64,000 nucleotides of DNA, taken from the NCBI RefSeq assembly GCF_018131075.1, contig NZ_JAFCLS010000016.1:62001-126000 (forward strand), written 5' to 3'. Both the position numbers and the translations under genes were made by a program. How positions within the stretch are numbered: position 1 is the first letter of the stretch; every line of letters begins with the position of its first letter. Positions 1 through 64,000 of the stretch are shown here, one piece after another. The stretch is from Bradyrhizobium sp. JYMT SZCCT0428. GTDB lineage: Bacteria; Pseudomonadota; Alphaproteobacteria; Rhizobiales; Xanthobacteraceae. The notes beneath the pieces were generated by a model. It saw only the letters and a list, made by a program, of their open reading frames with translations, made no database searches and was not told the DNA's origin.

Positions 1-238
1 GCGAAGCTCCCTGTCAAATTCCCCTCATCCGCATTATCTATGGTCATACTCGAAGCTCCCTCGGCCTTGCGGCTTCTCATTCGCCTTTGGTTTTCGTGGC
101 GCGGCATGACCCTAAATTGCGCGGTCACGGCATGGAAGCGTTTCTCCAGGAACCACCGGCTATCTGGCGCATTGCCGTAGATAAAAATTGGACCCTTTCT
201 TGCATAAGTCATAGTTCAGGTTGGTACGAGGGCGTTCC
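1..238. other. Intergenic leader before glgA
   Basis: No convincing coding region, RNA gene or clear promoter was recognised here. It must hold the promoter of the downstream glycogen synthase unless that gene is read from outside the window. Confidence 0.4.
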
Positions 239-1666
239 TTGAAGGTCTTATTCGTAACCACGGAAATGGATGACTTCGTCCGGGTGGGCGGTCTTGCCGC
301 CGTTTCCGCCGCCCTGCCCCGGGCGCTGCGCCCGTGGAGCGACGTCCGGATCATGTTGCCCGGCTATCGGGACATCCTCGAACAGTTCACCCACATTGAA
401 ATCGTTGGGCAATGCGCGCCTTTGGCCGAGATGCCGGCCTGCTCGCTCGGCCGGGCGTCGACGCGGGACGGGCTGCCAGTTTATGTATTGTTGTGCCCAC
501 AACTTTACGACCGGCCGGGTAACCCCTACGGCGACGAATCCGGGCGCGACTGGCCGGATAACGACATCCGTTTCGCGCGATTTGCATCTGCGGCGGCCGA
601 ACTCGCCGCAGGCACTCTGGACAAGAATTGGGCAGCGGATCTGGTCCACGCCAATGATTGGCAGGCCGCTCTCACACCGGCTTACCTCGCCTGGAAAGGC
701 GTCAAGGTCCCCTCGATCCTGACCATTCACAACCTGGCCTATCAGGGGCTGTTCCCGCGGGAGTCGCTGCGGCGGATCGGCGCGCCCGAAGCCTCCTTCC
801 ACATCGACGGTCTCGAGTTCTACGACCAGATGTCGTTCTTGAAGGGCGGCATCGTTTACGCCTCGCATCTGACCACGGTCAGCGCGACCTACGCAAAAGA
901 GATCACGACGCGCGAGCTTGGCTGCGGGCTCGAGGGCCTGCTGCGGCAACGCTCGGACGCTTCGGAATTGACCGGCATCCTGAACGGCATCGACGAAAGC
1001 TGGGATCCGCGCGCCTGCGCGCAACTGGCGCAGCAGTTCGGCGCCGGCGATTGGCAAGGCAAGCAAGCCAACGCCGACTACGTCCGCAAGCAGTTTGGTC
1101 TTGCGGTATCGCGCGGACCGATCTTCGGTCTGGTCGCCCGTCTCGTGCATCAGAAGGGCATCGACCTCGTTCTGTCCGCCGCCGACGCGATCGTCGAGGC
1201 CGGCGGACAAATCGTCGTTACCGGCAGCGGTGAGCCGCATATCGAACAGGCGCTGGTCGATGCGCATCGCCGCAGGCCGGACGCGATCGGCGTCGTCATC
1301 GGGTTCAACGATGGACAGGCGCGACGAATTTTCGCCGGCAGCGATTTCACGCTGATGCCTTCGCGGTTCGAACCGTGCGGACTGAGCCAGATGTATGCGC
1401 AGCGGTTCGGATCGCTGCCGATCGGTCACCAGACCGGCGGGCTGGCGGAGACCATCAAGGACGGCGAGACCGGCTTCCTGTTCTCGCAGCCGTCGGCGGA
1501 GTCCTTCCTCGGCGGCGTGCGCCGCGCATTCGATGCCTTCATGGTGAAGGACCGCCTCGACCTGATGCGTCGCAGCGCCATGGCGCGGTCCTTTAGCTGG
1601 GATCTTTCGGCCTCGCTCTATAACGCGCTGTACCGCAACACGGTGGGCTCGCACGCTGGCGCCTGA
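239..1666 (+). CDS. glgA: Glycogen synthase (GT5 family)
   Basis: Transfers glucose from ADP-glucose to the non-reducing end of alpha-1,4-glucan in the cytoplasm. The N-terminal GT5 half starts LKVLFVTTEMDDF and continues to VRVGGLAAVSAALPRAL. The C-terminal half carries the acceptor/nucleotide motif SRFEPCGLSQMYAQRFGSLP followed by TGGLAETI. I chose the TTG at 239 because GAGGG lies at 228-232 and the protein then aligns at residue 1 with E. coli GlgA; a TTG at 221 would add six residues. The length, 475 aa, is normal for the family. Odd point: the position of E. coli Lys15 in KTGGL is Arg here (RVGGL). No glgB, glgC or glgP is adjacent, so it may be a specialised paralogue. Confidence 0.88.
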   Translation: MKVLFVTTEMDDFVRVGGLAAVSAALPRALRPWSDVRIMLPGYRDILEQFTHIEIVGQCAPLAEMPACSLGRASTRDGLPVYVLLCPQLYDRPGNPYGDESGRDWPDNDIRFARFASAAAELAAGTLDKNWAADLVHANDWQAALTPAYLAWKGVKVPSILTIHNLAYQGLFPRESLRRIGAPEASFHIDGLEFYDQMSFLKGGIVYASHLTTVSATYAKEITTRELGCGLEGLLRQRSDASELTGILNGIDESWDPRACAQLAQQFGAGDWQGKQANADYVRKQFGLAVSRGPIFGLVARLVHQKGIDLVLSAADAIVEAGGQIVVTGSGEPHIEQALVDAHRRRPDAIGVVIGFNDGQARRIFAGSDFTLMPSRFEPCGLSQMYAQRFGSLPIGHQTGGLAETIKDGETGFLFSQPSAESFLGGVRRAFDAFMVKDRLDLMRRSAMARSFSWDLSASLYNALYRNTVGSHAGA

Positions 1667-1931
1667 GGGCGACTGCCGGCGGCGCTGTTGACCATACGGC
1701 GCGTGATCAGCCCCGACGCCCGATAGTCGGCCCCCGGAAGCACCTTCCCGCCGCATACCCTGCACGGGGCCGCGCCGCTTGCCGGAGGGGCCGGCGACAG
1801 CGTCGCAGCAGGTGCTCACCTGGTTCAAACCACTTTTTTGGGTGGCGCGCTCGAACCGCCTTCCATCTGGCATCGTCGAACTCATGTGCGAACCATTCCG
1901 GTTTCGCCGAACCGAGAAATGGAGAGTTTAG
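1667..1931. other. Intergenic region after glgA
   Basis: The 265 bases hold no recognisable gene. A GGAGAG ribosome-binding site at the right end belongs to the small secreted protein that follows. A long reverse-strand reading frame crossing this region is a GC-rich shadow of glgA. Confidence 0.4.
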
Positions 1932-2228
1932 ATGTCGATGAAGTCGAAATTGTCTTTGGCCGCTCTCGCCGGCCTCGTTGCGATCAGCGCCCTGGCAACC
2001 ACCAGCGCCAACGCTTTTTCTCCGCTGCGGATGTGTGACGAAACCTCGCCGAGGCTGGGTTGTGGAAGTGGCTGGTTCTACCAGGAGGAGGCCCGCTCCA
2101 AGCGTCTGCCAACGCCCCCGCGTCACCAGGCCTTCGGTAGCCGCGAAGATGCCATGCTCAGTGCTGGCGGCGGTGGCGGCGGCGGTGGTGGCGGCGGCGG
2201 TGGCGGCGGCGGTGGCGGTGGCCGATAA
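1932..2228 (+). CDS. Small secreted protein with poly-glycine tail
   Basis: 98 aa, family not recognised. Residues 1-28 form a clear Sec signal peptide: KSK basic start, hydrophobic LAALAGLVAISALATT, and cleavage probably after SANA. The short mature part has two Cys (MCDET and LGCGSG) that could form a disulfide, an aromatic GWFYQEE, then a basic stretch. The C-terminus is about 22 consecutive Gly plus Arg, encoded by a GGC/GGT repeat. GGAGAG precedes the ATG. The gene stands alone between glgA and a terminator-like hairpin. The signal peptide and good start make it a credible gene rather than chance, but the tail length may vary between strains by slippage. Confidence 0.7.
   Translation: MSMKSKLSLAALAGLVAISALATTSANAFSPLRMCDETSPRLGCGSGWFYQEEARSKRLPTPPRHQAFGSREDAMLSAGGGGGGGGGGGGGGGGGGGR
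2164..2223 (+). repeat. GGC/GGT trinucleotide tract encoding poly-Gly
   Basis: A run of GGC and GGT codons of about 60 bases forms the 3' end of the small secreted protein gene. Such in-frame triplet tracts can change length by replication slippage. Confidence 0.8.
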
Positions 2229-2256
2229 GCTGCACTGACCCCTATTACGAGTAAGA

Positions 2257-2280
2257 CGCCGCCGGGGTGACCCGGCGGCG
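2257..2280 (+). terminator. GC-rich hairpin after small secreted protein gene
   Basis: CGCCGCCGGG, a GTGA loop, then CCCGGCGGCG make a perfect 10-bp stem about 30 bases after the stop at 2228. Only a short CTT follows, so it is a weak intrinsic terminator on its own. It sits between convergent genes and could serve both. The same stem occurs at 36954-36987. Confidence 0.6.
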
Positions 2281-2335
2281 CTTCGTGCTTCAACGCCGCG
2301 ATGAAGACTGCTTGATCTGGGCGACGGCGGACCGC

Positions 2336-4282
2336 TCAGGTCACCGCTGTCCGCTTCGGTTCGACGATCTCGAACATGCGCGGGAATTCATCCATCAGCA
2401 TCATCAATTCGCCAAGCCGCATCGGATTGCCGCTGACCTTGAGCGCGCCGCTGCCGACCGCTTCCGGAAACGTCGTCAGTTTGGCGATGATTTCGTCGAG
2501 CACGCTGCGCGCCAGCGTGAACGTCGCATCGGCATCCGCCGCCTGTGCGCCCGCCACGTAAGTCAGCGCGCTGTTCTCCAGATTGAGCACGAAGTTTTCG
2601 TTGGTGTCCGTAAATTGCCAATTCAGCACGATAAGCTTGCCTTCGGCCTTGGGGCCGTTGAGGCGCACGCCGAGCACGTCCCACAGCTGTCCGGTGCGCA
2701 GCGCCGCCAGCGTTTCGCGCGGCATCGCCGCGCGTGCCGGCACCTTCGGCATGCCCAGCCGCAATTCCTGCGCGCCGAACAAATAGGCGTTGCGCCAGGT
2801 CGAGCTCTCCGAAGCATAACCGAGCTGCTCGAGCGTATCGGCCAGCATCGCGCGCGCGGCCTGATTGTCGGGATCGGCGAATACGAGATGGCTGACGGCC
2901 TGCGCCACGAAGCGGAACTCGCCTTTGGCGAAATCTTTTCGAGCGCGATCGAGGATCGCCTCCGCACCGCCCATATACTCGACATATTTCCGGCCGGATT
3001 CGACCGGCGGCAGCGGATCGAGATTGACGGGATTGGCGTCGTACCAGCCGAGATATTTCTGGTAGATCGCCTTCACATTGTGCCTGATATGGCCGTAGTA
3101 ACCGCGCCCGTGCCAGGCGCCGTCGAGGCTCGCCGGCAGTCTGATCGTCTCGGCGATTTCGGCCGCGGTGAGGCCGTGGTTCATCAGGCGGATGGTCTGG
3201 TCGTGCGCGAACTTATAAAGATCGCGCTGCTGGCGGATCATGGTGTCGATCCGCTCATGGCCCCACACCGGCCAATGGTGCTGGCCGCACATCGCATCGG
3301 CCTTGCCGCCCCACATTTGCAGCGCCTCGCCGAGATATTTCGACCAGGCCAGCGCGTCGCGGACGTCGGCGCCGCGGAACGGCAGCAGATTGTGGAAATT
3401 ATGCGTGCAGTTCTCCGCCAGATTCAAAAGCTTGTAGCGCGGGATGAAGAAATGCATCTCCGCCGGCGCCTCGGAGTTCGGCGCCATCTGGAACTCGAAC
3501 TCGAGGCCATCGATGGTGCGCTTGTCGCCGGTTGCAATGATCAGGTCGGTCGGGCGCAGCAGCGCAACCGATCCCGCAGCCATCGACTTGCCGAGACCGC
3601 AATCGACCTGCCCGTGCACGCCCTTGGCCAGCAGCGGCCCGAATTGGTATTGCGCCCGGCGCAGCATCGCCGGGCCGGCGATGATGTTTTCGGAGACCGC
3701 GTGCTCCATGAAGAAGTTCGGCGCTAATATCGGCACCCGGCCGTGTGAGAGCGTTTCGTCGTCGAGCACGCCGCGCGCCCCGCCCCAATGGTCGGTGTGG
3801 GTGTGGGTGAAGATCACGGCCACGACCCGTCGTTTGCCCCGGTGCTGGAAGTACAATTCCATCGCGGCGCGGGCGCCCTCGATCGAGGTCAGCGTGTCGA
3901 CAACGATCACGCCGCTGTCGCCCTCGATCAGCGTCATGTTGGCGATGTCGAGCCCGCGCACCTGATAGACACCGGAGACTACTTCGAACAGGCCGTGATG
4001 CATGTTGAGGCGCGACTGCCGCCACAAGCTCGGATCCACGGTCGCGGGCGCTTCTTCGGCCGAAAGAAAGCCATAGGGCTCGAGGCTCCAGACCACCCTG
4101 CCCTGCGGCGAGGTCACCTTCGCGTTTTCGATCGTGCCGATGAATCCCCGCGCCGCATCGTCGAAATCGCGCGTGTCCGAAAACGGCAGCGCCTTGAGCG
4201 TCGCCGCGTGCTGCGCAATGACCGATGCGGAAGCTTGCTTGGGAGTTTCCTTGCGTGCTTCCGCACTTGTTGTTTGGGTCAT
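2336..4282 (-). CDS. Alkyl/aryl-sulfatase, metallo-beta-lactamase fold (SdsA1-like)
   Basis: Predicted hydrolase of primary or secondary alkyl sulfates, releasing sulfate and an alcohol. The 648 aa match the SdsA/BDS1 family. The zinc site is THTHTDHWGG with a second motif QHHWPVWG downstream. An alpha-helical dimerisation region follows, and the C-terminal 120 residues look like the SCP2-like lipid-binding domain that completes this family. No clear signal peptide is present, unlike the secreted P. aeruginosa SdsA1. GGGAG precedes the ATG. The gene begins 43 bases after the upstream monooxygenase gene, so the two probably form an operon. Confidence 0.88.
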   Translation of the reverse strand: MTQTTSAEARKETPKQASASVIAQHAATLKALPFSDTRDFDDAARGFIGTIENAKVTSPQGRVVWSLEPYGFLSAEEAPATVDPSLWRQSRLNMHHGLFEVVSGVYQVRGLDIANMTLIEGDSGVIVVDTLTSIEGARAAMELYFQHRGKRRVVAVIFTHTHTDHWGGARGVLDDETLSHGRVPILAPNFFMEHAVSENIIAGPAMLRRAQYQFGPLLAKGVHGQVDCGLGKSMAAGSVALLRPTDLIIATGDKRTIDGLEFEFQMAPNSEAPAEMHFFIPRYKLLNLAENCTHNFHNLLPFRGADVRDALAWSKYLGEALQMWGGKADAMCGQHHWPVWGHERIDTMIRQQRDLYKFAHDQTIRLMNHGLTAAEIAETIRLPASLDGAWHGRGYYGHIRHNVKAIYQKYLGWYDANPVNLDPLPPVESGRKYVEYMGGAEAILDRARKDFAKGEFRFVAQAVSHLVFADPDNQAARAMLADTLEQLGYASESSTWRNAYLFGAQELRLGMPKVPARAAMPRETLAALRTGQLWDVLGVRLNGPKAEGKLIVLNWQFTDTNENFVLNLENSALTYVAGAQAADADATFTLARSVLDEIIAKLTTFPEAVGSGALKVSGNPMRLGELMMLMDEFPRMFEIVEPKRTAVT

Positions 4283-4325
4283 AGTCGTTCACTCCCTCGC
4301 GTCGCAAAAAGGATCCGTAACAGCT

Positions 4326-6146
4326 TCAGCGGAACTCCAACCCTTCGAAGTCACCACTGCTGCGCCACGTGTCGATATATTTGAAATAGGCCAGCGGGCC
4401 TGCGGGATGGCCGACATTCAGCTTGGCCGCCGGACCGGGTTCGCGCCCCTCATTGTTGTAATAGCCGGGGGTGCAATCCGGCGCGCCAATCATCCGCCCG
4501 GCGCCGGTCAACAGCAGCTCGACCCATTTGTCCTCGGCTTCCCTGGTGACTTCGATCTGCCTCAAGCCGTTTTGCCGTGCGTGCCTGACCATGACGGCGA
4601 TAGTCTTTGCGGCTTCGGTCAAATTATGCGGCACGTTCGAGATCAGGTTTGCGCCCTGCGTCGGCTGCACGAAGAAGGCGTTCGGAAAACCGTGGACGTG
4701 GATCCCGTGCTTGGATCGCATCCCCTCGGCCCAATGCTCCGACAGCTTGACGCCGCCCCGGCCCGACATGTCGAAGCCCGACCGGCGCTTGTATTCGGTG
4801 CCGACCTCGAAGCCCGAGGCGTAGATGATGCAGTCGAGCTGGTATTCCCTGCCCGCGACGACGACGCCCTTCTCGGTGATTTTCTCGACGCCCTTGCCGT
4901 CGGTATCGACTAGGTGCGTGCCCGGCGTGTTGAACGCCTGCAGGTAGGAATCGTGGAAGCACGGCCGCTTGCAGAGCTGGCGGTACCAGGCCTTGAGCTT
5001 TGCCGCGGTCTCGCGGTCACCAACGATGGTGTCGATCCTCGATCGGATCTCCTCCATCTTCTCGAAGTCGGAGTCCTCAAACGCCGCCAGCATCTTGGCC
5101 GGAACCCGCTCCTCGCGCGGCAGCTGCATGATCTTGGCCCGGATCCGCCGCGACAGGTCGGTCCAGCCGTCCTGGACCAGATCTTCCTCGGCATTGCCGC
5201 CGGCCTGGTTGGCCGTGAAGTTTTCCAGCCAGCGCTGCTGCCAGCCGGGCGTGGCAATCCCCGAGAACCATTCCGGATCGATCGGCGCGTTGGCGCGGAC
5301 ATCGACGGAGGACGGCGTGCGCTGGAACACGTAGAGCGCCTTGGCCGCGCGGGCCAGATGCGGCACGCACTGCACGGACGTCGCTCCGGTACCGATGATG
5401 CCGACGCGCTTGTCGGCGAGCTTGTCCATGTGCGCGCCCGAGGGATCGCCGCCGGTGTAATCGCAATCCCAGCGGCTGGTGTGGAACGAATGTCCCTTGA
5501 AGGCCTCGATGCCCGCAATGCCCGGAAGTTTCGGCACGTGCAGCGGCCCCGTGCCCATGCCGACGAACTGCGCCGTGAAGGCATCGCCGCGGTTGGTGGT
5601 GACGATCCAGCGCGAGTGCGCTTCATCCCATGTCAGATCGGTGACCTCTGTATGGAACAACGCGTTGTCATAGAGGCCGTACTGCTTTCCGATGCGCCGG
5701 CAATGCGCGAGAATTTCCGGCGCGTGCGCGTATTTCTCTGATGGCATGTGCCCGGTCTCTTCGAGCAGGGGCATATAGACCATTGAGGCCGTGTCGCATT
5801 GCGCGCCGGGATAGCGGTTCCAGTACCAGGTGCCGCCGAAATCGCCGCCCTTCTCGATGATGCGGATATCCTTGATCCCGGCTTCCGTCAGCCGCGCGGC
5901 GGTGGCAAGGCCCGCAAAGCCGCCGCCGATGAAGGCGAAGGTGACGTGGTCGGTCCTGGGATCGCGAGGGGTGACCGGCGTATAGGGATCGTCCAGATAA
6001 TGCGCCAGCTGTCCCTTGACCTCGATGTACTGGTCGTTGCCGTCGGGACGGAGCCGCTTGTTGCGCTCCTCCATATACTTCGCCCGCAGCTGCTCCTTGT
6101 CGAAAGCGCGGCTGCGCAGGTTTTGCGGTTCGTCCGTGACCGTCAT
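4326..6146 (-). CDS. FAD/NADPH Baeyer-Villiger-type monooxygenase
   Basis: Predicted class B flavoprotein monooxygenase, inserting oxygen next to a ketone to make an ester or lactone. The 606 aa include an FAD Rossmann motif (FIGGGFAGLATAARL), an NADPH Rossmann motif (IIGTGATSVQ) and the Baeyer-Villiger fingerprint FKGHSFHTSRWD between them. The protein is longer than cyclohexanone monooxygenase and closer in size to the PAMO/CPDMO-type branch with an N-terminal extension of about 60 residues. It is the first gene of a likely operon with the alkylsulfatase. The substrate cannot be told from sequence. Confidence 0.87.
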   Translation of the reverse strand: MTVTDEPQNLRSRAFDKEQLRAKYMEERNKRLRPDGNDQYIEVKGQLAHYLDDPYTPVTPRDPRTDHVTFAFIGGGFAGLATAARLTEAGIKDIRIIEKGGDFGGTWYWNRYPGAQCDTASMVYMPLLEETGHMPSEKYAHAPEILAHCRRIGKQYGLYDNALFHTEVTDLTWDEAHSRWIVTTNRGDAFTAQFVGMGTGPLHVPKLPGIAGIEAFKGHSFHTSRWDCDYTGGDPSGAHMDKLADKRVGIIGTGATSVQCVPHLARAAKALYVFQRTPSSVDVRANAPIDPEWFSGIATPGWQQRWLENFTANQAGGNAEEDLVQDGWTDLSRRIRAKIMQLPREERVPAKMLAAFEDSDFEKMEEIRSRIDTIVGDRETAAKLKAWYRQLCKRPCFHDSYLQAFNTPGTHLVDTDGKGVEKITEKGVVVAGREYQLDCIIYASGFEVGTEYKRRSGFDMSGRGGVKLSEHWAEGMRSKHGIHVHGFPNAFFVQPTQGANLISNVPHNLTEAAKTIAVMVRHARQNGLRQIEVTREAEDKWVELLLTGAGRMIGAPDCTPGYYNNEGREPGPAAKLNVGHPAGPLAYFKYIDTWRSSGDFEGLEFR

Positions 6147-6239
6147 CCGAAATTGCCTCTAATCTGCTGCAGATATTCCCGTAGCCGACACGCAGTAAGC
6201 GTCCGCACGGCGAAAAGATCAACCGGGCGAAAAAAGGCG

Positions 6240-6671
6240 TCAGTGCTGCGCCCAGAGATAGGCTGCGGTCGCGGCGAACCCGAGCGCGGTTCGCACGGTG
6301 TGCAGCCCTCCCCAATGCACGATCAGGCGGCGCGACTCCGGGCCGGCATCGGCGGCGGCGATGGCGTTCAGCCTGCGGTTCGTCGGCATGATGCCGAACA
6401 TCGTATAGGGCCAGTTGGCCAGCATGAGAATCGCGCCAACGGTCCAACGCCAATCGCCGGTCTGCCACGCCGCGGTCAATCCCAGAATTCCCGATATCAC
6501 CGCGCAGCTCGCCTGCATCGCAAAGCCGCGCGCATAGCTGGGTTTCCATTGCGTCAGCAGGCTCCTGTCATCGAGCAGCAGACGCGCCGGCTGTTCGGCG
6601 AAATTGATGAAGAAGGCCGCGCCGGCGAAGGCGGCGGCGACGACGGTGGCCAGTTGTCCGATCAGCATCAT
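6240..6671 (-). CDS. DUF1772-type small membrane protein
   Basis: 143 aa with about four hydrophobic helices ([66 protein letters not shown]). The E-Q-P-A-R after the first helix, and N-W-P-Y/M-P-T-N further on, are typical of the DUF1772 (anthrone-oxygenase-like) family. The true start is the ATG at 6671 (or 6668), because GGGAG lies just upstream; an in-frame extension to 6737 would run through the divergent promoter. It is transcribed away from a MarR gene and shares its control region, so it is a likely MarR target. Function unknown. Confidence 0.72.
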
Positions 6672-6685
6672 GACGCACTCCCATA

Positions 6686-6713
6686 TTGACAATATGTTGT
6701 CATTTCGTATACT
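6686..6713 (+). promoter_or_regulatory. Sigma-70-like promoter of marR, start site next to the ATG
   Basis: TTGACA at 6686-6691, a 16-base spacer, and TATACT at 6708-6713 make a near-consensus promoter. The expected start of transcription, about 6719-6722, falls at the ATG at 6722, so the mRNA would be leaderless or nearly so. This agrees with the lack of any ribosome-binding site. Confidence 0.6.
6687..6702. promoter_or_regulatory. Operator-like inverted repeat between DUF1772 and marR
   Basis: TGACAA-TATG-TTGTCA is a perfect 6+4+6 dyad that covers the -35 element of marR and lies 16 bases upstream of the DUF1772 start. It is well placed as the MarR binding site for both genes. Confidence 0.6.
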
Positions 6714-6721
6714 CATTGCCA

Positions 6722-7195
6722 ATGAGAAGCAAGCCACATACGCCAGCTGGACAGGCCCTGACCGGGCTGATCCTTGCCATATTCCGGCTCAACGGCCGGC
6801 TGTTGCTGGCCGGCGACCGGCTCGTCGCCGGCCTCGAGCTCAGCAGCGCGCGCTGGCAGGTGCTGGGCGCCATTGCGCTGGCCGAGCGGCCGCAGCCCGT
6901 GGCGTGGCTGGCGCGCAACATGGGGCTCAACCGTCAGGGCGTTCAGCGCATCGTCAACGAACTGCGGGATGAGGGCCTGCTCGAACTGCAGCCCAACCCG
7001 CACCACCGGCGGGCGCATCTGGTCGTGCTGACCAAGCGGGGGAAGGAAGCGTTTGAGGCCGCGACAAAGCTTCAGGTGCCGTGGGTGAATGCGCTAGCCG
7101 ACGGCGTCAGCCTGAAGGATCTTGCGACCACGCAGAGGGTGGTTGCGGAACTATGCGAGCGGCTGGAAGCAGGGTCGAGTGAGGATACTGGCTAG
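6722..7195 (+). CDS. MarR-family transcriptional regulator
   Basis: 157 aa winged-helix regulator. The recognition region is [30 protein letters not shown] followed by the wing, with [16 protein letters not shown] as the usual MarR wing-to-helix signature. I place the start at the ATG at 6722; an upstream TTG at 6686 lies inside the promoter. No Shine-Dalgarno sequence is visible, consistent with a leaderless transcript. It is divergent from the DUF1772 gene, with one inverted repeat between them, so it probably controls itself and that gene. The ligand is unknown. Confidence 0.82.
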
Positions 7196-7226
7196 CGAGG
7201 GCGAATAAACACTCAGCCGCGCTCTC

Positions 7227-7346
7227 CGTCATGCCCGGGCTTGTCCCGGGCATCCACGCCTTTCTTTCCAGTATCGAAGCAAGCAAGACGTGGATGGCCG
7301 GGTCATCTGGCGCGAAGACGCGCTTCGCGCTTGCCCGGCCATGACG
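7227..7346. repeat. Dispersed palindromic repeat
   Basis: CGTCATGCCCGGGCTTG ... CCCGGCCATGACG forms a long imperfect inverted repeat with inner stems (GCCCGGG/CCCGGGC). It sits between convergent genes and is of the extragenic palindrome type common in Bradyrhizobium genomes. It may also work as a bidirectional terminator. Confidence 0.6.
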
Positions 7347-7359
7347 AGGAAACCGCCTC

Positions 7360-8364
7360 TTACTTCTTCACCTTGCTCGCATCCATCTTGATGCTCGTGT
7401 CGAGCATCTTGGTCGAGAACGCGGTGCCGACCTCGAACGGCTTTTCCATGCCGAGATAGGTCTGCACCAGTTCATAGTCCTTCTTCATCCGCTCGGCATC
7501 GATCCAGCCCAGCGCCTTGGTGGTGGTGAAATCGTCCGTCATCAGGAACTTGATGCGTTCCCACTGGCGTTCCTGGTTCTCCTTGTCGAGCCCCGAGGCG
7601 GCATCGAGCAGCGCCTTCAGGCAGGGCGCGACGTCGGCGACGCAGGCGGCAAACGCCTTCTGGCTGACCTTGACGAAGGCGTCGGCGATCTTTGGATTCT
7701 TTTCCAGGTAGGCGCCGTTGACGATCAGCGAGTTACCGTACGGGTTGAGCCCGATATCCTTCCAGTTGACGTAGCCGAGGTCGGCACCGAACTCGATCAC
7801 CTTGAGATCGTGCTCGTTGTAGAAGTCGCTGATGATATCGACCGTATGGCTCTTCAGCGCCGCGATCTTGGCGGTCGGCCCGACATTGACAAAACTGACC
7901 GCGTCGGGCGCGATGCCGGCAGCCTTGGCGAACGCCGGCCACATGACCCGCGACGCGTCGCCGGGCGGATTGCCGATCTTGTGGCCCGGAAAGTCCTTGG
8001 CGCTGTTCACGCCATAGCTCTTCAGCCAATAGAACGTCTGCCCGGTGTTGGCGTAGATGCTCATCAGCGCCACGACGTCGGCGCCCTTGCTGCGCGCCAC
8101 CAGCATGGTCGCGAGATCGGCGATGCCGAACGGCGAACCGCCGGAGCCGACCTTCAGCGACGACACGCCGGAACCCTTGCCGGTTTCGATGGTGAGATCG
8201 ATGCCGGCTTTCTCGTACCAGCCCTGCGCCTTGGCGTAATAGAACGGCGAATGGTCCGCGGTCGGCGCCCAGTTCAGGATCAGGTTGACGGCCTCGCCGG
8301 CATGAGAGGGAGCCGCCTGAACCGCAAGCGCAAGTGCCAGTGACGCAATCTTCAAGCCCTTCAT
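7360..8364 (-). CDS. ABC transporter substrate-binding protein, NMT1/THI5-like
   Basis: Periplasmic binding protein of the SsuA/TauA/ThiY superfamily, 334 aa. The start is the ATG at 8364, with AGGAG upstream and a signal peptide MKGLKIASLALALAVQ...SHA; an extension to 8460 would enter the regulator's operator. The mature N-terminus LILNWAPTADHSPFYYAKAQGWYEKAGIDL is the typical NMT1 opening. It is divergent from a TetR gene, and the cognate permease (9352) and ATPase (13046) lie downstream of the TetR gene under a matching dyad. The substrate is not known; nitrate/sulfonate/taurine names often given to such proteins are not supported here. Confidence 0.85.
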   Translation of the reverse strand: MKGLKIASLALALAVQAAPSHAGEAVNLILNWAPTADHSPFYYAKAQGWYEKAGIDLTIETGKGSGVSSLKVGSGGSPFGIADLATMLVARSKGADVVALMSIYANTGQTFYWLKSYGVNSAKDFPGHKIGNPPGDASRVMWPAFAKAAGIAPDAVSFVNVGPTAKIAALKSHTVDIISDFYNEHDLKVIEFGADLGYVNWKDIGLNPYGNSLIVNGAYLEKNPKIADAFVKVSQKAFAACVADVAPCLKALLDAASGLDKENQERQWERIKFLMTDDFTTTKALGWIDAERMKKDYELVQTYLGMEKPFEVGTAFSTKMLDTSIKMDASKVKK

Positions 8365-8456
8365 GGCATCTCTCCTGGTTTGCAGACTGGTAATATCCCG
8401 GCCTTGTCGTTGCACGCCCGCGACGTTACCAATGCAACAAGGACGAGACGGAATTG

Positions 8457-8472
8457 TCAACTGTTTGGTTGG
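8457..8472. promoter_or_regulatory. TetR operator candidate 1
   Basis: TCAACTGTTTGGTTGG resembles the perfect dyad at 9264-9279 (shared TCAAC at one end and TGGTTG at the other). It lies 2 bases before the TetR ATG and within the 110-base gap to the divergent binding-protein gene, a position suited to autoregulation and control of both genes. Confidence 0.6.
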
Positions 8473-8474
8473 AA

Positions 8475-9122
8475 ATGCCTATAAGACGAGCTGATAGCAC
8501 CGGGCCCAAGCGGCGCGATCCGGCGGCGACGCGGGAGAAGCTTCTGACGGCGGCACGCCGTGAATTCGCCGATAGTGGCCTCGCCGGGGCCCGGGTCGAC
8601 GAGATCGCGGCGCGCGCCGGCGTCAACAAGCAGCTGGTCTATCATTACTTCGGCGACAAGGACGCGCTGTATCTGGCGGTGCTGGAATGGGTCTATGAGG
8701 AAATCCGCGCCCAGGAACGCAAGCTCAACCTCGAAGGCCTGCCGCCGCAGCAGGCCATCAAGCGGCTGATCGAGGCTTCCTTCGACCACCTCGCCGCCCA
8801 TCCCGACTTTATCGTGCTGCTGAACGACGAAAATCGCGGCGGTGCCCGCCATGTGCGCGGGTCCCGCAAGCTGGAGGCGATGCACTCGCCGCTGGTCAGC
8901 ATGGTTTCCACCATTCTCAGTGAGGGCGTCCGGGCCGGCGTGTTCCGCAAGGGAATCAACGCGGTGCATCTCTACATTTCGATCGCGGGGCTAAGTTATT
9001 TCTACTTCTCGAACACCCCGACCCTGTCGGCAATCTTCGGCAAGGACCTGTCGAGCCCGACGGCGAGGCGCGCCCGCCGCAAGCACGTGGTCGACCTGGT
9101 GATGCAGTCGCTGCGGCCGTGA
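8475..9122 (+). CDS. TetR/AcrR-family transcriptional regulator
   Basis: 215 aa. The N-terminal helix-turn-helix is textbook: TREKLLTAARREFADSGLAG, then ARVDEIAARAGVNKQLVYHYFGDKDALYLAVLE. The C-terminal ligand domain is variable and includes HPDFIVLLNDENRGGARHVR. I prefer the ATG at 8475; the TTG at 8454 would put the operator-like dyad inside the gene. It lies between the binding-protein gene (divergent) and the permease operon (same strand), and similar dyads precede all three. It is therefore the probable local repressor of this transport/catabolic unit. Confidence 0.85.
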   Translation: MPIRRADSTGPKRRDPAATREKLLTAARREFADSGLAGARVDEIAARAGVNKQLVYHYFGDKDALYLAVLEWVYEEIRAQERKLNLEGLPPQQAIKRLIEASFDHLAAHPDFIVLLNDENRGGARHVRGSRKLEAMHSPLVSMVSTILSEGVRAGVFRKGINAVHLYISIAGLSYFYFSNTPTLSAIFGKDLSSPTARRARRKHVVDLVMQSLRP

Positions 9123-9130
9123 GGGCCTGT

Positions 9131-9246
9131 CGTCCCGGCCTTGAGCCGGGACCCATACGCCGCGGCGGCTTTGCGAACGGTATCTAACGTTCGCGTCCTC
9201 ACCGATAGGCCGCGGAGTATGGGTCCCGGGTCAAGCCCGGGACGAC
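9131..9246. repeat. Dispersed palindromic repeat
   Basis: CGTCCCGGCCTTGAGCCGGG ... CCCGGGTCAAGCCCGGGACG: outer arms match as inverted copies, and each arm has its own hairpin. It lies between the TetR gene and the operator of the permease operon. Confidence 0.65.
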
Positions 9247-9263
9247 GGCGGATAGATTCCTAA

Positions 9264-9279
9264 TCAACCAACTGGTTGA
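9264..9279. promoter_or_regulatory. TetR operator candidate 2
   Basis: TCAACCAACTGGTTGA is a 16-base dyad with 7-bp arms (TCAACCA/TGGTTGA) and a 2-base centre. It lies 72 bases upstream of the permease start at 9352 and matches the dyad in front of the TetR gene. Confidence 0.65.
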
Positions 9280-9351
9280 AAGTTGGACCGCCCCGCGATA
9301 GACTGCCACCGCACGCCCGGGAACCGGACGCGCCCCAACAAGGAGTACGCA

Positions 9352-10122
9352 GTGTCTGGCGATGCAGGGCGATCGGCGAGGACGGTGGCGATCATCCTGA
9401 TCGCGCATCTTGCCGTGATCGTGCTCTGGCAGGTGCTGGTCGACGCCTTCCAGGTGCCGAAATTCATCCTGCCCTCGCCGCTGGCCGCGTTCTCGACCCT
9501 GACGTCGGCCAAGTATGCCTGGCTCTCCAACCTCTGGGTGACGGGGGCCGAAATCCTCGGCGGCTTCTGCCTCGGCGCGCTGGTCGGCGTCATGCTGGCG
9601 GTCATGTTCACCTGGTCGCCGCTGATCAGCCTGTTGCTGCTGCCGCTGTTCGTCACACTGAACATGATCCCGAAGGTGGCGCTTGGACCGCTGTTCATCG
9701 TCTGGTTCTCCTACGGCATCTTTCCGAACATCCTGATCGCGTTTTCGATCTGCTTCTTCCCGATCCTGCTGACGACCGCGCGGGGGCTGAGCGAGGTCGA
9801 GCCTGATCTGCTGGATCTGGTGAAATCGCTGCGCGGCTCGCGCTGGACGCTGTTCCGGAAGATCCAGCTGCCGGGCGCGCTGCCTTACGTATTTTCAGGC
9901 ATGAAGGTCGGCGCCATCCTGGCGGTCGCGGGCGCCATCGTCGGCGAGTTCATCGCCTCGGAGCGCGGGCTCGGCTACCTCATGATCCAGGTGCAGGCCT
10001 CGCTCGATACGCCGGCGATGGTGATGGCCGTCATTCTTCTGACCCTGCTCGGCGTGGCGCTGTACGGCCTGGTGCTCGGCCTCGAGCGGCTGTTCGTGGT
10101 CCGTGACGTCAGGCTGCAATAG
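9352..10122 (+). CDS. ABC transporter permease (SsuC/TauC type)
   Basis: 256 aa inner-membrane permease with about six helices. The EAA loop, where the ATPase docks, is seen as LVKSLRGSRWTLFRKIQLPGALPYVFSGMKVG. The GTG at 9352 is preferred because AAGGAG lies 7 bases upstream; a frame extending to 9283 has no start signal. It is the first gene of a tight operon that ends with the matching ATPase and probably works with the divergent NMT1-like binding protein. Confidence 0.85.
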   Translation: MSGDAGRSARTVAIILIAHLAVIVLWQVLVDAFQVPKFILPSPLAAFSTLTSAKYAWLSNLWVTGAEILGGFCLGALVGVMLAVMFTWSPLISLLLLPLFVTLNMIPKVALGPLFIVWFSYGIFPNILIAFSICFFPILLTTARGLSEVEPDLLDLVKSLRGSRWTLFRKIQLPGALPYVFSGMKVGAILAVAGAIVGEFIASERGLGYLMIQVQASLDTPAMVMAVILLTLLGVALYGLVLGLERLFVVRDVRLQ

Positions 10123-10137
10123 GACAAGGGAACAGGC

Positions 10138-11175
10138 ATGCTGCTGACACGCGACCATCTGCCGGAGACGATTCCGGATATCGCCGCCCTCGACGAACTG
10201 CTGTGCCGACCGAGCCAGGCGCTGATCGACGACCTGTGCAAGGTCGACGGCGACATCATGGTTCTGGGCGTAGCGGGCAAGATGGGGCCGACGCTGGCGG
10301 GGCTCGCCAAGGCCGCCGCACCGGACCGGCGGGTGATCGGCGTCGCACGCTTCAGCGATGGCAGCGTCAAGGACTGGCTGCAGGCCCGCGGCGTCGAAAC
10401 GATCAATTGCGACCTGCTCGACGAAGCCGCGATCAAGGCGCTGCCGAAAATTCAAAACATCATCTTCATGGCTGGCCGCAAATTCGGCGCCGAGGGCGAC
10501 CTTTCGCTGACCTGGGCGATGAATTCGCACGTCCCGGCAATGGTGGCACAGGCCTTTGCCGGTTCGCGGATCGTGGCGTTCTCGACCGGCTGCGTCTATC
10601 CCTTCGTGCCTGTGAGCGGCCAAGGCGCCGACGAGGACCTAGCGCCAAATCCGCCCGGCGAATATGCGCAATCCTGCGTCGGGCGCGAGCGCATGTTCGA
10701 ATATTTCTCGCGCAGGCATTCGACGCCCGGCCGGCTGTTCCGGCTCAACTACGCGATCGATATGCGCTACGGCGTGCTGCACGACATTGCGAGCAAGGTG
10801 CTGCAAAGCAAACCGATCGATGTTAGCCTCGGCCATGTCAACTTCATCTGGCAGGGCGATGCATCGTCGCAGGCGTTGCGCTGCCTCGCACATTGCGACA
10901 CGCCGACGTCGCCGATCAATGTCAGCGGTCATGAAATTCTCGCCGTGCGCGATCTCGCCGCCAAATTCGGCCAACGGCTTGGAATTGCGCCCGTCATCAT
11001 CGGCAAGGAAGAGCCGACGGCGTGGCTGACCAATACGTCGCAAGCCGTAAGTTTGTTTGGCCTGCCTGTTGTCGATACCGAACAGTTGATCCGCTGGACC
11101 GCCGACTGGGTGTCGCGGTCGATGCCGAGCCTCGGCAAGCCCACCAAATATGAGGTGCGCGATGGCCGCTACTGA
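10138..11175 (+). CDS. NAD(P)-binding epimerase/dehydratase-like protein
   Basis: 345 aa of the extended short-chain dehydrogenase type. The nucleotide motif is VLGVAGKMGPTLAGLA, later strands include NIIFMAGRKFG and VAFSTGCVYP, and the normal YxxxK site reads YAQSCVGRE. The Lys of YxxxK is therefore replaced by Cys, which puts ordinary epimerase or dehydrogenase catalysis in doubt. The gene starts 15 bases after the permease and overlaps the next gene by 14 bases, so it is translated in the same operon. Its substrate is probably related to what the transporter imports. Confidence 0.75.
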   Translation: MLLTRDHLPETIPDIAALDELLCRPSQALIDDLCKVDGDIMVLGVAGKMGPTLAGLAKAAAPDRRVIGVARFSDGSVKDWLQARGVETINCDLLDEAAIKALPKIQNIIFMAGRKFGAEGDLSLTWAMNSHVPAMVAQAFAGSRIVAFSTGCVYPFVPVSGQGADEDLAPNPPGEYAQSCVGRERMFEYFSRRHSTPGRLFRLNYAIDMRYGVLHDIASKVLQSKPIDVSLGHVNFIWQGDASSQALRCLAHCDTPTSPINVSGHEILAVRDLAAKFGQRLGIAPVIIGKEEPTAWLTNTSQAVSLFGLPVVDTEQLIRWTADWVSRSMPSLGKPTKYEVRDGRY

Positions 11176-11986
11176 GTACATCGAGCTCATCGAACTCGGC
11201 GTCGGCGATGGGCCGGCTGGATTGCTGTTGTCGACGGAGGCGCACTGGAACCAGAACGAGGCCGACTGGCGGTTTTTCCTGAGCAGGGGAATCGTGTTCG
11301 GGGTGCGTGACGGCAAGCAACTGGTCGCGACCGCGGCGCTATTGCCCTACTCCGCCGGCAACGCCTGGATCAGCATGGTGCTGGTGACCGCGAGCTGGCG
11401 CCGCCGCGGTGTCGCGACCCGGCTGGTCGACGCCTGCCTCAACGCTGCGACAAAGCGCGGCCTCACCACCTGGCTCGACGCGACGCCTGATGGAGCCAAC
11501 GTCTATGGCCCGCTCGGTTTCACACCGACGCTGCAATTGCGGCGGCTTCGGCTGGAAGCCCCGAAAGGCGTGAGCGCCGCGCAATCGCTATCGACCTGCA
11601 GCTTCGCCGATTTCATCGCACGCGATGTCAGCGCCATGGGGTTTGACCGCAGCGCTCTGCTGACCGAGTTCGGCGGCCGCGCCGGTTCCCGCATGGTATC
11701 ATCAGGCAACGCCGTTGCGCTGGTCCGTGACGGCCGCACCGCGCGCCATGTCGGACCTGTGTTTGCCGAGACCCACGAAAGCGCGCTGACCCTGGTCGAT
11801 ACCATCGTACGGTCAGAGCAAGGCCCGTGGCTGCTCGACGCCGTGCATTCGCAGGACGATTTCCTGCGCGGGCTCACCAACACCGGCTGGACCATCGAGC
11901 GGCCGTTCCAGCGCATGCGGTTCGGCCGCGCCACCATGATCGCGGCCGAACTGCCATTCGCCGTCGCCGGCCCGGAATTTGGATAG
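11162..11986 (+). CDS. Two-domain GNAT acetyltransferase
   Basis: 274 aa. The N-terminal GNAT domain has the acetyl-CoA loop ASWRRRGVATRLVDACL and ANVYGPLGF. The C-terminal part (MGFDRSALLTEF, RHVGPVFAET) resembles the Acetyltransf_18/YitH-type domain. The start is the ATG at 11162 inside the end of the epimerase gene, giving a 14-base overlap; a GTG-type extension to 11150 is less likely. Clustering with an epimerase-like and an aldolase-like protein suggests it acylates an amino or hydroxyl group of a pathway intermediate, but this is inference. Confidence 0.75.
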   Translation: MAATEYIELIELGVGDGPAGLLLSTEAHWNQNEADWRFFLSRGIVFGVRDGKQLVATAALLPYSAGNAWISMVLVTASWRRRGVATRLVDACLNAATKRGLTTWLDATPDGANVYGPLGFTPTLQLRRLRLEAPKGVSAAQSLSTCSFADFIARDVSAMGFDRSALLTEFGGRAGSRMVSSGNAVALVRDGRTARHVGPVFAETHESALTLVDTIVRSEQGPWLLDAVHSQDDFLRGLTNTGWTIERPFQRMRFGRATMIAAELPFAVAGPEFG

Positions 11987-11993
11987 GATTTTC

Positions 11994-13049
11994 ATGCACC
12001 ACAGCGAAATCAAATGCGAGGTACGAAAACTGATCGCCGACGGCACGGTGATCCCCGCGCATCCGCTGGCGCTCCATGCCGATCGCACGCTCGACACCCG
12101 GCACCAGCGCGCACTGTCGCGCTACTATATCGATGCCGGCGCCGGTGGCCTTGCGGTGGGCGTGCATACCACGCAGTTCGCGATCCGCGATGTCGGACTC
12201 TACAAGCCCGTGCTGGAACTGGCGGCGCAGACCGCGGCCGACTGGACCAAGCGGCCGCTCGCGATGGTCGCCGGCCTCGCCGGCCCGACACAGCAGGCGA
12301 CTGCAGAGGCGCAGATTGCGCGCGGCATCGGCTACCACGCCGGCCTGCTCAGCCTTGCCGCGATGAAATCTGCTTCCGAAGACGAGATCATCGCGCATTG
12401 CGAGGCGGTGGCGCGCGAGATTCCGCTGGTCGGATTCTACCTGCAGCCCGCGGTCGGCGGCGTCATTCTCAGCGCAAACTTCTGGCGGCGGTTTGCGGCC
12501 ATAGACAATGTCATCGCGATCAAGATCGCGCCGTTCAACCGCTACCGCACCCTCGACGTGCTGCGCGGCGTGGCCGCCGCCCGCGCGCTCGACCGCGTCG
12601 CGCTCTATACCGGCAATGACGACCATATCCTGCTCGATCTGATGCTGCCGTTCGACCTGCGCGACAACGGCGTTACCACCCGCACTTACTTCAAGGGCGG
12701 TCTGCTCGGCCACTGGTCGGTGTGGACCGCGGCCGCGATCAAGCAGTTCGAAATGTGCAAGGCCGCGCGCGGCAAGGACGCCGTGCCGGCGGACCTCCTG
12801 GCACTCGACGCCCGCGTCACCGATTGCAACAGCGCGTTCTTTGACGTCGCCAATAATTTTCACGGCTGCATCGCCGGCTGCCATGAAATCCTGCGGCGGC
12901 AGGGATTGATGCAGGGGCTGTGGTGCCTCGATCCGGCCGAAGGGCTGAGCCCCGGCCAGATGCAGGAGATCGACCGCGTCTGCCGCGAGCATGCCGATCT
13001 CTCCGACGACGCCTTCGTCGCCGACCATTTGCAGAAATGGCTGGCATGA
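11994..13049 (+). CDS. Dihydrodipicolinate synthase-family lyase/aldolase
   Basis: 351 aa TIM-barrel class I aldolase of the DapA/N-acetylneuraminate-lyase superfamily. The Schiff-base Lys is seen in VIAIKIAPFN and the catalytic Tyr in VGFYLQPAVGG. The normal GTTGE-type phosphate/carboxylate loop is GVHTTQF here, which marks a divergent subfamily rather than true DapA. The protein is about 50 residues longer than DapA. The ATG at 11994 lies 7 bases after the GNAT stop, and the stop overlaps the ATPase start by 4 bases. It probably cleaves or forms a pyruvate-derived bond in a small acid taken up by the linked transporter. Confidence 0.78.
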   Translation: MHHSEIKCEVRKLIADGTVIPAHPLALHADRTLDTRHQRALSRYYIDAGAGGLAVGVHTTQFAIRDVGLYKPVLELAAQTAADWTKRPLAMVAGLAGPTQQATAEAQIARGIGYHAGLLSLAAMKSASEDEIIAHCEAVAREIPLVGFYLQPAVGGVILSANFWRRFAAIDNVIAIKIAPFNRYRTLDVLRGVAAARALDRVALYTGNDDHILLDLMLPFDLRDNGVTTRTYFKGGLLGHWSVWTAAAIKQFEMCKAARGKDAVPADLLALDARVTDCNSAFFDVANNFHGCIAGCHEILRRQGLMQGLWCLDPAEGLSPGQMQEIDRVCREHADLSDDAFVADHLQKWLA

Positions 13050-13825
13050 CGGCGGAAGAGCCCTTCATAAGCCTGCGCAACGTCCGCAAGGTCTACCGCT
13101 CGAAAGGCACGGAATTCCTGGCGGTCTCCGACGTCACCATGGACGTCAGCGAGGGCGAACTGGTCTCGCTGGTCGGACCATCCGGTTGCGGCAAGACCAC
13201 GGTGCTGAAGATTCTGGCCGGGCTGCACGAGGCCGACGGCGGCACCATCAAGATCGGCAATACCAAAACGCCGTTCGACCCCGCGCGAGATATCGGCATG
13301 GTGTTCCAGCAGGCGCTCTTGCTGAAGTGGCGCACCATTCTCGACAACGTGCTGCTGCCGGCCGAAATCGTCGGTCTGCCGATGAAGGCCGCGCGCGCCA
13401 GGGCCCGCGATCTGCTCAATCTCGTCGGCCTTGCCGGTTACGAAGACAAATATCCGCAGCAACTGTCCGGCGGCATGCAGCAGCGCACCGCGATCGCGCG
13501 CGCCTTCATCCACGATCCCAAACTGATCCTGATGGACGAACCGTTCGGCGCGCTGGACGCCCTGACGCGCGAACAGATGAACCTAGAAATGCTGCGGATC
13601 TGGCGCGAAAGCGGCAAGACCATCATCTTCGTCACCCACAGCATCCAGGAAGCCGTGTTCCTCGCCTCGCATTGCGCGGTGCTGACCGCAGGTCCCGCGC
13701 GGATGGCGGAGTACTTCCCGATCGACCTGCCGTTTCCGCGCGATCTGCCGATCAAGACCACGGACGAATTCGGTGCGTATGCACGGCGGATTTATGGGAG
13801 TTTGGGAATGGGGCCGAGCGAGTAA
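13046..13825 (+). CDS. ABC transporter ATP-binding protein (SsuB/TauB type)
   Basis: 259 aa ATPase. Walker A is GPSGCGKTT, the signature is LSGGMQQR, Walker B is LILMDEPFGALD and the switch His is in FVTHSIQEAV. The ATG overlaps the stop of the lyase gene (ATGA). It is the last gene of the TetR-linked operon, separated from its permease by three enzyme genes, which is an unusual order and suggests that transport and metabolism are expressed as one unit. Confidence 0.88.
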   Translation: MTAEEPFISLRNVRKVYRSKGTEFLAVSDVTMDVSEGELVSLVGPSGCGKTTVLKILAGLHEADGGTIKIGNTKTPFDPARDIGMVFQQALLLKWRTILDNVLLPAEIVGLPMKAARARARDLLNLVGLAGYEDKYPQQLSGGMQQRTAIARAFIHDPKLILMDEPFGALDALTREQMNLEMLRIWRESGKTIIFVTHSIQEAVFLASHCAVLTAGPARMAEYFPIDLPFPRDLPIKTTDEFGAYARRIYGSLGMGPSE

Positions 13826-13834
13826 ATCTGAGTT

Positions 13835-13917
13835 CGTCATTCCGGGGCGATGCAAAGCATCGAACCCGGAATCTCGAGATTCCGGGCCTGGTGCTAACGC
13901 ACCATCCCGGAATGACG
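13835..13917. repeat. Dispersed palindromic repeat
   Basis: CGTCATTCCGG at the left and CCGGAATGACG at the right are perfect inverted copies, with further stems inside (GCAT-CGAA, CGGAATC/GATTCCG). It lies between convergent ABC operons and may act as a bidirectional terminator. Confidence 0.7.
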
Positions 13918-13980
13918 GTTGGCTTCGTCGTCACGCTCCCCGCAACGACGGAACGTGAACTACCCCGGCGCTATCCATCG

Positions 13981-15084
13981 CTATTCATACGACACCGGGC
14001 CGGTGTCACGATAGGCCCAGCAGCTTTCGCGCGGCAGCGACACCGGGGTCTCGATGCCGACCTGATGCCGGGCGGCGGTGCCGAGTTCGACCACCTCCAG
14101 CCGGCGGCCGAACAATTCGATGCCATAGGCGGTTTGCGTGCCCTGGTAGCGGCGATCGAGCACGCGTGCCGGAAAGGTGTTGGCGCCGTTGTGCTGGCCG
14201 ATCGTGATGTTCTCCGGGCGCAACGCGATGCGCACCTTCTCGTCCGGATCCAGCGCATGCAGCAATGCCACCTCGCCCCGGCGTCCGTCGCCGAAATCGA
14301 CCGTGCCAAATTCACCGTTGCGAGACACCAGCGTGCCCGGAAGTTCGTTGGTGGCGCCGGTGAAATTGGCGACGAACAGATCCGCCGGCCGGTTATAGAT
14401 CGCGTCAGGGGTATCCATCTGCAGCAATTTGCCGTCGCGCATCACGCCGATGCGGTCGCCGAGCACCACGGCTTCGGCCTGGTCATGGGTGACATAGAGC
14501 GCCGTCATACCGGTCTGCTTGAGGATCACGCGCAGATCGTCGCGCAAACGTAGCCGCAGTTTGGCGTCGAGGTTCGACAGCGGCTCGTCGAGCAGCAGCA
14601 ACTGCGGCCGGTAGACGATACTGCGCGCCAAGGCGACGCGCTGCATCTGGCCGCCGGACAGTGCGACCACCGGGCGCTCGGCATATTCCGACAGGCCGAC
14701 CAGTTCGAGCGCTTCATCGACCTTGCGGCGGGCGTCGGCGCGCGAAATCTTGCGATGCTTGAGCGGATAGACCACGTTCTGCCGCACCGTCATATGCGGC
14801 CACACCGCATAGGACTGAAACACCATGCCGAGTTCGCGAAGGCGCGGCGGCACGAGGATGCCGCTGGCGGGCGCCGACACGATCCGGCCGGCGATGCTGA
14901 TCTCGCCGTCGGTTGGATGTTCCAACCCCGCCACGCATCGCAACGTCGTGGTCTTGCCGCAACCGGACGGTCCGAGCAGCACCACGATCTCGCCGGCCGG
15001 CACGGCGAAGCTGACGCCGTCGATCGCCGGACGGCCGACCGCAAACTGCTTGCGCAGGTCCCTTACCTCGAGAGTCGCCGTCAT
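13981..15084 (-). CDS. ABC transporter ATP-binding protein (FbpC/PotA type)
   Basis: 367 aa. The ATPase domain has Walker A GPSGCGKTT, signature LSGGQMQRV, Walker B LLLLDEPLSNLD and switch His in YVTHDQAEA. The C-terminal 120 residues form a TOBE-type domain, as in ferric, spermidine and molybdate importers. It is the last gene of a three-gene operon (permease, binding protein, ATPase) read leftward and starts 28 bases after the binding-protein gene. Confidence 0.85.
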   Translation of the reverse strand: MTATLEVRDLRKQFAVGRPAIDGVSFAVPAGEIVVLLGPSGCGKTTTLRCVAGLEHPTDGEISIAGRIVSAPASGILVPPRLRELGMVFQSYAVWPHMTVRQNVVYPLKHRKISRADARRKVDEALELVGLSEYAERPVVALSGGQMQRVALARSIVYRPQLLLLDEPLSNLDAKLRLRLRDDLRVILKQTGMTALYVTHDQAEAVVLGDRIGVMRDGKLLQMDTPDAIYNRPADLFVANFTGATNELPGTLVSRNGEFGTVDFGDGRRGEVALLHALDPDEKVRIALRPENITIGQHNGANTFPARVLDRRYQGTQTAYGIELFGRRLEVVELGTAARHQVGIETPVSLPRESCWAYRDTGPVSYE

Positions 15085-15112
15085 GAAGAAGCCTGCGTCA
15101 TGCGTAGATCGC

Positions 15113-16144
15113 TCACTGCCGGTGACCGTAGGTCTTGTCCCATTCCGCCACCCATGGCTCGTGCAGCTTGACGTATTCGTCGAACTTGGGGAACCAGACC
15201 TTGACCACCTTGGGATCGAAACCTTCGGGGTAGACCGGCGCCACCTTGAGCGAGGTCAAATTGCCGAGCTCCCTGATCATGAAGGTTTGCCCCTCCTTCG
15301 ACAGGCACCAGTTCAAAAAAAGTTTTGCGGCATTGGGATTGGCGGCGGTCTTGGGAATTCCCGTGGCGTAGGGATTGACCGGAGCGCCTTCGGGCGGGAA
15401 GAAGATCTTGATCGGCGCGCCGTCCTTCTGCTTCGGATAGATCGCATTGTAGAGCAGCGGACCCATCGCGACTTCGCCGCGCACCAGCGAGTCCGACATC
15501 GGCGCGCCCGACGGATAGAGGATCGGACGGGTCGACGCCTGCTTGGCCCAATAGTCCTCACCCAGCACCTGGCGCTCGAACATCACGCGGGTCCAGGTGG
15601 TGCCGCCGGACCGGGCGAACACCTGCCCGGTCTGCTTGTCGTATTCCTTCTTGGTCAGATCCATCCACGACTTCGGCGGATTCTTGACCAGTTCAGTGTT
15701 GTAGGCAATCGACCACACCAGCGTGACGCGCGGCCACAGTTTCGGGGAAATCAGCGAATCCGGGTTGTAATCCGCAGCGTTCGGCGGCGCGTAGTCCTGG
15801 AACAGGTCGGCCAAAGGCTGCATCAGCGCGCGATCAGAATGATCGACCACGTCGGCGATCAACTTGCCAGCAGCGGCCTCAGTCTTGACGCGGGTAATGA
15901 GCTGGCCGCCCGGTGCGCGCACCATCTCGACCTTGATCTCGGGGAAGCGCTTCTGGAACTCCTTGATCACCTGCTGCTCGACCTCGGCGAAATTCGCCGT
16001 GTAGAACACCAGTTTCCCCTCCTTCTTCGCCGCCGCGATCAATTCGGGCGAGCCGAATTCCTGCGCCTGCGCTGGTGCGCCCCACAGGATGCCGAGACCG
16101 GCGACGCCGGTCAGCGCCATTTTGGTGAAGATCCGTCTATTCAT
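15113..16144 (-). CDS. Extracellular solute-binding protein (ferric/AfuA type)
   Basis: 343 aa periplasmic protein. A signal peptide MNRRIFTKMALTGVAGLGILW...AQA precedes ELIAAAKKEGKLVFYTANFAEVEQQVI, the typical opening of family-1/8 binding proteins. The conserved iron-ligand Tyr pair of FbpA is not clearly present, so a phosphonate, phosphoglycerate or other organic ligand is as likely as Fe(III). It lies between the permease and ATPase genes of the same importer. Confidence 0.82.
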   Translation of the reverse strand: MNRRIFTKMALTGVAGLGILWGAPAQAQEFGSPELIAAAKKEGKLVFYTANFAEVEQQVIKEFQKRFPEIKVEMVRAPGGQLITRVKTEAAAGKLIADVVDHSDRALMQPLADLFQDYAPPNAADYNPDSLISPKLWPRVTLVWSIAYNTELVKNPPKSWMDLTKKEYDKQTGQVFARSGGTTWTRVMFERQVLGEDYWAKQASTRPILYPSGAPMSDSLVRGEVAMGPLLYNAIYPKQKDGAPIKIFFPPEGAPVNPYATGIPKTAANPNAAKLFLNWCLSKEGQTFMIRELGNLTSLKVAPVYPEGFDPKVVKVWFPKFDEYVKLHEPWVAEWDKTYGHRQ

Positions 16145-16166
16145 AGCAATCCTCCCTCGAGTTTTT

Positions 16167-17903
16167 TTATCCGGTGCGGGCGACGCCGCTCTGCGTCGCC
16201 TCGCGCGACAGCCAGTTTGCGCCGCCGATGAGAACGCCGAGCAGAACCGTCTGCACCAGGCTGAATGCGGCGGTCTTGCCGAGATTTCCGCCTTCGTAAT
16301 AGTCGAGCAGCAGCACCGACATCACCATGGTGTTGCTGGTGTAGAGAAACAGCGACGAGCCGAGTTCGCGGATCGCCAGCACGAACAGCAGCGTCATCGA
16401 TGCGATCACGCCGGGCCGCGCCAGCGGCAGCACGATGGTCCGTATGGTGGCGAACATGCCCTTGCCGCAGACCCAGGCGGCTTCTTCCAGCTCGCGGTGG
16501 ATCTGCATGAACGAGGTCGACAGCGCCTTGACGGTGTCGGGCATGAAGCGCGCGATGAATGCCAGCGCCAGAATCCAGATCGTGCCGTAGAGCCCGCCGG
16601 GAATCCCGATCCAGGCCCATAAATAAGCGACGCCGACCACGAGGCCGGGAATCGCGACCGGCACGGTCGAGATCAGGTCGATCCAGCGCCGCCCAGTCAC
16701 CTGTGTGCGGTGAATGGTGTAGCCGATCGCAAACGCCAGCGCGCCGCCGACCACGGCCGTGATCACGCCGACCTCGACCGCATTGTAAATCGACCGCAGC
16801 GTCAGCGGATTGTCGAAGATGCTGTTGAAATGCACCATCGAGTATTGGCGCATGTCGAACAGGCTGGCGACATCGCGGATGAACATGAACTTGCGGAACG
16901 CCGCCACGATCAGCGCGAGCAGCGGCAGCACCACCACGATCAGCAGATAGACGATACCGATGGCGAACGTGAACCAGCGCCAGCGCCCGAGATCGAGGCT
17001 GCGCGGGCGGAACGCCTTGCCGGCCACCGTCGTGTAGCTGCGGCCGCTGAGCACCCTGTTCTGCAGGAACACCAGCGCGCCGGTCACCACCATCAGGATG
17101 ATCGCAACCGCGGCAGCCGTGTTGTAGAGCGGCGGCGACCAGTTGGTGAGCTTGAAGATGTAAGTCGTCAATAGCGCCAGATTGGTCGACGACCCCAGCA
17201 CCGCCGGAATGCCGTAGATGCCGAGCATCACGATGAACGACAGCAGCATGCCCGAGATGATCGCCGGCATGATCAGCGGGAACGTCACCGAGAACAATGT
17301 CGCGAACGCGCTGGCGCCGGAAATCTCGGCGGCCTCTTCCAGGCTCGGGTCCATGTTGCGCAGCGCCGAGGAAGTGAACATGTAGACGTAGGGCGCGTAA
17401 TAGATGCCGAACACGAACACCAGGCCCCACAGCGAATAGAAATCGACGCGCCAGTCGAGCCCGATCCATTTGAACATGGTGTTGATCAGGCCGGTCTTGG
17501 GCGAGCCGAGGATCGCCCAGGCCACGCCCGCGACCAGCGGCGGCGCAAACAATGGCAGGATGCTGGCGGCGGCGATAAAGCCCTTGAACGGCGTATTGGT
17601 GCGAACCACGATCCAGGAGAACAGCAATCCGATCACGACCGCGATGGCAGTGCCGCCGCCGCAGGCGATCAGCGTGTTGAGCAGCGCCTCGCCGACATTG
17701 GGATTCGCCAGGACCACGAGAAAATTCGCGATCGAAAGATGACGCAGGCTGATGCCCTCGACCACCGGGTTGGTGTCGGTGAGCGCCCCCAGCAGCAGCA
17801 TCAGGATCGGATAGATGACGAGAAAGCCGAGAATAACCAGCAGGAGCACAACCCACAGGTTGGCCCACACGCGCCGACGCATCCCCTCACTCGCGCTACG
17901 CAT
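16167..17903 (-). CDS. ABC transporter permease, fused two-domain (FbpB type)
   Basis: 578 aa from the ATG at 17903, with about twelve helices arranged as two homologous permease halves. Each half has an EAA loop: LEEAAEISGASAFATLFSVTFPL and LEEAAWVCGKGMFATIRTIVLPL. A TTG at 17987 would add 28 non-hydrophobic residues and an ATG at 17882 would remove 7; no start has a strong ribosome-binding site. It is the first gene of the importer operon and is divergent from the MFS gene. Confidence 0.83.
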   Translation of the reverse strand: MRSASEGMRRRVWANLWVVLLLVILGFLVIYPILMLLLGALTDTNPVVEGISLRHLSIANFLVVLANPNVGEALLNTLIACGGGTAIAVVIGLLFSWIVVRTNTPFKGFIAAASILPLFAPPLVAGVAWAILGSPKTGLINTMFKWIGLDWRVDFYSLWGLVFVFGIYYAPYVYMFTSSALRNMDPSLEEAAEISGASAFATLFSVTFPLIMPAIISGMLLSFIVMLGIYGIPAVLGSSTNLALLTTYIFKLTNWSPPLYNTAAAVAIILMVVTGALVFLQNRVLSGRSYTTVAGKAFRPRSLDLGRWRWFTFAIGIVYLLIVVVLPLLALIVAAFRKFMFIRDVASLFDMRQYSMVHFNSIFDNPLTLRSIYNAVEVGVITAVVGGALAFAIGYTIHRTQVTGRRWIDLISTVPVAIPGLVVGVAYLWAWIGIPGGLYGTIWILALAFIARFMPDTVKALSTSFMQIHRELEEAAWVCGKGMFATIRTIVLPLARPGVIASMTLLFVLAIRELGSSLFLYTSNTMVMSVLLLDYYEGGNLGKTAAFSLVQTVLLGVLIGGANWLSREATQSGVARTG

Positions 17904-18171
17904 CGCTTCGCCGCGCCGGCTCGCCTGTCCGTCCAAAGCGCTTCCCCTTGGCCTGCGACCGTCCGTTTTCGGATCTTGCGCCCGCAATGCGCGGCGAGCC
18001 TAGTCGATCAGACGGCAGGCGGGAAGTAGCACAAAGTCGGCGGCTCAAAATGCCGCGGAAGCCCGCCTTCGCATACGCATCATGCAACGGCGTGCCTGTG
18101 GAACATCTCGCGTCCGTAGTACACGCCCCTGAAGGGCGTTACCCGCGCCGGCCGTGGAGAGCCCGATCTCG
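17904..18171. other. Intergenic region between divergent transporters
   Basis: The 268 bases must hold the promoters of the ferric-type importer (leftward) and of the MFS gene (rightward). GGAGAG at 18156-18161 is the ribosome-binding site of the MFS gene. I see no strong operator or RNA element. Confidence 0.35.
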
Positions 18172-19566
18172 ATGTCAGAAGTTGCGACTGCCAAGCCGCC
18201 TGCCACGCCCGGTATCGACGGCTTGCCGCCGGAACTCCGGCGCTGGGCGGTCGCGGCGATCTTTACCGCGCTGGCGCTGGCCTCGCTGGATACGGCGATT
18301 GCCAACATCGCGCTGCCCGCCATCGCTGCCGACCTTCATGTCAGCCCGGCCGATGTGGTCTGGGTCGTCAATGTCTATCAGATCGCGCTGGTGGCGACGC
18401 TGCTGCCGCTCGGTGCGCTCGGCGAAATCGTCGGCCATCAGCGCATCTATATCGGCGGCCTGTTGCTGTTCACAATTGCCTCGATCGGCTGCGCGTTAGC
18501 GTGGTCGCTGCCCAGTCTGGTGGCGGCGCGGGCGCTGCAGGGGCTCGGCGCCAGCGGCATCATGGCGGTGAATGCGGCGCTGGTCCGCTACGTCTACCCA
18601 ACCCATATGCTGGGCCGCGGTTTTGGTCACAACGCGCTGGTGGTCGGCACCGCCTTCACGCTTGGACCGACGATCGCGTCCGGCATTCTGGCGCTGGGGC
18701 CCTGGCCGTGGCTGTTCGCGATCAACGTTCCGTTCGGCCTGATCGCGGTGTGGATCGGACTAAAGACGCTGCCGCCGACGCCACGCGCGACGCACGCATT
18801 CGATTTTGCGAGCGCGGCGCTGACCACAGGCTGCCTAGGCCTGTTCATCATCGGGATCGGAAGTGCGGCACACAGCGCACCACCGGCACTGGTAACGGCC
18901 GAACTGGTCGGCGCCATCATCCTCGGCTGGATCATGATGCGACGGCAGGCGGATCACCCGGCGCCGATGCTGCCGATCGATCTGTTCCGGCGGCCGATGT
19001 TTGCGCTATCGGCGGCGACGTCGGTGTGCACCTTTGCGGTTCAAGGCATCGCCTTCGTCTCGCTGCCGTTCTATTTCGAAGATGTGCTGATGCGCACCCA
19101 GGTCGAGACCGGTTTCTTCATGACGCCGTGGCCGCTGGTGGTCGCGATCATGGCGCCGATCGGCGGCCGGCTGTCCGACCGCTATCCCGTCGGCATTCTC
19201 GGCGGCATCGGCCTCGCCTTGCTGTGCGCGGGAATGGTGTTGCTGGCGACGCTGCCGGCGGATCCCGGCGTCGCCAACATCGTCTGGCGCATGGTGGTGT
19301 GCGGGATCGGATTCGGATTCTTTCAAACCCCGAATTTGCGCGCGCTGATGTCGAGCGCGCCGTCGCATCGCGGCGGCAGCGCGAGCAGCATCGTCGCGAC
19401 CGCACGGCTGACCGGGCAGACGCTGGGTGCCGCGTTCGCCGCACTGTGCTTTGCGCTCGGCGGCCACGATGGCGCGACGCTTGCCTTGGCACTCGGCGCC
19501 GGATTTGCCGCGCTCGGATGCGTGATGAGTTTCCTGCGCCTGGTGGTGAGCGCGCCGCAAGATTGA
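18172..19566 (+). CDS. MFS drug/metabolite exporter (DHA2-like)
   Basis: 464 aa multi-pass inner-membrane protein. The first helix ends LASLDTAIANIALPAIAADL, the motif D1 of DHA antiporters. The region GALGEIVGHQRIYIGG is motif A, and GLGASGIMAVNAALVRY and VVGTAFTLGPTIASGIL form motif C. GGAGAG lies 10 bases before the ATG. It has no regulator next to it, and its substrate cannot be predicted. Confidence 0.83.
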   Translation: MSEVATAKPPATPGIDGLPPELRRWAVAAIFTALALASLDTAIANIALPAIAADLHVSPADVVWVVNVYQIALVATLLPLGALGEIVGHQRIYIGGLLLFTIASIGCALAWSLPSLVAARALQGLGASGIMAVNAALVRYVYPTHMLGRGFGHNALVVGTAFTLGPTIASGILALGPWPWLFAINVPFGLIAVWIGLKTLPPTPRATHAFDFASAALTTGCLGLFIIGIGSAAHSAPPALVTAELVGAIILGWIMMRRQADHPAPMLPIDLFRRPMFALSAATSVCTFAVQGIAFVSLPFYFEDVLMRTQVETGFFMTPWPLVVAIMAPIGGRLSDRYPVGILGGIGLALLCAGMVLLATLPADPGVANIVWRMVVCGIGFGFFQTPNLRALMSSAPSHRGGSASSIVATARLTGQTLGAAFAALCFALGGHDGATLALALGAGFAALGCVMSFLRLVVSAPQD

Positions 19567-19773
19567 TGGGAGGGAATGTGCCTACAAGGCAGGCAAACCC
19601 TGGCCGAGCATGGCGAAGATGACGGCCATGTGGCGCCCTTGCCCGCACGAAACCCCGGTCCGTCAATTTTCTTCCGCGCTGCAAACGCATTTTCTTGATT
19701 TGAACTATTCCAGATTGCGGTCCAGTGTCCCCGCCGGGTTCAATTGATGAATTGAGCTAACAGGGGAAACGCG
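19567..19773. other. Promoter region of the Mo-hydroxylase/sox block
   Basis: 207 bases with no gene. A dyad at 19740-19755 and the ribosome-binding site CAGGGGAAA just before 19774 are the only elements I can point to. Confidence 0.4.
19740..19755. promoter_or_regulatory. Inverted repeat before the Mo-hydroxylase genes
   Basis: TCAATT-GATG-AATTGA is a perfect 6+4+6 dyad, 19 bases upstream of the first gene. It could be an operator or part of the leader; no other copy was found in the window. Confidence 0.35.
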
Positions 19774-20226
19774 ATGGCAAACCTCACTATCAACGGCAAA
19801 TCAATCAATGTGGACGTCGAGGACGACACCCCGCTGCTATGGGCGATCCGGGAGAACGTCGGACTGACCGGCACCAAATACGGCTGCGGCATTGCACAAT
19901 GCGGGGCCTGCACGATCCATATTGACGGCGTCGCAATGCGCTCCTGCGGCATCTCGGTCAGCGAAGCCGTCGGCAAGCAGATCACCACGATCGAAGGTCT
20001 GGCCGCCAGCGATGGCGCACTGCACAAGGTGCAGCAGGCCTGGATCAAGAACGACGTGCCACAGTGCGGCTATTGCCAGACCGGCATGATCATGGCGGTG
20101 GCGGCGCTGCTCAAGGACAAGCCGAAGCCGACCGACAAGGATATCGACGAGACCATCACCAATATCTGCCGCTGCGGCACCTTCCAACAGGTGCGCGAGG
20201 CAATCCACGCCGCCGCGAACGCTTGA
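19774..20226 (+). CDS. [2Fe-2S] subunit of a Mo-hydroxylase (IorA/CoxS-like)
   Basis: 150 aa. The plant-type cluster is [18 protein letters not shown], with the fourth Cys in MRSCGI, and the second cluster is [11 protein letters not shown] with ICRCGTF. It passes electrons from the Mo centre of the next gene product to an acceptor, here probably the c-type cytochrome at 22489. CAGGGGAAA precedes the ATG. It starts a collinear run of eight genes leading into soxA. Confidence 0.88.
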
Positions 20227-20236
20227 GGGGGATGTC

Positions 20237-22429
20237 ATGAACAAGCACATCACACCTGCACTCAGCCGCCGCGCCTTCGTCATCGGCACCGCCGCTGCCG
20301 GCGCCGGCCTCGCGGTCGGTCTCGACATCCCCTTCGGTGGCCCCACCGTGGTCCGCGCCGCCGATGGATCGCCTGAGGTCAACGTCTGGGTGGTGATCCG
20401 CCCCGACGACACCGTCGTGATCCGCATCGCCCGTTCGGAGATGGGACAGGGCACGCTCACCGGCCTCGCCCAGCTCGTCGCCGAAGAACTCGAATGCGAC
20501 TGGTCGAAGGTCACCACCGAATATCCGACACCGGGTCAAAGTGTCGCACGCAAGCGGGCCTGGGGCGATTTTTCGACCGGCGGCAGCCGCGGCATCCGCA
20601 CCTCGCAGGACTACGTCCGCAAGGGTGGCGCCACCGCGCGCATGATGCTGGTCCAGGCCGCTGCCAATGAGTGGAAGGTGCCGGTTTCGGAATGCACCGC
20701 CGCCAACAGCACCATCACGCACACGCCGTCGGGCAAGAAGACGACCTACGGCAAGGTCGTGGAAGCCGCAGCCAAGCTGTCGCCTCCCGCCGATGCCGAC
20801 GTCAAGCTGAAGGATCCGAAGGACTGGAAAATTGCCGGCAAGGGCGTGCTGCGGCTCGATACCGCCGACAAGACCACCGGCAAGATGATGTACGGCATCG
20901 ACGTCAAGCTGCCGGGAATGCTGAACGCCGCGCTGAAGGATTGCCCGGTCTTCGGCGGCAAGCTGAAGAGCTATGACGAAGCCAAGGTCATGGGCATGAA
21001 GGGCGTCAAGAAGGTGGTGCGGGTCAACGACTCCACCGTCGCCGTCGTCGCCGACACCTGGTGGCACGCCAAGACCGCGCTCGACGCGCTGCCGATCGTC
21101 TGGGACGAAGGCGAGAACGCCAAGGTGTCGAGCGAATCGATCGCCAAGTGGCTGGCCGAGGGCCTCGACAATTCGCAGCCCGCTTTCATCGGCAACCAGA
21201 ACGGCGATGCCAAAGCCGCCATCACCGGCGCCGCCAAAAAGATCGAGGCGGTGTACAACTATCCCTACCAGAACCACGCCGCGATGGAGCCGCTCAACGC
21301 CACCGCGCTCTACACACCCGACAAGTGCGAGGTCTGGACCGGAACGCAGAACGGCGAAGCGGCATTCGCCGCGGTGATGGAAACCTCCGGCCTGCCTGCC
21401 GACAAATGCGAGGTTCACAAGCTGATCCTCGGTGGCGGCTTCGGCCGTCGCGGCATGACCGACTATGTCCGGCAGGCCGTCTCCATCGCCAAGCAGATGC
21501 CGGGCACGCCGATCAAGCTGTTGTGGTCACGCGAAGACGACATGCAGCACGGCACCTATCATCCGGTCACCCAATGCAAGCTGACCGGCGCCTTCGACAA
21601 GGACAACAATCTGACGGCGCTGCATGTCCGGATCTCCGGCCAATCCATCCTGTTCACCGTGCGTCCGGCGGCACTGGTCAACGGCATGGACACCGCGGCA
21701 TTCCAGGGCCTCGCGCCCACCGGCGACTGGGCGATCGGGTACAGTTTTCCGAACCTGCTGGTCGAACATTCGATGCGCAACCCTCACGTCCCGCCGGGCT
21801 TCTGGCGAGGCGTCAACGTCAATCAGAACGCGATCTATCTCGAATGCTTCATCGACGAGCTGGCGCATTCGGTCGGCGAAGATCCGGTCGCGTTCCGCCG
21901 CAAGTTGATGGGCAAGCATCCCAAGCACCTCGCCGTGCTCAATGCGGTGGCCGAAAAAGTCGGCTGGGACAAGCCGCCGCCAAAGGGCGTGTACCGCGGC
22001 ATCTGCCAGCACATGGGCTACGGCAGCTACGTCGCCGGTGCCGCCGAAATCTCGGTGACCGACGGCAACAAGATCAAGGTGCACCGCATCGTCGCGTCCA
22101 CCGATCCCGGCCACGTCGTCAATCCGGCGCAGATCGAGCGCCAGATTGCAGGCTCGTTCGTCTATGGCCTGTCCGCGTTGTTCTACGGCAATTGCACCGT
22201 CAAGGACGGCCGCATCGAGCAATCCAACTTCGACACCTACAATTCGATGCGGATCGCGGAGATGCCGAAGGTGGAGTCGGTCATCGTGCCGAGCGGCGGC
22301 TTCTGGGGCGGCGTCGGCGAACCGACGATCTGCGTCGCAGCGCCCGCCGTGCTCAATGCGTATTTCGCGGCAACGGGAAAACGCATCCGCTCAGTGCCGC
22401 TGAAGGATCAGGATATCAGCTTCGCCTGA
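20237..22429 (+). CDS. Molybdopterin-binding subunit, xanthine dehydrogenase family (IorB-like)
   Basis: 730 aa. A Tat signal SRRAFVIGTAAAGAG shows that the holoenzyme is exported already folded. The Mo-cofactor domain shows GGGFGRRG and, near the C-terminus, GGVGEPTICVAAPAVLNA, which holds the catalytic Glu. The family includes isoquinoline 1-oxidoreductase and membrane-linked aldehyde dehydrogenases that use cytochrome c. It lies 10 bases after its [2Fe-2S] subunit. The substrate is unknown. Its place directly before a sox block raises the possibility of an organosulfur or aldehyde substrate, which is speculation. Confidence 0.87.
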   Translation: MNKHITPALSRRAFVIGTAAAGAGLAVGLDIPFGGPTVVRAADGSPEVNVWVVIRPDDTVVIRIARSEMGQGTLTGLAQLVAEELECDWSKVTTEYPTPGQSVARKRAWGDFSTGGSRGIRTSQDYVRKGGATARMMLVQAAANEWKVPVSECTAANSTITHTPSGKKTTYGKVVEAAAKLSPPADADVKLKDPKDWKIAGKGVLRLDTADKTTGKMMYGIDVKLPGMLNAALKDCPVFGGKLKSYDEAKVMGMKGVKKVVRVNDSTVAVVADTWWHAKTALDALPIVWDEGENAKVSSESIAKWLAEGLDNSQPAFIGNQNGDAKAAITGAAKKIEAVYNYPYQNHAAMEPLNATALYTPDKCEVWTGTQNGEAAFAAVMETSGLPADKCEVHKLILGGGFGRRGMTDYVRQAVSIAKQMPGTPIKLLWSREDDMQHGTYHPVTQCKLTGAFDKDNNLTALHVRISGQSILFTVRPAALVNGMDTAAFQGLAPTGDWAIGYSFPNLLVEHSMRNPHVPPGFWRGVNVNQNAIYLECFIDELAHSVGEDPVAFRRKLMGKHPKHLAVLNAVAEKVGWDKPPPKGVYRGICQHMGYGSYVAGAAEISVTDGNKIKVHRIVASTDPGHVVNPAQIERQIAGSFVYGLSALFYGNCTVKDGRIEQSNFDTYNSMRIAEMPKVESVIVPSGGFWGGVGEPTICVAAPAVLNAYFAATGKRIRSVPLKDQDISFA

Positions 22430-22437
22430 CAAATTGG

Positions 22438-22461
22438 GCGGCGGCCTTCACCGGCCGCCGC
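22438..22461 (+). promoter_or_regulatory. Intercistronic hairpin
   Basis: GCGGCGGCC, a 6-base loop and GGCCGCCGC make a perfect 9-bp stem 9 bases after the Mo-subunit stop and 27 bases before the cytochrome gene. No U-tract follows, so it looks like an mRNA-stability or partial-termination element that could lower or separate expression of the sox part. Confidence 0.5.
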
Positions 22462-22488
22462 TCCACCAACCCTTTCGGATATAAGCTG

Positions 22489-22785
22489 ATGAAAACGTTT
22501 TGCGTTGCCATCGGAATTGCAACGGTCGCGGCGTCGAGTTCGCCGCTGCTGGCGGCTTCTGTCCCTCCGCCCGGCGCTGCGGCCTGTTCCGGCTGTCACG
22601 CCGCAGGAACCGTGCCGGCCTCGCCGGTTTCGCGGCTGTACGGCCGTGACGCCGGCGACATCATGACCGCGATGACGGGCTTCCGCGACGGATCGCTTCC
22701 CGCCACGGTGATGACCCGCATCGCCAAAGGCTTCTCCGACGACGAGCTGCGCGCGATTGCGGCGTGGCTCGCGGCACAGAAGTAA
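22489..22785 (+). CDS. fccA: Small class I cytochrome c (flavocytochrome c haem subunit-like)
   Basis: 98 aa. A signal peptide [23 protein letters not shown] is followed by one haem-c site ACSGCH. The distal Met is probably in the [11 protein letters not shown]-type region (DIMTAMTGF). It is directly followed by an FccB-type flavoprotein, so the pair probably forms a periplasmic flavocytochrome c sulfide dehydrogenase. It could also take electrons from the upstream Mo-hydroxylase. The gene symbol is a functional guess from context. Confidence 0.72.
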
Positions 22786-22796
22786 GGGGCGCTATT

Positions 22797-24077
22797 ATGG
22801 GCATCAACCATCGCATGAGCCGCCGGGAATTCGTTGGCGGCGGTGCTGCCGCCGTGACGGCGCTAACGCTTCCGCTGCCCGCATTCGCACAAGCCGCGGC
22901 GCGCGTCGTCGTGATCGGCGGCGGCTTCGGCGGCGCGAGTTGCGCCCGCGCCCTGAAACAGGTCGACCCGAAACTGCAGGTAACACTGGTCGAACCGAAC
23001 CGGACCTTCACCGCCTGCCCGTTCAGCAACAACGTGATCGCCGGACTGCGTTCGCTCGAGGAACAGCAATTCGGCTATGACAAGATCGCCGCCGGCGGCG
23101 TCACCGTGGTGGCGCAGGCGGCAACGGCGATCGATGCCAACGCGCGGACCGTTGGGCTCGCCGACGGCACGTCGCTCGCCTACGACCGGCTGGTCCTGTC
23201 TCCCGGCGTCGATCTGCGTTTCGAAGCGCTGCCGGGCTACGACGAAACCGCCGCTGCAAAGATGCCGCACGCCTGGAAAGCGGGCGAGCAGACGCTGCTG
23301 CTGCGCAAGCAACTCGAAGCCATGGACGATGGCGGCCTTGTCGTGATCGCCGCGCCCGCCAACCCGTTCCGCTGCCCGCCTGGGCCCTACGAACGCGCCT
23401 GTCTGATCGCGCACTATCTGAAAACCAAGAAGCCCCGTTCGAAGCTGATCATCCTCGACGCCAAGGACACCTTCTCCAAGCAGCGGCTGTTCCAGAACGC
23501 CTGGAAGGAACTCTATCCGGGAATGATCGAATGGGTGTCGCTGTCACAGGGCGGCAAGGTGAACTCCGTCGACCCGGCGACCAACACGCTGATTACCGAT
23601 TTCGGCAACCACACCGCGCAGGTGGCGAACGTCATTCCGCCGCAGCGCGCCGGACGCATCGCCACCATCGCTGGCGCCACCGACAATACCGGCTGGTGCG
23701 CGATCGATCCCGTCACTTTCGAATCCAAATCGGCGCCGAACATCCACGTCATCGGCGATGCCTGTATTGCCGGCTCGATGCCGAAATCCGCGTTCTCCGC
23801 GAATTCCCAGGCCAAGGCTTGCGCGAGCGCTGTCGCCACGCTGATCGCGGGCCGGGCGCCCGAGGCGCCGAAGCTGATCAACACCTGCTACAGTCTGGCG
23901 GCCCCCGGCTACGGCTTCTCGGTCGCCGGCGTCTACCAGCCGAAGAACGGGCTGTTCACCGACGTCGAAGGCGCCGGCGGCGTCAGCCCGGCGGATGTGC
24001 CGCGCGACTTCCGCGCGCGCGAGGCCGACTATGCGAATTCCTGGTTCGCGACCATCACGGCGGAAGTCTTTGGCTAG
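22797..24077 (+). CDS. fccB: Flavocytochrome c sulfide dehydrogenase flavoprotein (FccB/SoxF-like)
   Basis: 426 aa. A Tat signal [14 protein letters not shown] is followed by the FAD Rossmann motif [17 protein letters not shown]. The first redox Cys lies in [13 protein letters not shown] and the second near [16 protein letters not shown]; the C-terminal FAD-binding stretch is [28 protein letters not shown]. This is the FCSD-flavin-binding architecture that oxidises sulfide to sulfur or polysulfide in the periplasm. AAGGGG lies 7 bases before the ATG at 22797. It is flanked by fccA and soxX. Confidence 0.85.
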
Positions 24078-24084
24078 GCTTCGC

Positions 24085-24522
24085 ATGTCGGGTCCGATCC
24101 TTGCGGGCGCACTGCTCGCTTTGCCCGGCCTCGCTGCCGCGCAAGAGCTGCGAGGCTATGCCGTGACCGGCGATGCCATTGCGAAGTCGCTGACCGGCGC
24201 GCCCGGCGATCCCGCGCGTGGACGAACAACCCTCCTCAACCGCCAAAGCACCTGCATCCTCTGCCACAACGGACCGTTTCCGGAGGAGAAGTTTCAGGGC
24301 GATCTGGCCCCCAACCTCGTCGGCTCCGGCAGCCGCTGGTCGGAGGGGCAGTTGCGGCTGCGGCTGGTGGACGCGAGCCGCCTCAATGAAGCGACGATCA
24401 TGCCGTCCTATTATCGCGTGGACGGCCTGCATCGTGTTGGTCCGGCGTGGCGCGGCAAGCCGATCCTGTCGGCGGAACAGATCGAAGATATCGTGGCTTA
24501 TCTGGTGACGCTGCGCGAATAG
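24085..24522 (+). CDS. soxX: SoxX, monohaem cytochrome c of the SoxXA complex
   Basis: 145 aa. A signal peptide (MSGPILAGALLALPGLAAA) is followed by one haem-c site CILCHNG, the conserved DLAPNLVGSGSRWSEGQLRLRLVD, and the axial Met in TIMPSYY. SoxX pairs with SoxA to attach thiosulfate to the SoxY carrier. I use the ATG at 24085; a TTG at 24070 overlapping the fccB stop is possible. It lies in a collinear block with soxY, soxZ and soxA. Confidence 0.88.
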   Translation: MSGPILAGALLALPGLAAAQELRGYAVTGDAIAKSLTGAPGDPARGRTTLLNRQSTCILCHNGPFPEEKFQGDLAPNLVGSGSRWSEGQLRLRLVDASRLNEATIMPSYYRVDGLHRVGPAWRGKPILSAEQIEDIVAYLVTLRE

Positions 24523-24531
24523 GAAGTGACG

Positions 24532-25008
24532 ATGCAACACAAGGATTCCACACGCCGCCAGTTCCTCGGCCTCGCCGGTGGCGCGGCCGTGCTCGGGGCC
24601 GTCCCGATCGTAACGTTGCGGCCGGGCGAAGCGACGCCCGCCGAACTCGCATCCGCGATCCGCAGCGTCACCAATGGCGCGCAAGTGCGCACCGGCAAGG
24701 TCAAGCTCGACGTGCCGCCGCTGGTCGAGAACGGCAACACCGTGTCGCTGACCGTCAACGTCGCAAGCCCGATGGCGCCGGAGGATCACGTCCGCAGCAT
24801 CCACATCTTCAACGAGAAGAACCCGCAGCCCAATATCGGCAATTTCCATCTCGGCCCGCATGCCGGCCGCGCGCAGGTATCCACGCGCATTCGCCTCGCC
24901 GACAGCCAGAAGATCGTCGCCATCGCGCGATTGTCCGACGGCTCGTTCTGGTCGGCCAGCGCCGACGTCGTGGTGACGCTGGCGGCCTGCACTGATGAGG
25001 TGATCTGA
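24532..25008 (+). CDS. soxY: SoxY-type sulfur carrier with atypical C-terminus
   Basis: 158 aa. A Tat signal DSTRRQFLGLAGGAAVLG leads into an Ig-like carrier domain with IHIFNEKNPQPNIGNFHLGPHAGRAQVSTRIRLADSQKI, clearly SoxY. Canonical SoxY ends in a flexible GGCGG arm whose Cys carries the substrate. Here the end is VVVTLAACTDEVI: a single Cys is present, but the glycines are missing and five residues follow it. AGGAAG lies before the ATG. The stop overlaps the soxZ start. Confidence 0.87.
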   Translation: MQHKDSTRRQFLGLAGGAAVLGAVPIVTLRPGEATPAELASAIRSVTNGAQVRTGKVKLDVPPLVENGNTVSLTVNVASPMAPEDHVRSIHIFNEKNPQPNIGNFHLGPHAGRAQVSTRIRLADSQKIVAIARLSDGSFWSASADVVVTLAACTDEVI

Positions 25009-25328
25009 TGGCCTCCGCGCTGATCAACGTTCCCGCCAAGGCCAAACGCGGCGACATCATCGAGATCAAGACGCTGATGTCGCACATCATGGAAACCGGT
25101 TATCGGCATACCGCCACCGGCGAGGTGGTGCCGCGCGATATCATCACGAGTTTTGCCTGCCGCTATAACGGCACCGAGATTTTTCGCGCTGATCTGTTTC
25201 CTGCGATCGCCGCCAACCCGTTCATCACCTTCTTCACCACGGCGACCGCGAGCGGCAAGTTCGAGTTCGAATGGATCGGCGATAACGGCTTTTCCGAAAC
25301 CGCGTCGGCCTCGATCACAGTCGAATGA
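25008..25328 (+). CDS. soxZ: SoxZ, partner of the SoxYZ carrier
   Basis: 106 aa Ig-like protein without signal peptide, exported with SoxY. Recognised by KAKRGDIIEIKTLMSHIMETGYRH, followed by PRDIITSFACRYNG and FFTTATASGKFEFEWIGDNG. The ATG overlaps the soxY stop by one base (TGATG), showing translational coupling. The stop overlaps the soxA start (ATGA). Confidence 0.9.
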   Translation: MASALINVPAKAKRGDIIEIKTLMSHIMETGYRHTATGEVVPRDIITSFACRYNGTEIFRADLFPAIAANPFITFFTTATASGKFEFEWIGDNGFSETASASITVE

Positions 25329-26098
25329 GATTGGCCGGCCTCATCGTTCTGTCTGCTCTGTTCGCGGTGGACGCCGCCAGCGCCGAAATTCCACAAGCAG
25401 AACGCCGCTCCGGCTATAGCTTCATGGCGCCGGACACCAGGGCGATGCAGGACGACGACACGATAAACCCCGGCATGCTGTGGGTGCTCGACGGCGAGAA
25501 ATTGTGGGCGCGCAAGTCGGGCGTTACAAACAAGGCGTGCGCCGATTGTCATCAGGACGCGCGCGCGAGCATGAAGGGCGTCGCGGCGCATTATCCCGCC
25601 ATCGACAAGGCGCTCGGGCGGCCCGTCGACCTCGAGCAGCGCATCAATCTGTGCCGCACCACTCATCAGCAGGCGACGCCGCTTCCCTACGAGAGCCGCG
25701 AATTGCTGGCGCTGACCGCTTTTGTCGCGCAGCAATCGCGCGGCGCCGCAATCGAGCCCGGCAACGATCCGCAGCTAGCGCCGTTCGTCGCCAAAGGCCG
25801 CGAACTGTTCATGCAGCGGCAGGGCCAGCTCAATCTCGGCTGCACCAATTGTCACGATGAGAATTGGGATAAGCGTCTGGCCGGATCGGCGATCACGCAA
25901 GGACACCCGACGGGTTACCCGCTTTATCGGCTGGAGTGGCAATCACTGGGATCGCTGCAGCGCCGGCTGCGCGCCTGCATGACGGGCATCCGCGCGCAAG
26001 CCTATGATTACGGTGCGCCGGAACTGGTCGAGCTGGAGCTTTATCTGATGTCGCGCGCCAGGGGCATGCCGCTGGAAGCGCCGGCCATTCGACCCTAG
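25325..26098 (+). CDS. soxA: SoxA, c-type cytochrome with active-site Cys
   Basis: 257 aa. A signal peptide MRLAGLIVLSALFAVDAASA precedes two haem-c sites, CADCH and CTNCH, so this is a dihaem SoxA. The conserved active-site Cys, which ligates the second haem and becomes a persulfide, is in RLRACMTGIRAQ. SoxXA would oxidatively couple thiosulfate or another sulfane donor to SoxY. No soxB or soxCD follows; the next gene is convergent fpr. Confidence 0.9.
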   Translation: MRLAGLIVLSALFAVDAASAEIPQAERRSGYSFMAPDTRAMQDDDTINPGMLWVLDGEKLWARKSGVTNKACADCHQDARASMKGVAAHYPAIDKALGRPVDLEQRINLCRTTHQQATPLPYESRELLALTAFVAQQSRGAAIEPGNDPQLAPFVAKGRELFMQRQGQLNLGCTNCHDENWDKRLAGSAITQGHPTGYPLYRLEWQSLGSLQRRLRACMTGIRAQAYDYGAPELVELELYLMSRARGMPLEAPAIRP

Positions 26099-26101
26099 TC
26101 A

Positions 26102-26119
26102 TGGGCCCCCAGGGGCCCA
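26102..26119. terminator. Hairpin between convergent soxA and fpr
   Basis: TGGGCCCC-CA-GGGGCCCA is an 8-bp perfect stem just after the soxA stop, followed by AGAC and seven A. The missing T-tract on the + strand makes it a weak rho-independent terminator; it may still limit read-through into fpr. Confidence 0.4.
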
Positions 26120-26183
26120 GACAAAAAAATCGCGAAAACAACCCCATGCAAAGAAAGGATGGGCCCGGTCTCGCGGTCCTCGG

Positions 26184-26957
26184 TTACCGCTCCGCGAACG
26201 CTTTCTCGACCACGAACTGCGCCGCCTCGCCGTGGTTGCCTTCGACAAAGCCCTTGCCGCCCAGCAGCGTGCGGGTGTCGGCGACCAGCGCCGGGCTGCC
26301 GCAGATCATGACGCGGTCATGCGCGGCCTCGAGCGGGGCAAGCCCGATATCGGCAAACAGCTTGCCGGAACTGATCAGGTCGGTGATGCGGCCGCGGTTG
26401 TGGAAGGGATCGCGCGTCACCGTCGGGTAATAAATCAGCTGGTTGCGCACGAGTTCGCCGATCAGCTCATCGTTCGGCAGTTCCTTGGTGATCATCTCAC
26501 CATAGGCGAGTTCCGCGACGCGGCGGCAGCCGTGCAGCAGCACCACCTTCTCGAAGCGCTCATAGGTTTCGGGATCCTTGATCACGCTGAGGAACGGGGC
26601 TAGCCCGGTGCCGGTCCCGATCAAATAAAGGTTGCGGCCGTCCTGCAGGTTGTCGATCACCAGCGTGCCGGTGGCCTTGCGGCTGACGATGATCTCGTCG
26701 CCTTCCTTGAGATGCTGGAGGCGCGAAGTCAGCGGCCCGTCCGGCACCTTGATCGAGAAGAATTCGAGCCGGTCTTCATAATTGGCGCTGGCGACGCTGT
26801 AGGCGCGCAGCAGCGGCTTCTCGCCGACCTTCAGCCCGATCATGGTGAACTCGCCGTTGCGGAAACGGAACGAGGGATCGCGCGTGGTGGTGAAGGAGAA
26901 CAGCGTGTCGGTCCAGTGATGGACGCTGAGAACGCTTTCCTGATTGAAATTGCTCAT
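26184..26957 (-). CDS. fpr: Ferredoxin--NADP+ reductase
   Basis: 257 aa FAD enzyme that exchanges electrons between NADP(H) and ferredoxin. FAD binding is RAYSVASANYEDRLEFFSIKV and the NADP region is LIGTGTGLAPFLSVIKDPE with VMICGSPALVADTR; the length is right for the bacterial Fpr subclass. It is divergent from the enamidase gene, and the gap between them holds two adjacent GTATAC palindromes identical in core to those at the hnr/nicA promoters. Fpr could therefore be induced with the nicotinate genes and supply reduced ferredoxin to 6-hydroxynicotinate reductase. Confidence 0.92.
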   Translation of the reverse strand: MSNFNQESVLSVHHWTDTLFSFTTTRDPSFRFRNGEFTMIGLKVGEKPLLRAYSVASANYEDRLEFFSIKVPDGPLTSRLQHLKEGDEIIVSRKATGTLVIDNLQDGRNLYLIGTGTGLAPFLSVIKDPETYERFEKVVLLHGCRRVAELAYGEMITKELPNDELIGELVRNQLIYYPTVTRDPFHNRGRITDLISSGKLFADIGLAPLEAAHDRVMICGSPALVADTRTLLGGKGFVEGNHGEAAQFVVEKAFAER

Positions 26958-26995
26958 CTTTCGATCCGATTGGAGGCAGATGTCGGCAAAATCAT

Positions 26996-27005
26996 TCGTA
27001 TACGA
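26996..27005. promoter_or_regulatory. GTATAC operator, left copy of a tandem pair
   Basis: TCGTATACGA is a 10-bp perfect palindrome (wider context CATTCGTATACGATC) that directly abuts the longer palindrome at 27006-27023; the two centres are 14 bp apart. It lies 38 bases upstream of fpr. Confidence 0.65.
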
Positions 27006-27023
27006 TCATTCGTATACGAATGA
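27006..27023. promoter_or_regulatory. GTATAC operator, right copy of a tandem pair
   Basis: TCATTCGTATACGAATGA is an 18-bp perfect palindrome in the fpr/enamidase intergenic region. The core TTCGTATACGAA is identical to the site at 55387-55400 in front of hnr and very close to that in front of nicA (55537-55552). Confidence 0.75.
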
Positions 27024-27106
27024 ATAATCCTTCTTGATCCCGCCGTCAAGCCGCGGGCAAGATGGCCGGCAACGCCCCGAAGGCATTGAACAACAAGGAA
27101 AATCCG

Positions 27107-28303
27107 ATGGCGCACGACGCACCCCAGGCAAGCGGCCCGAGCAAGCTGGTGATCCGCAATATCGGGCTGCTGCTGTCGGGGATGCTGGAAAAACCGATCC
27201 TGGATGCCGACACCATCGTGGCCGCGAACGGCAAGATCACCGCCATCGGCCGCCTCAAGGACGTCGACACCGAGGGCGCCACGACTGTCGTCAATGCCAA
27301 CGGCACCACGGTCGCCCCCGGCCTGATCGACAGCCACGTCCATCCCGTCGCCGGCGACTGGACGCCGCGGCAGAACCAGATGGGCTGGATCGACAGCTAT
27401 CTGCATGGCGGCGTCACCACGATGATTTCAGCCGGTGAAGTGCATATGCCCGGCCGTCCGCGCGACGTCGTCGGCGTCAAGGCGATGGCGATTTTCGCGC
27501 AGCGCGCGTTCTGGACGCTGCGGCCCGGCGGCGTGAAGATCCATGCCGGCGCGCCCGTGATCGAAAACGAAATGGTCGAGGACGACTTCAAGGAGCTCGC
27601 CGCGGCGGGCGTCAAGCTGCTCGGCGAAGTCGGGCTCGGCGGCGTCAAGGACGGCCCGACCGCGCGCAAGATGGTGGGATGGGCGCGCAAATACGGCATC
27701 CAGAGCACGATCCACACCGGCGGACCATCGATCCCGGGCTCCGGCCTGATCGACAAGGACGTGGTGCTGGAAGCCGACACCGATGTGGTCGGTCATATCA
27801 ATGGCGGCCACACCGCCCTGCCCGACGATCAGATCCGCTGCATCTGCGAGGGCTGCAAGCGCGGGCTGGAGCTGGTTCACAACGGCAATGAACGCTCGGC
27901 GCTGTTCACGCTACGCACCGCGCGCGAGATGGGCGACCTGCACCGCGTCATCCTCGGCACCGACGCGCCGGCCGGCTCCGGCGTGCAGCCGCTCGGCATT
28001 TTGCGCATGGTGTCGCTGCTGTCATCGCTCGGCGAACTGCCGGCCGAAATCGCCTTCTGCCTCGCCACCGGCAACACCGCGCGCATGCGCGCGCTCGACT
28101 GCGGCTTGATCGAGGTTGGCCGCTCCGCCGATTTCGTCATCATGGACATGGCGCAGCACTCGCCGGGAAAGAGCCTGCTGCACAGCGTGCAGCTCGGCGA
28201 CCTGCCCGGCATCGGCATGACCATCATCGACGGCATCGTCCGCACCCAGCGCAGCCGCAACACACCGCCGGCGACACGGCTGCCGGAGATCGTCGGGCAT
28301 TGA
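27107..28303 (+). CDS. ena: Enamidase-like amidohydrolase (nicotinate pathway)
   Basis: 398 aa binuclear metal amidohydrolase. Metal-binding DSHVHPVAGDW, then SYLHGGVTTMISAGEVHMPGRP, HTGGPSIPGSG, VGHINGGHTALP and GTDAPAGSG follow the E. barkeri enamidase remarkably closely along the whole length, as does the C-terminal SRNTPPA. That enzyme hydrolyses 1,4,5,6-tetrahydro-6-oxonicotinate to 2-formylglutarate and ammonia. AAGGA precedes the ATG at 27107; an ATG at 27062 would add 15 residues without a better site. It is divergent from fpr with shared GTATAC operators. Similarity is judged by eye and memory. Confidence 0.82.
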   Translation: MAHDAPQASGPSKLVIRNIGLLLSGMLEKPILDADTIVAANGKITAIGRLKDVDTEGATTVVNANGTTVAPGLIDSHVHPVAGDWTPRQNQMGWIDSYLHGGVTTMISAGEVHMPGRPRDVVGVKAMAIFAQRAFWTLRPGGVKIHAGAPVIENEMVEDDFKELAAAGVKLLGEVGLGGVKDGPTARKMVGWARKYGIQSTIHTGGPSIPGSGLIDKDVVLEADTDVVGHINGGHTALPDDQIRCICEGCKRGLELVHNGNERSALFTLRTAREMGDLHRVILGTDAPAGSGVQPLGILRMVSLLSSLGELPAEIAFCLATGNTARMRALDCGLIEVGRSADFVIMDMAQHSPGKSLLHSVQLGDLPGIGMTIIDGIVRTQRSRNTPPATRLPEIVGH

Positions 28304-28395
28304 CGGGAATGGAGACCATCGTGCCCGGCGCGTCGGGCCGTATTTTGTGATGTCGCCTCCAAAGCCGTGAACGAATTGCCGGCCGGTCACGTCAA

Positions 28396-29139
28396 ATGCG
28401 GACGGTCGGCGCCGCAGGCTGCTGCGCCGTCCAGGTCTTAGAGGGACATTTGAAGAATTTATCGCAAATTGCCGGCGGGGTGGCGGGTCCGGCAGTGGGC
28501 TTTGCCGCCACGTTGCTGATCGTCGAACTCGTCGGGTTTGGAAACCGCGCCGACCCCATCGGTTCGGCGCTGCTGGCGGTGTTCGTCTTCGCGCCGGCCG
28601 GGGCGATCGCAGGCCTCGTGCTCGGTACCAAGCTCGCGATGCGGATGCGCGGAGGCGAGAACACCGGCAGCCTGGCCGGCAACAGCCTCCGGGCATTCGG
28701 TGCGCTGATCCTGCTCTGCGCCGCCGCCGGCACGGCATACTATATCTACGCGGTCACGAGTGCCACGCCGTGGCTCAACCCGAACGCCGCCACCCCGCTT
28801 CTTGTCTTCGAAGTTCGCCTGCCGGCAGGAACGGTGCTGCCGGGTTCGCCGCGGGAGATCGCGATTGAACTGCAGACCGACATCAACCGCATGCCGGGTG
28901 AACCACGCTTCAACCGGTTCCGCAGCGACGGCGACAAGCCTGTCATCGCAGGCGACGTCGAACTCGCCTTCCGCACCGCGCATCGGCAACTGGAAATCAA
29001 GATCAAGGGCCAGCCCGATCGGCTCTACCCCATCGCCCTATCGGCCAAGGCGCCGCATGCCGCACAGCTCGGACCCTGGCAAACCAACGCCGACGGAAGC
29101 GAAATCCGCTATCGGGCCCAATGGCCCGGACGCGATTGA
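28396..29139 (+). CDS. Hypothetical membrane-anchored protein
   Basis: 247 aa at most. Three hydrophobic stretches (GVAGPAVGFAATLLIVELVGF, ALLAVFVFAPAGAIAGLVLG, AFGALILLCAAAGTAYYIYAV) are followed by a soluble domain of about 120 residues starting LLVFEVRLPAGTVLP, rich in beta-type sequence. Family not recognised. A TTG at 28450 with GAGGG upstream is an alternative start and keeps all three helices. It follows the enamidase gene by 92 bases on the same strand, but there is no sign that the two work together. Confidence 0.6.
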   Translation: MRTVGAAGCCAVQVLEGHLKNLSQIAGGVAGPAVGFAATLLIVELVGFGNRADPIGSALLAVFVFAPAGAIAGLVLGTKLAMRMRGGENTGSLAGNSLRAFGALILLCAAAGTAYYIYAVTSATPWLNPNAATPLLVFEVRLPAGTVLPGSPREIAIELQTDINRMPGEPRFNRFRSDGDKPVIAGDVELAFRTAHRQLEIKIKGQPDRLYPIALSAKAPHAAQLGPWQTNADGSEIRYRAQWPGRD

Positions 29140-29194
29140 CCCGGCGGCCGCCGTGCCGGGCGCCCTACCTACCCTCGTCAAATCCCACATCCAA

Positions 29195-29491
29195 CTACAC
29201 ACGAGATTCTATATTCACCAAAACTTCCCCGGCGATGATTTCGGGATCTCCAAGATTCAGGTCATGCAGGCTTGCCTGAACAAACTCCAGCACCTTTTCG
29301 TTCGCCGCACTGGCGCTTTCGCGGTCCTCGAACATCATGACAGCGACACCGACGCCGTCGCCTCCATCCAATACATAATAGGATCTGAATCCGTGCGATT
29401 CCCGTAGCATCTGACCGATGCCGCTTTTGGCGCGGCGAGCAGCATCCGCAACCGAGCGAACCTTGGCGTACTTTCGAATGACGATGTACAT
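29195..29491 (-). CDS. Small alpha/beta-barrel (antibiotic biosynthesis monooxygenase-like) protein
   Basis: 98 aa from the ATG at 29491. The start MYIVIRKYAKVRSVADAARRAKSGIGQMLRESHGFRSYYVL and the later VAVMMFEDRESASAANEKVLEFV suggest a ferredoxin-like dimeric barrel of the ABM type. No catalytic residues can be assigned; many family members are small stress or haem-related proteins. It stands alone. Confidence 0.6.
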   Translation of the reverse strand: MYIVIRKYAKVRSVADAARRAKSGIGQMLRESHGFRSYYVLDGGDGVGVAVMMFEDRESASAANEKVLEFVQASLHDLNLGDPEIIAGEVLVNIESRV

Positions 29492-29503
29492 GAGGCCACC
29501 CAC

Positions 29504-29808
29504 GCGTTTCAGTTCCCGCCCCCGCGCATCAAAGCATATCGGGCCGCTGCTGGACTAGGGGGTCTACTTCCGAGATGGGTCAGACAGAGAAGCGCTCACT
29601 ACGAGCAGATTGTCTTCCTGGTTACCCCTGAAAACCGGACATTGCTCAATGCAGTACATGCCTAGCGCATGAGAACGCCGAGATAGATCAAATCTCGCAT
29701 GGTGTCGGGCATCGCGCAGTAGGCATTCCAAAGCGTGCCTTCCTCGCGCATCGCAAGGCGGCCGAAAGTGCCATAAGCAGACTTCGTGAGACGAGGTTGA
29801 TTATCTGG
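29504..29808. other. Gene-poor stretch with a small coding remnant
   Basis: 305 bases between two leftward small genes. The only coding-like signal is on the - strand at 29662-29796, listed separately. The rest shows nothing I recognise. Confidence 0.4.
29662..29751 (-). CDS. Very small ORF or gene remnant
   Basis: 29 codons from an ATG at 29751: MREEGTLWNAYCAMPDTMRD, then a hydrophobic end to the stop at 29662. The same frame stays open upstream to about 29800 with GTFGRLAM just before the Met, which also looks protein-like. The pattern REEG-x-WNAY-x-A-x-PDTM recalls a family of small rhizobial hypothetical proteins that are usually longer at the N-terminus. It may be a truncated copy or a real microprotein. 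Confidence 0.35.
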   Translation of the reverse strand: MREEGTLWNAYCAMPDTMRDLIYLGVLMR

Positions 29809-30072
29809 CTAGGCGCGCCCCTGGCGCCCGGCCACCATGCCATAAAGGAACAGCAAGATTATTGCGCCGACGATACTGGCGAAGAAGCCAGCGCCATCTC
29901 CGGTTTTGTACCATCCCACAGCTTGGCCAAGGTACGTCGCGACGAACGCGCCGACAATTCCCAAAACAGAGGTCAGAATAAAGCCCGTTGGTTCGGTTTT
30001 GTCGCCGGGCATGATGAACTTGGCAATCACTCCAACAATGAACCCTATGATGATAGTCCAAATGACACTCAT
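29809..30072 (-). CDS. GlsB/YeaQ/YmgE-family small membrane stress protein
   Basis: 87 aa, almost wholly hydrophobic with three helices: IWTIIIGFIVGVIAKFIMPG, GFILTSVLGIVGAFVATYLGQ and GFFASIVGAIILLFLYGMVAGR. The GDK-P-G and GIVGA spacing are typical of the transglycosylase-associated (YeaQ) family, often induced by stress or stationary phase. A TTGA-N6-TCAA box centred 66 bases upstream of the start suggests control by an FNR/FixK-type regulator. Confidence 0.85.
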   Translation of the reverse strand: MSVIWTIIIGFIVGVIAKFIMPGDKTEPTGFILTSVLGIVGAFVATYLGQAVGWYKTGDGAGFFASIVGAIILLFLYGMVAGRQGRA

Positions 30073-30131
30073 TTCACTGCTCCTGTCCGAGAAAGACGGT
30101 ACACTTGAGAAACGAGCAGCTCTCGAAGACC

Positions 30132-30145
30132 TTGACCTAAATCAA
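30132..30145. promoter_or_regulatory. FNR/FixK-type box before yeaQ-like gene
   Basis: TTGACCTAAATCAA matches TTGA-N6-TCAA. Its centre lies 66 bases upstream of the yeaQ-like ATG; activation at -41.5 would give a leader of about 25 bases, a good fit. Nearly the same 14-mer precedes the yidB-like gene at 30994. Confidence 0.6.
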
Positions 30146-30335
30146 CATTGGCCGTCTCCCGCTGGCGCCGACGTGATCCGCAGTCGCGCAGACTGGTTGC
30201 TAAACGCACCATCCCCCTCGGCGACGCCACCCCGAACTCGTTCGGGAGCCCAGCGGTTTGACGCATGACAGTACAGCGGGCGAAGAACGCGGCCTCGCCC
30301 TTGCTGCACCTTTCGACCGCGCGAAGGCGACCGTC

Positions 30336-30809
30336 TTATGTTGCTTCGCGCGGAGGCAAGCGACCTTCAGGCGTGTATTTGTCGATTGCCGTCGGCAGCT
30401 CTCGCGACAGCCGGGCGAGAAGTTCTTCCTGGGAAAGCCCGGTCTGCTGTTCAAGCGCGCTCAAGACATCCCGCCCGATAGCCTGCTTGAGTTGCGGTGG
30501 CGAAACCTCCTTGTTGGGGCCGGAGCCAATCCATGATTCCGCCGCCTCTCCTTGACCGTTCTTTGTGAATTGCTCGAGCAGTTCGTTGAGACCATTACCA
30601 AGCATGCCGCCTACACCTGCTCCACCCAGCATGCTGGTCAAGCTGCCCGGAAGACCACCTTGAGCTTTCGATTGATCGCCACCATCGGGCTTGGATGATG
30701 ATGCCCCCGCGACGCTATTGAACATGTCCATGAGCTTGTCCCGATTTTGAAAACCCGCGATCGCCAGCATTCCCAGCAGTGCGGTCATCGATGGCATTCC
30801 ACGGCTCAT
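30336..30809 (-). CDS. YidB/DUF937-family protein
   Basis: 157 aa from the ATG at 30809, with AGGAGG upstream. An N-terminal hydrophobic MTALLGMLAIAGFQN is followed by a Gly/Ser-rich linker (LPGSLTSMLGGAGVGGMLG) and the conserved end ELLEQFTKNGQGEAAESWIG, then NKEVSPPQLKQAIGRDVLSALEQQTGLSQEELLARLSRELP, which is diagnostic for the YidB family. Cellular role unknown. An FNR/FixK-type box lies about 190 bases upstream. Confidence 0.85.
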   Translation of the reverse strand: MSRGMPSMTALLGMLAIAGFQNRDKLMDMFNSVAGASSSKPDGGDQSKAQGGLPGSLTSMLGGAGVGGMLGNGLNELLEQFTKNGQGEAAESWIGSGPNKEVSPPQLKQAIGRDVLSALEQQTGLSQEELLARLSRELPTAIDKYTPEGRLPPREAT

Positions 30810-31373
30810 TTCAGCCTCCTGCAATTTGTTGAACGCTTTCCCGGACGCCGCCCAAGGCGGCGCTTTCAAACCTTCAGATCGGCAGGCAATTTCCCGCCGT
30901 TCGTCTCCGTGCCTGTCTCCAACGGCGCTTCCCTGACGTGGTGGGTGGTTGCAATCCGATTCAGACGGTAAGGACCGTTCGGCTAAGGCGATGTTGACCT
31001 GAATCAACGAAACTGCGTTGCGTAAACTATCGCCGCACCATCTCCGGCAATGCTTGAATGACCAAGGAAAGTTGGTTGCGAAAACTGTGCCAAGACAGAA
31101 GCCAACATGTAATGCAGATATGGCAAGCTTCCTGACCTTGGCCCCGGCACCGAGCTTCATGTGCTCGCCAAACGTCAAAGCCAGGCGATCGAGCTGGCTG
31201 GAAAGTGCGCGCCGCGCATTGACGAACTGTTATCGAGTGCCGACGCAGAACCCCTCGATCCCCTACCGAGCGAAGGCCGCCCGCACCTTAGGACAATGGT
31301 GCCCAAATGTCGTTGGAGTTCAGTATCGATGACCGATCGGAGCAATGGCGTGCCCTGACGAGAGTTCGCTCCC
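30810..31373. other. Long gap between yidB-like gene and protease
   Basis: 564 bases. It contains the FNR/FixK-type box at 30994-31007. A + strand stretch at 31161-31300 reads like protein (QAIELAGKCAPRIDELLSSA) but has no start signal or known family, and may be a gene remnant. Nothing else was recognised. Confidence 0.35.
30994..31007. promoter_or_regulatory. FNR/FixK-type box before yidB-like gene
   Basis: TTGACCTGAATCAA matches TTGA-N6-TCAA and differs by one base from the box at 30132-30145. It is 185 bases upstream of the yidB-like start, which would imply a leader of roughly 150 bases. Confidence 0.55.
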
Positions 31374-32179
31374 ATGGGTGTGGAGAGTCAGTTGAGGATT
31401 ATCGGAGTAATTCTCGCACTTCTGACATTGCAAATGTCATCGAGCCGAGCACAAGAACTCGAACGCACCGCTATCTTTTTGAATTTTGTACCGGCACTCG
31501 GATCGCCGATAAAATCGTCCTTACCGCCTACCACTGCGTTCAAAACAGGATTCCAAAGTGGGCAAGCGGCCGCGGAGCTAAGATCAAGGTCGCTGATCAC
31601 CTGATTTCACCACTGGCGCGCGAAACGAGAATCGACGTAACCCATGACGTCGCTTTGCTATATCTCGAAAAACCGCTTCCAGCGGACGTTCCGATAGTGC
31701 CGCTCGCCAGTCGCGGCCAAAAATTCGAAAAATACGTGCGCTTGGGTTATGGTTTCCACGCTGGGCGTGACGGATGGATTCATCGCGATGCTCTCGGGAT
31801 CCTGAAAGTCGATGAAGTTGTTTTCTGGGACAAGAACCCCAGCGAGAAAGGCAAACTAAGATTTGCTCAGCCGGCAAACCGCACTTGTCCTGGAGATTCA
31901 GGCGGCCCAACGCTTGGTCTCAACAACGGAGATTGGTACGTGGTTGGCATTACATCGCGCGTAATGCCCGATATCCGTCATCGCTTTTCCTGGTTCCTTC
32001 CGCTGATCCGAGGGAAAGAGCGGCCTAATTATGCTCGCTACTGCGGTGAGTACTACACCTCTGAAAGAGTAACCGAAAATCTGGACTTCCTGGCCAAAGG
32101 AGTTCAGACGCTTATTGTCCGGCAGCTGCAAGCCCAGTCGTCATCACCAGGCAAAGCATCCTCGAAACGTCGGAAGTAG
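31374..32179 (+). pseudogene. Trypsin-like serine protease with frameshifted signal peptide
   Basis: A signal peptide (MGVESQLRIIGVILALLTLQ...RAQ) is encoded from the ATG at 31374. The protease itself lies in another frame from about 31470 to 32179. It has the full S1 triad: His in VLTAYHC, Asp in THDVALLYL and Ser in TCPGDSGGP. One missing base in the T5 run at 31476-31480 would join the two frames into a normal secreted protease of about 267 aa. So this is either a recent -1 frameshift, a slippage-regulated gene, or a sequencing error. An open frame from 31307 exists for the protease without a signal peptide, but has no good start. Confidence 0.6.
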
Positions 32180-32257
32180 TAATGGGAGCGGCAGTGCTGG
32201 CCGGCCGGGCTAATTGCAGCTAACCTCCGGGCGTCGATCCCAATTCGCGAGCCAGGC

Positions 32258-32641
32258 ATGCCAAAAATCCAGCGCATCATTGTTCCCGACATTCCAAAGC
32301 CGGTCAGCCACTATTGCCACGTGACCCGTGCAGGCCCCCACGTCTGGGTCGCCGGCGTCGTCGGCCAGGCGCAGGACGGCAGCATACCGTCCGACGTTGT
32401 TGCCCAATTCGACATCGCCATCGCTGTGATGGACAAGTGCCTGAAGGCGGCCGGCGCCGGGCCCGAGCACGTCGTCAAGGTTCAAGTTTTCATGACCGAC
32501 ATCACGGAACGCCCGAAAATCAACCCGCGCCGCATAGCTTATTTCGGCGAGAATCTGCCGGCCTCCACGCTCGTCGAGGTGAAGGGATTGGTCGATCCAC
32601 GAATGAAGGTCGAGATCGAGTGCCAGGCCTACGTTGACTAA
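32258..32641 (+). CDS. ridA: RidA-family enamine/imine deaminase
   Basis: 127 aa YjgF/YER057c/UK114 protein. RidA hydrolyses reactive enamines and imines formed by PLP enzymes. The conserved Arg is in VDPRMKVEIECQAYV; VWVAGVVGQAQDG and VVKVQVFMTDI are typical family stretches. It lies upstream of a nitronate monooxygenase gene on the same strand, but a 116-base gap makes an operon uncertain. Confidence 0.85.
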   Translation: MPKIQRIIVPDIPKPVSHYCHVTRAGPHVWVAGVVGQAQDGSIPSDVVAQFDIAIAVMDKCLKAAGAGPEHVVKVQVFMTDITERPKINPRRIAYFGENLPASTLVEVKGLVDPRMKVEIECQAYVD

Positions 32642-32757
32642 GAAACGGCGCGTGCCGCCGGCAGCGATGGCACCCGGCGCGTATCGGATTGCGAGAGACT
32701 TTCGGCCAACTACAAGATACTTACGACGGTTATAACTAAACAGAGGACCAGGCGGGC

Positions 32758-33870
32758 ATGCCCGACGCGCTCGAGCCCGATGTCCATGTCATGGGAAAAC
32801 GATTGATGTGGTCCCAAAACGCGTTCACCGACAGGCTCAATCTCAAGTGGCCGATCCTTCAGGCGCCGATGGGCTCGCTCAGTACACCTGCACTCGCCGC
32901 GGCGGTCAGCAATGCTGGTGGTCTGGGGGGCCTCGGCATGTGGGGGTTTTCAGCCGAGGATGCAGAGCGGCGGATCGCCGGCTTCCAACAGCTGAGCGGC
33001 GGCAGCCTCAACGTCAACTATCCGCTCTGGCCGGAGCCCAGGATTACCCCTGACGTCAGCGGGCCGATGCGGGCGCGCCTGCAGGCGCACTTCGACGCGA
33101 AGGGTCTCGGAGCGGTGCCCGAGCCGAAAGGTGCGGCGGGTGAAGTAAGCCACGAACACCTTTCGATGCTGATGCGGGCCAAGCCACAGATGGTGAGCTT
33201 CCATTTTGGCCTGCCTCATCAGGAGGTCATCAACGCCATCAAAGACGCCGGAATTTTCATCATTTCCGGCGCCACCACCGTGGCCGAGGCACGGATGCTT
33301 GAGCAGCGCGGTGTCGACGCCATCATCGCGCAGGGTACCGAGGCCGGCGGACATCGCGGCACCTTCACCGGTGTCGACATCAGCATGCAGCCGGGCCTGT
33401 TCGCGCTGTTGCCGCAAGTGGTGGATGCGGTGAGGGTTCCCGTCATTGCCGCCGGGGGCGTGGCCGATGGGCGAACGGTGGCTGCCGCCTTTGTCCTTGG
33501 CGCGAGCGCCGTACAGTTGGGCACGGCCTTCCTGCGCTGCGAGGAGGCCAACGTGCTCGACGCTCATCGCGCGGCGCTGCGCGAGCCCACCGACGCTTGC
33601 ACTGTCGTCACGGACGTGATCACCGGCCGGCCGGCGCGCTATGTGAAAAACGGACTGATCGACGACCTCGTGGCCTCAGGCCTGAGGCCGGTGGCGTTTC
33701 CCGGCCAACTCAGCCTCACCGCGCCGCTCGGGGGCACGGGAGACAGGGAGCTTACCGCATTGTTTGCCGGTCAATCCGCGGCACTCGCCAGCGACACGAC
33801 TGCCGGCGCGTTGGTCGAGCAGCTTGCGGAAGCGACGTCAGAGTGCCTGCGCGTTTTTTCGCGTTCCTAG
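32758..33870 (+). CDS. Nitronate monooxygenase (2-nitropropane dioxygenase family)
   Basis: 370 aa FMN-dependent TIM barrel that oxidises alkyl nitronates such as propionate-3-nitronate. Recognised by KWPILQAPMGSLSTPALAAAVSNAGGLGGLGMWG, then GVDAIIAQGTEAGGHRGTF (FMN phosphate region with catalytic His) and VIAAGGVADGRTVAAAFVLGASAVQLGTAFL. An ATG at 32806 would remove 16 residues and may be the true start. Confidence 0.87.
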   Translation: MPDALEPDVHVMGKRLMWSQNAFTDRLNLKWPILQAPMGSLSTPALAAAVSNAGGLGGLGMWGFSAEDAERRIAGFQQLSGGSLNVNYPLWPEPRITPDVSGPMRARLQAHFDAKGLGAVPEPKGAAGEVSHEHLSMLMRAKPQMVSFHFGLPHQEVINAIKDAGIFIISGATTVAEARMLEQRGVDAIIAQGTEAGGHRGTFTGVDISMQPGLFALLPQVVDAVRVPVIAAGGVADGRTVAAAFVLGASAVQLGTAFLRCEEANVLDAHRAALREPTDACTVVTDVITGRPARYVKNGLIDDLVASGLRPVAFPGQLSLTAPLGGTGDRELTALFAGQSAALASDTTAGALVEQLAEATSECLRVFSRS

Positions 33871-33997
33871 CCCTCTCCTCATTTCGATTGCCGTATGCAC
33901 TCGCCGGCGCGCCGATTTCCGCACTGGGTTGCCTGGTACGGACATCCACCATTATTCGGCGCGGCCGTTACGACCGTCCGTCAACACGATCCGATAC

Positions 33998-34549
33998 TCA
34001 CCTCTTTCCGTACTCCGTGAAAACGTAGTCGCGGTTCTGCACCGCCGAGTGGCACGCGAACCCGCACTTCGCGTCGTTTTCCTGAGGCGGACGGTCCGCT
34101 GCAGTGGCGGGCCTGAACGTATCGGACGCCGCGTCATAGTAGAACTCGGCCCATCCCCATCCGCCGCTGTCCGCAAACCTCTTGCTGTCCTTCACCATGA
34201 AACCAGCATCATGCTGGGCACCTGGCACCATTGGCTGACCGGGATACGCCTCTTGTTTTTTCGAATTCCAATGAATTTTCGCCATCTTGGCGCCATCCGG
34301 GAAAGACTTGCCATTGCCAGGCACGCCTTCCCTGAAGGCGTCGATCATTACCGGATTTCCCACGATCACAGCGATCCTGCCTCCGCTCTGACTGATCGCG
34401 ATCACTGGCCAGTCCTCGTATCCTCTGAACTCAGAGAACCCGAGGCCATTCGGTACTTGCACAGTGTATTTGTCCTGCGCGGAAACCGCGACACCAGCTG
34501 CGGCGATCGATACCAGAATACTGAGACTGATCATCGTGCTTTGGTTCAT
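33998..34549 (-). CDS. Cytochrome P460-family protein
   Basis: 183 aa periplasmic haem protein. A signal peptide MNQSTMISLSILVSIAAAGVAVSAQ is followed by the P460 beta-fold (GYEDWPVIAISQ, IHWNSKKQE, FADSGGWGWAEFYYD) and the haem-binding end KCGFACHSAVQNRDYVFTEYG. The family includes hydroxylamine-oxidising cytochromes and cytochrome c'-beta. The haem site is CGFACH, with three residues between the Cys instead of two. No ammonia-oxidation genes are nearby, so detoxification of NO or hydroxylamine is one possibility. Confidence 0.83.
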   Translation of the reverse strand: MNQSTMISLSILVSIAAAGVAVSAQDKYTVQVPNGLGFSEFRGYEDWPVIAISQSGGRIAVIVGNPVMIDAFREGVPGNGKSFPDGAKMAKIHWNSKKQEAYPGQPMVPGAQHDAGFMVKDSKRFADSGGWGWAEFYYDAASDTFRPATAADRPPQENDAKCGFACHSAVQNRDYVFTEYGKR

Positions 34550-34865
34550 TGTCGCATCTCCCTCGTCGGTTCAGCGGCGGATGTCGATAACCCCTTGTTG
34601 GAAATTGCGTCGTCGCATTGTGTTCTACGAGGCCAAGGACTGCGACGACCGTTGCGCACGAAGGACAGGATTACAGCATGGATTTGCGCATTGCGAAATG
34701 GCGTCCGATGCCATGGTGCGCACCAGTATCCCTGAACTGTCGACGATGCCCGCCAGGGTGATTGGCGGAAGTCAACGCTTACAGCGATGAGGGGCAATGG
34801 AGACGCAGCTCGCGGTTTCGCAACGGACGAAGCCGCCGCCGCGCCTGCCCGGCGCCGGCGAGCCG
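34550..34865. other. Intergenic stretch
   Basis: 316 bases between the P460 gene and a small leftward gene. I see no gene, repeat or clear regulatory element beyond the assumed P460 promoter. Confidence 0.35.
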
Positions 34866-35150
34866 TTAAGCCGCGGGTGCCATCTGCTCGTGCAGCGCTC
34901 GCTCGGTGTGACGCTGTTCAAGGGCGGCAATGGTCATCTTGAGATTGTCGCGCCGCTCGATCAGCGTCCTCGCCAGTATCGGATATTTGACGTCGGATCG
35001 GTCGGAAACCCGGACGCGCTCCTCTTCGGCTGCGATTTCGGATTCGATCAGTTGAACGGTGCGAACAAGATCAGCCAACATCTTGCCGATTGCTGCGATC
35101 TCTCGCACGGCACTTTCGCGCGCTGTCTCAAAACGAGCCTGTATGTCCAT
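34866..35150 (-). CDS. Small coiled-coil hypothetical protein
   Basis: 94 aa from the ATG at 35150, with GGGAGC upstream. It is highly helical: ETARESAVREIAAIGKMLADLVRTVQLIESEIAAEEERV, then IERRDNLKMTIAALEQRHTERALHEQM, suggesting an antiparallel coiled coil. No signal peptide and no known family. Confidence 0.55.
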   Translation of the reverse strand: MDIQARFETARESAVREIAAIGKMLADLVRTVQLIESEIAAEEERVRVSDRSDVKYPILARTLIERRDNLKMTIAALEQRHTERALHEQMAPAA

Positions 35151-35476
35151 TTGCGAGCTCCCTATGACCTGGTTCGGCACATTATGTGCATGGATGCCGA
35201 ACAGCTGACCCACCCGTCGCAAGCTGTTTGCCAATTGCGACCCGTAAGAACACGGTGACCGGAACCCATCGCCCCCCGGGGGCCTTCGGCCTCGCGCCGC
35301 CTACATCGGAAAGAAACCTGCACTCACAGTTTTCCCCCAGCGGCCCCGAAAAGAGATGGGGTTTTCACAGCGCAATATCCATCGAGAAATAAGTTCTTGT
35401 GATCGGAGTGGACCTTACAACCATGAATATCCGAACCAACTGTTGTCGGAATGTTTTTCCAACCTTGGAGAGCCCC
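35151..35476. other. Intergenic stretch
   Basis: 326 bases without a recognisable gene. A GC-rich CCCCCCGGGGGCC run near 35270 can form a short hairpin. Confidence 0.35.
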
Positions 35477-35614
35477 GTGGGCGAAGTCATCCGTTTTGTT
35501 CCGAAATCCGAACTCGAGCGAGCCCGTTTGATCCGGGAAGCCCGTGCGATCTACGAAAGCATATTCCCGTCGGATCATGCCGTCGGCAGCGCGGAGCATG
35601 ACCGCAGGGAATGA
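35477..35614 (+). CDS. Small hypothetical protein
   Basis: 45 aa from a GTG at 35477 with GGAGAG upstream: GEVIRFVPKSELERARLIRE, continuing ARAIYESIFPSD. The charged helical pattern recalls a small family often seen in Bradyrhizobium. The frame is open back to a GTG at 35399, so a 71-residue form is possible. Function unknown. Confidence 0.5.
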   Translation: MGEVIRFVPKSELERARLIREARAIYESIFPSDHAVGSAEHDRRE

Positions 35615-35933
35615 GCGCGCCCAAATTGCGGTGACGGCGCACTTAATGGACGTTCGGCTCAAAAGACCATCGCCGAACCAGTGCACTGTCACCCTGATAC
35701 TTCACCGTAATACGCCAGCGCAGCCGCGACACGCCGCCGGCGACGACGGTGCCAGAGATCGTGGGCGGGCATGAAATACTCGCTTCATCCTACCGGCCAT
35801 GGGCGCTTTTGACCCTTAACGGGCATATGGCCGGCGCTCCAACGGGCCGCATCTGAGGCCACCCGCTGGCCGTCACAGTGTGCTAGTCTGAGCCGGCACG
35901 ATCCCCTGTCTTCGGCGCCGGAGCCGTTGCACC
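35615..35933. other. Intergenic stretch
   Basis: 319 bases with no supported gene or element. Confidence 0.35.
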
Positions 35934-36860
35934 GTGACCCATGATCATAACCCGGCATGGAACGAGGAAAGCCGCTTCGCCAGCGCCCTCGACGATGTGA
36001 TCATCATACCGATTGTTTCTGTCGCGCTCGCCGCAAACAAGATGCTGCGTTTCATTCTTTCGATCTTGATGCGGCTGCTCGACTACGCCTTCCCATTGGC
36101 GATGCAGGTTGTCTGGCTTCCGCTCTTCGCTGTCAGGGTTCTTGGCAATGTCATCGTTACTGTCATAAACGGCGCGTTGCGCTTCCTGCCCCTTTCCGAG
36201 ACGAAACGTCGACAGTGGGGTACATCGATCCGCCGGAACTGGTCGTGGCTCCGGCGCAAGATCAGCTATCGGGCGTTCGAACATGCTGTGTACCTCGCCT
36301 TTGAAAGCGGCATGGCATGGGTGTTCCGAAAATGCCGGCACCTGACGCCGAACACCGCATTGCTCGTCATCCTGGGCGCGGTGCTTTGGCTCCCGATCTC
36401 TTTCGGGGCTGCAACGGCGATGCACGCGGTATTGTTTGCCAAGGTCACGTCCTGGCCAGCCTGGATGCAACTCCTGCATCCGCTCGCAACGGTCATCGCC
36501 AAGAGCAAGCTGTTGGTGCTGCCGGTGTACCCGGCAGCCTGGCCACAGGCCCGGAAACATCCGTTCGTGCGGCGCGTATTCAAGAGCTATGAAACCATCA
36601 GGCGCCTGTATGTGATCAAAAAGATCGGTTTTCGCTATCGGCAGGCAGAGACCGCCGGCGTCGCGGCGGTTGAGAGGCTCGAGCGCACCGCCGGCCTCGC
36701 ATCGGCGATAAGGTGGCTGCGCGGGGCGCATGTCGCCGAACGGTTCGGCGTGGAAAAGCCCACGCAGAAGTTGCGTACATTCTTCTCGCGATGGTCGATT
36801 CAGTTCTCGGCCGAATACTACGAAGCGAAGGAACGGCAGCCTCAGATTTCCCACCATTAA
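35934..36860 (+). CDS. Hypothetical membrane protein
   Basis: 308 aa starting at GTG. Hydrophobic stretches occur near residues 20-35 (VIIIPIVSVALAA), 40-85 (two helices with FPLAMQVVWLPLFAVRVLGNVIVTVI) and 140-165 (TALLVILGAVLWLPISFGAATAMHAVLF). The soluble C-terminal third is strongly basic and helical (RRVFKSYETIRRLYVIKKIGF). No family recognised; single gene followed by a terminator-like hairpin. Confidence 0.6.
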   Translation: MTHDHNPAWNEESRFASALDDVIIIPIVSVALAANKMLRFILSILMRLLDYAFPLAMQVVWLPLFAVRVLGNVIVTVINGALRFLPLSETKRRQWGTSIRRNWSWLRRKISYRAFEHAVYLAFESGMAWVFRKCRHLTPNTALLVILGAVLWLPISFGAATAMHAVLFAKVTSWPAWMQLLHPLATVIAKSKLLVLPVYPAAWPQARKHPFVRRVFKSYETIRRLYVIKKIGFRYRQAETAGVAAVERLERTAGLASAIRWLRGAHVAERFGVEKPTQKLRTFFSRWSIQFSAEYYEAKERQPQISHH

Positions 36861-37271
36861 CCACAGCAAGCAACGAACGCAGAGACGCTCGTCCATCTGG
36901 CGCGGTCGACGGCCGTGGCCGGCGGCCTGGCCGGCGCCAGTATCAAAAAGACACGCCGCCGGGATCAAAATGTATCGCCCGGCGGCGCTTATTCCTGAAC
37001 TGGGACACTAAAATTCCCAGCACTGCCTAGACTGCACGCCCCGTGCCACAGGGCCATGACATCCGGTTGTTGCTCATGCGCGCACAGCAATCGCGGTCGA
37101 GGCGACCAGGTCGACAAACATCACGGTGAGCTGGCGGCGCTCGGCCCCGGGGTGCAAACGAGGGCTTTCCGGAGACAGCGGGCAAGCGAACGTGATGCCC
37201 ACAGGGCCTCGTACAAGCCCGCCGAAGCCGATACTATTTCACTATTTCCGATCCAGAGCATCGAGGTGGAC
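36861..37271. other. Intergenic region with terminator
   Basis: 411 bases. The hairpin at 36954-36987 ends the upstream gene. The right half should contain the promoter of the ABC_sub_bind gene; GAGGTGG just before 37272 is its ribosome-binding site. Confidence 0.4.
36954..36987 (+). terminator. GC-rich hairpin terminator
   Basis: CGCCGCCGGG and CCCGGCGGCG make a perfect 10-bp stem with a 14-base loop, followed by CTTATT. The arms are identical to those at 2257-2280, and the following CTT is also shared. Confidence 0.65.
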
Positions 37272-38243
37272 ATGCACCGTCGTGAATTTCTGGCAGCTCT
37301 TGTCGCTACGTCGGTAACGTCACAACGCGCGGCACAGGCACAGTCGACCCGCCGAACCTGGCGTATTGCAGTGGTCGAGCCGACATCGGCGCAACTCAAC
37401 GCGACCAACCTCGCTGCCTTGCGGCGCGGTTTGGAAGAGCTTGGATACGTCGAAGGGCGCAATCTTCTCATGGAGTATCGGTCCGCAGACGGCAATGCCG
37501 CGCTCTACCCCAGCCTTGTGGCCGAAGTGATCGGCCGTAATCCCGACCTGATCATCGCCCGCGGCACACCAGCCGCGCTTGCGGTCAAGCGGGCGACACG
37601 CACCATTCCCGCGGTCATGATCGTCGGCGAGCCGCTGCTCGTGGTCGACAGCCTCGCGCGGCCAAGCGGCAACATCACGGGCTTCAGCGGGGTGCAGCCC
37701 GAGCTTGAAACCAAGCGCATGGAATTGCTCAAGGAGATCGCGCCTTCGACCACTGGCCTCGCTGCGCTCCTGAACATGGGTAATCCTGTCTCCGCGCCAC
37801 AACTGGAGGAACTCCAGAAGGGCGCGCAGTCCCGCGGCTGGCGCTTCAGATTGTTCGACGTTCGCAAGCGCGAGGACATCGAGCAGGCCTTTGCTGCGCT
37901 CGACAACAGTTCAGACGCGATCATAGTAGGACTCGAGGCCCTGACCCAGGCACACCGCGGTCTGATCGCAGATCTTGCCGCAAAGAGCCGCCTGCCGGCA
38001 ATCTACGGCGGCCGGGAGTTTATGGAAGCAGGCGGACTGATCTTTTATGGGCCAAGTTTCCCTGATGTCTATCGTCGGGTAGCGACGTATGTTGACAAGA
38101 TCCTGAAAGGGGCAAAGCCCGCCGATTTGCCCGTCGAGCAGCCAACCAAGTTCGAGATGATGATAAATCTCAAGGCCGCAAGGGCGATTGGCCTCGAGGT
38201 GCCGCTGTTTCTCCAGCAGCGCGCCGACGAAGTGATCGACTGA
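37272..38243 (+). CDS. ABC_sub_bind-type solute-binding protein
   Basis: 323 aa periplasmic protein of the tryptophan/tyrosine ABC substrate-binding (TrpX-like) family. The signal peptide MHRREFLAALVATSVTSQRA...AQA is followed by GLEELGYVEGRNLLMEYRSADG, LARPSGNITGF and the C-terminal PTKFEMMINLKAARAIGLEVP, all typical. No permease or ATPase is adjacent, the usual state of these orphan genes in Bradyrhizobium. A full paralogue of identical length lies at 40414 and a broken one at 39929. Confidence 0.85.
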   Translation: MHRREFLAALVATSVTSQRAAQAQSTRRTWRIAVVEPTSAQLNATNLAALRRGLEELGYVEGRNLLMEYRSADGNAALYPSLVAEVIGRNPDLIIARGTPAALAVKRATRTIPAVMIVGEPLLVVDSLARPSGNITGFSGVQPELETKRMELLKEIAPSTTGLAALLNMGNPVSAPQLEELQKGAQSRGWRFRLFDVRKREDIEQAFAALDNSSDAIIVGLEALTQAHRGLIADLAAKSRLPAIYGGREFMEAGGLIFYGPSFPDVYRRVATYVDKILKGAKPADLPVEQPTKFEMMINLKAARAIGLEVPLFLQQRADEVID

Positions 38244-38326
38244 TTTCAAGCGGCGTCTGCTTCCGCGCAGCTTTGAGGGACCCGCCTATCCCGAGAATAT
38301 GGGAGCACCTCCCCATCCCAAGGAAT

Positions 38327-39916
38327 TCACGATGCCAGCGCGGTCCGAAGCATCCGTGCGAGATCGGAACTGAGGTAAGGCTTCGGCAGTAGCAGCACGC
38401 CGGCATCGAGCCGGCCATGATGAACGATGGCGTTCTCGGTATAGCCGGACGTATAAAGCACCTTTAGTCCCGGACGGCGTTTCAGCGCTTCGGTCGCGAG
38501 CTGACGGCCATTCAGTCCCCCGGGGATTATCACGTCGGTGAACAGCAGATCGATGCGTTCGGGACGGTCAATTATTGCCAGCGCCTCGGCGGCATTGCCG
38601 GCGGCCAGTGTGTGGTACCCGAAACGGCTGATCTGCGCCACGACGTATTCGCGCACCAGCGCGTCGTCCTCGACAATCAGGATGGATTCGTCGCCGTGCT
38701 CGCCTCCCGAGATGCCCGTCTCGGCGGCCAGCGCGTCCGGGACACCCGCCGCCTGAGGAAGGTAAAGCTTCACGGTGGTGCCGTGGCCCTCTTCGCTGTA
38801 GATCTTGATGTGTCCGTTCGACTGTTTGACGAAGCCGTAGACCATGCTGAGACCGAGCCCCGATCCCTTCCCGACCTCCTTGGTGGTGAAGAACGGTTCA
38901 AACACCTTGTCGAGCAGGCTGCCGGGAATTCCTTCCCCTGTGTCGCTCACCGCGATCATGACGTAGTTGCCCGGATTAACCTCGCTGTTCATGCTGGCGT
39001 AGTTCTCGTCGAGCACGACATTCTTGGTTTCGAGCGTCAGCTTGCCGCCGTTCGGCATGGCGTCACGCGCATTCAGTGCAAGGTTCAGGATCGCAGTCGA
39101 GAGCTGGCTGGGATCAATCAGGGCCGGCGCGGAATGGTGCACCAGCATCGATTCGATTTCGATCTGCTCGCTGAGGGTCGGTCGTAGCAACCGTACGGCA
39201 TCGATGACCAGGACGTTGACGTCGGTGTTGCGCGGCTGCAGCGGTTGTCGACGGGCAAAGGCCAGCAGATGTCGCGTCAGGTCGGCCCCCCTCGCTGCGG
39301 CGGCGCTGATCATATCGGTGATCTGGCCGAGATGCGGACGATCCTTGACCGCCTCGCCGAGGATTTCGATGGTGCCGGTGATCACGGTCAGAATGTTGTT
39401 GAAGTCGTGCGCGACACCACCGGTGAGTTGGCCGATGGCTTCCATCTTCTGCGCTTGCCGGACCTGGGCCTCGCTCGCCTCTATCTCCTGAAAACGTTTG
39501 ACCATGGCCTCGGCCTTGCGCCGTTGTCGGATTTCCTCCGCAAGTGCCGCATTGGCCTGCTGAAGTTGCATGCGTGTCGGCAGCACCAGGATTCGCGGCA
39601 GCATCAGCAGCAGTGCCGCCGTGATCGCGACCGATATCAGCGCCAGGACGCCTTTGGTAAACGCCTCGATGCCGTAGGCCGGCACCCACAGAGTGAGGAT
39701 CGACAGCAGACGGGTTACGCCGCAGACTGCGGCGAAGATGGCGAATGTCCAGAATACGCCGCGGAACATAACATCGCGGCGCCGCCATACGAAAAACCCG
39801 AGGACGAACGCGGTAGCAAAGAAGGCGCCGGCGAGCATGGCGTCGGAAACGGCATTCGGCCAGATCAATTCCGGCTTCCACAGCAGGCATGCGCCATGCG
39901 GGGTGAACGTCGACAT
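38327..39916 (-). CDS. Hybrid sensor histidine kinase / response regulator
   Basis: 529 aa. Three N-terminal membrane helices (residues about 28-110: DAMLAGAFFATAFVLGFFVW, FAIFAAVCGVTRLLSILTLW, VLALISVAITAALLLMLP) resemble a small MASE-like sensor. A coiled linker leads to the HisKA box GGVAHDFNNIL (His near 170) and an HATPase with NLALNARDAM, DTGEGIP and GKGSGLGLSMVYGFV. A receiver domain with IVEDDALVREY and Asp in LLFTDVIIPGG (near 460) ends the protein. No DNA-binding output is present, so the partner is elsewhere. It sits between two ABC_sub_bind paralogues. Confidence 0.87.
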   Translation of the reverse strand: MSTFTPHGACLLWKPELIWPNAVSDAMLAGAFFATAFVLGFFVWRRRDVMFRGVFWTFAIFAAVCGVTRLLSILTLWVPAYGIEAFTKGVLALISVAITAALLLMLPRILVLPTRMQLQQANAALAEEIRQRRKAEAMVKRFQEIEASEAQVRQAQKMEAIGQLTGGVAHDFNNILTVITGTIEILGEAVKDRPHLGQITDMISAAAARGADLTRHLLAFARRQPLQPRNTDVNVLVIDAVRLLRPTLSEQIEIESMLVHHSAPALIDPSQLSTAILNLALNARDAMPNGGKLTLETKNVVLDENYASMNSEVNPGNYVMIAVSDTGEGIPGSLLDKVFEPFFTTKEVGKGSGLGLSMVYGFVKQSNGHIKIYSEEGHGTTVKLYLPQAAGVPDALAAETGISGGEHGDESILIVEDDALVREYVVAQISRFGYHTLAAGNAAEALAIIDRPERIDLLFTDVIIPGGLNGRQLATEALKRRPGLKVLYTSGYTENAIVHHGRLDAGVLLLPKPYLSSDLARMLRTALAS

Positions 39917-40413
39917 GTCCAGAATATCCTATTTGAGTTGAGACAATGTTAGAAAGCCCACTCGATAGACCTTTCTCAATTCCTGCCGACCCGCATCAGG
40001 GAAGCCGGGCGACCACGCGATGGCCGCGCCGCCGAGAACGCCGAGGAATCGCGCCGATTCACGGCAACTCCGTCCCGGGCTAAGGCCGACTATTTTCGAT
40101 ACCCAGCACGATAGCACGCAGGGGCTCCGCGGCGTGGGAGATAATCCGTGGTGCACCCGCCCCTGCCGTCCCACCTTCCCTGACCGGCGGGGTGATGTCG
40201 GGCATTGGTACTTTTCGGACCTGGAAGGTTCGCTGAAGATGCCCCTTGTGAGGGGCAAGCGGACTTCCCGGTTGCGCACTCGAACTTCCGAGTTTGCCCC
40301 AGACCGGATATGCCGGCATGGCTATCGCCGAGTTGGTGGTCACATGCCGTTCGCCGGACAGCCCCAGCCTGCTATAGTTCGGCGATAGCGTGGAGAGCGA
40401 CCAGCGAGGTCAC
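39917..40413. other. Intergenic region with a broken ABC_sub_bind gene
   Basis: 497 bases. The left part holds the N-terminal remnant of a third ABC_sub_bind gene (listed separately). The right part precedes the intact copy at 40414. No other element was recognised. Confidence 0.4.
39929..40051 (-). pseudogene. N-terminal remnant of an ABC_sub_bind gene
   Basis: About 40 codons read RFLGVLGGAAIAWSPGF, then QELRKVYRVGFLTLSQ before a stop. This matches the signal-peptide core (R-EFLGVLGGAAAWP) and the first strand (KVYRIGFLSL) of the ABC_sub_bind family found intact on both sides. The rest of the gene is missing. It is on the strand opposite to the two full copies. Confidence 0.6.
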
Positions 40414-41385
40414 ATGCGTCGACGCCAGTTCATAACTTTCCTGGGCGGAGCGGTGATGTGGCCGCTTACGGCAAGAGCACAACAGCCGGCAAGAATACCG
40501 CGCGTCATAAGTCTCGCCCCGGTCCACGTTGCGTCGCAGGCGGAAGGAACTCGCAGGATCTTGAGAGAGCTTGGTTACATCGAAGGACGTGATATTCGTC
40601 TAGAGTTTCGGGATGTGGCGGGAAATGTTGATGCGCTCCCTCGGCTGGCGCAAGAACTAGTACGAGAGGGCGGCATCGACGTCATTCTCGCTATAAGCAC
40701 GCCAGCCGCGCTGGCTGCTTACAAGGCAACTCAAACAATTCCGATTGTCGCACTCACGGCCGTTGACCCGGTCGGGTCAGGATTGCCGGATAGCCTCGCG
40801 CGTCCCGGCCGCAACGTAACCGGTATCGCGGTTTTTTCCGAGGAAACCACAGAAAAGCGCGTCGAACTGATGCGGGAGGTTGTCCCGCGCGCCCTCCGCC
40901 TCGGGACGGTGACGACAAAGCTAAGCAGCGGTGCGCAGAGCCTGGCGCCTGTCCTGGAGACCGGCCGTAAGCTCGGTTTTACGGTCGAGTCCATTAACAT
41001 CGATGACCCCGCTAATCTTGCGAAGGCTTTAGGCCCGGAAGTCCTGACCAGGTTTGACGCTCTCGTGTTTGCCCCAGATGCCTTGATCAGTGCTCACATG
41101 GCAGAGGTAATCAAGCTGATCGGTGCGAGCAAAAAACCTGCGATTTTTCCTTCGCCCGACTGGGTCGCTAACGGCGGCTTTATGTCGTTCGGGCCGGATT
41201 TCTCCGACGCCAACCGTCACCTGATCTCGCAGCTTGATCGCGTTCTGAAAGGCGCGAAGCCGAGCGACCTGCCTTTCGAACGACCTACCAAGTTCTATCT
41301 CAGGATTAATCTCCGCGTCGCAAAAGAACTGGGCATCGAGCTGCCTCCGACCGTCCTCGCGCGCGCCGACGAGGTGATCGAGTGA
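40414..41385 (+). CDS. ABC_sub_bind-type solute-binding protein
   Basis: 323 aa, the same length and plan as the protein at 37272. The signal peptide MRRRQFITFLGGAVMWPLTARAQQ is typical; LRELGYIEGRDIRLEFRDVAG, LARPGRNVTGI and PTKFYLRINLRVAKELGIELP mark the family. A GAGG lies before the ATG. No transporter partner is adjacent. The two intact copies have clearly diverged, so this is an old duplication or separate acquisition. Confidence 0.85.
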   Translation: MRRRQFITFLGGAVMWPLTARAQQPARIPRVISLAPVHVASQAEGTRRILRELGYIEGRDIRLEFRDVAGNVDALPRLAQELVREGGIDVILAISTPAALAAYKATQTIPIVALTAVDPVGSGLPDSLARPGRNVTGIAVFSEETTEKRVELMREVVPRALRLGTVTTKLSSGAQSLAPVLETGRKLGFTVESINIDDPANLAKALGPEVLTRFDALVFAPDALISAHMAEVIKLIGASKKPAIFPSPDWVANGGFMSFGPDFSDANRHLISQLDRVLKGAKPSDLPFERPTKFYLRINLRVAKELGIELPPTVLARADEVIE

Positions 41386-41571
41386 GCGTGCCGACTTTCG
41401 CTTATGGCACCTTTGAGACATGGCGACCGGCCTTGACGAGTCTGTTTACAGGCGAAGACGGGACGACGGCCAAAGTGACGCGAATGACCCGCATCGGAAC
41501 TCCGCTCCCGGGGAATGTTGCGCCCGATCATCTCCAATGCCGATCAACCACGCCGTGCCGGATCAAGACAG

Positions 41572-41817
41572 TCATCGAAGCGGCGGACCGCACTCCTCGC
41601 GGTCAAAGGACCTACGCGAGACGACGTATTCGATCTCACCACGCGTCATGCCGATATCCATTAACGCCTGATCGCTGAGGCTGCACAATTCATCCCCCAA
41701 GCGTCCGCGCTGGCGCCATTCTCGAAACGCCCCCCAACAACTCCTGAGGGAGCTGAAGATGCGCGACGCAGAGTCGGTCGTGTGTCCCAATCCGCCTGCA
41801 CTATGGGTCATGCTCAT
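41572..41817 (-). CDS. DUF1127 (YjiS-like) small protein
   Basis: 81 aa from the ATG at 41817, with GGGAGA upstream. The C-terminal half WRQRGRLGDELCSLSDQALM, then DIGMTRGEIEYVV, is the DUF1127 arginine-rich motif. Such small proteins in alphaproteobacteria are linked to RNA turnover, phosphate and C/N balance; the exact role here is unknown. It is divergent from the winged-helix regulator at 41984. Confidence 0.8.
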   Translation of the reverse strand: MSMTHSAGGLGHTTDSASRIFSSLRSCWGAFREWRQRGRLGDELCSLSDQALMDIGMTRGEIEYVVSRRSFDREECGPPLR

Positions 41818-41983
41818 TGCGGTATCTCCCGGGGCAGGTACTACCCCGGAAGAGGATGCCAGGGCGGGGCATGACCCGCTTAACATTGAGCTTACATTTA
41901 CCTCACCAGCGGCTTACTCTTTGCGCTCTAGCGGTGCCGGAGCTCCCTATTGACGATGGGAGCTGTCCCAAGGGAATGGCAGT

Positions 41984-43546
41984 TTGCGCTATCTTTTCGG
42001 AGAATTCGCATTTGACACTGACCGGCGCGAGCTATGGCGCGGGGCGGACGTCGTCGCCATAGCGCCCCAGGTCTTCGACCTGCTCGATTTCCTGATCCGC
42101 AACAGGGAGCGCGTCGTCAGCAAGGATGACCTCATCAGCGCGATTTGGAATGGGCGTATCGTATCCGATGCGGCACTGACGACCCGCCTGAATATCGCCC
42201 GGAGCCTGATCGGCGATACCGGGTCTGAACAGCGCCTCATCAAGACCCTGCCTCGCAAGGGCTTCCGTTTTGTCGGTCCCGTGCTGGAAGAGCAGGAGCC
42301 CGCAGTCGGGGCAGTTAACCCGGTGGAACCGCTGAAAGCGGCGCTAGCGCTCCCCGATAAGCCCTCCATCGCGGTACTGCCGTTTCAGAACATGAGCGGC
42401 GACCCGGAGCAGGAATACTTCGCTGACGGCATGGCCGAGGACATATTGACGGGGCTTGCAAGGCACCGCTGGCTATTCGTGATCGCCCGTAACTCAAGCT
42501 TCACATACAAAGGCCGTGCGGTGGATGTGCGCCAGGTCGGGCGCGAGCTTGGCGTACGGTATGTGCTGGAGGGGAGCGTCAGGCGAGTCGGTGGCCGCGT
42601 CCGCTTCACTGCGCAGCTCGTCGATGCGGCCACCGGCAACTATATGTGGGGCGAAAAATACGACGGTGAAACGGAAGACCTGTTCGACTTGCAGGACCGG
42701 ATCACCGAGGCGGTGGTGGGCATTCTGGAACCCACGATCCAGCTTGCTGAAATCGAGCGCACACGGCGAAAGCGGCCCGAGAACCTGGGCGCCTACGACT
42801 ACTACCTGCGCGCACTGGCGTTGACCGACGCATTCACGCGTGATGCCGTTCAGGCCATGCTGAACAACTGCCTGCAAGCGATCGCACTTGATCCGACGTT
42901 TGCTCCGGCGTACGCGATGGCGGCGCGCACCTACATACAGAAGCATATACAAAATTGGTATGTTGACGAGCCAAGAGAACGTGCCGAGGTTCTCGATCTC
43001 GTCGAACGTGGGCTTCGCGCGGACCGCCTCGATCCGCTCATGCTCGGCACTGCCGGGCAGTGCTTTGCCTGGTTCGCTCATGACCTTGCGAAAGGCATCG
43101 CCTACATAGACGAGGCGCTATCGGTGAACCCGAACCACGCGCACGCCTACTTGCAAAGCGGCATCGTCAGGACGCGGGCTGGTGATACCGGAGTTGCGAT
43201 CAAGCACCTCAACCATGCGATGCGGCTCAGCCCACGAGATTCCCGTGGCTACGCGATCTTTCACGCGTTGGCGTTGGTGCACCAAGTCGGTGGAAACCTC
43301 GAAATGGCACGTGACTGGGCTAATCGAGCCGTGCAGCATAATCCGAACTTTCTGCCCGGCTGGACCGCTCTTGCTTCGAGCGCAGCCTTGATGGGCAGAG
43401 ACGCAGAAGCGAAGGCGGCCGCGGAAACGCTGCTCAAGCTAGACCCGCAATTCTCAATAAGTCTGCTCGTTCGCCGATTTCCAGTCGTCAGCGACAAGTT
43501 CGAGACTTATTACGAAGGACTTCGCCGAGCCGGTGTTCCTGATTAA
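41984..43546 (+). CDS. CadC-like winged-helix regulator with TPR domain
   Basis: 520 aa starting at a TTG preceded by AAGGGA. The N-terminal OmpR-type winged helix runs to about residue 100 (FGEFAFDTDRRELWRGADVVA, NRERVVSKDDLISAIWNGRIVSDAAL, RLIKTLPRKGFRFVG). The middle part PSIAVLPFQNMSGDPEQEYFADGMAEDILTGL with YVLEGSVRRVGGRVRFTAQLVDAATG is the FlgO/adenylate-cyclase-associated module common in rhizobia. Tetratricopeptide-like repeats fill the rest. No membrane helix is evident, unlike CadC itself. Target genes unknown. Confidence 0.85.
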   Translation: MRYLFGEFAFDTDRRELWRGADVVAIAPQVFDLLDFLIRNRERVVSKDDLISAIWNGRIVSDAALTTRLNIARSLIGDTGSEQRLIKTLPRKGFRFVGPVLEEQEPAVGAVNPVEPLKAALALPDKPSIAVLPFQNMSGDPEQEYFADGMAEDILTGLARHRWLFVIARNSSFTYKGRAVDVRQVGRELGVRYVLEGSVRRVGGRVRFTAQLVDAATGNYMWGEKYDGETEDLFDLQDRITEAVVGILEPTIQLAEIERTRRKRPENLGAYDYYLRALALTDAFTRDAVQAMLNNCLQAIALDPTFAPAYAMAARTYIQKHIQNWYVDEPRERAEVLDLVERGLRADRLDPLMLGTAGQCFAWFAHDLAKGIAYIDEALSVNPNHAHAYLQSGIVRTRAGDTGVAIKHLNHAMRLSPRDSRGYAIFHALALVHQVGGNLEMARDWANRAVQHNPNFLPGWTALASSAALMGRDAEAKAAAETLLKLDPQFSISLLVRRFPVVSDKFETYYEGLRRAGVPD

Positions 43547-43701
43547 CGCAAGCGCAAGTGTGTCCACAGTTGTCGCGATGGAAGCGCCCCCCGTAGTTCT
43601 CCGGGTTAGTCACCTTAAGCGACATTGCCTATAAGGCGTTCGCGAACAGCTGGGGGATGGACTTCGGTCATCACACCGATGTCCAAGGGGTTGTTTGATC
43701 G

Positions 43702-43734
43702 CGAGGCCCGGACTCCTAGGCACTCCGGGCCTCG
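43702..43734. terminator. Rho-independent terminator between convergent genes
   Basis: CGAGGCCCGGA and TCCGGGCCTCG form an 11-bp perfect stem with an 11-base loop, followed by TTTGAT on the + strand. It lies between the regulator gene and the leftward DUF4239 gene. Confidence 0.75.
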
Positions 43735-43763
43735 TTTGATCTCCCGCGCGCAGAATACAGCGC

Positions 43764-44552
43764 TCACCGGCCCGCCGACGCATCCGGCATGATCTGCAGA
43801 AGCGGCTCCGGTCCGACCGAAATTTGACCAGTGAATGGCCGGTCGTGGGCGGCGATCAGCAACACTGAGGCGGCGACCCCGGTCGCGAACAGCGCCATCG
43901 CAATCCCCGACGCCAGCCGGTTACCGCAGTGAACGAGCGCGATCACGAAGAGTTCGCAAATCGCCTGCAAATACAGGCTCCACCATTTAACCGGATTGAC
44001 CTCGGCCTGGCTGATGATGATCCGCTGCCGGCGCGCATCGAGCGCCGTTCCCAATGCGCTGATGATCTCGCGTTGCGCGGTCTGCTGGCCCGCCCCCTGC
44101 GGTGACATCGAGACAACGAGTTGCAGCGCCTCGATGAGAGCGGGAGGAGCCGGCCTCAGCGAGGCTGTCTGCCCTGCCATCATCGGCCATTCAACCTTGG
44201 CGGTTTGCTCGATATAGCCGCGAACGAGATCGCGCACCCGGCCCTCCTGTTCCGGCGGCAGGCCGGCGGCGAGCAGCACGGCGGCTCGCAGCGCGCTCGC
44301 CTCACGGCTCACCGCCGTACTGGCGCGATCATTTTCGCTCCAGACCTGGGCGGCGATGAAGGCGACGAACAGGCCGAAGATGATGCCCAGCACCGGCAGC
44401 ATGCCCGGCGAAATCGCCTGGAATGATTTCGCGCGTTCTCCCGTCGCGAGCGCCGCAACCGTTGCGAAGATGATGATTGCAAGCAGATAGGTGAAGGCGA
44501 AGATCGAAAGCGCCATCACTGGCACAGGCAGATTGTGCAACCAGTCGCTCAT
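43764..44552 (-). CDS. DUF4239-type membrane protein
   Basis: 262 aa from the ATG at 44552, with GGGGAG upstream. Two N-terminal helices (VMALSIFAFTYLLAIIIFATVAAL and PGMLPVLGIIFGLFVAFIAAQVW) and two C-terminal helices (LYLQAICELFVIALVHC, LASGIAMALFATGVAASVLLIAA) surround a soluble region rich in helix. This arrangement, with FGLFVAF-A-QVW, fits the bestrophin-like DUF4239 family. Function unknown. Confidence 0.72.
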   Translation of the reverse strand: MSDWLHNLPVPVMALSIFAFTYLLAIIIFATVAALATGERAKSFQAISPGMLPVLGIIFGLFVAFIAAQVWSENDRASTAVSREASALRAAVLLAAGLPPEQEGRVRDLVRGYIEQTAKVEWPMMAGQTASLRPAPPALIEALQLVVSMSPQGAGQQTAQREIISALGTALDARRQRIIISQAEVNPVKWWSLYLQAICELFVIALVHCGNRLASGIAMALFATGVAASVLLIAAHDRPFTGQISVGPEPLLQIMPDASAGR

Positions 44553-44902
44553 TACGCTCCCCGCCCAGTGTCCGAATCCAACCCGGCGCAATTATGTGAA
44601 ATTCCCGCCCTACCCGCAATCACCGCATCTCGCTCAACAAATCCATCAGCATCTCGCGCCCCCTGGCGTTGAGCGACGCCAGCATTTGTCTCGAGATGGC
44701 GGGCGCGTGCAGTGCGGCCTTCCCGGCCACCGCGGGATCGGAGCCCGGATCGTTTCTTTCGCCTGATGGCGTTGAGGTGTATGATCACAACAAGCGAACC
44801 CCGCCGGCGGCACAGTCAAGAGGACTCAACGAGCCGAGTTAGTTCTGCTGCATGCCGCTGAGCCATGTTGGTACCCACCAAGGCAACCAGGGAGGCAGTA
44901 CG
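44553..44902. other. Intergenic region with MarR remnant
   Basis: 350 bases. The left part carries the end of a broken MarR gene on the - strand (listed separately). The right part is the promoter region of the selenium-binding-protein gene, with GGAGG at 44891-44895. Confidence 0.45.
44620..44748 (-). pseudogene. C-terminal remnant of a MarR-family gene
   Basis: Reading leftward to a TGA at 44620-44622, the last 37 codons give AVAGKAALHAPAISRQMLAS, then LNARGREMLMDLLSEMR. This aligns without gaps to the last 37 residues of the MarR protein at 47020-47475, with about 20 identities. No helix-turn-helix or start codon remains upstream. It is the tail of a deleted paralogue. Confidence 0.65.
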
Positions 44903-46303
44903 ATGACGATGAGACCAGACCCCACGTTTCACGCGTCGCCGAAGCTTGCGATGGAAGCTCCGCCAGAGAGCTTCGCCTACACCTTGCTGCTAAGCCCGGA
45001 CTTTTCAAAACCCGACGCGCTTGCCGTGATCGACGTCAAGCCCGGCTCTTCGCGTTTCGGTCAGATCGTCCACACCGTGACGATGCCCAACAAGGGCGAC
45101 GAGTTTCACCATTTCGGATGGAACGCCTGCTCATCGGCCTTGTCACCGCTCACCGGGCACGCCTTCCTCGAGCGCCGCTACCTCATCATCCCCGGCATGC
45201 GGTCCTCCCGGATCTACATCGTCGATACCAAACCAGATCCCACCCAGGCGAAAATTCACAAGATCATCGAGCCCGACGAGGTCTTCAGAAAGACTGGGTA
45301 CTCCAGGCCGCACACGATCCATTGCGGACCGGATGGTATTTACGTTTCTACGCTCGGCGGCGGCGGCAAGGATGGCACCGATGGACCGCCCGGCATCTTC
45401 ATCATGGATTGCGAGACATTCGAAGTGCTCGGACGGTGGGAAATCGATCGCGGTCCTCAAGAGAAGCACTATGATTTCTGGTGGAACCTGCCGCGCGATT
45501 ACATGGTGAGCAGCGAGTGGGCGCTGCCGCCGCAGTTCGAGAACGGGATCGTGCCGGAAGATCTGCTCTCGAACAAATACGGCCATCGGATCCACTTCTG
45601 GGACCTGCGGGCCCGGCGAAACGTCCAGACCATCGACCTCGGTGCCAACCATCAAATGGCACTGGAGGTGCGTCCGGCGCATGATCCCGTCAAGGAGTAC
45701 GGCTTCCTGGGCGTCGTGGTCGACACCACGAACCTGGAAGGCTCGATCTGGACCTGGTGGCGCGATGGCGGAAAATTTCACATCGAGAAGACCGCCACGA
45801 TCCCGCCCGAGCCCGCGGCAAAGGAGCAGTTGCCGCCGCTTCTGCAGGGCTTTGGCGCCGTGCCGCCGCTGGTGTCCGACATCGACCTGTCGATGGATGA
45901 CAAGTTTCTCTACGTCGCCTGCTGGGGCACCGGCGAGATGCGTCAATACAATGTCAGTGACCCCAGAAAGCCCGAGCTTGCCGGATCGGTCCATATCGGC
46001 GGCATCGCGCGCCGCACGCCGCATCCGAACGGCAAGGCCTATGCCGGCGGACCGCAGATGGTCGAGATCAGCCGCGACGGCAAACGCGTCTATTGGACCA
46101 ACTCACTCTACTCGACCTGGGACGACCAATTCTATCCGCAGGGCATTCCGGGCGTCGAGGTGATGGCCAATGCCAACCCGAAAGGCGGCCTCGAACTGGC
46201 AAAGGACTATTGCGTGAGCTTCCCCGACGGATACCGGGCGCATCAGATCAGGCTCGACGGTGGAGACTGTTCGACCGATTCATTCTGCTATCCGTCGGCT
46301 TGA
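44903..46303 (+). CDS. Selenium-binding protein / methanethiol oxidase family (SBP56)
   Basis: 466 aa beta-propeller protein. Family members oxidise methanethiol to formaldehyde, H2S and H2O2, or have unknown roles. Recognised by DEFHHFGWNACSSALSPLTG, ERRYLIIPGMRSSRIYIVDTKPDP, SRPHTIHCGPDGIYVSTLGG and the C-terminal LAKDYCVSFPDGYRAHQIRLDGGDCSTDSFCYPS. The motif after GWNACSS has Ser where many relatives have a second Cys. GGAGG precedes the ATG. A membrane-protein gene follows immediately. Confidence 0.87.
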   Translation: MTMRPDPTFHASPKLAMEAPPESFAYTLLLSPDFSKPDALAVIDVKPGSSRFGQIVHTVTMPNKGDEFHHFGWNACSSALSPLTGHAFLERRYLIIPGMRSSRIYIVDTKPDPTQAKIHKIIEPDEVFRKTGYSRPHTIHCGPDGIYVSTLGGGGKDGTDGPPGIFIMDCETFEVLGRWEIDRGPQEKHYDFWWNLPRDYMVSSEWALPPQFENGIVPEDLLSNKYGHRIHFWDLRARRNVQTIDLGANHQMALEVRPAHDPVKEYGFLGVVVDTTNLEGSIWTWWRDGGKFHIEKTATIPPEPAAKEQLPPLLQGFGAVPPLVSDIDLSMDDKFLYVACWGTGEMRQYNVSDPRKPELAGSVHIGGIARRTPHPNGKAYAGGPQMVEISRDGKRVYWTNSLYSTWDDQFYPQGIPGVEVMANANPKGGLELAKDYCVSFPDGYRAHQIRLDGGDCSTDSFCYPSA

Positions 46304-46305
46304 AT

Positions 46306-46974
46306 GTGAGCACGGCGGATTGGACACCGGCTTGGCTCTGGCTGGCTGTCATCGCGAGCGGCCTTTACCACGGAGTAAATCCGGGAATGGGATGGCCGCT
46401 CGCTGTATCCGCCGGATTGATGGAAAGGACGACGCGTGCCCTCGGTGCCGCGCTGGTGCCGCTGACAGCCGGCCATCTGCTGGCGATGCTGCTGGTGCTC
46501 CTACCCTTCGCGCTGCTGGTCACCCTCGTCGAATGGCAGCGCCAGATCCAGATCGGCGCCAGCTTCCTTGTCATCGGGTTCGGCATCTTCCGACTTGTCG
46601 ATCGGCGCCATCCAAGAGCGTTGGCGCGGATACGGCCGACGCAACTGGGGCTGTGGTCCTTTGCCGTGGCAATCGCGCACGGCGCGGGCCTGATGCTGGT
46701 GCCGATCTATCTCGGCCTCTGCCGGGAGGCCGACCTCGACAAGGGCCACGAGGCAGCTCTGAGCCTCATCAACGCCAATCTCGGTATGGCCGGGCTGGTC
46801 GCCGTCGTCCACGCCGTCGCGATGATTGCCGCCGGCGGATTCCTGGCGTGGCTGGTGTACCGTTATCTTGGCCTCAAATTCGTATCGCGGAGCTGGTTCA
46901 ATCTGGATACGTCATGGGCAATCAGCCTCATCCTGGTCGGAGCTGTTGCACTGGTGCTCAGCCTCGCGGAGTAG
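46306..46974 (+). CDS. Membrane protein linked to SBP56
   Basis: 222 aa from a GTG at 46306 (or a TTG at 46300 overlapping the previous stop). Five or six helices: AWLWLAVIASGLYHGVNPGMGWPLAVSAG, LVPLTAGHLLAMLLVLLPFALLVTLV, IGASFLVIGFGIFRLV, LWSFAVAIAHGAGLMLVPIYLGLC, and two C-terminal ones. The YHGVNPGMGWP and AHGAGLMLVP motifs put His residues at membrane ends, which suggests a metal- or haem-related role. Tight coupling to the SBP56 gene suggests they act together. Family function unknown to me. Confidence 0.72.
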   Translation: MSTADWTPAWLWLAVIASGLYHGVNPGMGWPLAVSAGLMERTTRALGAALVPLTAGHLLAMLLVLLPFALLVTLVEWQRQIQIGASFLVIGFGIFRLVDRRHPRALARIRPTQLGLWSFAVAIAHGAGLMLVPIYLGLCREADLDKGHEAALSLINANLGMAGLVAVVHAVAMIAAGGFLAWLVYRYLGLKFVSRSWFNLDTSWAISLILVGAVALVLSLAE

Positions 46975-47019
46975 CCCGAACGCTGCGGCGTCACCGCGAT
47001 TGACACTGACCAAGGCACG

Positions 47020-47475
47020 TCACCGCAGCTTGTCCAGCAGCGCCATCAGCGTCTCGCGCTCCTTGGCGTCGAGCGGCGCCAGGGTCTCCCGGGTGATCGC
47101 GAGCGCATTGGGCGCGGCTTTTTCAGCGAGCTGCTGCCCTGCCCGCGTGAGACTCACCAGCAGGCGGCGGCCGTCCTCGGGATCCGGGCTGGTCTCGGTC
47201 AGGCCGCGCGCCGTGAGGCGGTCGATCACACCCTTGATGGTGGCAACGTCCATCGCGGTCAGGCGTCCCAGCAGATTTTGCGAGCACGGACCGGTCTCAG
47301 TCAGCTTCGCAACTGCGGCCCATTGCGTCGGGGTCAGATTGATGCCGATCTCGCGGGCGAAAATCGTCGAATGGCGTTGCCAGACCTGACGCAGGATGAA
47401 GCCGACCTGCTCGTCCAGAATGTAGGACGGCCGCGTAGGCTTGACGCTCCGTTTCGCCGAAACACTCCTGCCCAT
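47020..47475 (-). CDS. MarR-family regulator, probable nicotinate-operon repressor
   Basis: 151 aa. The N-terminal ILDEQVGFILRQVWQRHSTIFAREIGINLTPTQWAAVAKL leads to the winged helix (SQNLLGRLTAMDVATIKGVIDRLTARGL, PDPEDGRRLLVSLT). It recalls the NicR/BadR branch of MarR proteins that sense aromatic or heteroaromatic acids, judged by eye. It is the last gene of a collinear run starting at hnr (32 bases after livF), so it would be made from the operator-controlled hnr promoter, as expected for an autoregulated repressor. The palindrome TTYGTATACRAA is its most likely target, which is untested. A broken paralogue lies at 44620-44748. Confidence 0.8.
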   Translation of the reverse strand: MGRSVSAKRSVKPTRPSYILDEQVGFILRQVWQRHSTIFAREIGINLTPTQWAAVAKLTETGPCSQNLLGRLTAMDVATIKGVIDRLTARGLTETSPDPEDGRRLLVSLTRAGQQLAEKAAPNALAITRETLAPLDAKERETLMALLDKLR

Positions 47476-47507
47476 CTGCGCTCTCTCTTCTTGTTTGCCG
47501 CCGCCGT

Positions 47508-48212
47508 TTACAGCGACAGATGCGCGTCGCGGATGTCCGGACGCGCGTCGAGTTCAGCCATCGTGCCGCCATAGCAGATCTTTCCGCGCTCGATGATGTA
47601 GGCGCGGTCGCAGATCAGCCGGGCGAAATGCAAATTCTGTTCGGAGACGAGGATGCTGACGCCTTCCTTCTTCATGGCCAGGATGGCGTCGACCATCTGC
47701 TCCACGATCTTCGGCGACAGCCCCTCGGAAGGCTCATCGAGCAGCACCAGGGATGGATTGCCCATCAGCGTCCGCGCGATCGTCAGCATCTGCTGCTCGC
47801 CGCCGCTCATGCGTCCGCCAGGACGCCCGCGCATCTCGCCAAGGTTCGGAAACAGCGTGAACAGCTTTTCGCGGGTCCAATACGGCGCATTGGGACGTTT
47901 CGGCTGTCGGCCGACTTCGAGATTTTCCTCGACCGTCAGATCCGTGAAGATGCGCCGCTCTTCCGGCACGTAGCCGAGCCCGCCGCGCACGATCGCATGC
48001 GTCGGCTCAGTGGAGACGTCCCTGCCTTCGAACAGGATACGGCCGGAGCGCTGTTGGACCAGACCGACGATGGAACGGAAGGTGGTGGACTTGCCGGCGC
48101 CGTTGCGGCCAAGAAGCGCGACGACCTCGCCCTCTCCGACTTCAAGCGCAATATCGAACAGGATATGCGCCGGGCCATAATAGCTGTTGAGGTCCTGCAC
48201 CGAGAGCTTCAT
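47508..48212 (-). CDS. livF: Branched-chain-type ABC importer, ATPase LivF
   Basis: 234 aa. Walker A LLGRNGAGKST, signature MSGGEQQML, Walker B LVLLDEPSEGLSP, all typical of LivF-like ATPases. The ATG overlaps the livG stop by 4 bases. It is part of the importer placed inside the hnr-to-marR gene run, so its substrate may be nicotinate, a related N-heterocycle or a dicarboxylic product rather than leucine. Confidence 0.87.
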   Translation of the reverse strand: MKLSVQDLNSYYGPAHILFDIALEVGEGEVVALLGRNGAGKSTTFRSIVGLVQQRSGRILFEGRDVSTEPTHAIVRGGLGYVPEERRIFTDLTVEENLEVGRQPKRPNAPYWTREKLFTLFPNLGEMRGRPGGRMSGGEQQMLTIARTLMGNPSLVLLDEPSEGLSPKIVEQMVDAILAMKKEGVSILVSEQNLHFARLICDRAYIIERGKICYGGTMAELDARPDIRDAHLSL

Positions 48213-49000
48213 GCGCCGGCTCCCTCGCGGTGGCGCGAATCATAGACCAGACCCTCGCCGAGATAGATGGCGCGGACCTGCGGATTGCCGCGGACCTGCT
48301 CCGGTGTGCCCTCGGCGATCAGGCTGCCGCGATTGAGCACGAGGATGCGGTCGGCATGTTCGAACACCACGTCCATGTCGTGTTCGGTGAAGAGTACGCC
48401 GATCGACTTTTCACGGGCGATCTGCGCGGTGAGCCGCATCAGTTCGATGCGCTCGCGCGGCGCCATGCCCGCGGTCGGCTCGTCCATCAACAGAAGCTTT
48501 GGCTGGTTGGCGAGCGCGATTGCAAGTTCCAGCCGCTTCAGATCGCCATAGGCGAGCTCGCCGCAGGGACGCCCGGCATAGGCGCCCATGCCGACGAGGT
48601 CAAGCAGCCGGCCGGCTTCTTCGCGGGCGTAGCGCGCCGTCGAGCCCCAGAGATTGAATAATTGCCGGCCGTACGACACCAGTGCGACCTGCACGTTCTC
48701 GCGCACGGTCATGGTCGGGAATGTCGCGGTGATCTGGAAAGTGCGGCCGACACCGAGCCGCCAGACCTGGCGCGGCTTTTTACCGACGGTGTCTTCGCCC
48801 AGCAAATTGATCCGGCCGCTGTCGGGGGTGTTCTGGCCGTTGAGCATGTCGAAACAGGTGCTCTTGCCTGCGCCATTGGGTCCGATCAGCGCCAGGATTT
48901 CGCCGGCGCGCAGCGCAAACGAAACGCTCCGCACGGCGTGAACCCCGCCATAGGATTTGCTCAGGTTCTCGACCGACAGCAATGTGGGGACCATGCTCAT
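48209..49000 (-). CDS. livG: Branched-chain-type ABC importer, ATPase LivG
   Basis: 263 aa. Walker A LIGPNGAGKST, the long LivG-type insert (GVGRTFQITATFPTMTVREN), signature LAYGDLKRLE and Walker B LLLMDEPTAGM. The start overlaps the fused permease stop by 4 bases, and the stop overlaps livF, so the three are translationally coupled. Confidence 0.87.
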   Translation of the reverse strand: MSMVPTLLSVENLSKSYGGVHAVRSVSFALRAGEILALIGPNGAGKSTCFDMLNGQNTPDSGRINLLGEDTVGKKPRQVWRLGVGRTFQITATFPTMTVRENVQVALVSYGRQLFNLWGSTARYAREEAGRLLDLVGMGAYAGRPCGELAYGDLKRLELAIALANQPKLLLMDEPTAGMAPRERIELMRLTAQIAREKSIGVLFTEHDMDVVFEHADRILVLNRGSLIAEGTPEQVRGNPQVRAIYLGEGLVYDSRHREGAGA

Positions 49001-50895
49001 TCGGCGGTCTCGATCCGGGAAGTGGCCAAGGACGACTTAGACGATGATTCAGACGTTGAAGACTTGCGGCGATTGCGGATCGTCTCCAGCACCCCAACGA
49101 TGCCCTTGGGGAATGCCACCACGATCAGCACGACGAAGCCGCCGAGCACGAGCTTGGACAAATCGGTCTGGCTCACCAGCCAGATGTTGAGCGCCTTGAA
49201 GACGATGGCGCCGACCACGGCGCCGGAGACGGTCTCGACGCCGCCGAGCAGCACCATCACCAGCGCATCGACCGACAGCGAAATGCCGAGGCTGTCGGGG
49301 AACACGCTGCCTTTCAGGTACGCGAACAACGCACCGGCAAATCCGGCGACGGTCCCGGCGATCACGAACGCGGTCCACTGCACACGCTTGCCGTTGATGC
49401 CGATGGCTTCGCTGCGCAGCAGCGAATCCCGGGTCGCGCGCAGCGCGAAACCGAACGGCGAGAACACGATCACTCGCAATATGGCCACCGCGATCGCGGC
49501 GACGCCGAGCGACAGCCAGTAGAAACTCGCCGGGCCCGCCGCCCATTTTTCGGGCCAGACTCCCAGAATCCCGTTGTCGCCTCCGGTCACCGTGACCCAC
49601 TGGAACGCGATCGACCAGACGATCTGCGCGAACGCCAGCGTCAGCATCGCAAAATAGACGCCGGACAATTGCACAGCAAAGAATCCGAAGATGGCAGCAC
49701 CGACCAGACCGAGCAGCGGGCCGACGAGCAGCGAGACGACCATCGGTAGCCCCGCCATCTTGGCAAGGAACGCGACGCCGTAAGCGCCGAGCCCAAAATA
49801 GGCAGCGTGGCCGAATGAAGCGAGGCCGCCGACCGACATCAGGAAATGCAGGCTGGCGGCAAAGATCACGAAGATCGCGATCTCCGACCCGACGGTGAGC
49901 GCGTAATTGCCGGCGAACAGCGGCAGCATCGCCGCGACCGCAAGCCCGGCCATTGCCAGCCAGCGTTCATTTGATGTGAGCGGCCGCCACGGATTGACGG
50001 TCAGCCCCGGCGTGCGGCGCGCGGCGGCTTCCGGCTTGCCGAACAGGCCCCAGGGACGGACGATCAGCACCACCGCCATGACAAGGAATACCAGGATGAT
50101 GGAGATCTTCGGGAAGATCAGAATGCCGAAGGCGTTGAGTTCCGACACCAGCACCGCGGCCACGAACGCGCCGATGATACTGCCGAGCCCGCCGATCACA
50201 ACCACGACGAACACGTCGACGATGATACGCAGATCGAGCGCGTGATGCACCGCGTCGCGCGGGATCTGCAGCGCGCCGCCCAGCGCCGCGAGGAAGACGC
50301 CGAGCGCGAACACGCTGGTGAACAGCCATTTCTGATTGACGCCGAGCGCTGCGACCATGTCGCGGTCCTGCGTCGCCGCGCGCACCAGCACACCCCAGCG
50401 GGTACGCTGGAACAGCAGCCACAGGACGCCAAGCACGACCGGACTGAGCCCGATCAGGAACAGGTCGTAGGTCGGGATGTTCTGGCCGAAGAAATCGACC
50501 GCGCCCTTGAAGCCCGGCGCGCGGCGGCCGAGGAGATCGTCAGGCCCCCAGATCAGCACCACGAGATCCTCGACCATCAAGGTCAGGCCGAAGGTCGCGA
50601 GCAGCTGGAACAGTTCCGGCGCGTGATAGATCCGCCGCAGCAGCACCATCTCGACGATCACGCCGACCACGGCGACGACCAGCGCTGCGACGACGATGCC
50701 ACCCCAGAAGCCGAGCGCGCCGGAGAGGCGCTCGGTCAACGTGAACGCGACATAGGCGCCGAGCATGTAGAACGCGCCATGGGCGAAATTCACAATCCGC
50801 GTCACGCCGAAGATGATCGACAGGCCCGACGCGACCAGAAACAGCGACGCCGCGCTGGCGAGACCGGTCAGGAACTGAACGAAGTAGAAGGCCAT
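48997..50895 (-). CDS. Fused LivH-LivM permease
   Basis: 632 aa joining the two permeases that are usually separate. The LivH half (residues about 1-290) has ASGLSIIFGVTRIVNFAHGAFYMLGAY, and the LivM half (from about 310) has LHFLMSVGGLASFGHAAYFGLGAYGVAFL and ALRATRDSLLRSEAIGINGKRVQ. A charged Ser-rich tail of 25 residues ends the protein. The fusion fixes the stoichiometry of the two halves. It lies 242 bases after the binding-protein gene, with a palindromic repeat between. Confidence 0.87.
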   Translation of the reverse strand: MAFYFVQFLTGLASAASLFLVASGLSIIFGVTRIVNFAHGAFYMLGAYVAFTLTERLSGALGFWGGIVVAALVVAVVGVIVEMVLLRRIYHAPELFQLLATFGLTLMVEDLVVLIWGPDDLLGRRAPGFKGAVDFFGQNIPTYDLFLIGLSPVVLGVLWLLFQRTRWGVLVRAATQDRDMVAALGVNQKWLFTSVFALGVFLAALGGALQIPRDAVHHALDLRIIVDVFVVVVIGGLGSIIGAFVAAVLVSELNAFGILIFPKISIILVFLVMAVVLIVRPWGLFGKPEAAARRTPGLTVNPWRPLTSNERWLAMAGLAVAAMLPLFAGNYALTVGSEIAIFVIFAASLHFLMSVGGLASFGHAAYFGLGAYGVAFLAKMAGLPMVVSLLVGPLLGLVGAAIFGFFAVQLSGVYFAMLTLAFAQIVWSIAFQWVTVTGGDNGILGVWPEKWAAGPASFYWLSLGVAAIAVAILRVIVFSPFGFALRATRDSLLRSEAIGINGKRVQWTAFVIAGTVAGFAGALFAYLKGSVFPDSLGISLSVDALVMVLLGGVETVSGAVVGAIVFKALNIWLVSQTDLSKLVLGGFVVLIVVAFPKGIVGVLETIRNRRKSSTSESSSKSSLATSRIETAE

Positions 50896-50930
50896 GGGCG
50901 GTCTGTTGCTCGCGTTGGTCAGGTCGGTGG

Positions 50931-51122
50931 CATCATCCTTCGAGACGCCACGCTCATGCGTGGCTCCTCAGGATGAGGTCTGTTCTTACCTCGCCCCGCT
51001 TGCGGGGAGAGGTCGGATCGCCCTTGCGATCCGGGTGAGGGGGTACAGGTCTCCAATAGAAACTGAGCTCGAGGATAGGGCCCCTCACCCCAACCCTCTC
51101 CCCGCGAAGAGCGGGGAGAGGG
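50931..51122. repeat. Dispersed palindromic repeats between livK and livHM
   Basis: A first element (CCTTCGAGACGCCACGC with CTCCTCAGGATGAGG) is followed by a second with large inverted arms: CCTCGCCCCGC-TTGCGGGGAGAGG and CCCTCACCCCAACCCTCTCC, then GCGGGGAGAGGG. Such elements are common between genes in this genus. Here they split an otherwise tight operon and could reduce expression of the permease and ATPases relative to the binding protein. Confidence 0.65.
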
Positions 51123-51137
51123 AGAGGATCACGGCCC

Positions 51138-52343
51138 TCAATCCTTCGGACGAAGCTTTTCGACTTCGGCATCACCAGGGAGATAATCCGTGCCCTTGCG
51201 ATAGACCGAGTTCACCATCACCCCCTTGCCGTCCTTCAGCGCGGTCTTGCCGACATAAGCACCGAGCGTCGACTGGTGATCGATCTTGCGGAAGGTGATC
51301 TCGCCGAACGGTGACGGCATCGACAGCCCTTCGGTTGCGGCGATCAGCTTCTCCGGATCGGTCGAGTTTGCTTTGGCGAGGATCGCTGCAGCCGCCTTGA
51401 TCGTCTGGTAGCCGACGATCGAGCCGAGGCGCGGATAGTCGTTGAACTTGGCCTGATAGGCTTTCAGGAACTTGTCGTGATCAGGTGTCTTGATGTCGTA
51501 CCAGGGGTAACCCGTGACGATCCATCCTTCAGGCGTTTCGTCCTTCAGCGGATCGAGATATTCCGGCTCGCCGGTGAGGAAGGACACCACCGAGCGCCCC
51601 TTGAACAGGCCTCGCGTATTGCCCTCGCGGACCAGCTTTACGAGATCCGCACCGAAGGTGACGTTGAGGATCGCTTCGGGATTGGCGGCGGCAACGGCCT
51701 GCACCACCGGACCCGCGTCGATCTTGCCCTGCGGCGGCCACTGCTCGTCAACCCAGACGATATCGGGGCGCTTCTCCGACATCAGCTTCTTGAACACGGC
51801 AACCGCCGACTGGCCGTATTCATAGTTCGGCGCGATCGTGGCCCAGCGTTTTGCCGGCAGCTTGGCGGCTTCTTCCACCAGCATCGCCGCCTGCATGTAG
51901 TTGGAAGGACGCAGCCGGAACGTGTAGCGATTGCCCTTCGACCAGGTGATGGCGTCGGTCAGCGGTTCGGCTGCGAGAAAAAACACCTTCTTCTGATTTG
52001 CAAAATCGCTGACGGCAAGACCGATGTTGGACAGGAAGGTGCCGGTCAGCATCGCGACGTTCTCGCTCGACACCAGTTCGTTGGCCGCGGTCTGTGCGTC
52101 GGCCGGCTTGCCGCCATCGTCCTTGGAGATGACGACGAGCTTCTTGCCGTTGATGCCGCCGGCGGCGTTGACCTCCTCAACCGCGAGCTGCCAGCCCTTG
52201 CGGTAGGGTTCGGTGAAGGCGGGCAGCAGCGAATAGCTGTTGATCTCGCCGATCTTGATCTCTCCGCTCTGGGCCATAGCTGAATTCGCCAAGCCCACAA
52301 CCGCGATCGCCAATCCCGCTCCCAGCAAATAACTTCGTCGCAT
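51138..52343 (-). CDS. Branched-chain-type ABC importer, binding protein LivK-like
   Basis: 401 aa periplasmic protein (type I fold). Signal peptide MRRSYLLGAGLAIAVVGLANSAMAQ, then EIKIGEINSYSLLPAFTEPYRKGWQLAVEEVNAAGGINGKKLVVISKDDGGKPADAQTAANELV, the usual opening. GGAGGG precedes the ATG at 52343. It lies 26 bases after the DUF1185 gene in the nicotinate-linked run. Ligand unknown; the family binds amino acids, urea, amides and aromatic acids. Confidence 0.85.
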   Translation of the reverse strand: MRRSYLLGAGLAIAVVGLANSAMAQSGEIKIGEINSYSLLPAFTEPYRKGWQLAVEEVNAAGGINGKKLVVISKDDGGKPADAQTAANELVSSENVAMLTGTFLSNIGLAVSDFANQKKVFFLAAEPLTDAITWSKGNRYTFRLRPSNYMQAAMLVEEAAKLPAKRWATIAPNYEYGQSAVAVFKKLMSEKRPDIVWVDEQWPPQGKIDAGPVVQAVAAANPEAILNVTFGADLVKLVREGNTRGLFKGRSVVSFLTGEPEYLDPLKDETPEGWIVTGYPWYDIKTPDHDKFLKAYQAKFNDYPRLGSIVGYQTIKAAAAILAKANSTDPEKLIAATEGLSMPSPFGEITFRKIDHQSTLGAYVGKTALKDGKGVMVNSVYRKGTDYLPGDAEVEKLRPKD

Positions 52344-52369
52344 ACCCTCACCCTCCAATGTTGAAGAAA

Positions 52370-52954
52370 CTATCTTAATCCGTCTTCACCTTTGACTTCA
52401 GCAACCGTCAATCCGCCGACCCGCGGCAGCGGCCTGCCGCTGTCGGTGACGGCAACCGCGACCATGATCTCGTTGGCACGCGGGGCGTCGTTGATCTGCA
52501 CTTCCATGCCGTCGAAATGACTGCGCACGAAGGCCGCGTCCTTGTGGCCGAGCGGAATATCCAGCGTGGTGCCCGGACCGCTGCGCTTCTTCGAGGACGG
52601 AATCAGCGCCGCGCCCTTACTCAGCACCTTGCGCACCGGCGCGCCCATCTTCGGGTGCAGGATCGCGGCCGCGTGCTCGAGCTCGCCGTTTTCACCGACC
52701 GCTGCGGCCTTGCCGTAGCTCTGTGCCTTGGCGCCATCGATCCCGAGGGCTGCCACCGCCCGCTTCGACAGCAATTCGCCGAGTTCCTCCCCGATCGCGA
52801 TCAAGGGTGAGAGGTCTTCGACATATTTTCCGGCAAACGGGTTTTCGATCACGGCGATCGCCGCGGCACGCCGTGTCGGCGGCGCGATTGTCTTTCCCAT
52901 CTCCAGATGGGTTTCCTCGACCACCGTGACGATCTTGCGAATGATGGCGCTCAT
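52370..52954 (-). CDS. Amino-acid-synthesis-family protein (DUF1185)
   Basis: 194 aa. ETHLEMGKTIAPPTRRAAAIAVIENPFAGKYVEDLSPLI and GHKDAAFVRSHFDGMEVQINDAPRANEIMVAVAVTDSGRPLPRVGG are the conserved blocks of DUF1185, often annotated as amino acid synthesis protein. Members occur next to amidohydrolases and Liv-type importers; the reaction is unknown to me. It lies 15 bases after the UPF0280 gene, so it belongs to the nicotinate-linked run and may act on a late intermediate. Confidence 0.75.
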   Translation of the reverse strand: MSAIIRKIVTVVEETHLEMGKTIAPPTRRAAAIAVIENPFAGKYVEDLSPLIAIGEELGELLSKRAVAALGIDGAKAQSYGKAAAVGENGELEHAAAILHPKMGAPVRKVLSKGAALIPSSKKRSGPGTTLDIPLGHKDAAFVRSHFDGMEVQINDAPRANEIMVAVAVTDSGRPLPRVGGLTVAEVKGEDGLR

Positions 52955-52969
52955 TGGCCTTTTTCCCGC

Positions 52970-53878
52970 TCAAGCATGAACTGCACTTTCTATCGCGCTT
53001 CCGTGATGGGCATGCAACGCAGGCGCCTGGCCACCAGTAGTTCCGACCACGAGCGTTTCGCCAAGCAGACGTAACGCCGCGCCTTCGATCAATCCGGCAG
53101 CCAATAACTTCTGGGCGCAGGCAATCCCTGCCCCCAACGCGACCTCAACCTCACCTTCGGTTAACGGCCCGACATCGCGGGTAACTAAGCGGGTGCCGAG
53201 ATCGCTGTCGGGCTGCAATTCATTGGCCGGACAGCGGACAATCGCGGGGTGATCGGGCAGATCCAGAGCATTGGCGATGATGGTCGCGGCGGCATCGGCC
53301 ATTGAGGCCGTTCGTGCCAACACAGTGACGGCGTCTGCGATGCCGAGCGAGAAACTGCGGCCATGGCGCCCGCTGGTCGCGACGCCCCGGACCGGGCCGT
53401 CGGCATCGACGATCATCGTGCGCATCAGGCCACGCCGGTTCGGCCGGTCCATCAGGCCGACGGTGAATTGTTCGCCGCCGGTCAGATGCAGCGCAATATC
53501 ACCACCATTATTGACATAGGCGCGATCGAGACGCGCCGCGCCCAGCATCGCGCCGAGAATCTCTTCGGCGACGGAGCCCGCTACCGCCGCCATCGGCGTG
53601 ATGAAATGACCTGACGCAAACGGCGCCACCGCCGCGTGCATGCGGCGCGCGACGACGCCTTGCAGCGTGCACCGCGCCGGATAAGCCGCCTGGCGCAGCG
53701 TCGTCAATTCCTCGCAGAGTTCATCAAGCAGACCGATAAAGCGCCGCGCCGCAGCGTCATAGGCGGCGCGGACCTCCGCCTCCTGCCCCTTGGCCTCGAT
53801 GATCAGATCGATCGGACCGTCCTGCAAATGCAGCCGCTTGCCGTCAGGAAGAAGCGCTATTTGCGGGAGGCGTTTCAT
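52970..53878 (-). CDS. UPF0280 protein, ApbE superfamily
   Basis: 302 aa. The family blocks are HFITPMAAVAGSVAEEIL, AYVNNGGDIALHLTGGEQFTVGLMD, GVATSGRHGRSFSLGIADAVTVLARTASMADAAATIIANAL. COG2122 places this family in the ApbE (flavin transferase) superfamily, and the VNNGGDIA and GRHGRS-G-ADAVTV elements parallel ApbE motifs. Its ATG overlaps the hnr stop (ATGA), so it is translated together with 6-hydroxynicotinate reductase. I infer that it could attach the covalent flavin of that enzyme. No biochemical role is known to me for the family. Confidence 0.78.
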   Translation of the reverse strand: MKRLPQIALLPDGKRLHLQDGPIDLIIEAKGQEAEVRAAYDAAARRFIGLLDELCEELTTLRQAAYPARCTLQGVVARRMHAAVAPFASGHFITPMAAVAGSVAEEILGAMLGAARLDRAYVNNGGDIALHLTGGEQFTVGLMDRPNRRGLMRTMIVDADGPVRGVATSGRHGRSFSLGIADAVTVLARTASMADAAATIIANALDLPDHPAIVRCPANELQPDSDLGTRLVTRDVGPLTEGEVEVALGAGIACAQKLLAAGLIEGAALRLLGETLVVGTTGGQAPALHAHHGSAIESAVHA

Positions 53879-55323
53879 GCGTGCCGTCCCGGAATGTAGG
53901 GCATCGGGCGAACTTCGGTGTTGTCCTTGAGCGAAGCCAACGGACGGACGTAATCCATGTGGCCGCCCAGCGCCGCATAGTCCGACAGCCGCAGCGTGAA
54001 CTCGATCGGCGCCACCAAGGCAGGCGTCGGCACATAACCGAAGGCGCCGGCCGGCATCTGCGTGACATCGACCATGAAGGTGATACCGCCGCCGGGCCAG
54101 ACATAGACCGGCGCGCCGCCGCTGGTGACCCGCGTCAGCGCGTCCTTGACCGACCGCGTCAGCCGCACCGGGTTGTCGGTGACTCCGGCGCGCAGCGAGC
54201 CGCCGGCGCCGCCCATGAACAACACCGTGCATAGCGCCGGTTCGCAATTTTCCTGGATGCGCTCGACCGAAAGCTTCAGATCAAGCGGCATCTGCGTCGC
54301 AACCGGCCTGAGCGCCTCGTCGAGCACGTAATAAGCCGCATGCTCGCCGGTAGTCGACACCATCAGCATGGTCAGGCCCGGGCGGGCCTCCTTTGGATTG
54401 AACGGGCCCAGCACCGACAAGGGATCGGAAATCTTGGTGCCGCCCCAGCCGGTGCCGGGCTCGGCGACCTGGAAATAACGGCCCGGCGTCGAACGCCGCC
54501 CCTTCATCTTGATCCCGGTATCGGGAATATCGAGCAGTTTGCCGGCCTGATGTTCCGAGAGAACGCCGGTGATGTGGTCGTCCACCACCACGACCTCATC
54601 GACCTTGCCGTGCCATTGCTTGGCGAACATGCCGATCGTGGCCGAGCCGCAGCCGACCCGCATCCGCTCTTCCGCGACGCCGTTGACGACAGGCGGATAC
54701 CCGGCCTGCACCACCACGGTGGCGCCGCCATCGATGGTCAGTTCGACCGGCTTGCAATTGGAGAGGTCCATCAGCGCGTCGCAGGTGACGCGCCCCTCTT
54801 TCTTGGAACCGCCGGTGAGATGATGCACGCCACCGAGCGACAGCATCTGCGAACCATATTCGCCTGTCGTGACATGACCGATCGCCTCGCCCTGCGCGCG
54901 GACGGTCGCGGTCTCGGGGCCGAGATGGCGATCGGTGTCGATCTTCACCTTGACGCCGCAATAGCTGAAAATACCCTCGGTCACGACCGTGACCATGTCG
55001 ATGCCGTCGACCTCAGACGACACGATGAAGGGCGCGGGCTTGTAATCGGGGTACGTCGTGCCGGCGCCGATTGCGGTCACGAATACATTGGGCTCACGGA
55101 CGAGCTTGCCGTCCCAATCGCCGCCGCCGGCCTGGAACGGCACCAGCCGTCCGCCGTGCGACACGGTTCGCTCCAGCACGATATGCGGATCGACGCGCAC
55201 CAGTACGCCATCGTGATTGGCGTAGCGATCGCACGCGCCCGCCGCGCCCGGCTTGATGTAGCACATCACCGGACAGGCATCGCAGCGGATCTTGTCGCCA
55301 CCGGCAGTCGTTGTATCCGTCAT
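53875..55323 (-). CDS. hnr: 6-Hydroxynicotinate reductase
   Basis: 482 aa from the ATG at 55323 (an ATG at 55359 is possible and has a better GGAATGCGGGT upstream). The enzyme reduces 6-hydroxynicotinate to 1,4,5,6-tetrahydro-6-oxonicotinate with reduced ferredoxin. An N-terminal Fe-S motif CDACPVMCYIKPG...CDRY is followed by long conserved stretches (TTGEYGSQMLSLGGVHHLTG, RMRVGCGSATIGMFAKQWHG, STPGRYFQVAEPGTGWGGTK). The size fits the E. barkeri enzyme, recalled as an Fe-S protein with covalent flavin. It is read from an operator-controlled promoter and coupled to UPF0280. Confidence 0.83.
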   Translation of the reverse strand: MTDTTTAGGDKIRCDACPVMCYIKPGAAGACDRYANHDGVLVRVDPHIVLERTVSHGGRLVPFQAGGGDWDGKLVREPNVFVTAIGAGTTYPDYKPAPFIVSSEVDGIDMVTVVTEGIFSYCGVKVKIDTDRHLGPETATVRAQGEAIGHVTTGEYGSQMLSLGGVHHLTGGSKKEGRVTCDALMDLSNCKPVELTIDGGATVVVQAGYPPVVNGVAEERMRVGCGSATIGMFAKQWHGKVDEVVVVDDHITGVLSEHQAGKLLDIPDTGIKMKGRRSTPGRYFQVAEPGTGWGGTKISDPLSVLGPFNPKEARPGLTMLMVSTTGEHAAYYVLDEALRPVATQMPLDLKLSVERIQENCEPALCTVLFMGGAGGSLRAGVTDNPVRLTRSVKDALTRVTSGGAPVYVWPGGGITFMVDVTQMPAGAFGYVPTPALVAPIEFTLRLSDYAALGGHMDYVRPLASLKDNTEVRPMPYIPGRHA

Positions 55324-55386
55324 CGTGAACAAGCCTGCTCGCTGGGAGGCGCCGATCATACCCGCATTCCCGCGGGAGCGATCATT

Positions 55387-55400
55387 GTTCGTATACGAAC
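55387..55400. promoter_or_regulatory. GTATAC operator before hnr
   Basis: GTTCGTATACGAAC is a perfect 14-bp palindrome lying 63 bases upstream of the hnr ATG and just downstream of its -10 element, covering the likely transcription start. The 12-base core is identical to the site at 27006-27023. Confidence 0.75.
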
Positions 55401-55401
55401 G

Positions 55402-55430
55402 ATGTTGCGCGCGGACTGAAACCCTGTCAA
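55402..55430 (-). promoter_or_regulatory. hnr-operon promoter
   Basis: On the - strand TTGACA (55430-55425), a 17-base spacer and CAACAT (55407-55402). The palindrome at 55387-55400 follows at once, a typical repressor position. Confidence 0.5.
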
Positions 55431-55531
55431 GCGGGCGGAACAGCGAAAAAGCGCGGTTGCCGCATAAAAACTCATTTGCCTCGTGCCGTTGTTTATAAAG
55501 TGGGCGGCAGTCGGCTCGCGGAACGCACGGC

Positions 55532-55559
55532 TTGCACGTTTGTATACAAACGGTATCTT
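55532..55559 (+). promoter_or_regulatory. nicAB promoter
   Basis: TTGCAC (55532-55537), a 16-base spacer and TATCTT (55554-55559). The spacer is almost exactly filled by the palindrome at 55537-55552, so bound repressor would exclude RNA polymerase. Confidence 0.5.
55537..55552. promoter_or_regulatory. GTATAC operator before nicA
   Basis: CGTTTGTATACAAACG is a perfect 16-bp palindrome 78 bases upstream of the nicA ATG, between the -35 and -10 elements. The core differs from the hnr site only by the symmetric C-to-T/G-to-A change. Confidence 0.75.
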
Positions 55560-55630
55560 CGAAACACATTCCGCACGATATTTTGCAGCGCAATCGGACT
55601 TAGGGTTTCTTGGGGATCAAGGCGCAGAGC

Positions 55631-56113
55631 ATGACGCAGAGCACGATGCGCCTGACCGTCAACGGCAAAAGCTGCGATGTCGACGCCGCGCCCGACACCG
55701 CATTGCTCTATGTGCTGCGCAACGACCTCGCGCTGAACGGACCAAAATATGGCTGCGGGCTCGGCGAGTGCGGCGCCTGCGCCGTGCTGATCGATGGCGA
55801 GGCGGCGCGTTCCTGCGTGATCCCGATTGAAGGCTGCGCCGGGCGCGACATTGTGACGCTCGAAGGCCTCGGCTCGCGCGAGCATCCCGATCTGGTTCAG
55901 GAAGCCTTCATCCGCGAGCAGGCCGCGCAATGCGGCTACTGCCTGAACGGCATGATCATCAGCACCAAGGCGCTGCTGATGCGCAACGCGCATCCTTCCG
56001 AAGCCGAAGTGCTGGAAGCGCTGCGCTACAATTTGTGCCGCTGCGGAGCGCATATCGAGATCATCCGCGCCGCGATGCGTGCCGCGGGCCACGCCGTCGA
56101 GGCCCGCGACTGA
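55631..56113 (+). CDS. nicA: Nicotinate dehydrogenase [2Fe-2S] subunit
   Basis: 160 aa from the ATG at 55631. Plant-type cluster KYGCGLGECGACAVLIDGEAARSC, second cluster QCGYCLNGMII with LCRCGAH. In NicAB-type enzymes this subunit carries electrons from the Mo centre to the cytochrome domain of NicB. An ATG at 55646 is an alternative start. The stop overlaps the nicB start (TGATG). It is divergent from hnr with two palindromic operators between. Confidence 0.85.
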   Translation: MTQSTMRLTVNGKSCDVDAAPDTALLYVLRNDLALNGPKYGCGLGECGACAVLIDGEAARSCVIPIEGCAGRDIVTLEGLGSREHPDLVQEAFIREQAAQCGYCLNGMIISTKALLMRNAHPSEAEVLEALRYNLCRCGAHIEIIRAAMRAAGHAVEARD

Positions 56114-59100
56114 TGGCAACGCCGGAGACTCCAGCGAGCAGCGAAGCGCCGGGATCGCTGTCGGTCGTTCGTCCGACAGAGACGGGCGCGTTCGAAACCT
56201 TCATCAAGATCACCGCTGATGGTTCGGTCACCGCCTATAACGGCCATGTCGATCTCGGCACCGGCATCCGCACCGCCCTCGGACAGATCGTCGCCGAGGA
56301 ACTCAACGTGTCCTTTGCCCGCGTCGTGGTCGTGCTCGGCGATACCTCTGTTGTACCCAACCAGGGCGCGACGATCGCCAGCGAAACCATCCAGATCACC
56401 GCGGTGCCGCTGCGCAAGGCCGCGGCCCAGGCGCGACAATTTTTGATCGCGCGTGCGGCGGAACGGCTGGAGGTAGCGGCCAGTGATCTCAACATCGAAG
56501 ACGGGCTGATCCGTGGCAAGGACAACCGCACCGTCAGTTATGGCGAATTGATTGCCGGCGAGATCATTCGGCTCGAACTCACCGAAGATGTAACGGTGAA
56601 GGACGTCAGCGCCTATTCCATCGTCGGACAATCGGTGCCCCGCGTGGACCTGCCGGCGAAGGCCACCGGCGAACTGGTTTACGTTCACGACATGCGCCTG
56701 CCCGACATGCTGCATGGCCGCGTCGTTCGGCCGCCTTATGCCGGCATCGACGCCGGCCCGTTCGTCGGCACCAGCCTGATCGCGGTCGATGAAGCCTCGG
56801 TGCGCGATATTTCGGGGCTGGTTGCCGTGGTGAGGATCGGCGATTTCATTGGCGTGGTTGCCGAGCGCGAGGAGAACGCGATCAAAGCCGCGGCGCAGCT
56901 CAAGGTGAGCTGGAAGCCGGTGCCGACATTGCCTGACCTTGGCGATCTGCAAACGGCGCTGCGCGCCAATCCATCGACGCCGCGGACGCTGATCGACAAG
57001 GGCGACGTCGATGCCGCCATCGCGTCCGCGGCCAAGCCGATGGCGCGCACCTATGTCTGGCCGTATCAGATGCACGGATCGATCGGCCCCTCCTGCGCGG
57101 TCGCCGATTATCAGGACGGCGCGGTCCGGGTGTGGTCCGGCACGCAGAACCCGCACATCCTGCGCGTCGACCTCGCGTTGCTGATCGAACGACCGGAAGC
57201 CGAGATCGATGTTGTCAGGATGGAGGCCGCCGGCTGCTATGGCCGCAACTGCGCCGACGACGTGTCAGCCGATGCGCTATTGCTGTCGCGCGCCGTCGGC
57301 CGTCCCGTCCGCGTGCAGTTGACGCGCGAGCAGGAACACGCCTGGGAGCCGAAGGGCACAGGGCAATTGATGGACGTCAATGGCGGGCTGAACGCCGACG
57401 GCAGCGCCGCCGCCTATGATTTTTCAACGCGCTATCCCTCGAACGGCGCGCCGACGCTGGCACTGTTGCTCACCGGGCGGATCGCGCCGGAGCCCGCCGT
57501 GTTCGAGATGGGCGACCGTACCGCGATCCCGCCTTATGACTACGAGAACATGCGCGTGGTCGCGCATGACATGCCGCCGATCGTGCGCGCCTCCTGGTTT
57601 CGCGGCGTCTCGGCGCTGCCGAACACGTTCGCGCATGAATCCTACATCGACGAACTCGCCGCTGAAGCCGGCGTCGATCCGATCGAATATCGCCTGCGCT
57701 ACCTGAAGGATGCGCGCGCCGTCGATCTCGTCAATGCGGTCGCCGAGCGCGCGGGGTGGAAACCACGGCCGGTGCGACAGGAACCGGAAGCCGAGGGCGA
57801 CATCGTGCGCGGCCGTGGCTTTGCCTATGCGCTCTATGTGCACAGCAAATTCCCGGGCTATGGCGCGGCGTGGTCGGCATGGATCGCCGACGTCGCGGTC
57901 AACAAGGCAACCGGCGATGTCAGCGTCACCCGCGTGGTCGCGGGCCAGGATTCCGGGCTGATGATCAACCCGGAAGGAGTGCGTCACCAGATCCACGGCA
58001 ACGTGATCCAGTCGACCAGCCGCGCGCTGATGGAGGAAGTCTCGTTCGACCGCGCACAGGTGACGGCGCGCGAATGGGGCGCCTACCCCATCATCAAATT
58101 CCCCGACGTGCCCAAGATCGACGTGCTGATGCTGCCGCGGCAAGACCAGCCACCGCTCGGCGTCGGCGAGTCCGCTTCGGTGCCGAGCGCTGCGGCCATT
58201 GCCAACGCGATCTATGATGCAACCGGCGTACGGTTTCGCGAATTGCCGTTTACGCCGGAGCGCATTTTGCGGGGATTACACGGCGAAGCGACAGTGGTGC
58301 CTGAGGCATTGCCTGCGCCGCAGCCCGCACCTGATCTCGGCAAATGGCAAAACCCGTTTGCCGGGCGACGCGGCTTGCTGGCGACGGCGGCGGCATTATG
58401 CGCAGCGGTGGTCGGCATCGGCGCCGCCGTTCTGCCGTGGCGTGCGATTGCGCCGATCGCGCGGCCGGATGCGTCGGTCTATTCGGCGGCGACCATCGCA
58501 CGCGGCCAGCAACTCGCCGCGCTCGGCGACTGCGCGGTCTGCCACACCAGCATCAATGGCCTGCTCAATGCCGGCGGCCGGCCGCTGGAAACGCCGTTCG
58601 GCACCATCTACAGCACCAACATCACGCCCGACGTCGAAACCGGCATCGGCGCGTGGTCCTATCCCGCCTTCGAGCGGTCCATGCGCGAGGGCATTCACCG
58701 CGACGGGCGGCATCTCTATCCGGCGTTTCCCTACACGCATTTCGCGAAGACGACCGATGCCGACCTGCAGGCGCTCTACGCTTACCTCATGGCGCAATCG
58801 CCGGTGCGCGCGGAAAATCCGGAAAACAAGCTGGCGTTCCCGTTCAACATCCGCCCGCTGCTGGCCGGATGGAACGCGCTATTCCACCAGCCAAAACCAT
58901 TCCAGGCGGATGCGAGCAAATCAGACTTATGGAATCGCGGCGCCTATCTGGTCGAGGGCCTCGGCCATTGCAGCGCCTGCCATTCGCCGCGCAACGCGCT
59001 GGGTGCGGAAAGGCAAAGCGCCTACCTCGCCGGTGGCTTCGCGGAAGGCTGGGAGGCACCTGCCCTGACGGCGCTGTCGCAAGCGCCGATCCCCTGGAGC

Positions 59101-59658
59101 GAGGATGAGCTCTACGCCTATTTGAGAACCGGCGAGTCGCGCTTGCACGGCGTCGCCGCGGGGCCGATGGCACCCGTCGTGAAGGAACTCGCTGCACTCC
59201 CCGATCAGGACATCCGAGCCATGGCGGTCTATCTCGGCTCGTTCAACGAGACCGCTCCCGACAAGCCCGCGCAGGACGCGCTCGCCGCCAAGCTCGAGGC
59301 CGCGACCAGCACCAGGCTTGTTGCGGCCTCCAGCGTCGGCGCGCGGATCTATCAGGGCGCTTGCGCGGTCTGCCACGAGGTCGGCGGCGCGCCCTTGTTC
59401 GGCAGCCGGCCGTCGCTGGCGCTGAACAGCAACCTGCACAGCGCCGTGCCCGACAATCTGATCCAGGTGATCCTGCACGGCATCAAAGCCCCCGTGACCA
59501 GCGACCTCGGCTATATGCCCGCCTTCAAGGACAGCCTGACCGACGGCCAGGTCGCTGAACTCGCCGCTTACCTGCGGCGACAATTTGCCCCGGATCGGCC
59601 GGGATGGGGCGATATCCACGCAACCGTTGGGCGAATCCGGCAGGAAATGGCGCGCTGA
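56113..59658 (+). CDS. nicB: Nicotinate dehydrogenase large subunit (Mo domain plus three cytochromes c)
   Basis: 1181 aa, very close in size and plan to P. putida NicB, which hydroxylates nicotinate to 6-hydroxynicotinate with cytochromes as acceptor. Residues about 1-740 are the molybdopterin domain, ending PPLGVGESASVPSAAAIANA with the catalytic Glu. One membrane helix follows near 755-775 (LLATAAALCAAVVGIGAAVLPW). Three haem-c sites come next: CAVCH near 807, CSACH near 953 and CAVCH near 1084. No signal peptide is seen; the helix anchors the cytochrome part on the outer face. The substrate is inferred from hnr, ena and pncB context; related enzymes use other heteroaromatics. Confidence 0.82.
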   Translation: MATPETPASSEAPGSLSVVRPTETGAFETFIKITADGSVTAYNGHVDLGTGIRTALGQIVAEELNVSFARVVVVLGDTSVVPNQGATIASETIQITAVPLRKAAAQARQFLIARAAERLEVAASDLNIEDGLIRGKDNRTVSYGELIAGEIIRLELTEDVTVKDVSAYSIVGQSVPRVDLPAKATGELVYVHDMRLPDMLHGRVVRPPYAGIDAGPFVGTSLIAVDEASVRDISGLVAVVRIGDFIGVVAEREENAIKAAAQLKVSWKPVPTLPDLGDLQTALRANPSTPRTLIDKGDVDAAIASAAKPMARTYVWPYQMHGSIGPSCAVADYQDGAVRVWSGTQNPHILRVDLALLIERPEAEIDVVRMEAAGCYGRNCADDVSADALLLSRAVGRPVRVQLTREQEHAWEPKGTGQLMDVNGGLNADGSAAAYDFSTRYPSNGAPTLALLLTGRIAPEPAVFEMGDRTAIPPYDYENMRVVAHDMPPIVRASWFRGVSALPNTFAHESYIDELAAEAGVDPIEYRLRYLKDARAVDLVNAVAERAGWKPRPVRQEPEAEGDIVRGRGFAYALYVHSKFPGYGAAWSAWIADVAVNKATGDVSVTRVVAGQDSGLMINPEGVRHQIHGNVIQSTSRALMEEVSFDRAQVTAREWGAYPIIKFPDVPKIDVLMLPRQDQPPLGVGESASVPSAAAIANAIYDATGVRFRELPFTPERILRGLHGEATVVPEALPAPQPAPDLGKWQNPFAGRRGLLATAAALCAAVVGIGAAVLPWRAIAPIARPDASVYSAATIARGQQLAALGDCAVCHTSINGLLNAGGRPLETPFGTIYSTNITPDVETGIGAWSYPAFERSMREGIHRDGRHLYPAFPYTHFAKTTDADLQALYAYLMAQSPVRAENPENKLAFPFNIRPLLAGWNALFHQPKPFQADASKSDLWNRGAYLVEGLGHCSACHSPRNALGAERQSAYLAGGFAEGWEAPALTALSQAPIPWSEDELYAYLRTGESRLHGVAAGPMAPVVKELAALPDQDIRAMAVYLGSFNETAPDKPAQDALAAKLEAATSTRLVAASSVGARIYQGACAVCHEVGGAPLFGSRPSLALNSNLHSAVPDNLIQVILHGIKAPVTSDLGYMPAFKDSLTDGQVAELAAYLRRQFAPDRPGWGDIHATVGRIRQEMAR

Positions 59659-59719
59659 GCTGCCATGCCGCCGTCAAAACCCACTGGTTGGGCCGCCGCG
59701 GGCGCGATAGAGTTCCGGC

Positions 59720-61024
59720 ATGGCAGTCACAGATATTGCATCCCGGACCTACAACCACGGCTGGCGGCTCGATCCGATCGTGCGCAGCCTGCTGGATACC
59801 GACTTTTACAAGCTGCTGATGCTGCAAATGATTCGGGAGTTTTACCCGGATCAGCAGGTGACGTTTTCGGTGATCAACCGCAGCAAGCATGTGCGGCTGG
59901 CCGAAACCATCGACGAGGGCGAGTTGCGCGCCCAGCTCGACCACGCCCGCACCATCCGCTTCACCAAGAAGGAATTGATCTGGCTCGCCGGTAATACGTT
60001 CTACGGCAAGACCCAGATGTTCTCCCCGGACTTCATCAACTGGCTCGCCAATTTTCGTCTGCCCGAATACGAGCTGCGGAAGGTGGACGGCCAGTATGAA
60101 CTGCACTTCCACGGGCCGTGGACGCACACCACGATGTGGGAAATCCCGGCGCTCGCGATCATGAACGAACTGCGCTCGCGCCAGGCGCTGAAGGGACAGG
60201 GGCGGTTCGCGCTCGACGTGCTCTATGCCCGCGCCAAGGCAAAACTCTGGACCAAGGTCGAGCGGCTGCGCAAACTCGAGGGCTTGCGGCTGTCCGACTT
60301 CGGCACCCGCCGCCGCCACGGTTTTCTGTGGCAGCGCTGGTGCGTCGAGGCGGTCAAGGAAGGCCTCGGATCCTCCTTCACCGGCACCTCCAACGTGCTG
60401 CTCGCGATGGACAATGATCTCGAAGCCATCGGCACCAATGCGCATGAATTGCCGATGGTTGCAGCGGCCCTTGCGAATGACGATACCGAGCTGCGCTGGG
60501 CGCCCTATCGCATCCTCGATCAATGGCGCCATACCTATGGCGGCAATTTGCTGATTGCGCTGCCCGACGCCTTCGGCACCAAGCCGTTCCTGCGCGATGC
60601 GCCGGACTGGGTCGCCGACTGGACCGGCTTTCGCCCCGACAGCGCGCCGCCGATCGCGGCCGGCGAAGACATCATCAAGTGGTGGAAGCAGAAGGGCCGT
60701 GATCCCCGGGAGAAACTGCTGGTGTTCTCCGACGGCATGGACGTCGGCTCAATCGAAGAAACCTATCGGCATTTTACCGGGCGGGTCCGCGTCAGCTTCG
60801 GCTGGGGCACCAACCTCACCAACGATTTCGTCGGCTGCGCGCCGGACGGATCGGCCGATCTCGATCCGATCTCGATCGTCTGCAAGGTGACGTCGGTGGA
60901 TGGACGGCCGGCCGTCAAACTGTCGGACAATCCGGAAAAGGCGACAGGCTCGCCGTCCGAGGTCGAGCGATATATACGCGTGTTCGGAAATGCCGGCCGC
61001 GTCCGCGCCGCCGTGCACGTCTGA
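59720..61024 (+). CDS. pncB: Nicotinate phosphoribosyltransferase
   Basis: 434 aa. Makes nicotinate mononucleotide from nicotinate, PRPP and ATP for NAD salvage. [68 protein letters not shown] (phosphorylated His) and [21 protein letters not shown] are all typical. It follows nicB by 61 bases on the same strand and may be expressed with it. That would place a salvage and a catabolic enzyme for the same compound under one signal. Confidence 0.93.
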
Positions 61025-61069
61025 ACCAGCAACACTCCCTGGCCACCCAAACGATTCGACGAGGCCCGC

Positions 61070-62365
61070 ATGCCCGCACCCAAGCCGCCTGCCTTTGAAA
61101 CCCTGAGCCTGCATGCCGGCCAGCGCCCGGACCCCGTCACCGGCGCCCGCGCGGTGCCGATCTATCAGACCACGTCCTACGTGTTCCAGGATTCCGACCA
61201 CGCCGCCGCGTTGTTCAACCTCGAACGCGCCGGACATATCTACACTCGCATTTCCAATCCGACGACCGCGGTGCTCGAAGAGCGGCTTGCGGCGCTGGAA
61301 GCCGGCGTCGGCGCGATCTGCACCGCGAGCGGCATGGCCGCGCTTCATCTGGCGATCGCCACCCTGCTCAACGCCGGCGACCATATCGTCGCCTCCTCCT
61401 CGCTCTATGGCGGCACCATCAATTTGCTGGCGCACACGTTGCCGCGCTTCGGCATCACCACGACATTCGTTAAACCGCGCGCGCTCGACGAGTTCCGCGA
61501 CGCGATCAAGCCGAACACAAAGCTCGTGATCGGCGAGACCATCGGCAATCCCGGCCTCGAGGTGCTGGATATTCCGGCGGTCGCGGAAATCGCCCATGAC
61601 GCCAAAATCCCGCTGTTGATCGACAACACCTTTGCGACGCCGTTTCTCAGCCGGCCGATCGAGCTTGGCGCCGACATCGTGATGAACTCGGCGACCAAAT
61701 GGATCGGCGGCCACGGCATCGCGATCGGCGGCGTCATTGTCGATGGCGGTCATTTTGATTGGCATGACTCCGGAAAATTCCCTGTCCTGACCGAGCCCTA
61801 TGCCGGCTATCACGGCATCGTCTTCGACGAGCAGTTCGGCCAGGCCGCCTTCATCATGCGCGCCCGCACCGAGGGCCTGCGCGATTTCGGCGCGTGCCTG
61901 TCGCCGACCAATGCATTCCAGCTGCTGCAGGGCGTCGAGACGCTGGGCGTGCGCATGGAACGCCACATGAGCAATACGCTCACGGTGCTGGAATTCCTGA
62001 AGTCCAACAAGGCGGTGGAGTGGGTGCTGCATCCCGCGCTGGAAAATCATCCCGACCACCAACTCGCATTGCGGCTGTTGCCGAAGGGCGCCGGCTCGAT
62101 CGTGAGCTTCGGCATCAAGGGCGGCCGTCCCGCGGGCAAGAAGTTCATCGAGACGCTGCGCATGGTCAGCCACCTCGCCAATGTCGGCGACGCTAAGACG
62201 CTGGTGATCCATCCGGCCAGCACCACGCATCAGCAGATGGACGCGGCGCAACTCAAGGCCGCCGGCGTCGGCGGGGAACTGGTGCGGCTATCGGTCGGCA
62301 TTGAAGCTGTGGCAGATATCATCGACGATCTCGGCCAGGCGCTTCGCGCATCGCAGAAGGTGTGA
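61070..62365 (+). CDS. metY: O-acetylhomoserine aminocarboxypropyltransferase
   Basis: 431 aa PLP enzyme (Cys/Met metabolism family) that makes homocysteine or methionine from O-acetylhomoserine and sulfide or methanethiol. [41 protein letters not shown] and the PLP Lys in [12 protein letters not shown] are clear, and the length fits MetY rather than the shorter MetB/MetZ. It starts 45 bases after pncB; the short gap leaves no room for a SAM riboswitch. Confidence 0.88.
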
Positions 62366-62368
62366 GCC

Positions 62369-63151
62369 ATGCAACTGTCAGTCAAAGGGTCCGATATTTT
62401 CGTTGCCACCGGCGGGCGTCCGTTCGATCCGTCGCTGCCCGTGGTGGTGATGCTGCATGGCGCGGGTTTTGATCATTCGACCTGGGCACTACACAGCCGC
62501 TGGTTCGCCCATCATGGCTATGCCGTGCTGGCGCCGGATCTGCCGGGCCATGGCCGTTCGTCCGGCAACGCGCTGCCGACCATCGCAGACATGGCCGACT
62601 GGACCGCGGCATTGCTGGATGCGGCCGGCGCGCCCAAGGCAAGACTGGTCGGGCATTCCATGGGATCGCTGATCGCGCTGGAGACATCGGCGCGGCATCC
62701 GGACAAAGTTTCTGGGCTTAGCCTGATCGGAACGGCGGCGACGATGACCGTCGGCCCCGATCTGCTCAAGGCCGCGGAGTTCAACAATCCCGATGCCATC
62801 GACATGGTCTCGATCTGGGGCCTCGGCTTCAAGGCCGAACTCGGCGGCAGTCTCGCGCCGGGATTGTGGATGCATCAGGGCGCGCAGCGCGTGCTGCAGC
62901 AGACCCGTCCGGGCGTGCTCTACAGCGATCTCAACGCCTGCAATTCGTACGAGGGCGCGCTCGCGGCAGCAGCGGCGGTCAAGGTGCCCGCGACGTTCAT
63001 TCTCGGCGAGCGCGATATGATGACGCCCGCCAAGGCCGGCAAGACGCTGGCGGCGGCAACGCCAAACGCCCGCGTCGTGGTGCTGGCCGGCGCCGGCCAC
63101 ATGATGATGGCCGAAGCGCCGGATGAATTGCTGGCGGCGTTGAGGGAGTAG
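62369..63151 (+). CDS. Alpha/beta hydrolase
   Basis: 260 aa. Oxyanion region VVMLHGAGFDHSTW, nucleophile elbow GHSMGS, acid in FILGERDMMTPAKAG and His in LAGAGHMMMAEAP. It begins 3 bases after metY and is surely cotranscribed. Many such proteins next to MetY are annotated simply as hydrolases; the substrate is unknown. A thioester or acyl-homoserine-related ester is one possibility. Confidence 0.82.
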   Translation: MQLSVKGSDIFVATGGRPFDPSLPVVVMLHGAGFDHSTWALHSRWFAHHGYAVLAPDLPGHGRSSGNALPTIADMADWTAALLDAAGAPKARLVGHSMGSLIALETSARHPDKVSGLSLIGTAATMTVGPDLLKAAEFNNPDAIDMVSIWGLGFKAELGGSLAPGLWMHQGAQRVLQQTRPGVLYSDLNACNSYEGALAAAAAVKVPATFILGERDMMTPAKAGKTLAAATPNARVVVLAGAGHMMMAEAPDELLAALRE

Positions 63152-63170
63152 TTTCGGCTTCACTCTCACC

Positions 63171-63272
63171 CCTCATCCTGAGGAGCGGCCGATTGGCCGC
63201 GTCTCGAAGGATGCAGGCCCGGCTGGGGCCTCATGGTTCGAGACGCGCGAAGACGCGCTCCTCACCATGAGG
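63171..63272. repeat. Dispersed palindromic repeat
   Basis: CCTCATCCTGAGGAGC at the left and GCTCCTCACCATGAGG at the right are inverted copies, with GTCTCGAAGGATG and GGTTCGAGACG inside. It shares the CCTTCGAGAC/CTCAGGATGAGG parts with the element at 50931. It lies between convergent genes. Confidence 0.7.
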
Positions 63273-63280
63273 ATTTGATA

Positions 63281-64000
63281 CTACTGCCTTGCCGCGCGCT
63301 TGCGCTCTACCGGGTGAATATCCACCGCCCGCAACCTTCCCATGCGGAGCACGTCCATTTCCAGCTTGCGATCGATGCGGTCACGGTCGAGTGCGCGGAT
63401 CAGGTCGTCGACGCCGTTGATCTCGACGCCGTCCAGTTTGATCACGACGTCGCCCGGCAACAGTCCGGCCTGGGCCGCGGGGCTGTCAGCCTCGATCTGC
63501 GCCAATAGCGCGCCCATCGTGTTGTCGACGCCGGCCACCACCGCGTGCCGCCGCAGGATCGGGGCGGTCTGGCCGGACACGCCGATATAGGCGCGTCGGA
63601 CATAGCCGTGGCGGATGATCTCCGACAGCACGAACTGCGCGGTGTTGCTGGCGACCGCAAAACAGATGCCCTGCGCGCCCTGGATGATCGCGGTGTTGAT
63701 CCCGATCACCTCCGCCGCCGAGGACACCAGTGGCCCGCCCGAATTGCCGGGATTGAGCGCAGCGTCGGTCTGGATCACGTCCTCGATGGTCCGCCCGCTC
63801 ACCGAGCGGATCGAACGTCCCAGCGCCGACACCACACCCGCGGTCACCGTCGATTCAAACCCCAGGGGATTGCCGATCGCGACCACCAGCTGGCCGCGGC
63901 GCAGGCTCTTGGAATTGCCTAGCGATGCGTACGGCAGGTCCCGTGCGCCGTCGGCCCGCAGCAAGGCGAGATCAGTGTCGGGATCGACGCCAAGCACATG
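63281..64000 (-). CDS. HtrA/DegP-type serine protease with PDZ domain (5' end outside window)
   Basis: The last 239 or so residues of a trypsin-fold periplasmic protease. Asp of the triad is in [12 protein letters not shown] and Ser in [12 protein letters not shown]; the His lies outside the window. A PDZ domain follows ([47 protein letters not shown]). The frame is open at the right edge, so the N-terminus is missing only because the window ends. Confidence 0.88.

Follow-up and report, generated by a model that had tools for sequence, protein, structure and literature searches.

A UPF0280 protein as dedicated partner, and possibly maturase, of 6-hydroxynicotinate reductase in Bradyrhizobium

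Genetic work on UPF0280 (COG2122) proteins places them alongside HcyBio, in the synthesis of homocysteine and the assimilation of sulfide, and the two reports concerned propose a role in sulfur handling (PMC5764234, PMC12068725). COG2122 is needed together with DUF39/HcyBio for homocysteine in Desulfovibrio, with a fitness correlation of r = 0.98 (PMC5764234), and MA1715 of M. acetivorans is termed a sulfur trafficking protein (PMC12068725). The literature that we searched ties the family to these two processes without giving it a settled biochemical function. For the ApbE flavin transferase of V. cholerae, published work names Asp285 and Ser241 as site residues (PMC12052999, PMC5655446) and describes His257 as essential for flavin transfer (PMC5655446). 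The 6-hydroxynicotinate reductase (Hnr) of Eubacterium barkeri is 42% identical to a homolog from Bradyrhizobiaceae, as stated in PMC3511419.

We analyzed a 64,000-nt stretch of contig NZ_JAFCLS010000016.1 from Bradyrhizobium sp. JYMT SZCCT0428 (hereafter, the window), which contains the following features:

53875-55323, minus strand: hnr, encoding 6-hydroxynicotinate reductase (482 aa; P0001)
52970-53878, minus strand: gene for a UPF0280/COG2122 protein of the Hnr subtype (302 aa; P0002), with an ApbE-superfamily T-fold
53875-53878, minus strand: ATGA overlap of the hnr stop and the UPF0280 start, from the sequence and both ORFs
54550-54579, minus strand: codons for Hnr D249-H258 (DHITGVLSEH), an invariant segment that comes close to the motif of ApbE acceptors; Ser256 is the candidate acceptor
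53282-53380, minus strand: codons for UPF0280 A167-T199 (ATSG...GRSFSLGIAD...DAAAT), the putative active-site stretch, by which the Hnr and HcyBio subtypes can be told apart
52370-52954, minus strand: gene of the PF06684 "amino acid synthesis" family (Pfam match), next downstream of UPF0280
55386-55401, no strand: palindrome TGTTCGTATACGAACG in the hnr/ndhS divergent region, a candidate operator
55537-55552, no strand: palindrome CGTTTGTATACAAACG in the same divergent region, a candidate operator

The ATGA overlap on which the original prediction was built is present as described. A 4-nt overlap with hnr is possible from an available UPF0280 start codon in 62 of the 77 loci where the two genes are linked, so the arrangement is not a product of chance, and the resulting translational coupling would cause UPF0280 to be made in step with Hnr. 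In 70 of these 77 loci, the PF06684 gene comes after UPF0280. The UPF0280 protein belongs to NCBIfam NF003322 (421.2 bits; cut-off, 290). In neither NCBIfam nor Pfam did Hnr score above the cut-off of any model; its name is based on the 42% identity cited above and on homologs annotated as 6-hydroxynicotinate reductase in plasmid records. Alignments were made of P0001 with 19 of the other 29 hnr loci (A1) or with 47 of 80 loci (A6), and of P0002 with 21 of the other 29 UPF0280 loci (A2; the loci omitted include L044 and L049, whose matches contain an in-frame stop) or with 45 of 77 loci (A7).

A survey of co-occurrence and adjacency, proposed along with the original prediction, bore out the pairing. 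Hnr and UPF0280 were found in the identical 44 of 289 genomes drawn from the class and in the identical 18 of 249 drawn from the phylum, with four genomes common to both draws (G000, G028, G037, and G066). Matches were broken in three of the 44 class genomes (Hnr in two frames in G028; UPF0280 split between contigs in G064 and G087), and in G231 of the same draw Hnr was partial and UPF0280 lay on a different contig. Among the best 80 of 587 Hnr matches from a scan of genome contigs, all 73-95% identical, UPF0280 was present in every genome (80/80), adjacent to hnr in 77 and elsewhere in three. Pairwise distances of Hnr and UPF0280 were correlated at r = 0.946 (62 loci), as against r = 0.81-0.82 with two other cluster genes, PF06684 and ndhS. 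Of the two partners, UPF0280 changes roughly twice as quickly, the mean distances being 0.38 for UPF0280 and 0.20 for Hnr.

The pairing was also seen outside the phylum. Seven Acidobacteria with Hnr encode a UPF0280 that is 57-62% identical to that of the window, although these genomes are MAGs and could have been misbinned. In a draw of 199 Acidobacteriota genomes, UPF0280 occurred in eight, seven with HcyBio/DUF39 and one with Hnr, the last being the genome chosen as the center of the draw. HcyBio (PF01837) was absent from all 249 Pseudomonadota genomes, including that of the window, and was not found on plasmids; viral contigs yielded no relative of Hnr, HcyBio or HcyBio-type UPF0280. Taken together, these observations support UPF0280 as a dedicated partner of Hnr in the sampled bacteria that degrade nicotinate (vitamin B3) by this route, in a link that reaches far beyond one operon.

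UPF0280 could instead be carried along in the nicotinate cluster while serving the pathway in an unrelated way. It is located among other cluster genes, and of the three genomes in which it lies away from hnr, two (L141 and L142) still have it next to PF06684 genes, so that another pathway role is conceivable. We consider this reading very improbable, since UPF0280 is retained in all three of the 80 genomes (best 80 of 587) in which hnr is not adjacent, its divergence tracks Hnr more closely than PF06684 or ndhS, and its only other companion among the 199 Acidobacteriota was HcyBio.

Judged by their sequences, UPF0280 proteins fall into two distinct subtypes, an Hnr type and an HcyBio type. 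In a 54-row alignment, position 167 is Cys in six of seven HcyBio-type rows and Ala in 47/47 Hnr-type rows, and position 174 is His in six of seven and Arg in 46/47, respectively; the HcyBio type was sampled as seven sequences from one phylum, and the 47 Hnr-type rows amount to 46 independent ones because L199 and L114 come from one genome (G518). The window UPF0280 has A167 and R174. Other residues also differ between the subtypes (E20, T21, and D/E123 in the HcyBio type; D/H/Q20, G21, and N123 in the Hnr type), and NCBIfam splits the family in the same manner, assigning the Hnr subtype to NF003322 and the HcyBio subtype to NF003324 (two of three above cut-off). The UPF0280 of L199, an Hnr-type protein from Acidobacteria, is only 22-26% identical to the seven HcyBio-type proteins of its own phylum.

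These differences bear on whether UPF0280 handles sulfur, building a persulfide or sulfur-bearing center on HcyBio and likewise on Hnr. The requirement for COG2122 alongside DUF39/HcyBio in Desulfovibrio and the naming of MA1715 argue for such a role, as do seven Hnr cysteines (14, 17, 21, 31, 181, 225, and 360) conserved in 48/48 aligned sequences. Nevertheless, the precedent may not carry over to Hnr, because the Cys and His of the HcyBio subtype are replaced in the Hnr type, which has no conserved Cys at all (best column, 35/47). To our knowledge, the Hnr reaction involves no sulfur transfer, and we regard this explanation as distinctly unlikely.

The placement of UPF0280 in the ApbE superfamily held up. 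Its structural model (pLDDT 89.5) matched the solved member 2o34 with a Z-score of 20.1 (218 aligned, rmsd 3.5) and 19 ApbE/Ftp entries with Z-scores of 14.0-15.9, the next T-folds reaching 8.0, and thus has the fold of the family and the ApbE T-fold. Against the Pfam ApbE model (PF02424) it scored 13.7 bits, below the gathering threshold of 25.6. When aligned to ApbE by hhalign, UPF0280 was found to retain the catalytic Ser of ApbE (S169, 54/54) and the metal-site Asp and Thr of the D-x-x-x-T motif (D195, 53/54; T199, 54/54); GGD and a GxSxSxG signature are kept family-wide, in both subtypes. The spacing from S169 to D195, however, is 26 in 54/54 UPF0280 sequences vs. 42-44 in seven ApbE sequences, so that the H-x-x-D-P segment carrying the catalytic His257 is absent from all 54. 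Similarly, M80-G101 of UPF0280 spans 17-25 residues, as compared with 67-69 from the GGAFD to the AKG motif of ApbE, and the GGAFD segment before the A-K-G motif is missing. In ApbE, the GGAFD segment has a role in FAD binding. Lacking both segments, UPF0280 is therefore not supported as an ordinary FAD-binding transferase. Since loss of the FAD-binding pocket would count against the original prediction, that prediction is partly undercut: the Ser and metal-site residues are kept, but to judge by sequence a portion of the pocket appears to be gone, because the His257 and GGAFD segments are absent. Half of the Hnr genomes, 22 of 44, showed no ordinary ApbE (PF02424) that could do the work (18 of 40 when only good-quality genomes were counted), which speaks for the prediction; the other 22, which do have one, speak against it. 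Among the Hnr-bearing Acidobacteria, PF02424 went undetected in seven of eight.

The mixture of kept and missing elements is pertinent to two further explanations. UPF0280 might be a non-catalytic subunit or chaperone of an Hnr complex, its relic ApbE fold serving to bind, stabilize or couple Hnr to an electron donor. Strict joint occurrence, co-divergence at r = 0.946, and the disappearance of essential ApbE elements are all consistent with this, yet both subtypes retain S169, D195, T199, and the GxSxSxG loop, none of which a pure scaffold would need. The two-fold faster divergence of UPF0280 would also be odd for a tight subunit, although it is not decisive, and overall we find this explanation rather unlikely. 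Alternatively, UPF0280 might load something other than covalent flavin onto Hnr, such as a nucleotide, a phosphoryl or adenylyl group, or non-covalent flavin, as retention of the Ser and metal-site residues without the large-ligand elements could suggest. We know of no nucleotide, phosphoryl or adenylyl modification of Hnr, and FAD is what relatives with the ApbE fold use; this alternative seems improbable to us.

The E. barkeri enzyme reportedly contains covalent flavin and Fe-S clusters. In the texts searched, covalently bound flavin was not found alongside hydroxynicotinate, and no report of the cofactor content of an alphaproteobacterial Hnr was found. Our structure model of Hnr is weak (pLDDT 68.5, pTM 0.61; one 482-residue model built from 48 close sequences) and showed no clear match to a solved structure (best Z-score, 3.7; best Foldseek E, 0.39), so that a known fold may yet apply. 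A faint C-terminal resemblance to GcvT was noticed (Pfam, 16.4 bits, below cut-off; 1v5v, Z 3.5).

The original prediction had reported a failed search of Hnr for an S/T-G-A-S/T target, and we likewise found the strict acceptor motif, D-x-x-[S/T]-G-A-[S/T], in none of 67 Hnr sequences, which come from two collections and may include near-duplicates. A near-motif, DHITGVx[S/T], running from D249 to [S/T]256 and picked out post hoc, is present in 67/67. Its relaxed pattern had a frequency of 0.056 per 480 aa in a background of 1137 other ORFs from L061-L140 (stop to stop, 250 aa or longer, those with DDHITGV omitted), many of which are not real genes because they were drawn from all six frames. 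Exchange between Ser and Thr only was seen at five of the 28 all-S/T columns of Hnr. If flavin is joined to a hydroxyl, Ser/Thr256 in DHITGVx[S/T]EH would be the best candidate acceptor.

Homology between Hnr and HcyBio would explain why they have a partner in common. Four approaches failed to show it. Hhalign gave probabilities of 0.14 (20 and 7 sequences) and 0.13 (67 and 7); local alignments of P0001 with seven HcyBio sequences averaged 43.0, while window shuffles gave 38.9 +/- 2.0; of 161 pairs, the best scored 58, a value reached by one of 300 shuffles before correction for the choice; and our own profile alignment scored 21.8 vs. 21.1 +/- 3.5, a score that 22 of 60 shuffles also reached. 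Visual inspection showed this last alignment to be collinear at VTTGxxG, LFMGGAGG, and VPxPxL.

We tentatively read UPF0280 as a dedicated maturation factor of Hnr that places a cofactor by means of its kept ApbE site rather than by the ordinary ApbE route, and give this reading somewhat under an even chance. No signal sequence was evident by eye, and the protein is probably cytoplasmic. Flavin is the likeliest of the phosphate-bearing cofactors that its kept site would place on or into Hnr; the ordinary ApbE route is not supported, because the catalytic His and GAFD segments are missing, and if the flavin goes onto a hydroxyl, Ser/Thr256 would be the prime candidate. In other phyla the same fold serves HcyBio, through a distinct subtype whose active-site residues differ. 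As for the proposal that UPF0280 matures Hnr as a flavin transferase, the partnership, the fold, and the Ser/Asp/Thr residues stand, whereas ordinary transfer does not, the His257 and GGAFD segments being gone. On this reading, UPF0280 is an Hnr-specific maturase from the ApbE superfamily whose chemistry has changed and may include flavin handling. A bolder version, in which UPF0280 forms a new class of cytoplasmic transferase that uses a His-free ApbE fold to attach flavin to Ser/Thr256 of Hnr, the sister subtype doing likewise for HcyBio, is unlikely but worth stating. If it were true, the reductive step of DUF39-dependent homocysteine synthesis would be a flavin step, instead of or besides a sulfur relay.

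Hnr is a second, separate partner for UPF0280, and specific residues tell the subtypes apart, so that NF003322, now labeled "hypothetical protein," can be annotated as the Hnr partner. Hnr-UPF0280 offers a tractable system for testing the function of the family, with a soluble enzyme, a simple assay, and a visible cofactor if the reported flavin is real. It also bears on how a covalent flavoprotein could be made by bacteria without detectable ApbE.

Compared with known systems, UPF0280 is like the FAD:protein FMN transferases ApbE/Ftp (PF02424) in its T-fold and its Ser and Asp/Thr site residues, and five of seven aligned ApbE sequences have the ATSG of UPF0280. It differs in that the His257 segment, the GGAFD segment, and an above-threshold Pfam score are all missing, and ApbE acceptors carry the strict motif that its own partner lacks. 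For that partner, the resemblance to E. barkeri Hnr is the identity given above for the Bradyrhizobiaceae homolog. HcyBio (DUF39/COG1900; PF01837) is, like Hnr, an enzyme that occurs with UPF0280; it has fused Fer4 domains in both proteins scanned and no significant sequence similarity to Hnr. HcyBio-type UPF0280 lies within 0.51 kb of HcyBio (hit ends) in seven of seven Acidobacteriota genomes, six of which have both genes on one strand; its Ser-Asp spacing is identical to that of the Hnr type, and three such sequences matched Hnr-type UPF0280 with a profile probability of 99.1. The COG2122 proteins that act in homocysteine synthesis (DVU1097, PDB 2o34; MA1715; D. vulgaris DvMF_0044) share the family and fold of the window UPF0280, but their partner is HcyBio/DUF39, whereas that of the window protein is Hnr.

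The gene for 6-hydroxynicotinate reductase (Hnr; P0001) is followed directly at its 3′ end by the gene for a UPF0280 (COG2122) protein (P0002). The two reading frames share an ATGA, as the original prediction had claimed when it proposed that UPF0280 matures Hnr by attaching flavin. The genes at this locus were read as follows:

Genes around hnr
53875-55323, minus strand: hnr, 482 aa
52970-53878, minus strand: UPF0280 gene, 302 aa
52370-52954, minus strand: PF06684 'amino acid synthesis' gene, next after UPF0280 (domain match)
51138-52358, minus strand: periplasmic binding protein gene, after the PF06684 gene (domain match)
Beyond the 51138-52358 gene: ORFs resembling a branched-chain-type ABC permease and two ATPases (by eye)
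55610-56113, divergent, upstream of hnr: [2Fe-2S] subunit gene (ndhS; domain match)
55930-59658, divergent, upstream of hnr: ORF with molybdopterin and three cytochrome c domains (domain matches)

The two divergent genes may encode a nicotinate-dehydrogenase-like pair. Among the best 80 of 587 named-genome matches, the nearest Hnr was that of B. algeriense (95% identity), which puts the host in or close to Bradyrhizobium. A palindrome, CGTTYGTATACRAACG, had three matches in the window at ≤2 mismatches, against 0.02 expected:

Palindrome matches
55386-55401: hnr/ndhS divergent region
55537-55552: hnr/ndhS divergent region
27007-27022: 39 nt before the amidohydrolase ORF 27062-28303

Its position relative to the palindrome makes the amidohydrolase a candidate enamidase of the nicotinate pathway. 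Of the 80 named loci (the best 80 of 587), 13 have the exact core of the palindrome ≤ ~300 nt before hnr, on its upstream side. Elsewhere in the window lie a MarR gene (47020-47475), genes for a molybdopterin-binding protein, a flavocytochrome c sulfide dehydrogenase flavoprotein and a SoxA/TsdA-type cytochrome c (20237-26098), and an SBP56 protein gene that also scored, below cut-off, as methanethiol oxidase (44852-46303).

A genome survey of the joint presence of hnr and UPF0280, proposed in the original prediction, bore out the pairing. Of 289 class genomes, 44 had Hnr (E ≤ 1e-10) and exactly the same 44, representing 33 genera, had UPF0280 (E ≤ 1e-5). For all but one of them, including G064 and G087, where UPF0280 lies only partly on the hnr contig, both matches were on one contig and strand with a gap of ≤209 nt between match ends; in the remaining genome (G231) they were on separate contigs. 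A draw of 249 genomes from the phylum gave 18 with Hnr and the same 18 with UPF0280, four of which also belong to the class draw. UPF0280 lay directly downstream of Hnr in 77 of 80 named loci (the best 80 of 587) and elsewhere in the genome in Acidisphaera (L099), Microvirga (L105) and a Bradyrhizobiaceae MAG (L113). All 26 plasmid records with Hnr also carried UPF0280. These counts are not independent, the genomes being related. Pairwise distances of the two proteins correlated at 0.946 over 62 loci, versus 0.81-0.82 for either protein against PF06684 or ndhS. Within the groups reached, genome comparison could hardly make a stronger case for a functional link; we did not find this link in print in the literature searched, which mostly excludes subscription journals.

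The PF06684 gene directly followed UPF0280 in 70 of the 77 linked loci (again among the best 80 of 587) and was sometimes duplicated beside it (L182); of the three genomes with UPF0280 away from hnr, two still have PF06684 genes next to it (L141, L142). In one genome (G028:C1:2969823-2971186), Hnr was split over two overlapping frames, by frameshift or sequencing error, and the neighboring UPF0280 match had no internal stop. On the Hydrogenophaga plasmid pBPS33-1 (L181, 9001-9750), UPF0280 sits beside IS1071 copies, with four matching places in the record and no Hnr match on it.

Another UPF0280 subtype is partnered by HcyBio (DUF39/COG1900), and its member MA1715 is termed a sulfur trafficking protein in one report (PMC12068725). 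HcyBio occurred in none of the 249 Pseudomonadota genomes drawn. Among 199 Acidobacteriota, it was found in seven and full-length Hnr in one (G518, chosen as the center of that draw), and UPF0280 (profile A2, E ≤ 0.001) was present in exactly those eight. Eight further Hnr-profile matches in other Acidobacteriota genomes (L208-L215) were weak (E 1.9e-4 to 8.5e-4) and covered, over ~34-46 residues, no more of Hnr than its N-terminal Cys motif (CDACPVMC...GACDRY; residues 14-40, codons at 55204-55284), which suggests that the motif may be a shared small metal-binding module. HcyBio and UPF0280 were ≤0.51 kb apart between match ends in all seven genomes and on the same strand in six, and the order in the two loci read fully was HcyBio, UPF0280 and an aspartate-semialdehyde-dehydrogenase-like gene, the last assigned by eye. 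In seven Hnr-bearing MAGs labeled Acidobacteria or Terriglobia, UPF0280 was 57-62% identical to that of the window; for the one also set against the HcyBio-type proteins of its phylum, identity to these was 22-26%. UPF0280 thus appears to track its partner rather than the taxon, although these are MAG contigs and misbinning is possible.

The subtypes correspond to NCBIfam NF003322 (Hnr; four of four proteins tested above cut-off) and NF003324 (HcyBio; two of three). The Hnr-subtype site reads A-T-S-G...G-R-S (A167 in 47/47, R174 in 46/47, N123 and G21 in 47/47), versus mostly C-T-S-...G-H-S in the HcyBio subtype (C167 and H174 each in 6/7, D/E123 and T21 in 7/7), sampled as seven sequences from one phylum plus structure 2o34 (DVU1097), in which the Cys and His also align. 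This pair would fit sulfur chemistry; the Hnr subtype has lost it, which speaks against a plain extension of the sulfur role to Hnr. Short collinear look-alike stretches join P0001 134-461 and HcyBio 15-281 (numbering of the L192 match); no test run of this similarity reached significance.

The strict acceptor motif of the FAD:protein FMN transferase ApbE, D-x-x-[S/T]-G-A-[S/T] as given in PMC12052999, was found in 0 of 67 Hnr sequences, in agreement with the absence noted originally. All 67 carry D249-H-I-T-G-V-x-[S/T]256-E-H (Ser in 59, Thr in eight), in which Val replaces Ala and one residue is added. Other six-frame ORFs, totaling 516,513 aa, contained the relaxed pattern 60 times (0.056 per 480 aa), the strict form once and the G-V form not at all. 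Because the near-motif was noticed post hoc and four other Hnr columns also exchange only Ser and Thr, we treat it as a lead only. Searches of 22 of the 44 Hnr genomes, among them the one containing the window, yielded no ordinary ApbE (18 of 40 when restricted to good-quality genomes), and neither did those of seven of eight Hnr-bearing Acidobacteria; should Hnr carry an attached flavin, ApbE is therefore not the general agent.

The structure model of UPF0280 (mean pLDDT 89.5) matched 2o34 best among solved structures (Z 20.1); the next 19 matches were all ApbE/Ftp (Z 14.0-15.9), after which the following T-folds (uricase) fell to Z 8.0. In profile comparison only residues 101-203 aligned with ApbE (probability 92.7, E 4e-7). 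The proposed role as Hnr flavin transferase stands in part: the ApbE-type fold and half of the site favor it, but the His and GGAFD segments are gone and the precedent is one of sulfur. We put a flavin-linked maturation role for Hnr at slightly under an even chance. The triad Asp285-Ser241-His257 is described as the basis of ApbE transfer (PMC12052999), which H257G abolishes (PMC5655446). In 54/54 UPF0280 sequences the Ser-to-Asp spacing is 26, whereas seven ApbE sequences have 42-44; the His segment is thus missing. In addition, 17-25 residues separate M80 from G101 where ApbE has 67-69 between GGAFD and AKG. UPF0280 is therefore unlikely to reproduce the contacts that ApbE makes with adenine and isoalloxazine. 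Like ApbE, UPF0280 keeps the Ser (S169, 54/54), the Asp (D195, 53/54) and the metal-site Thr (T199, 54/54), and the A-T-S-G of the Hnr subtype is also present in five of seven aligned ApbE sequences.
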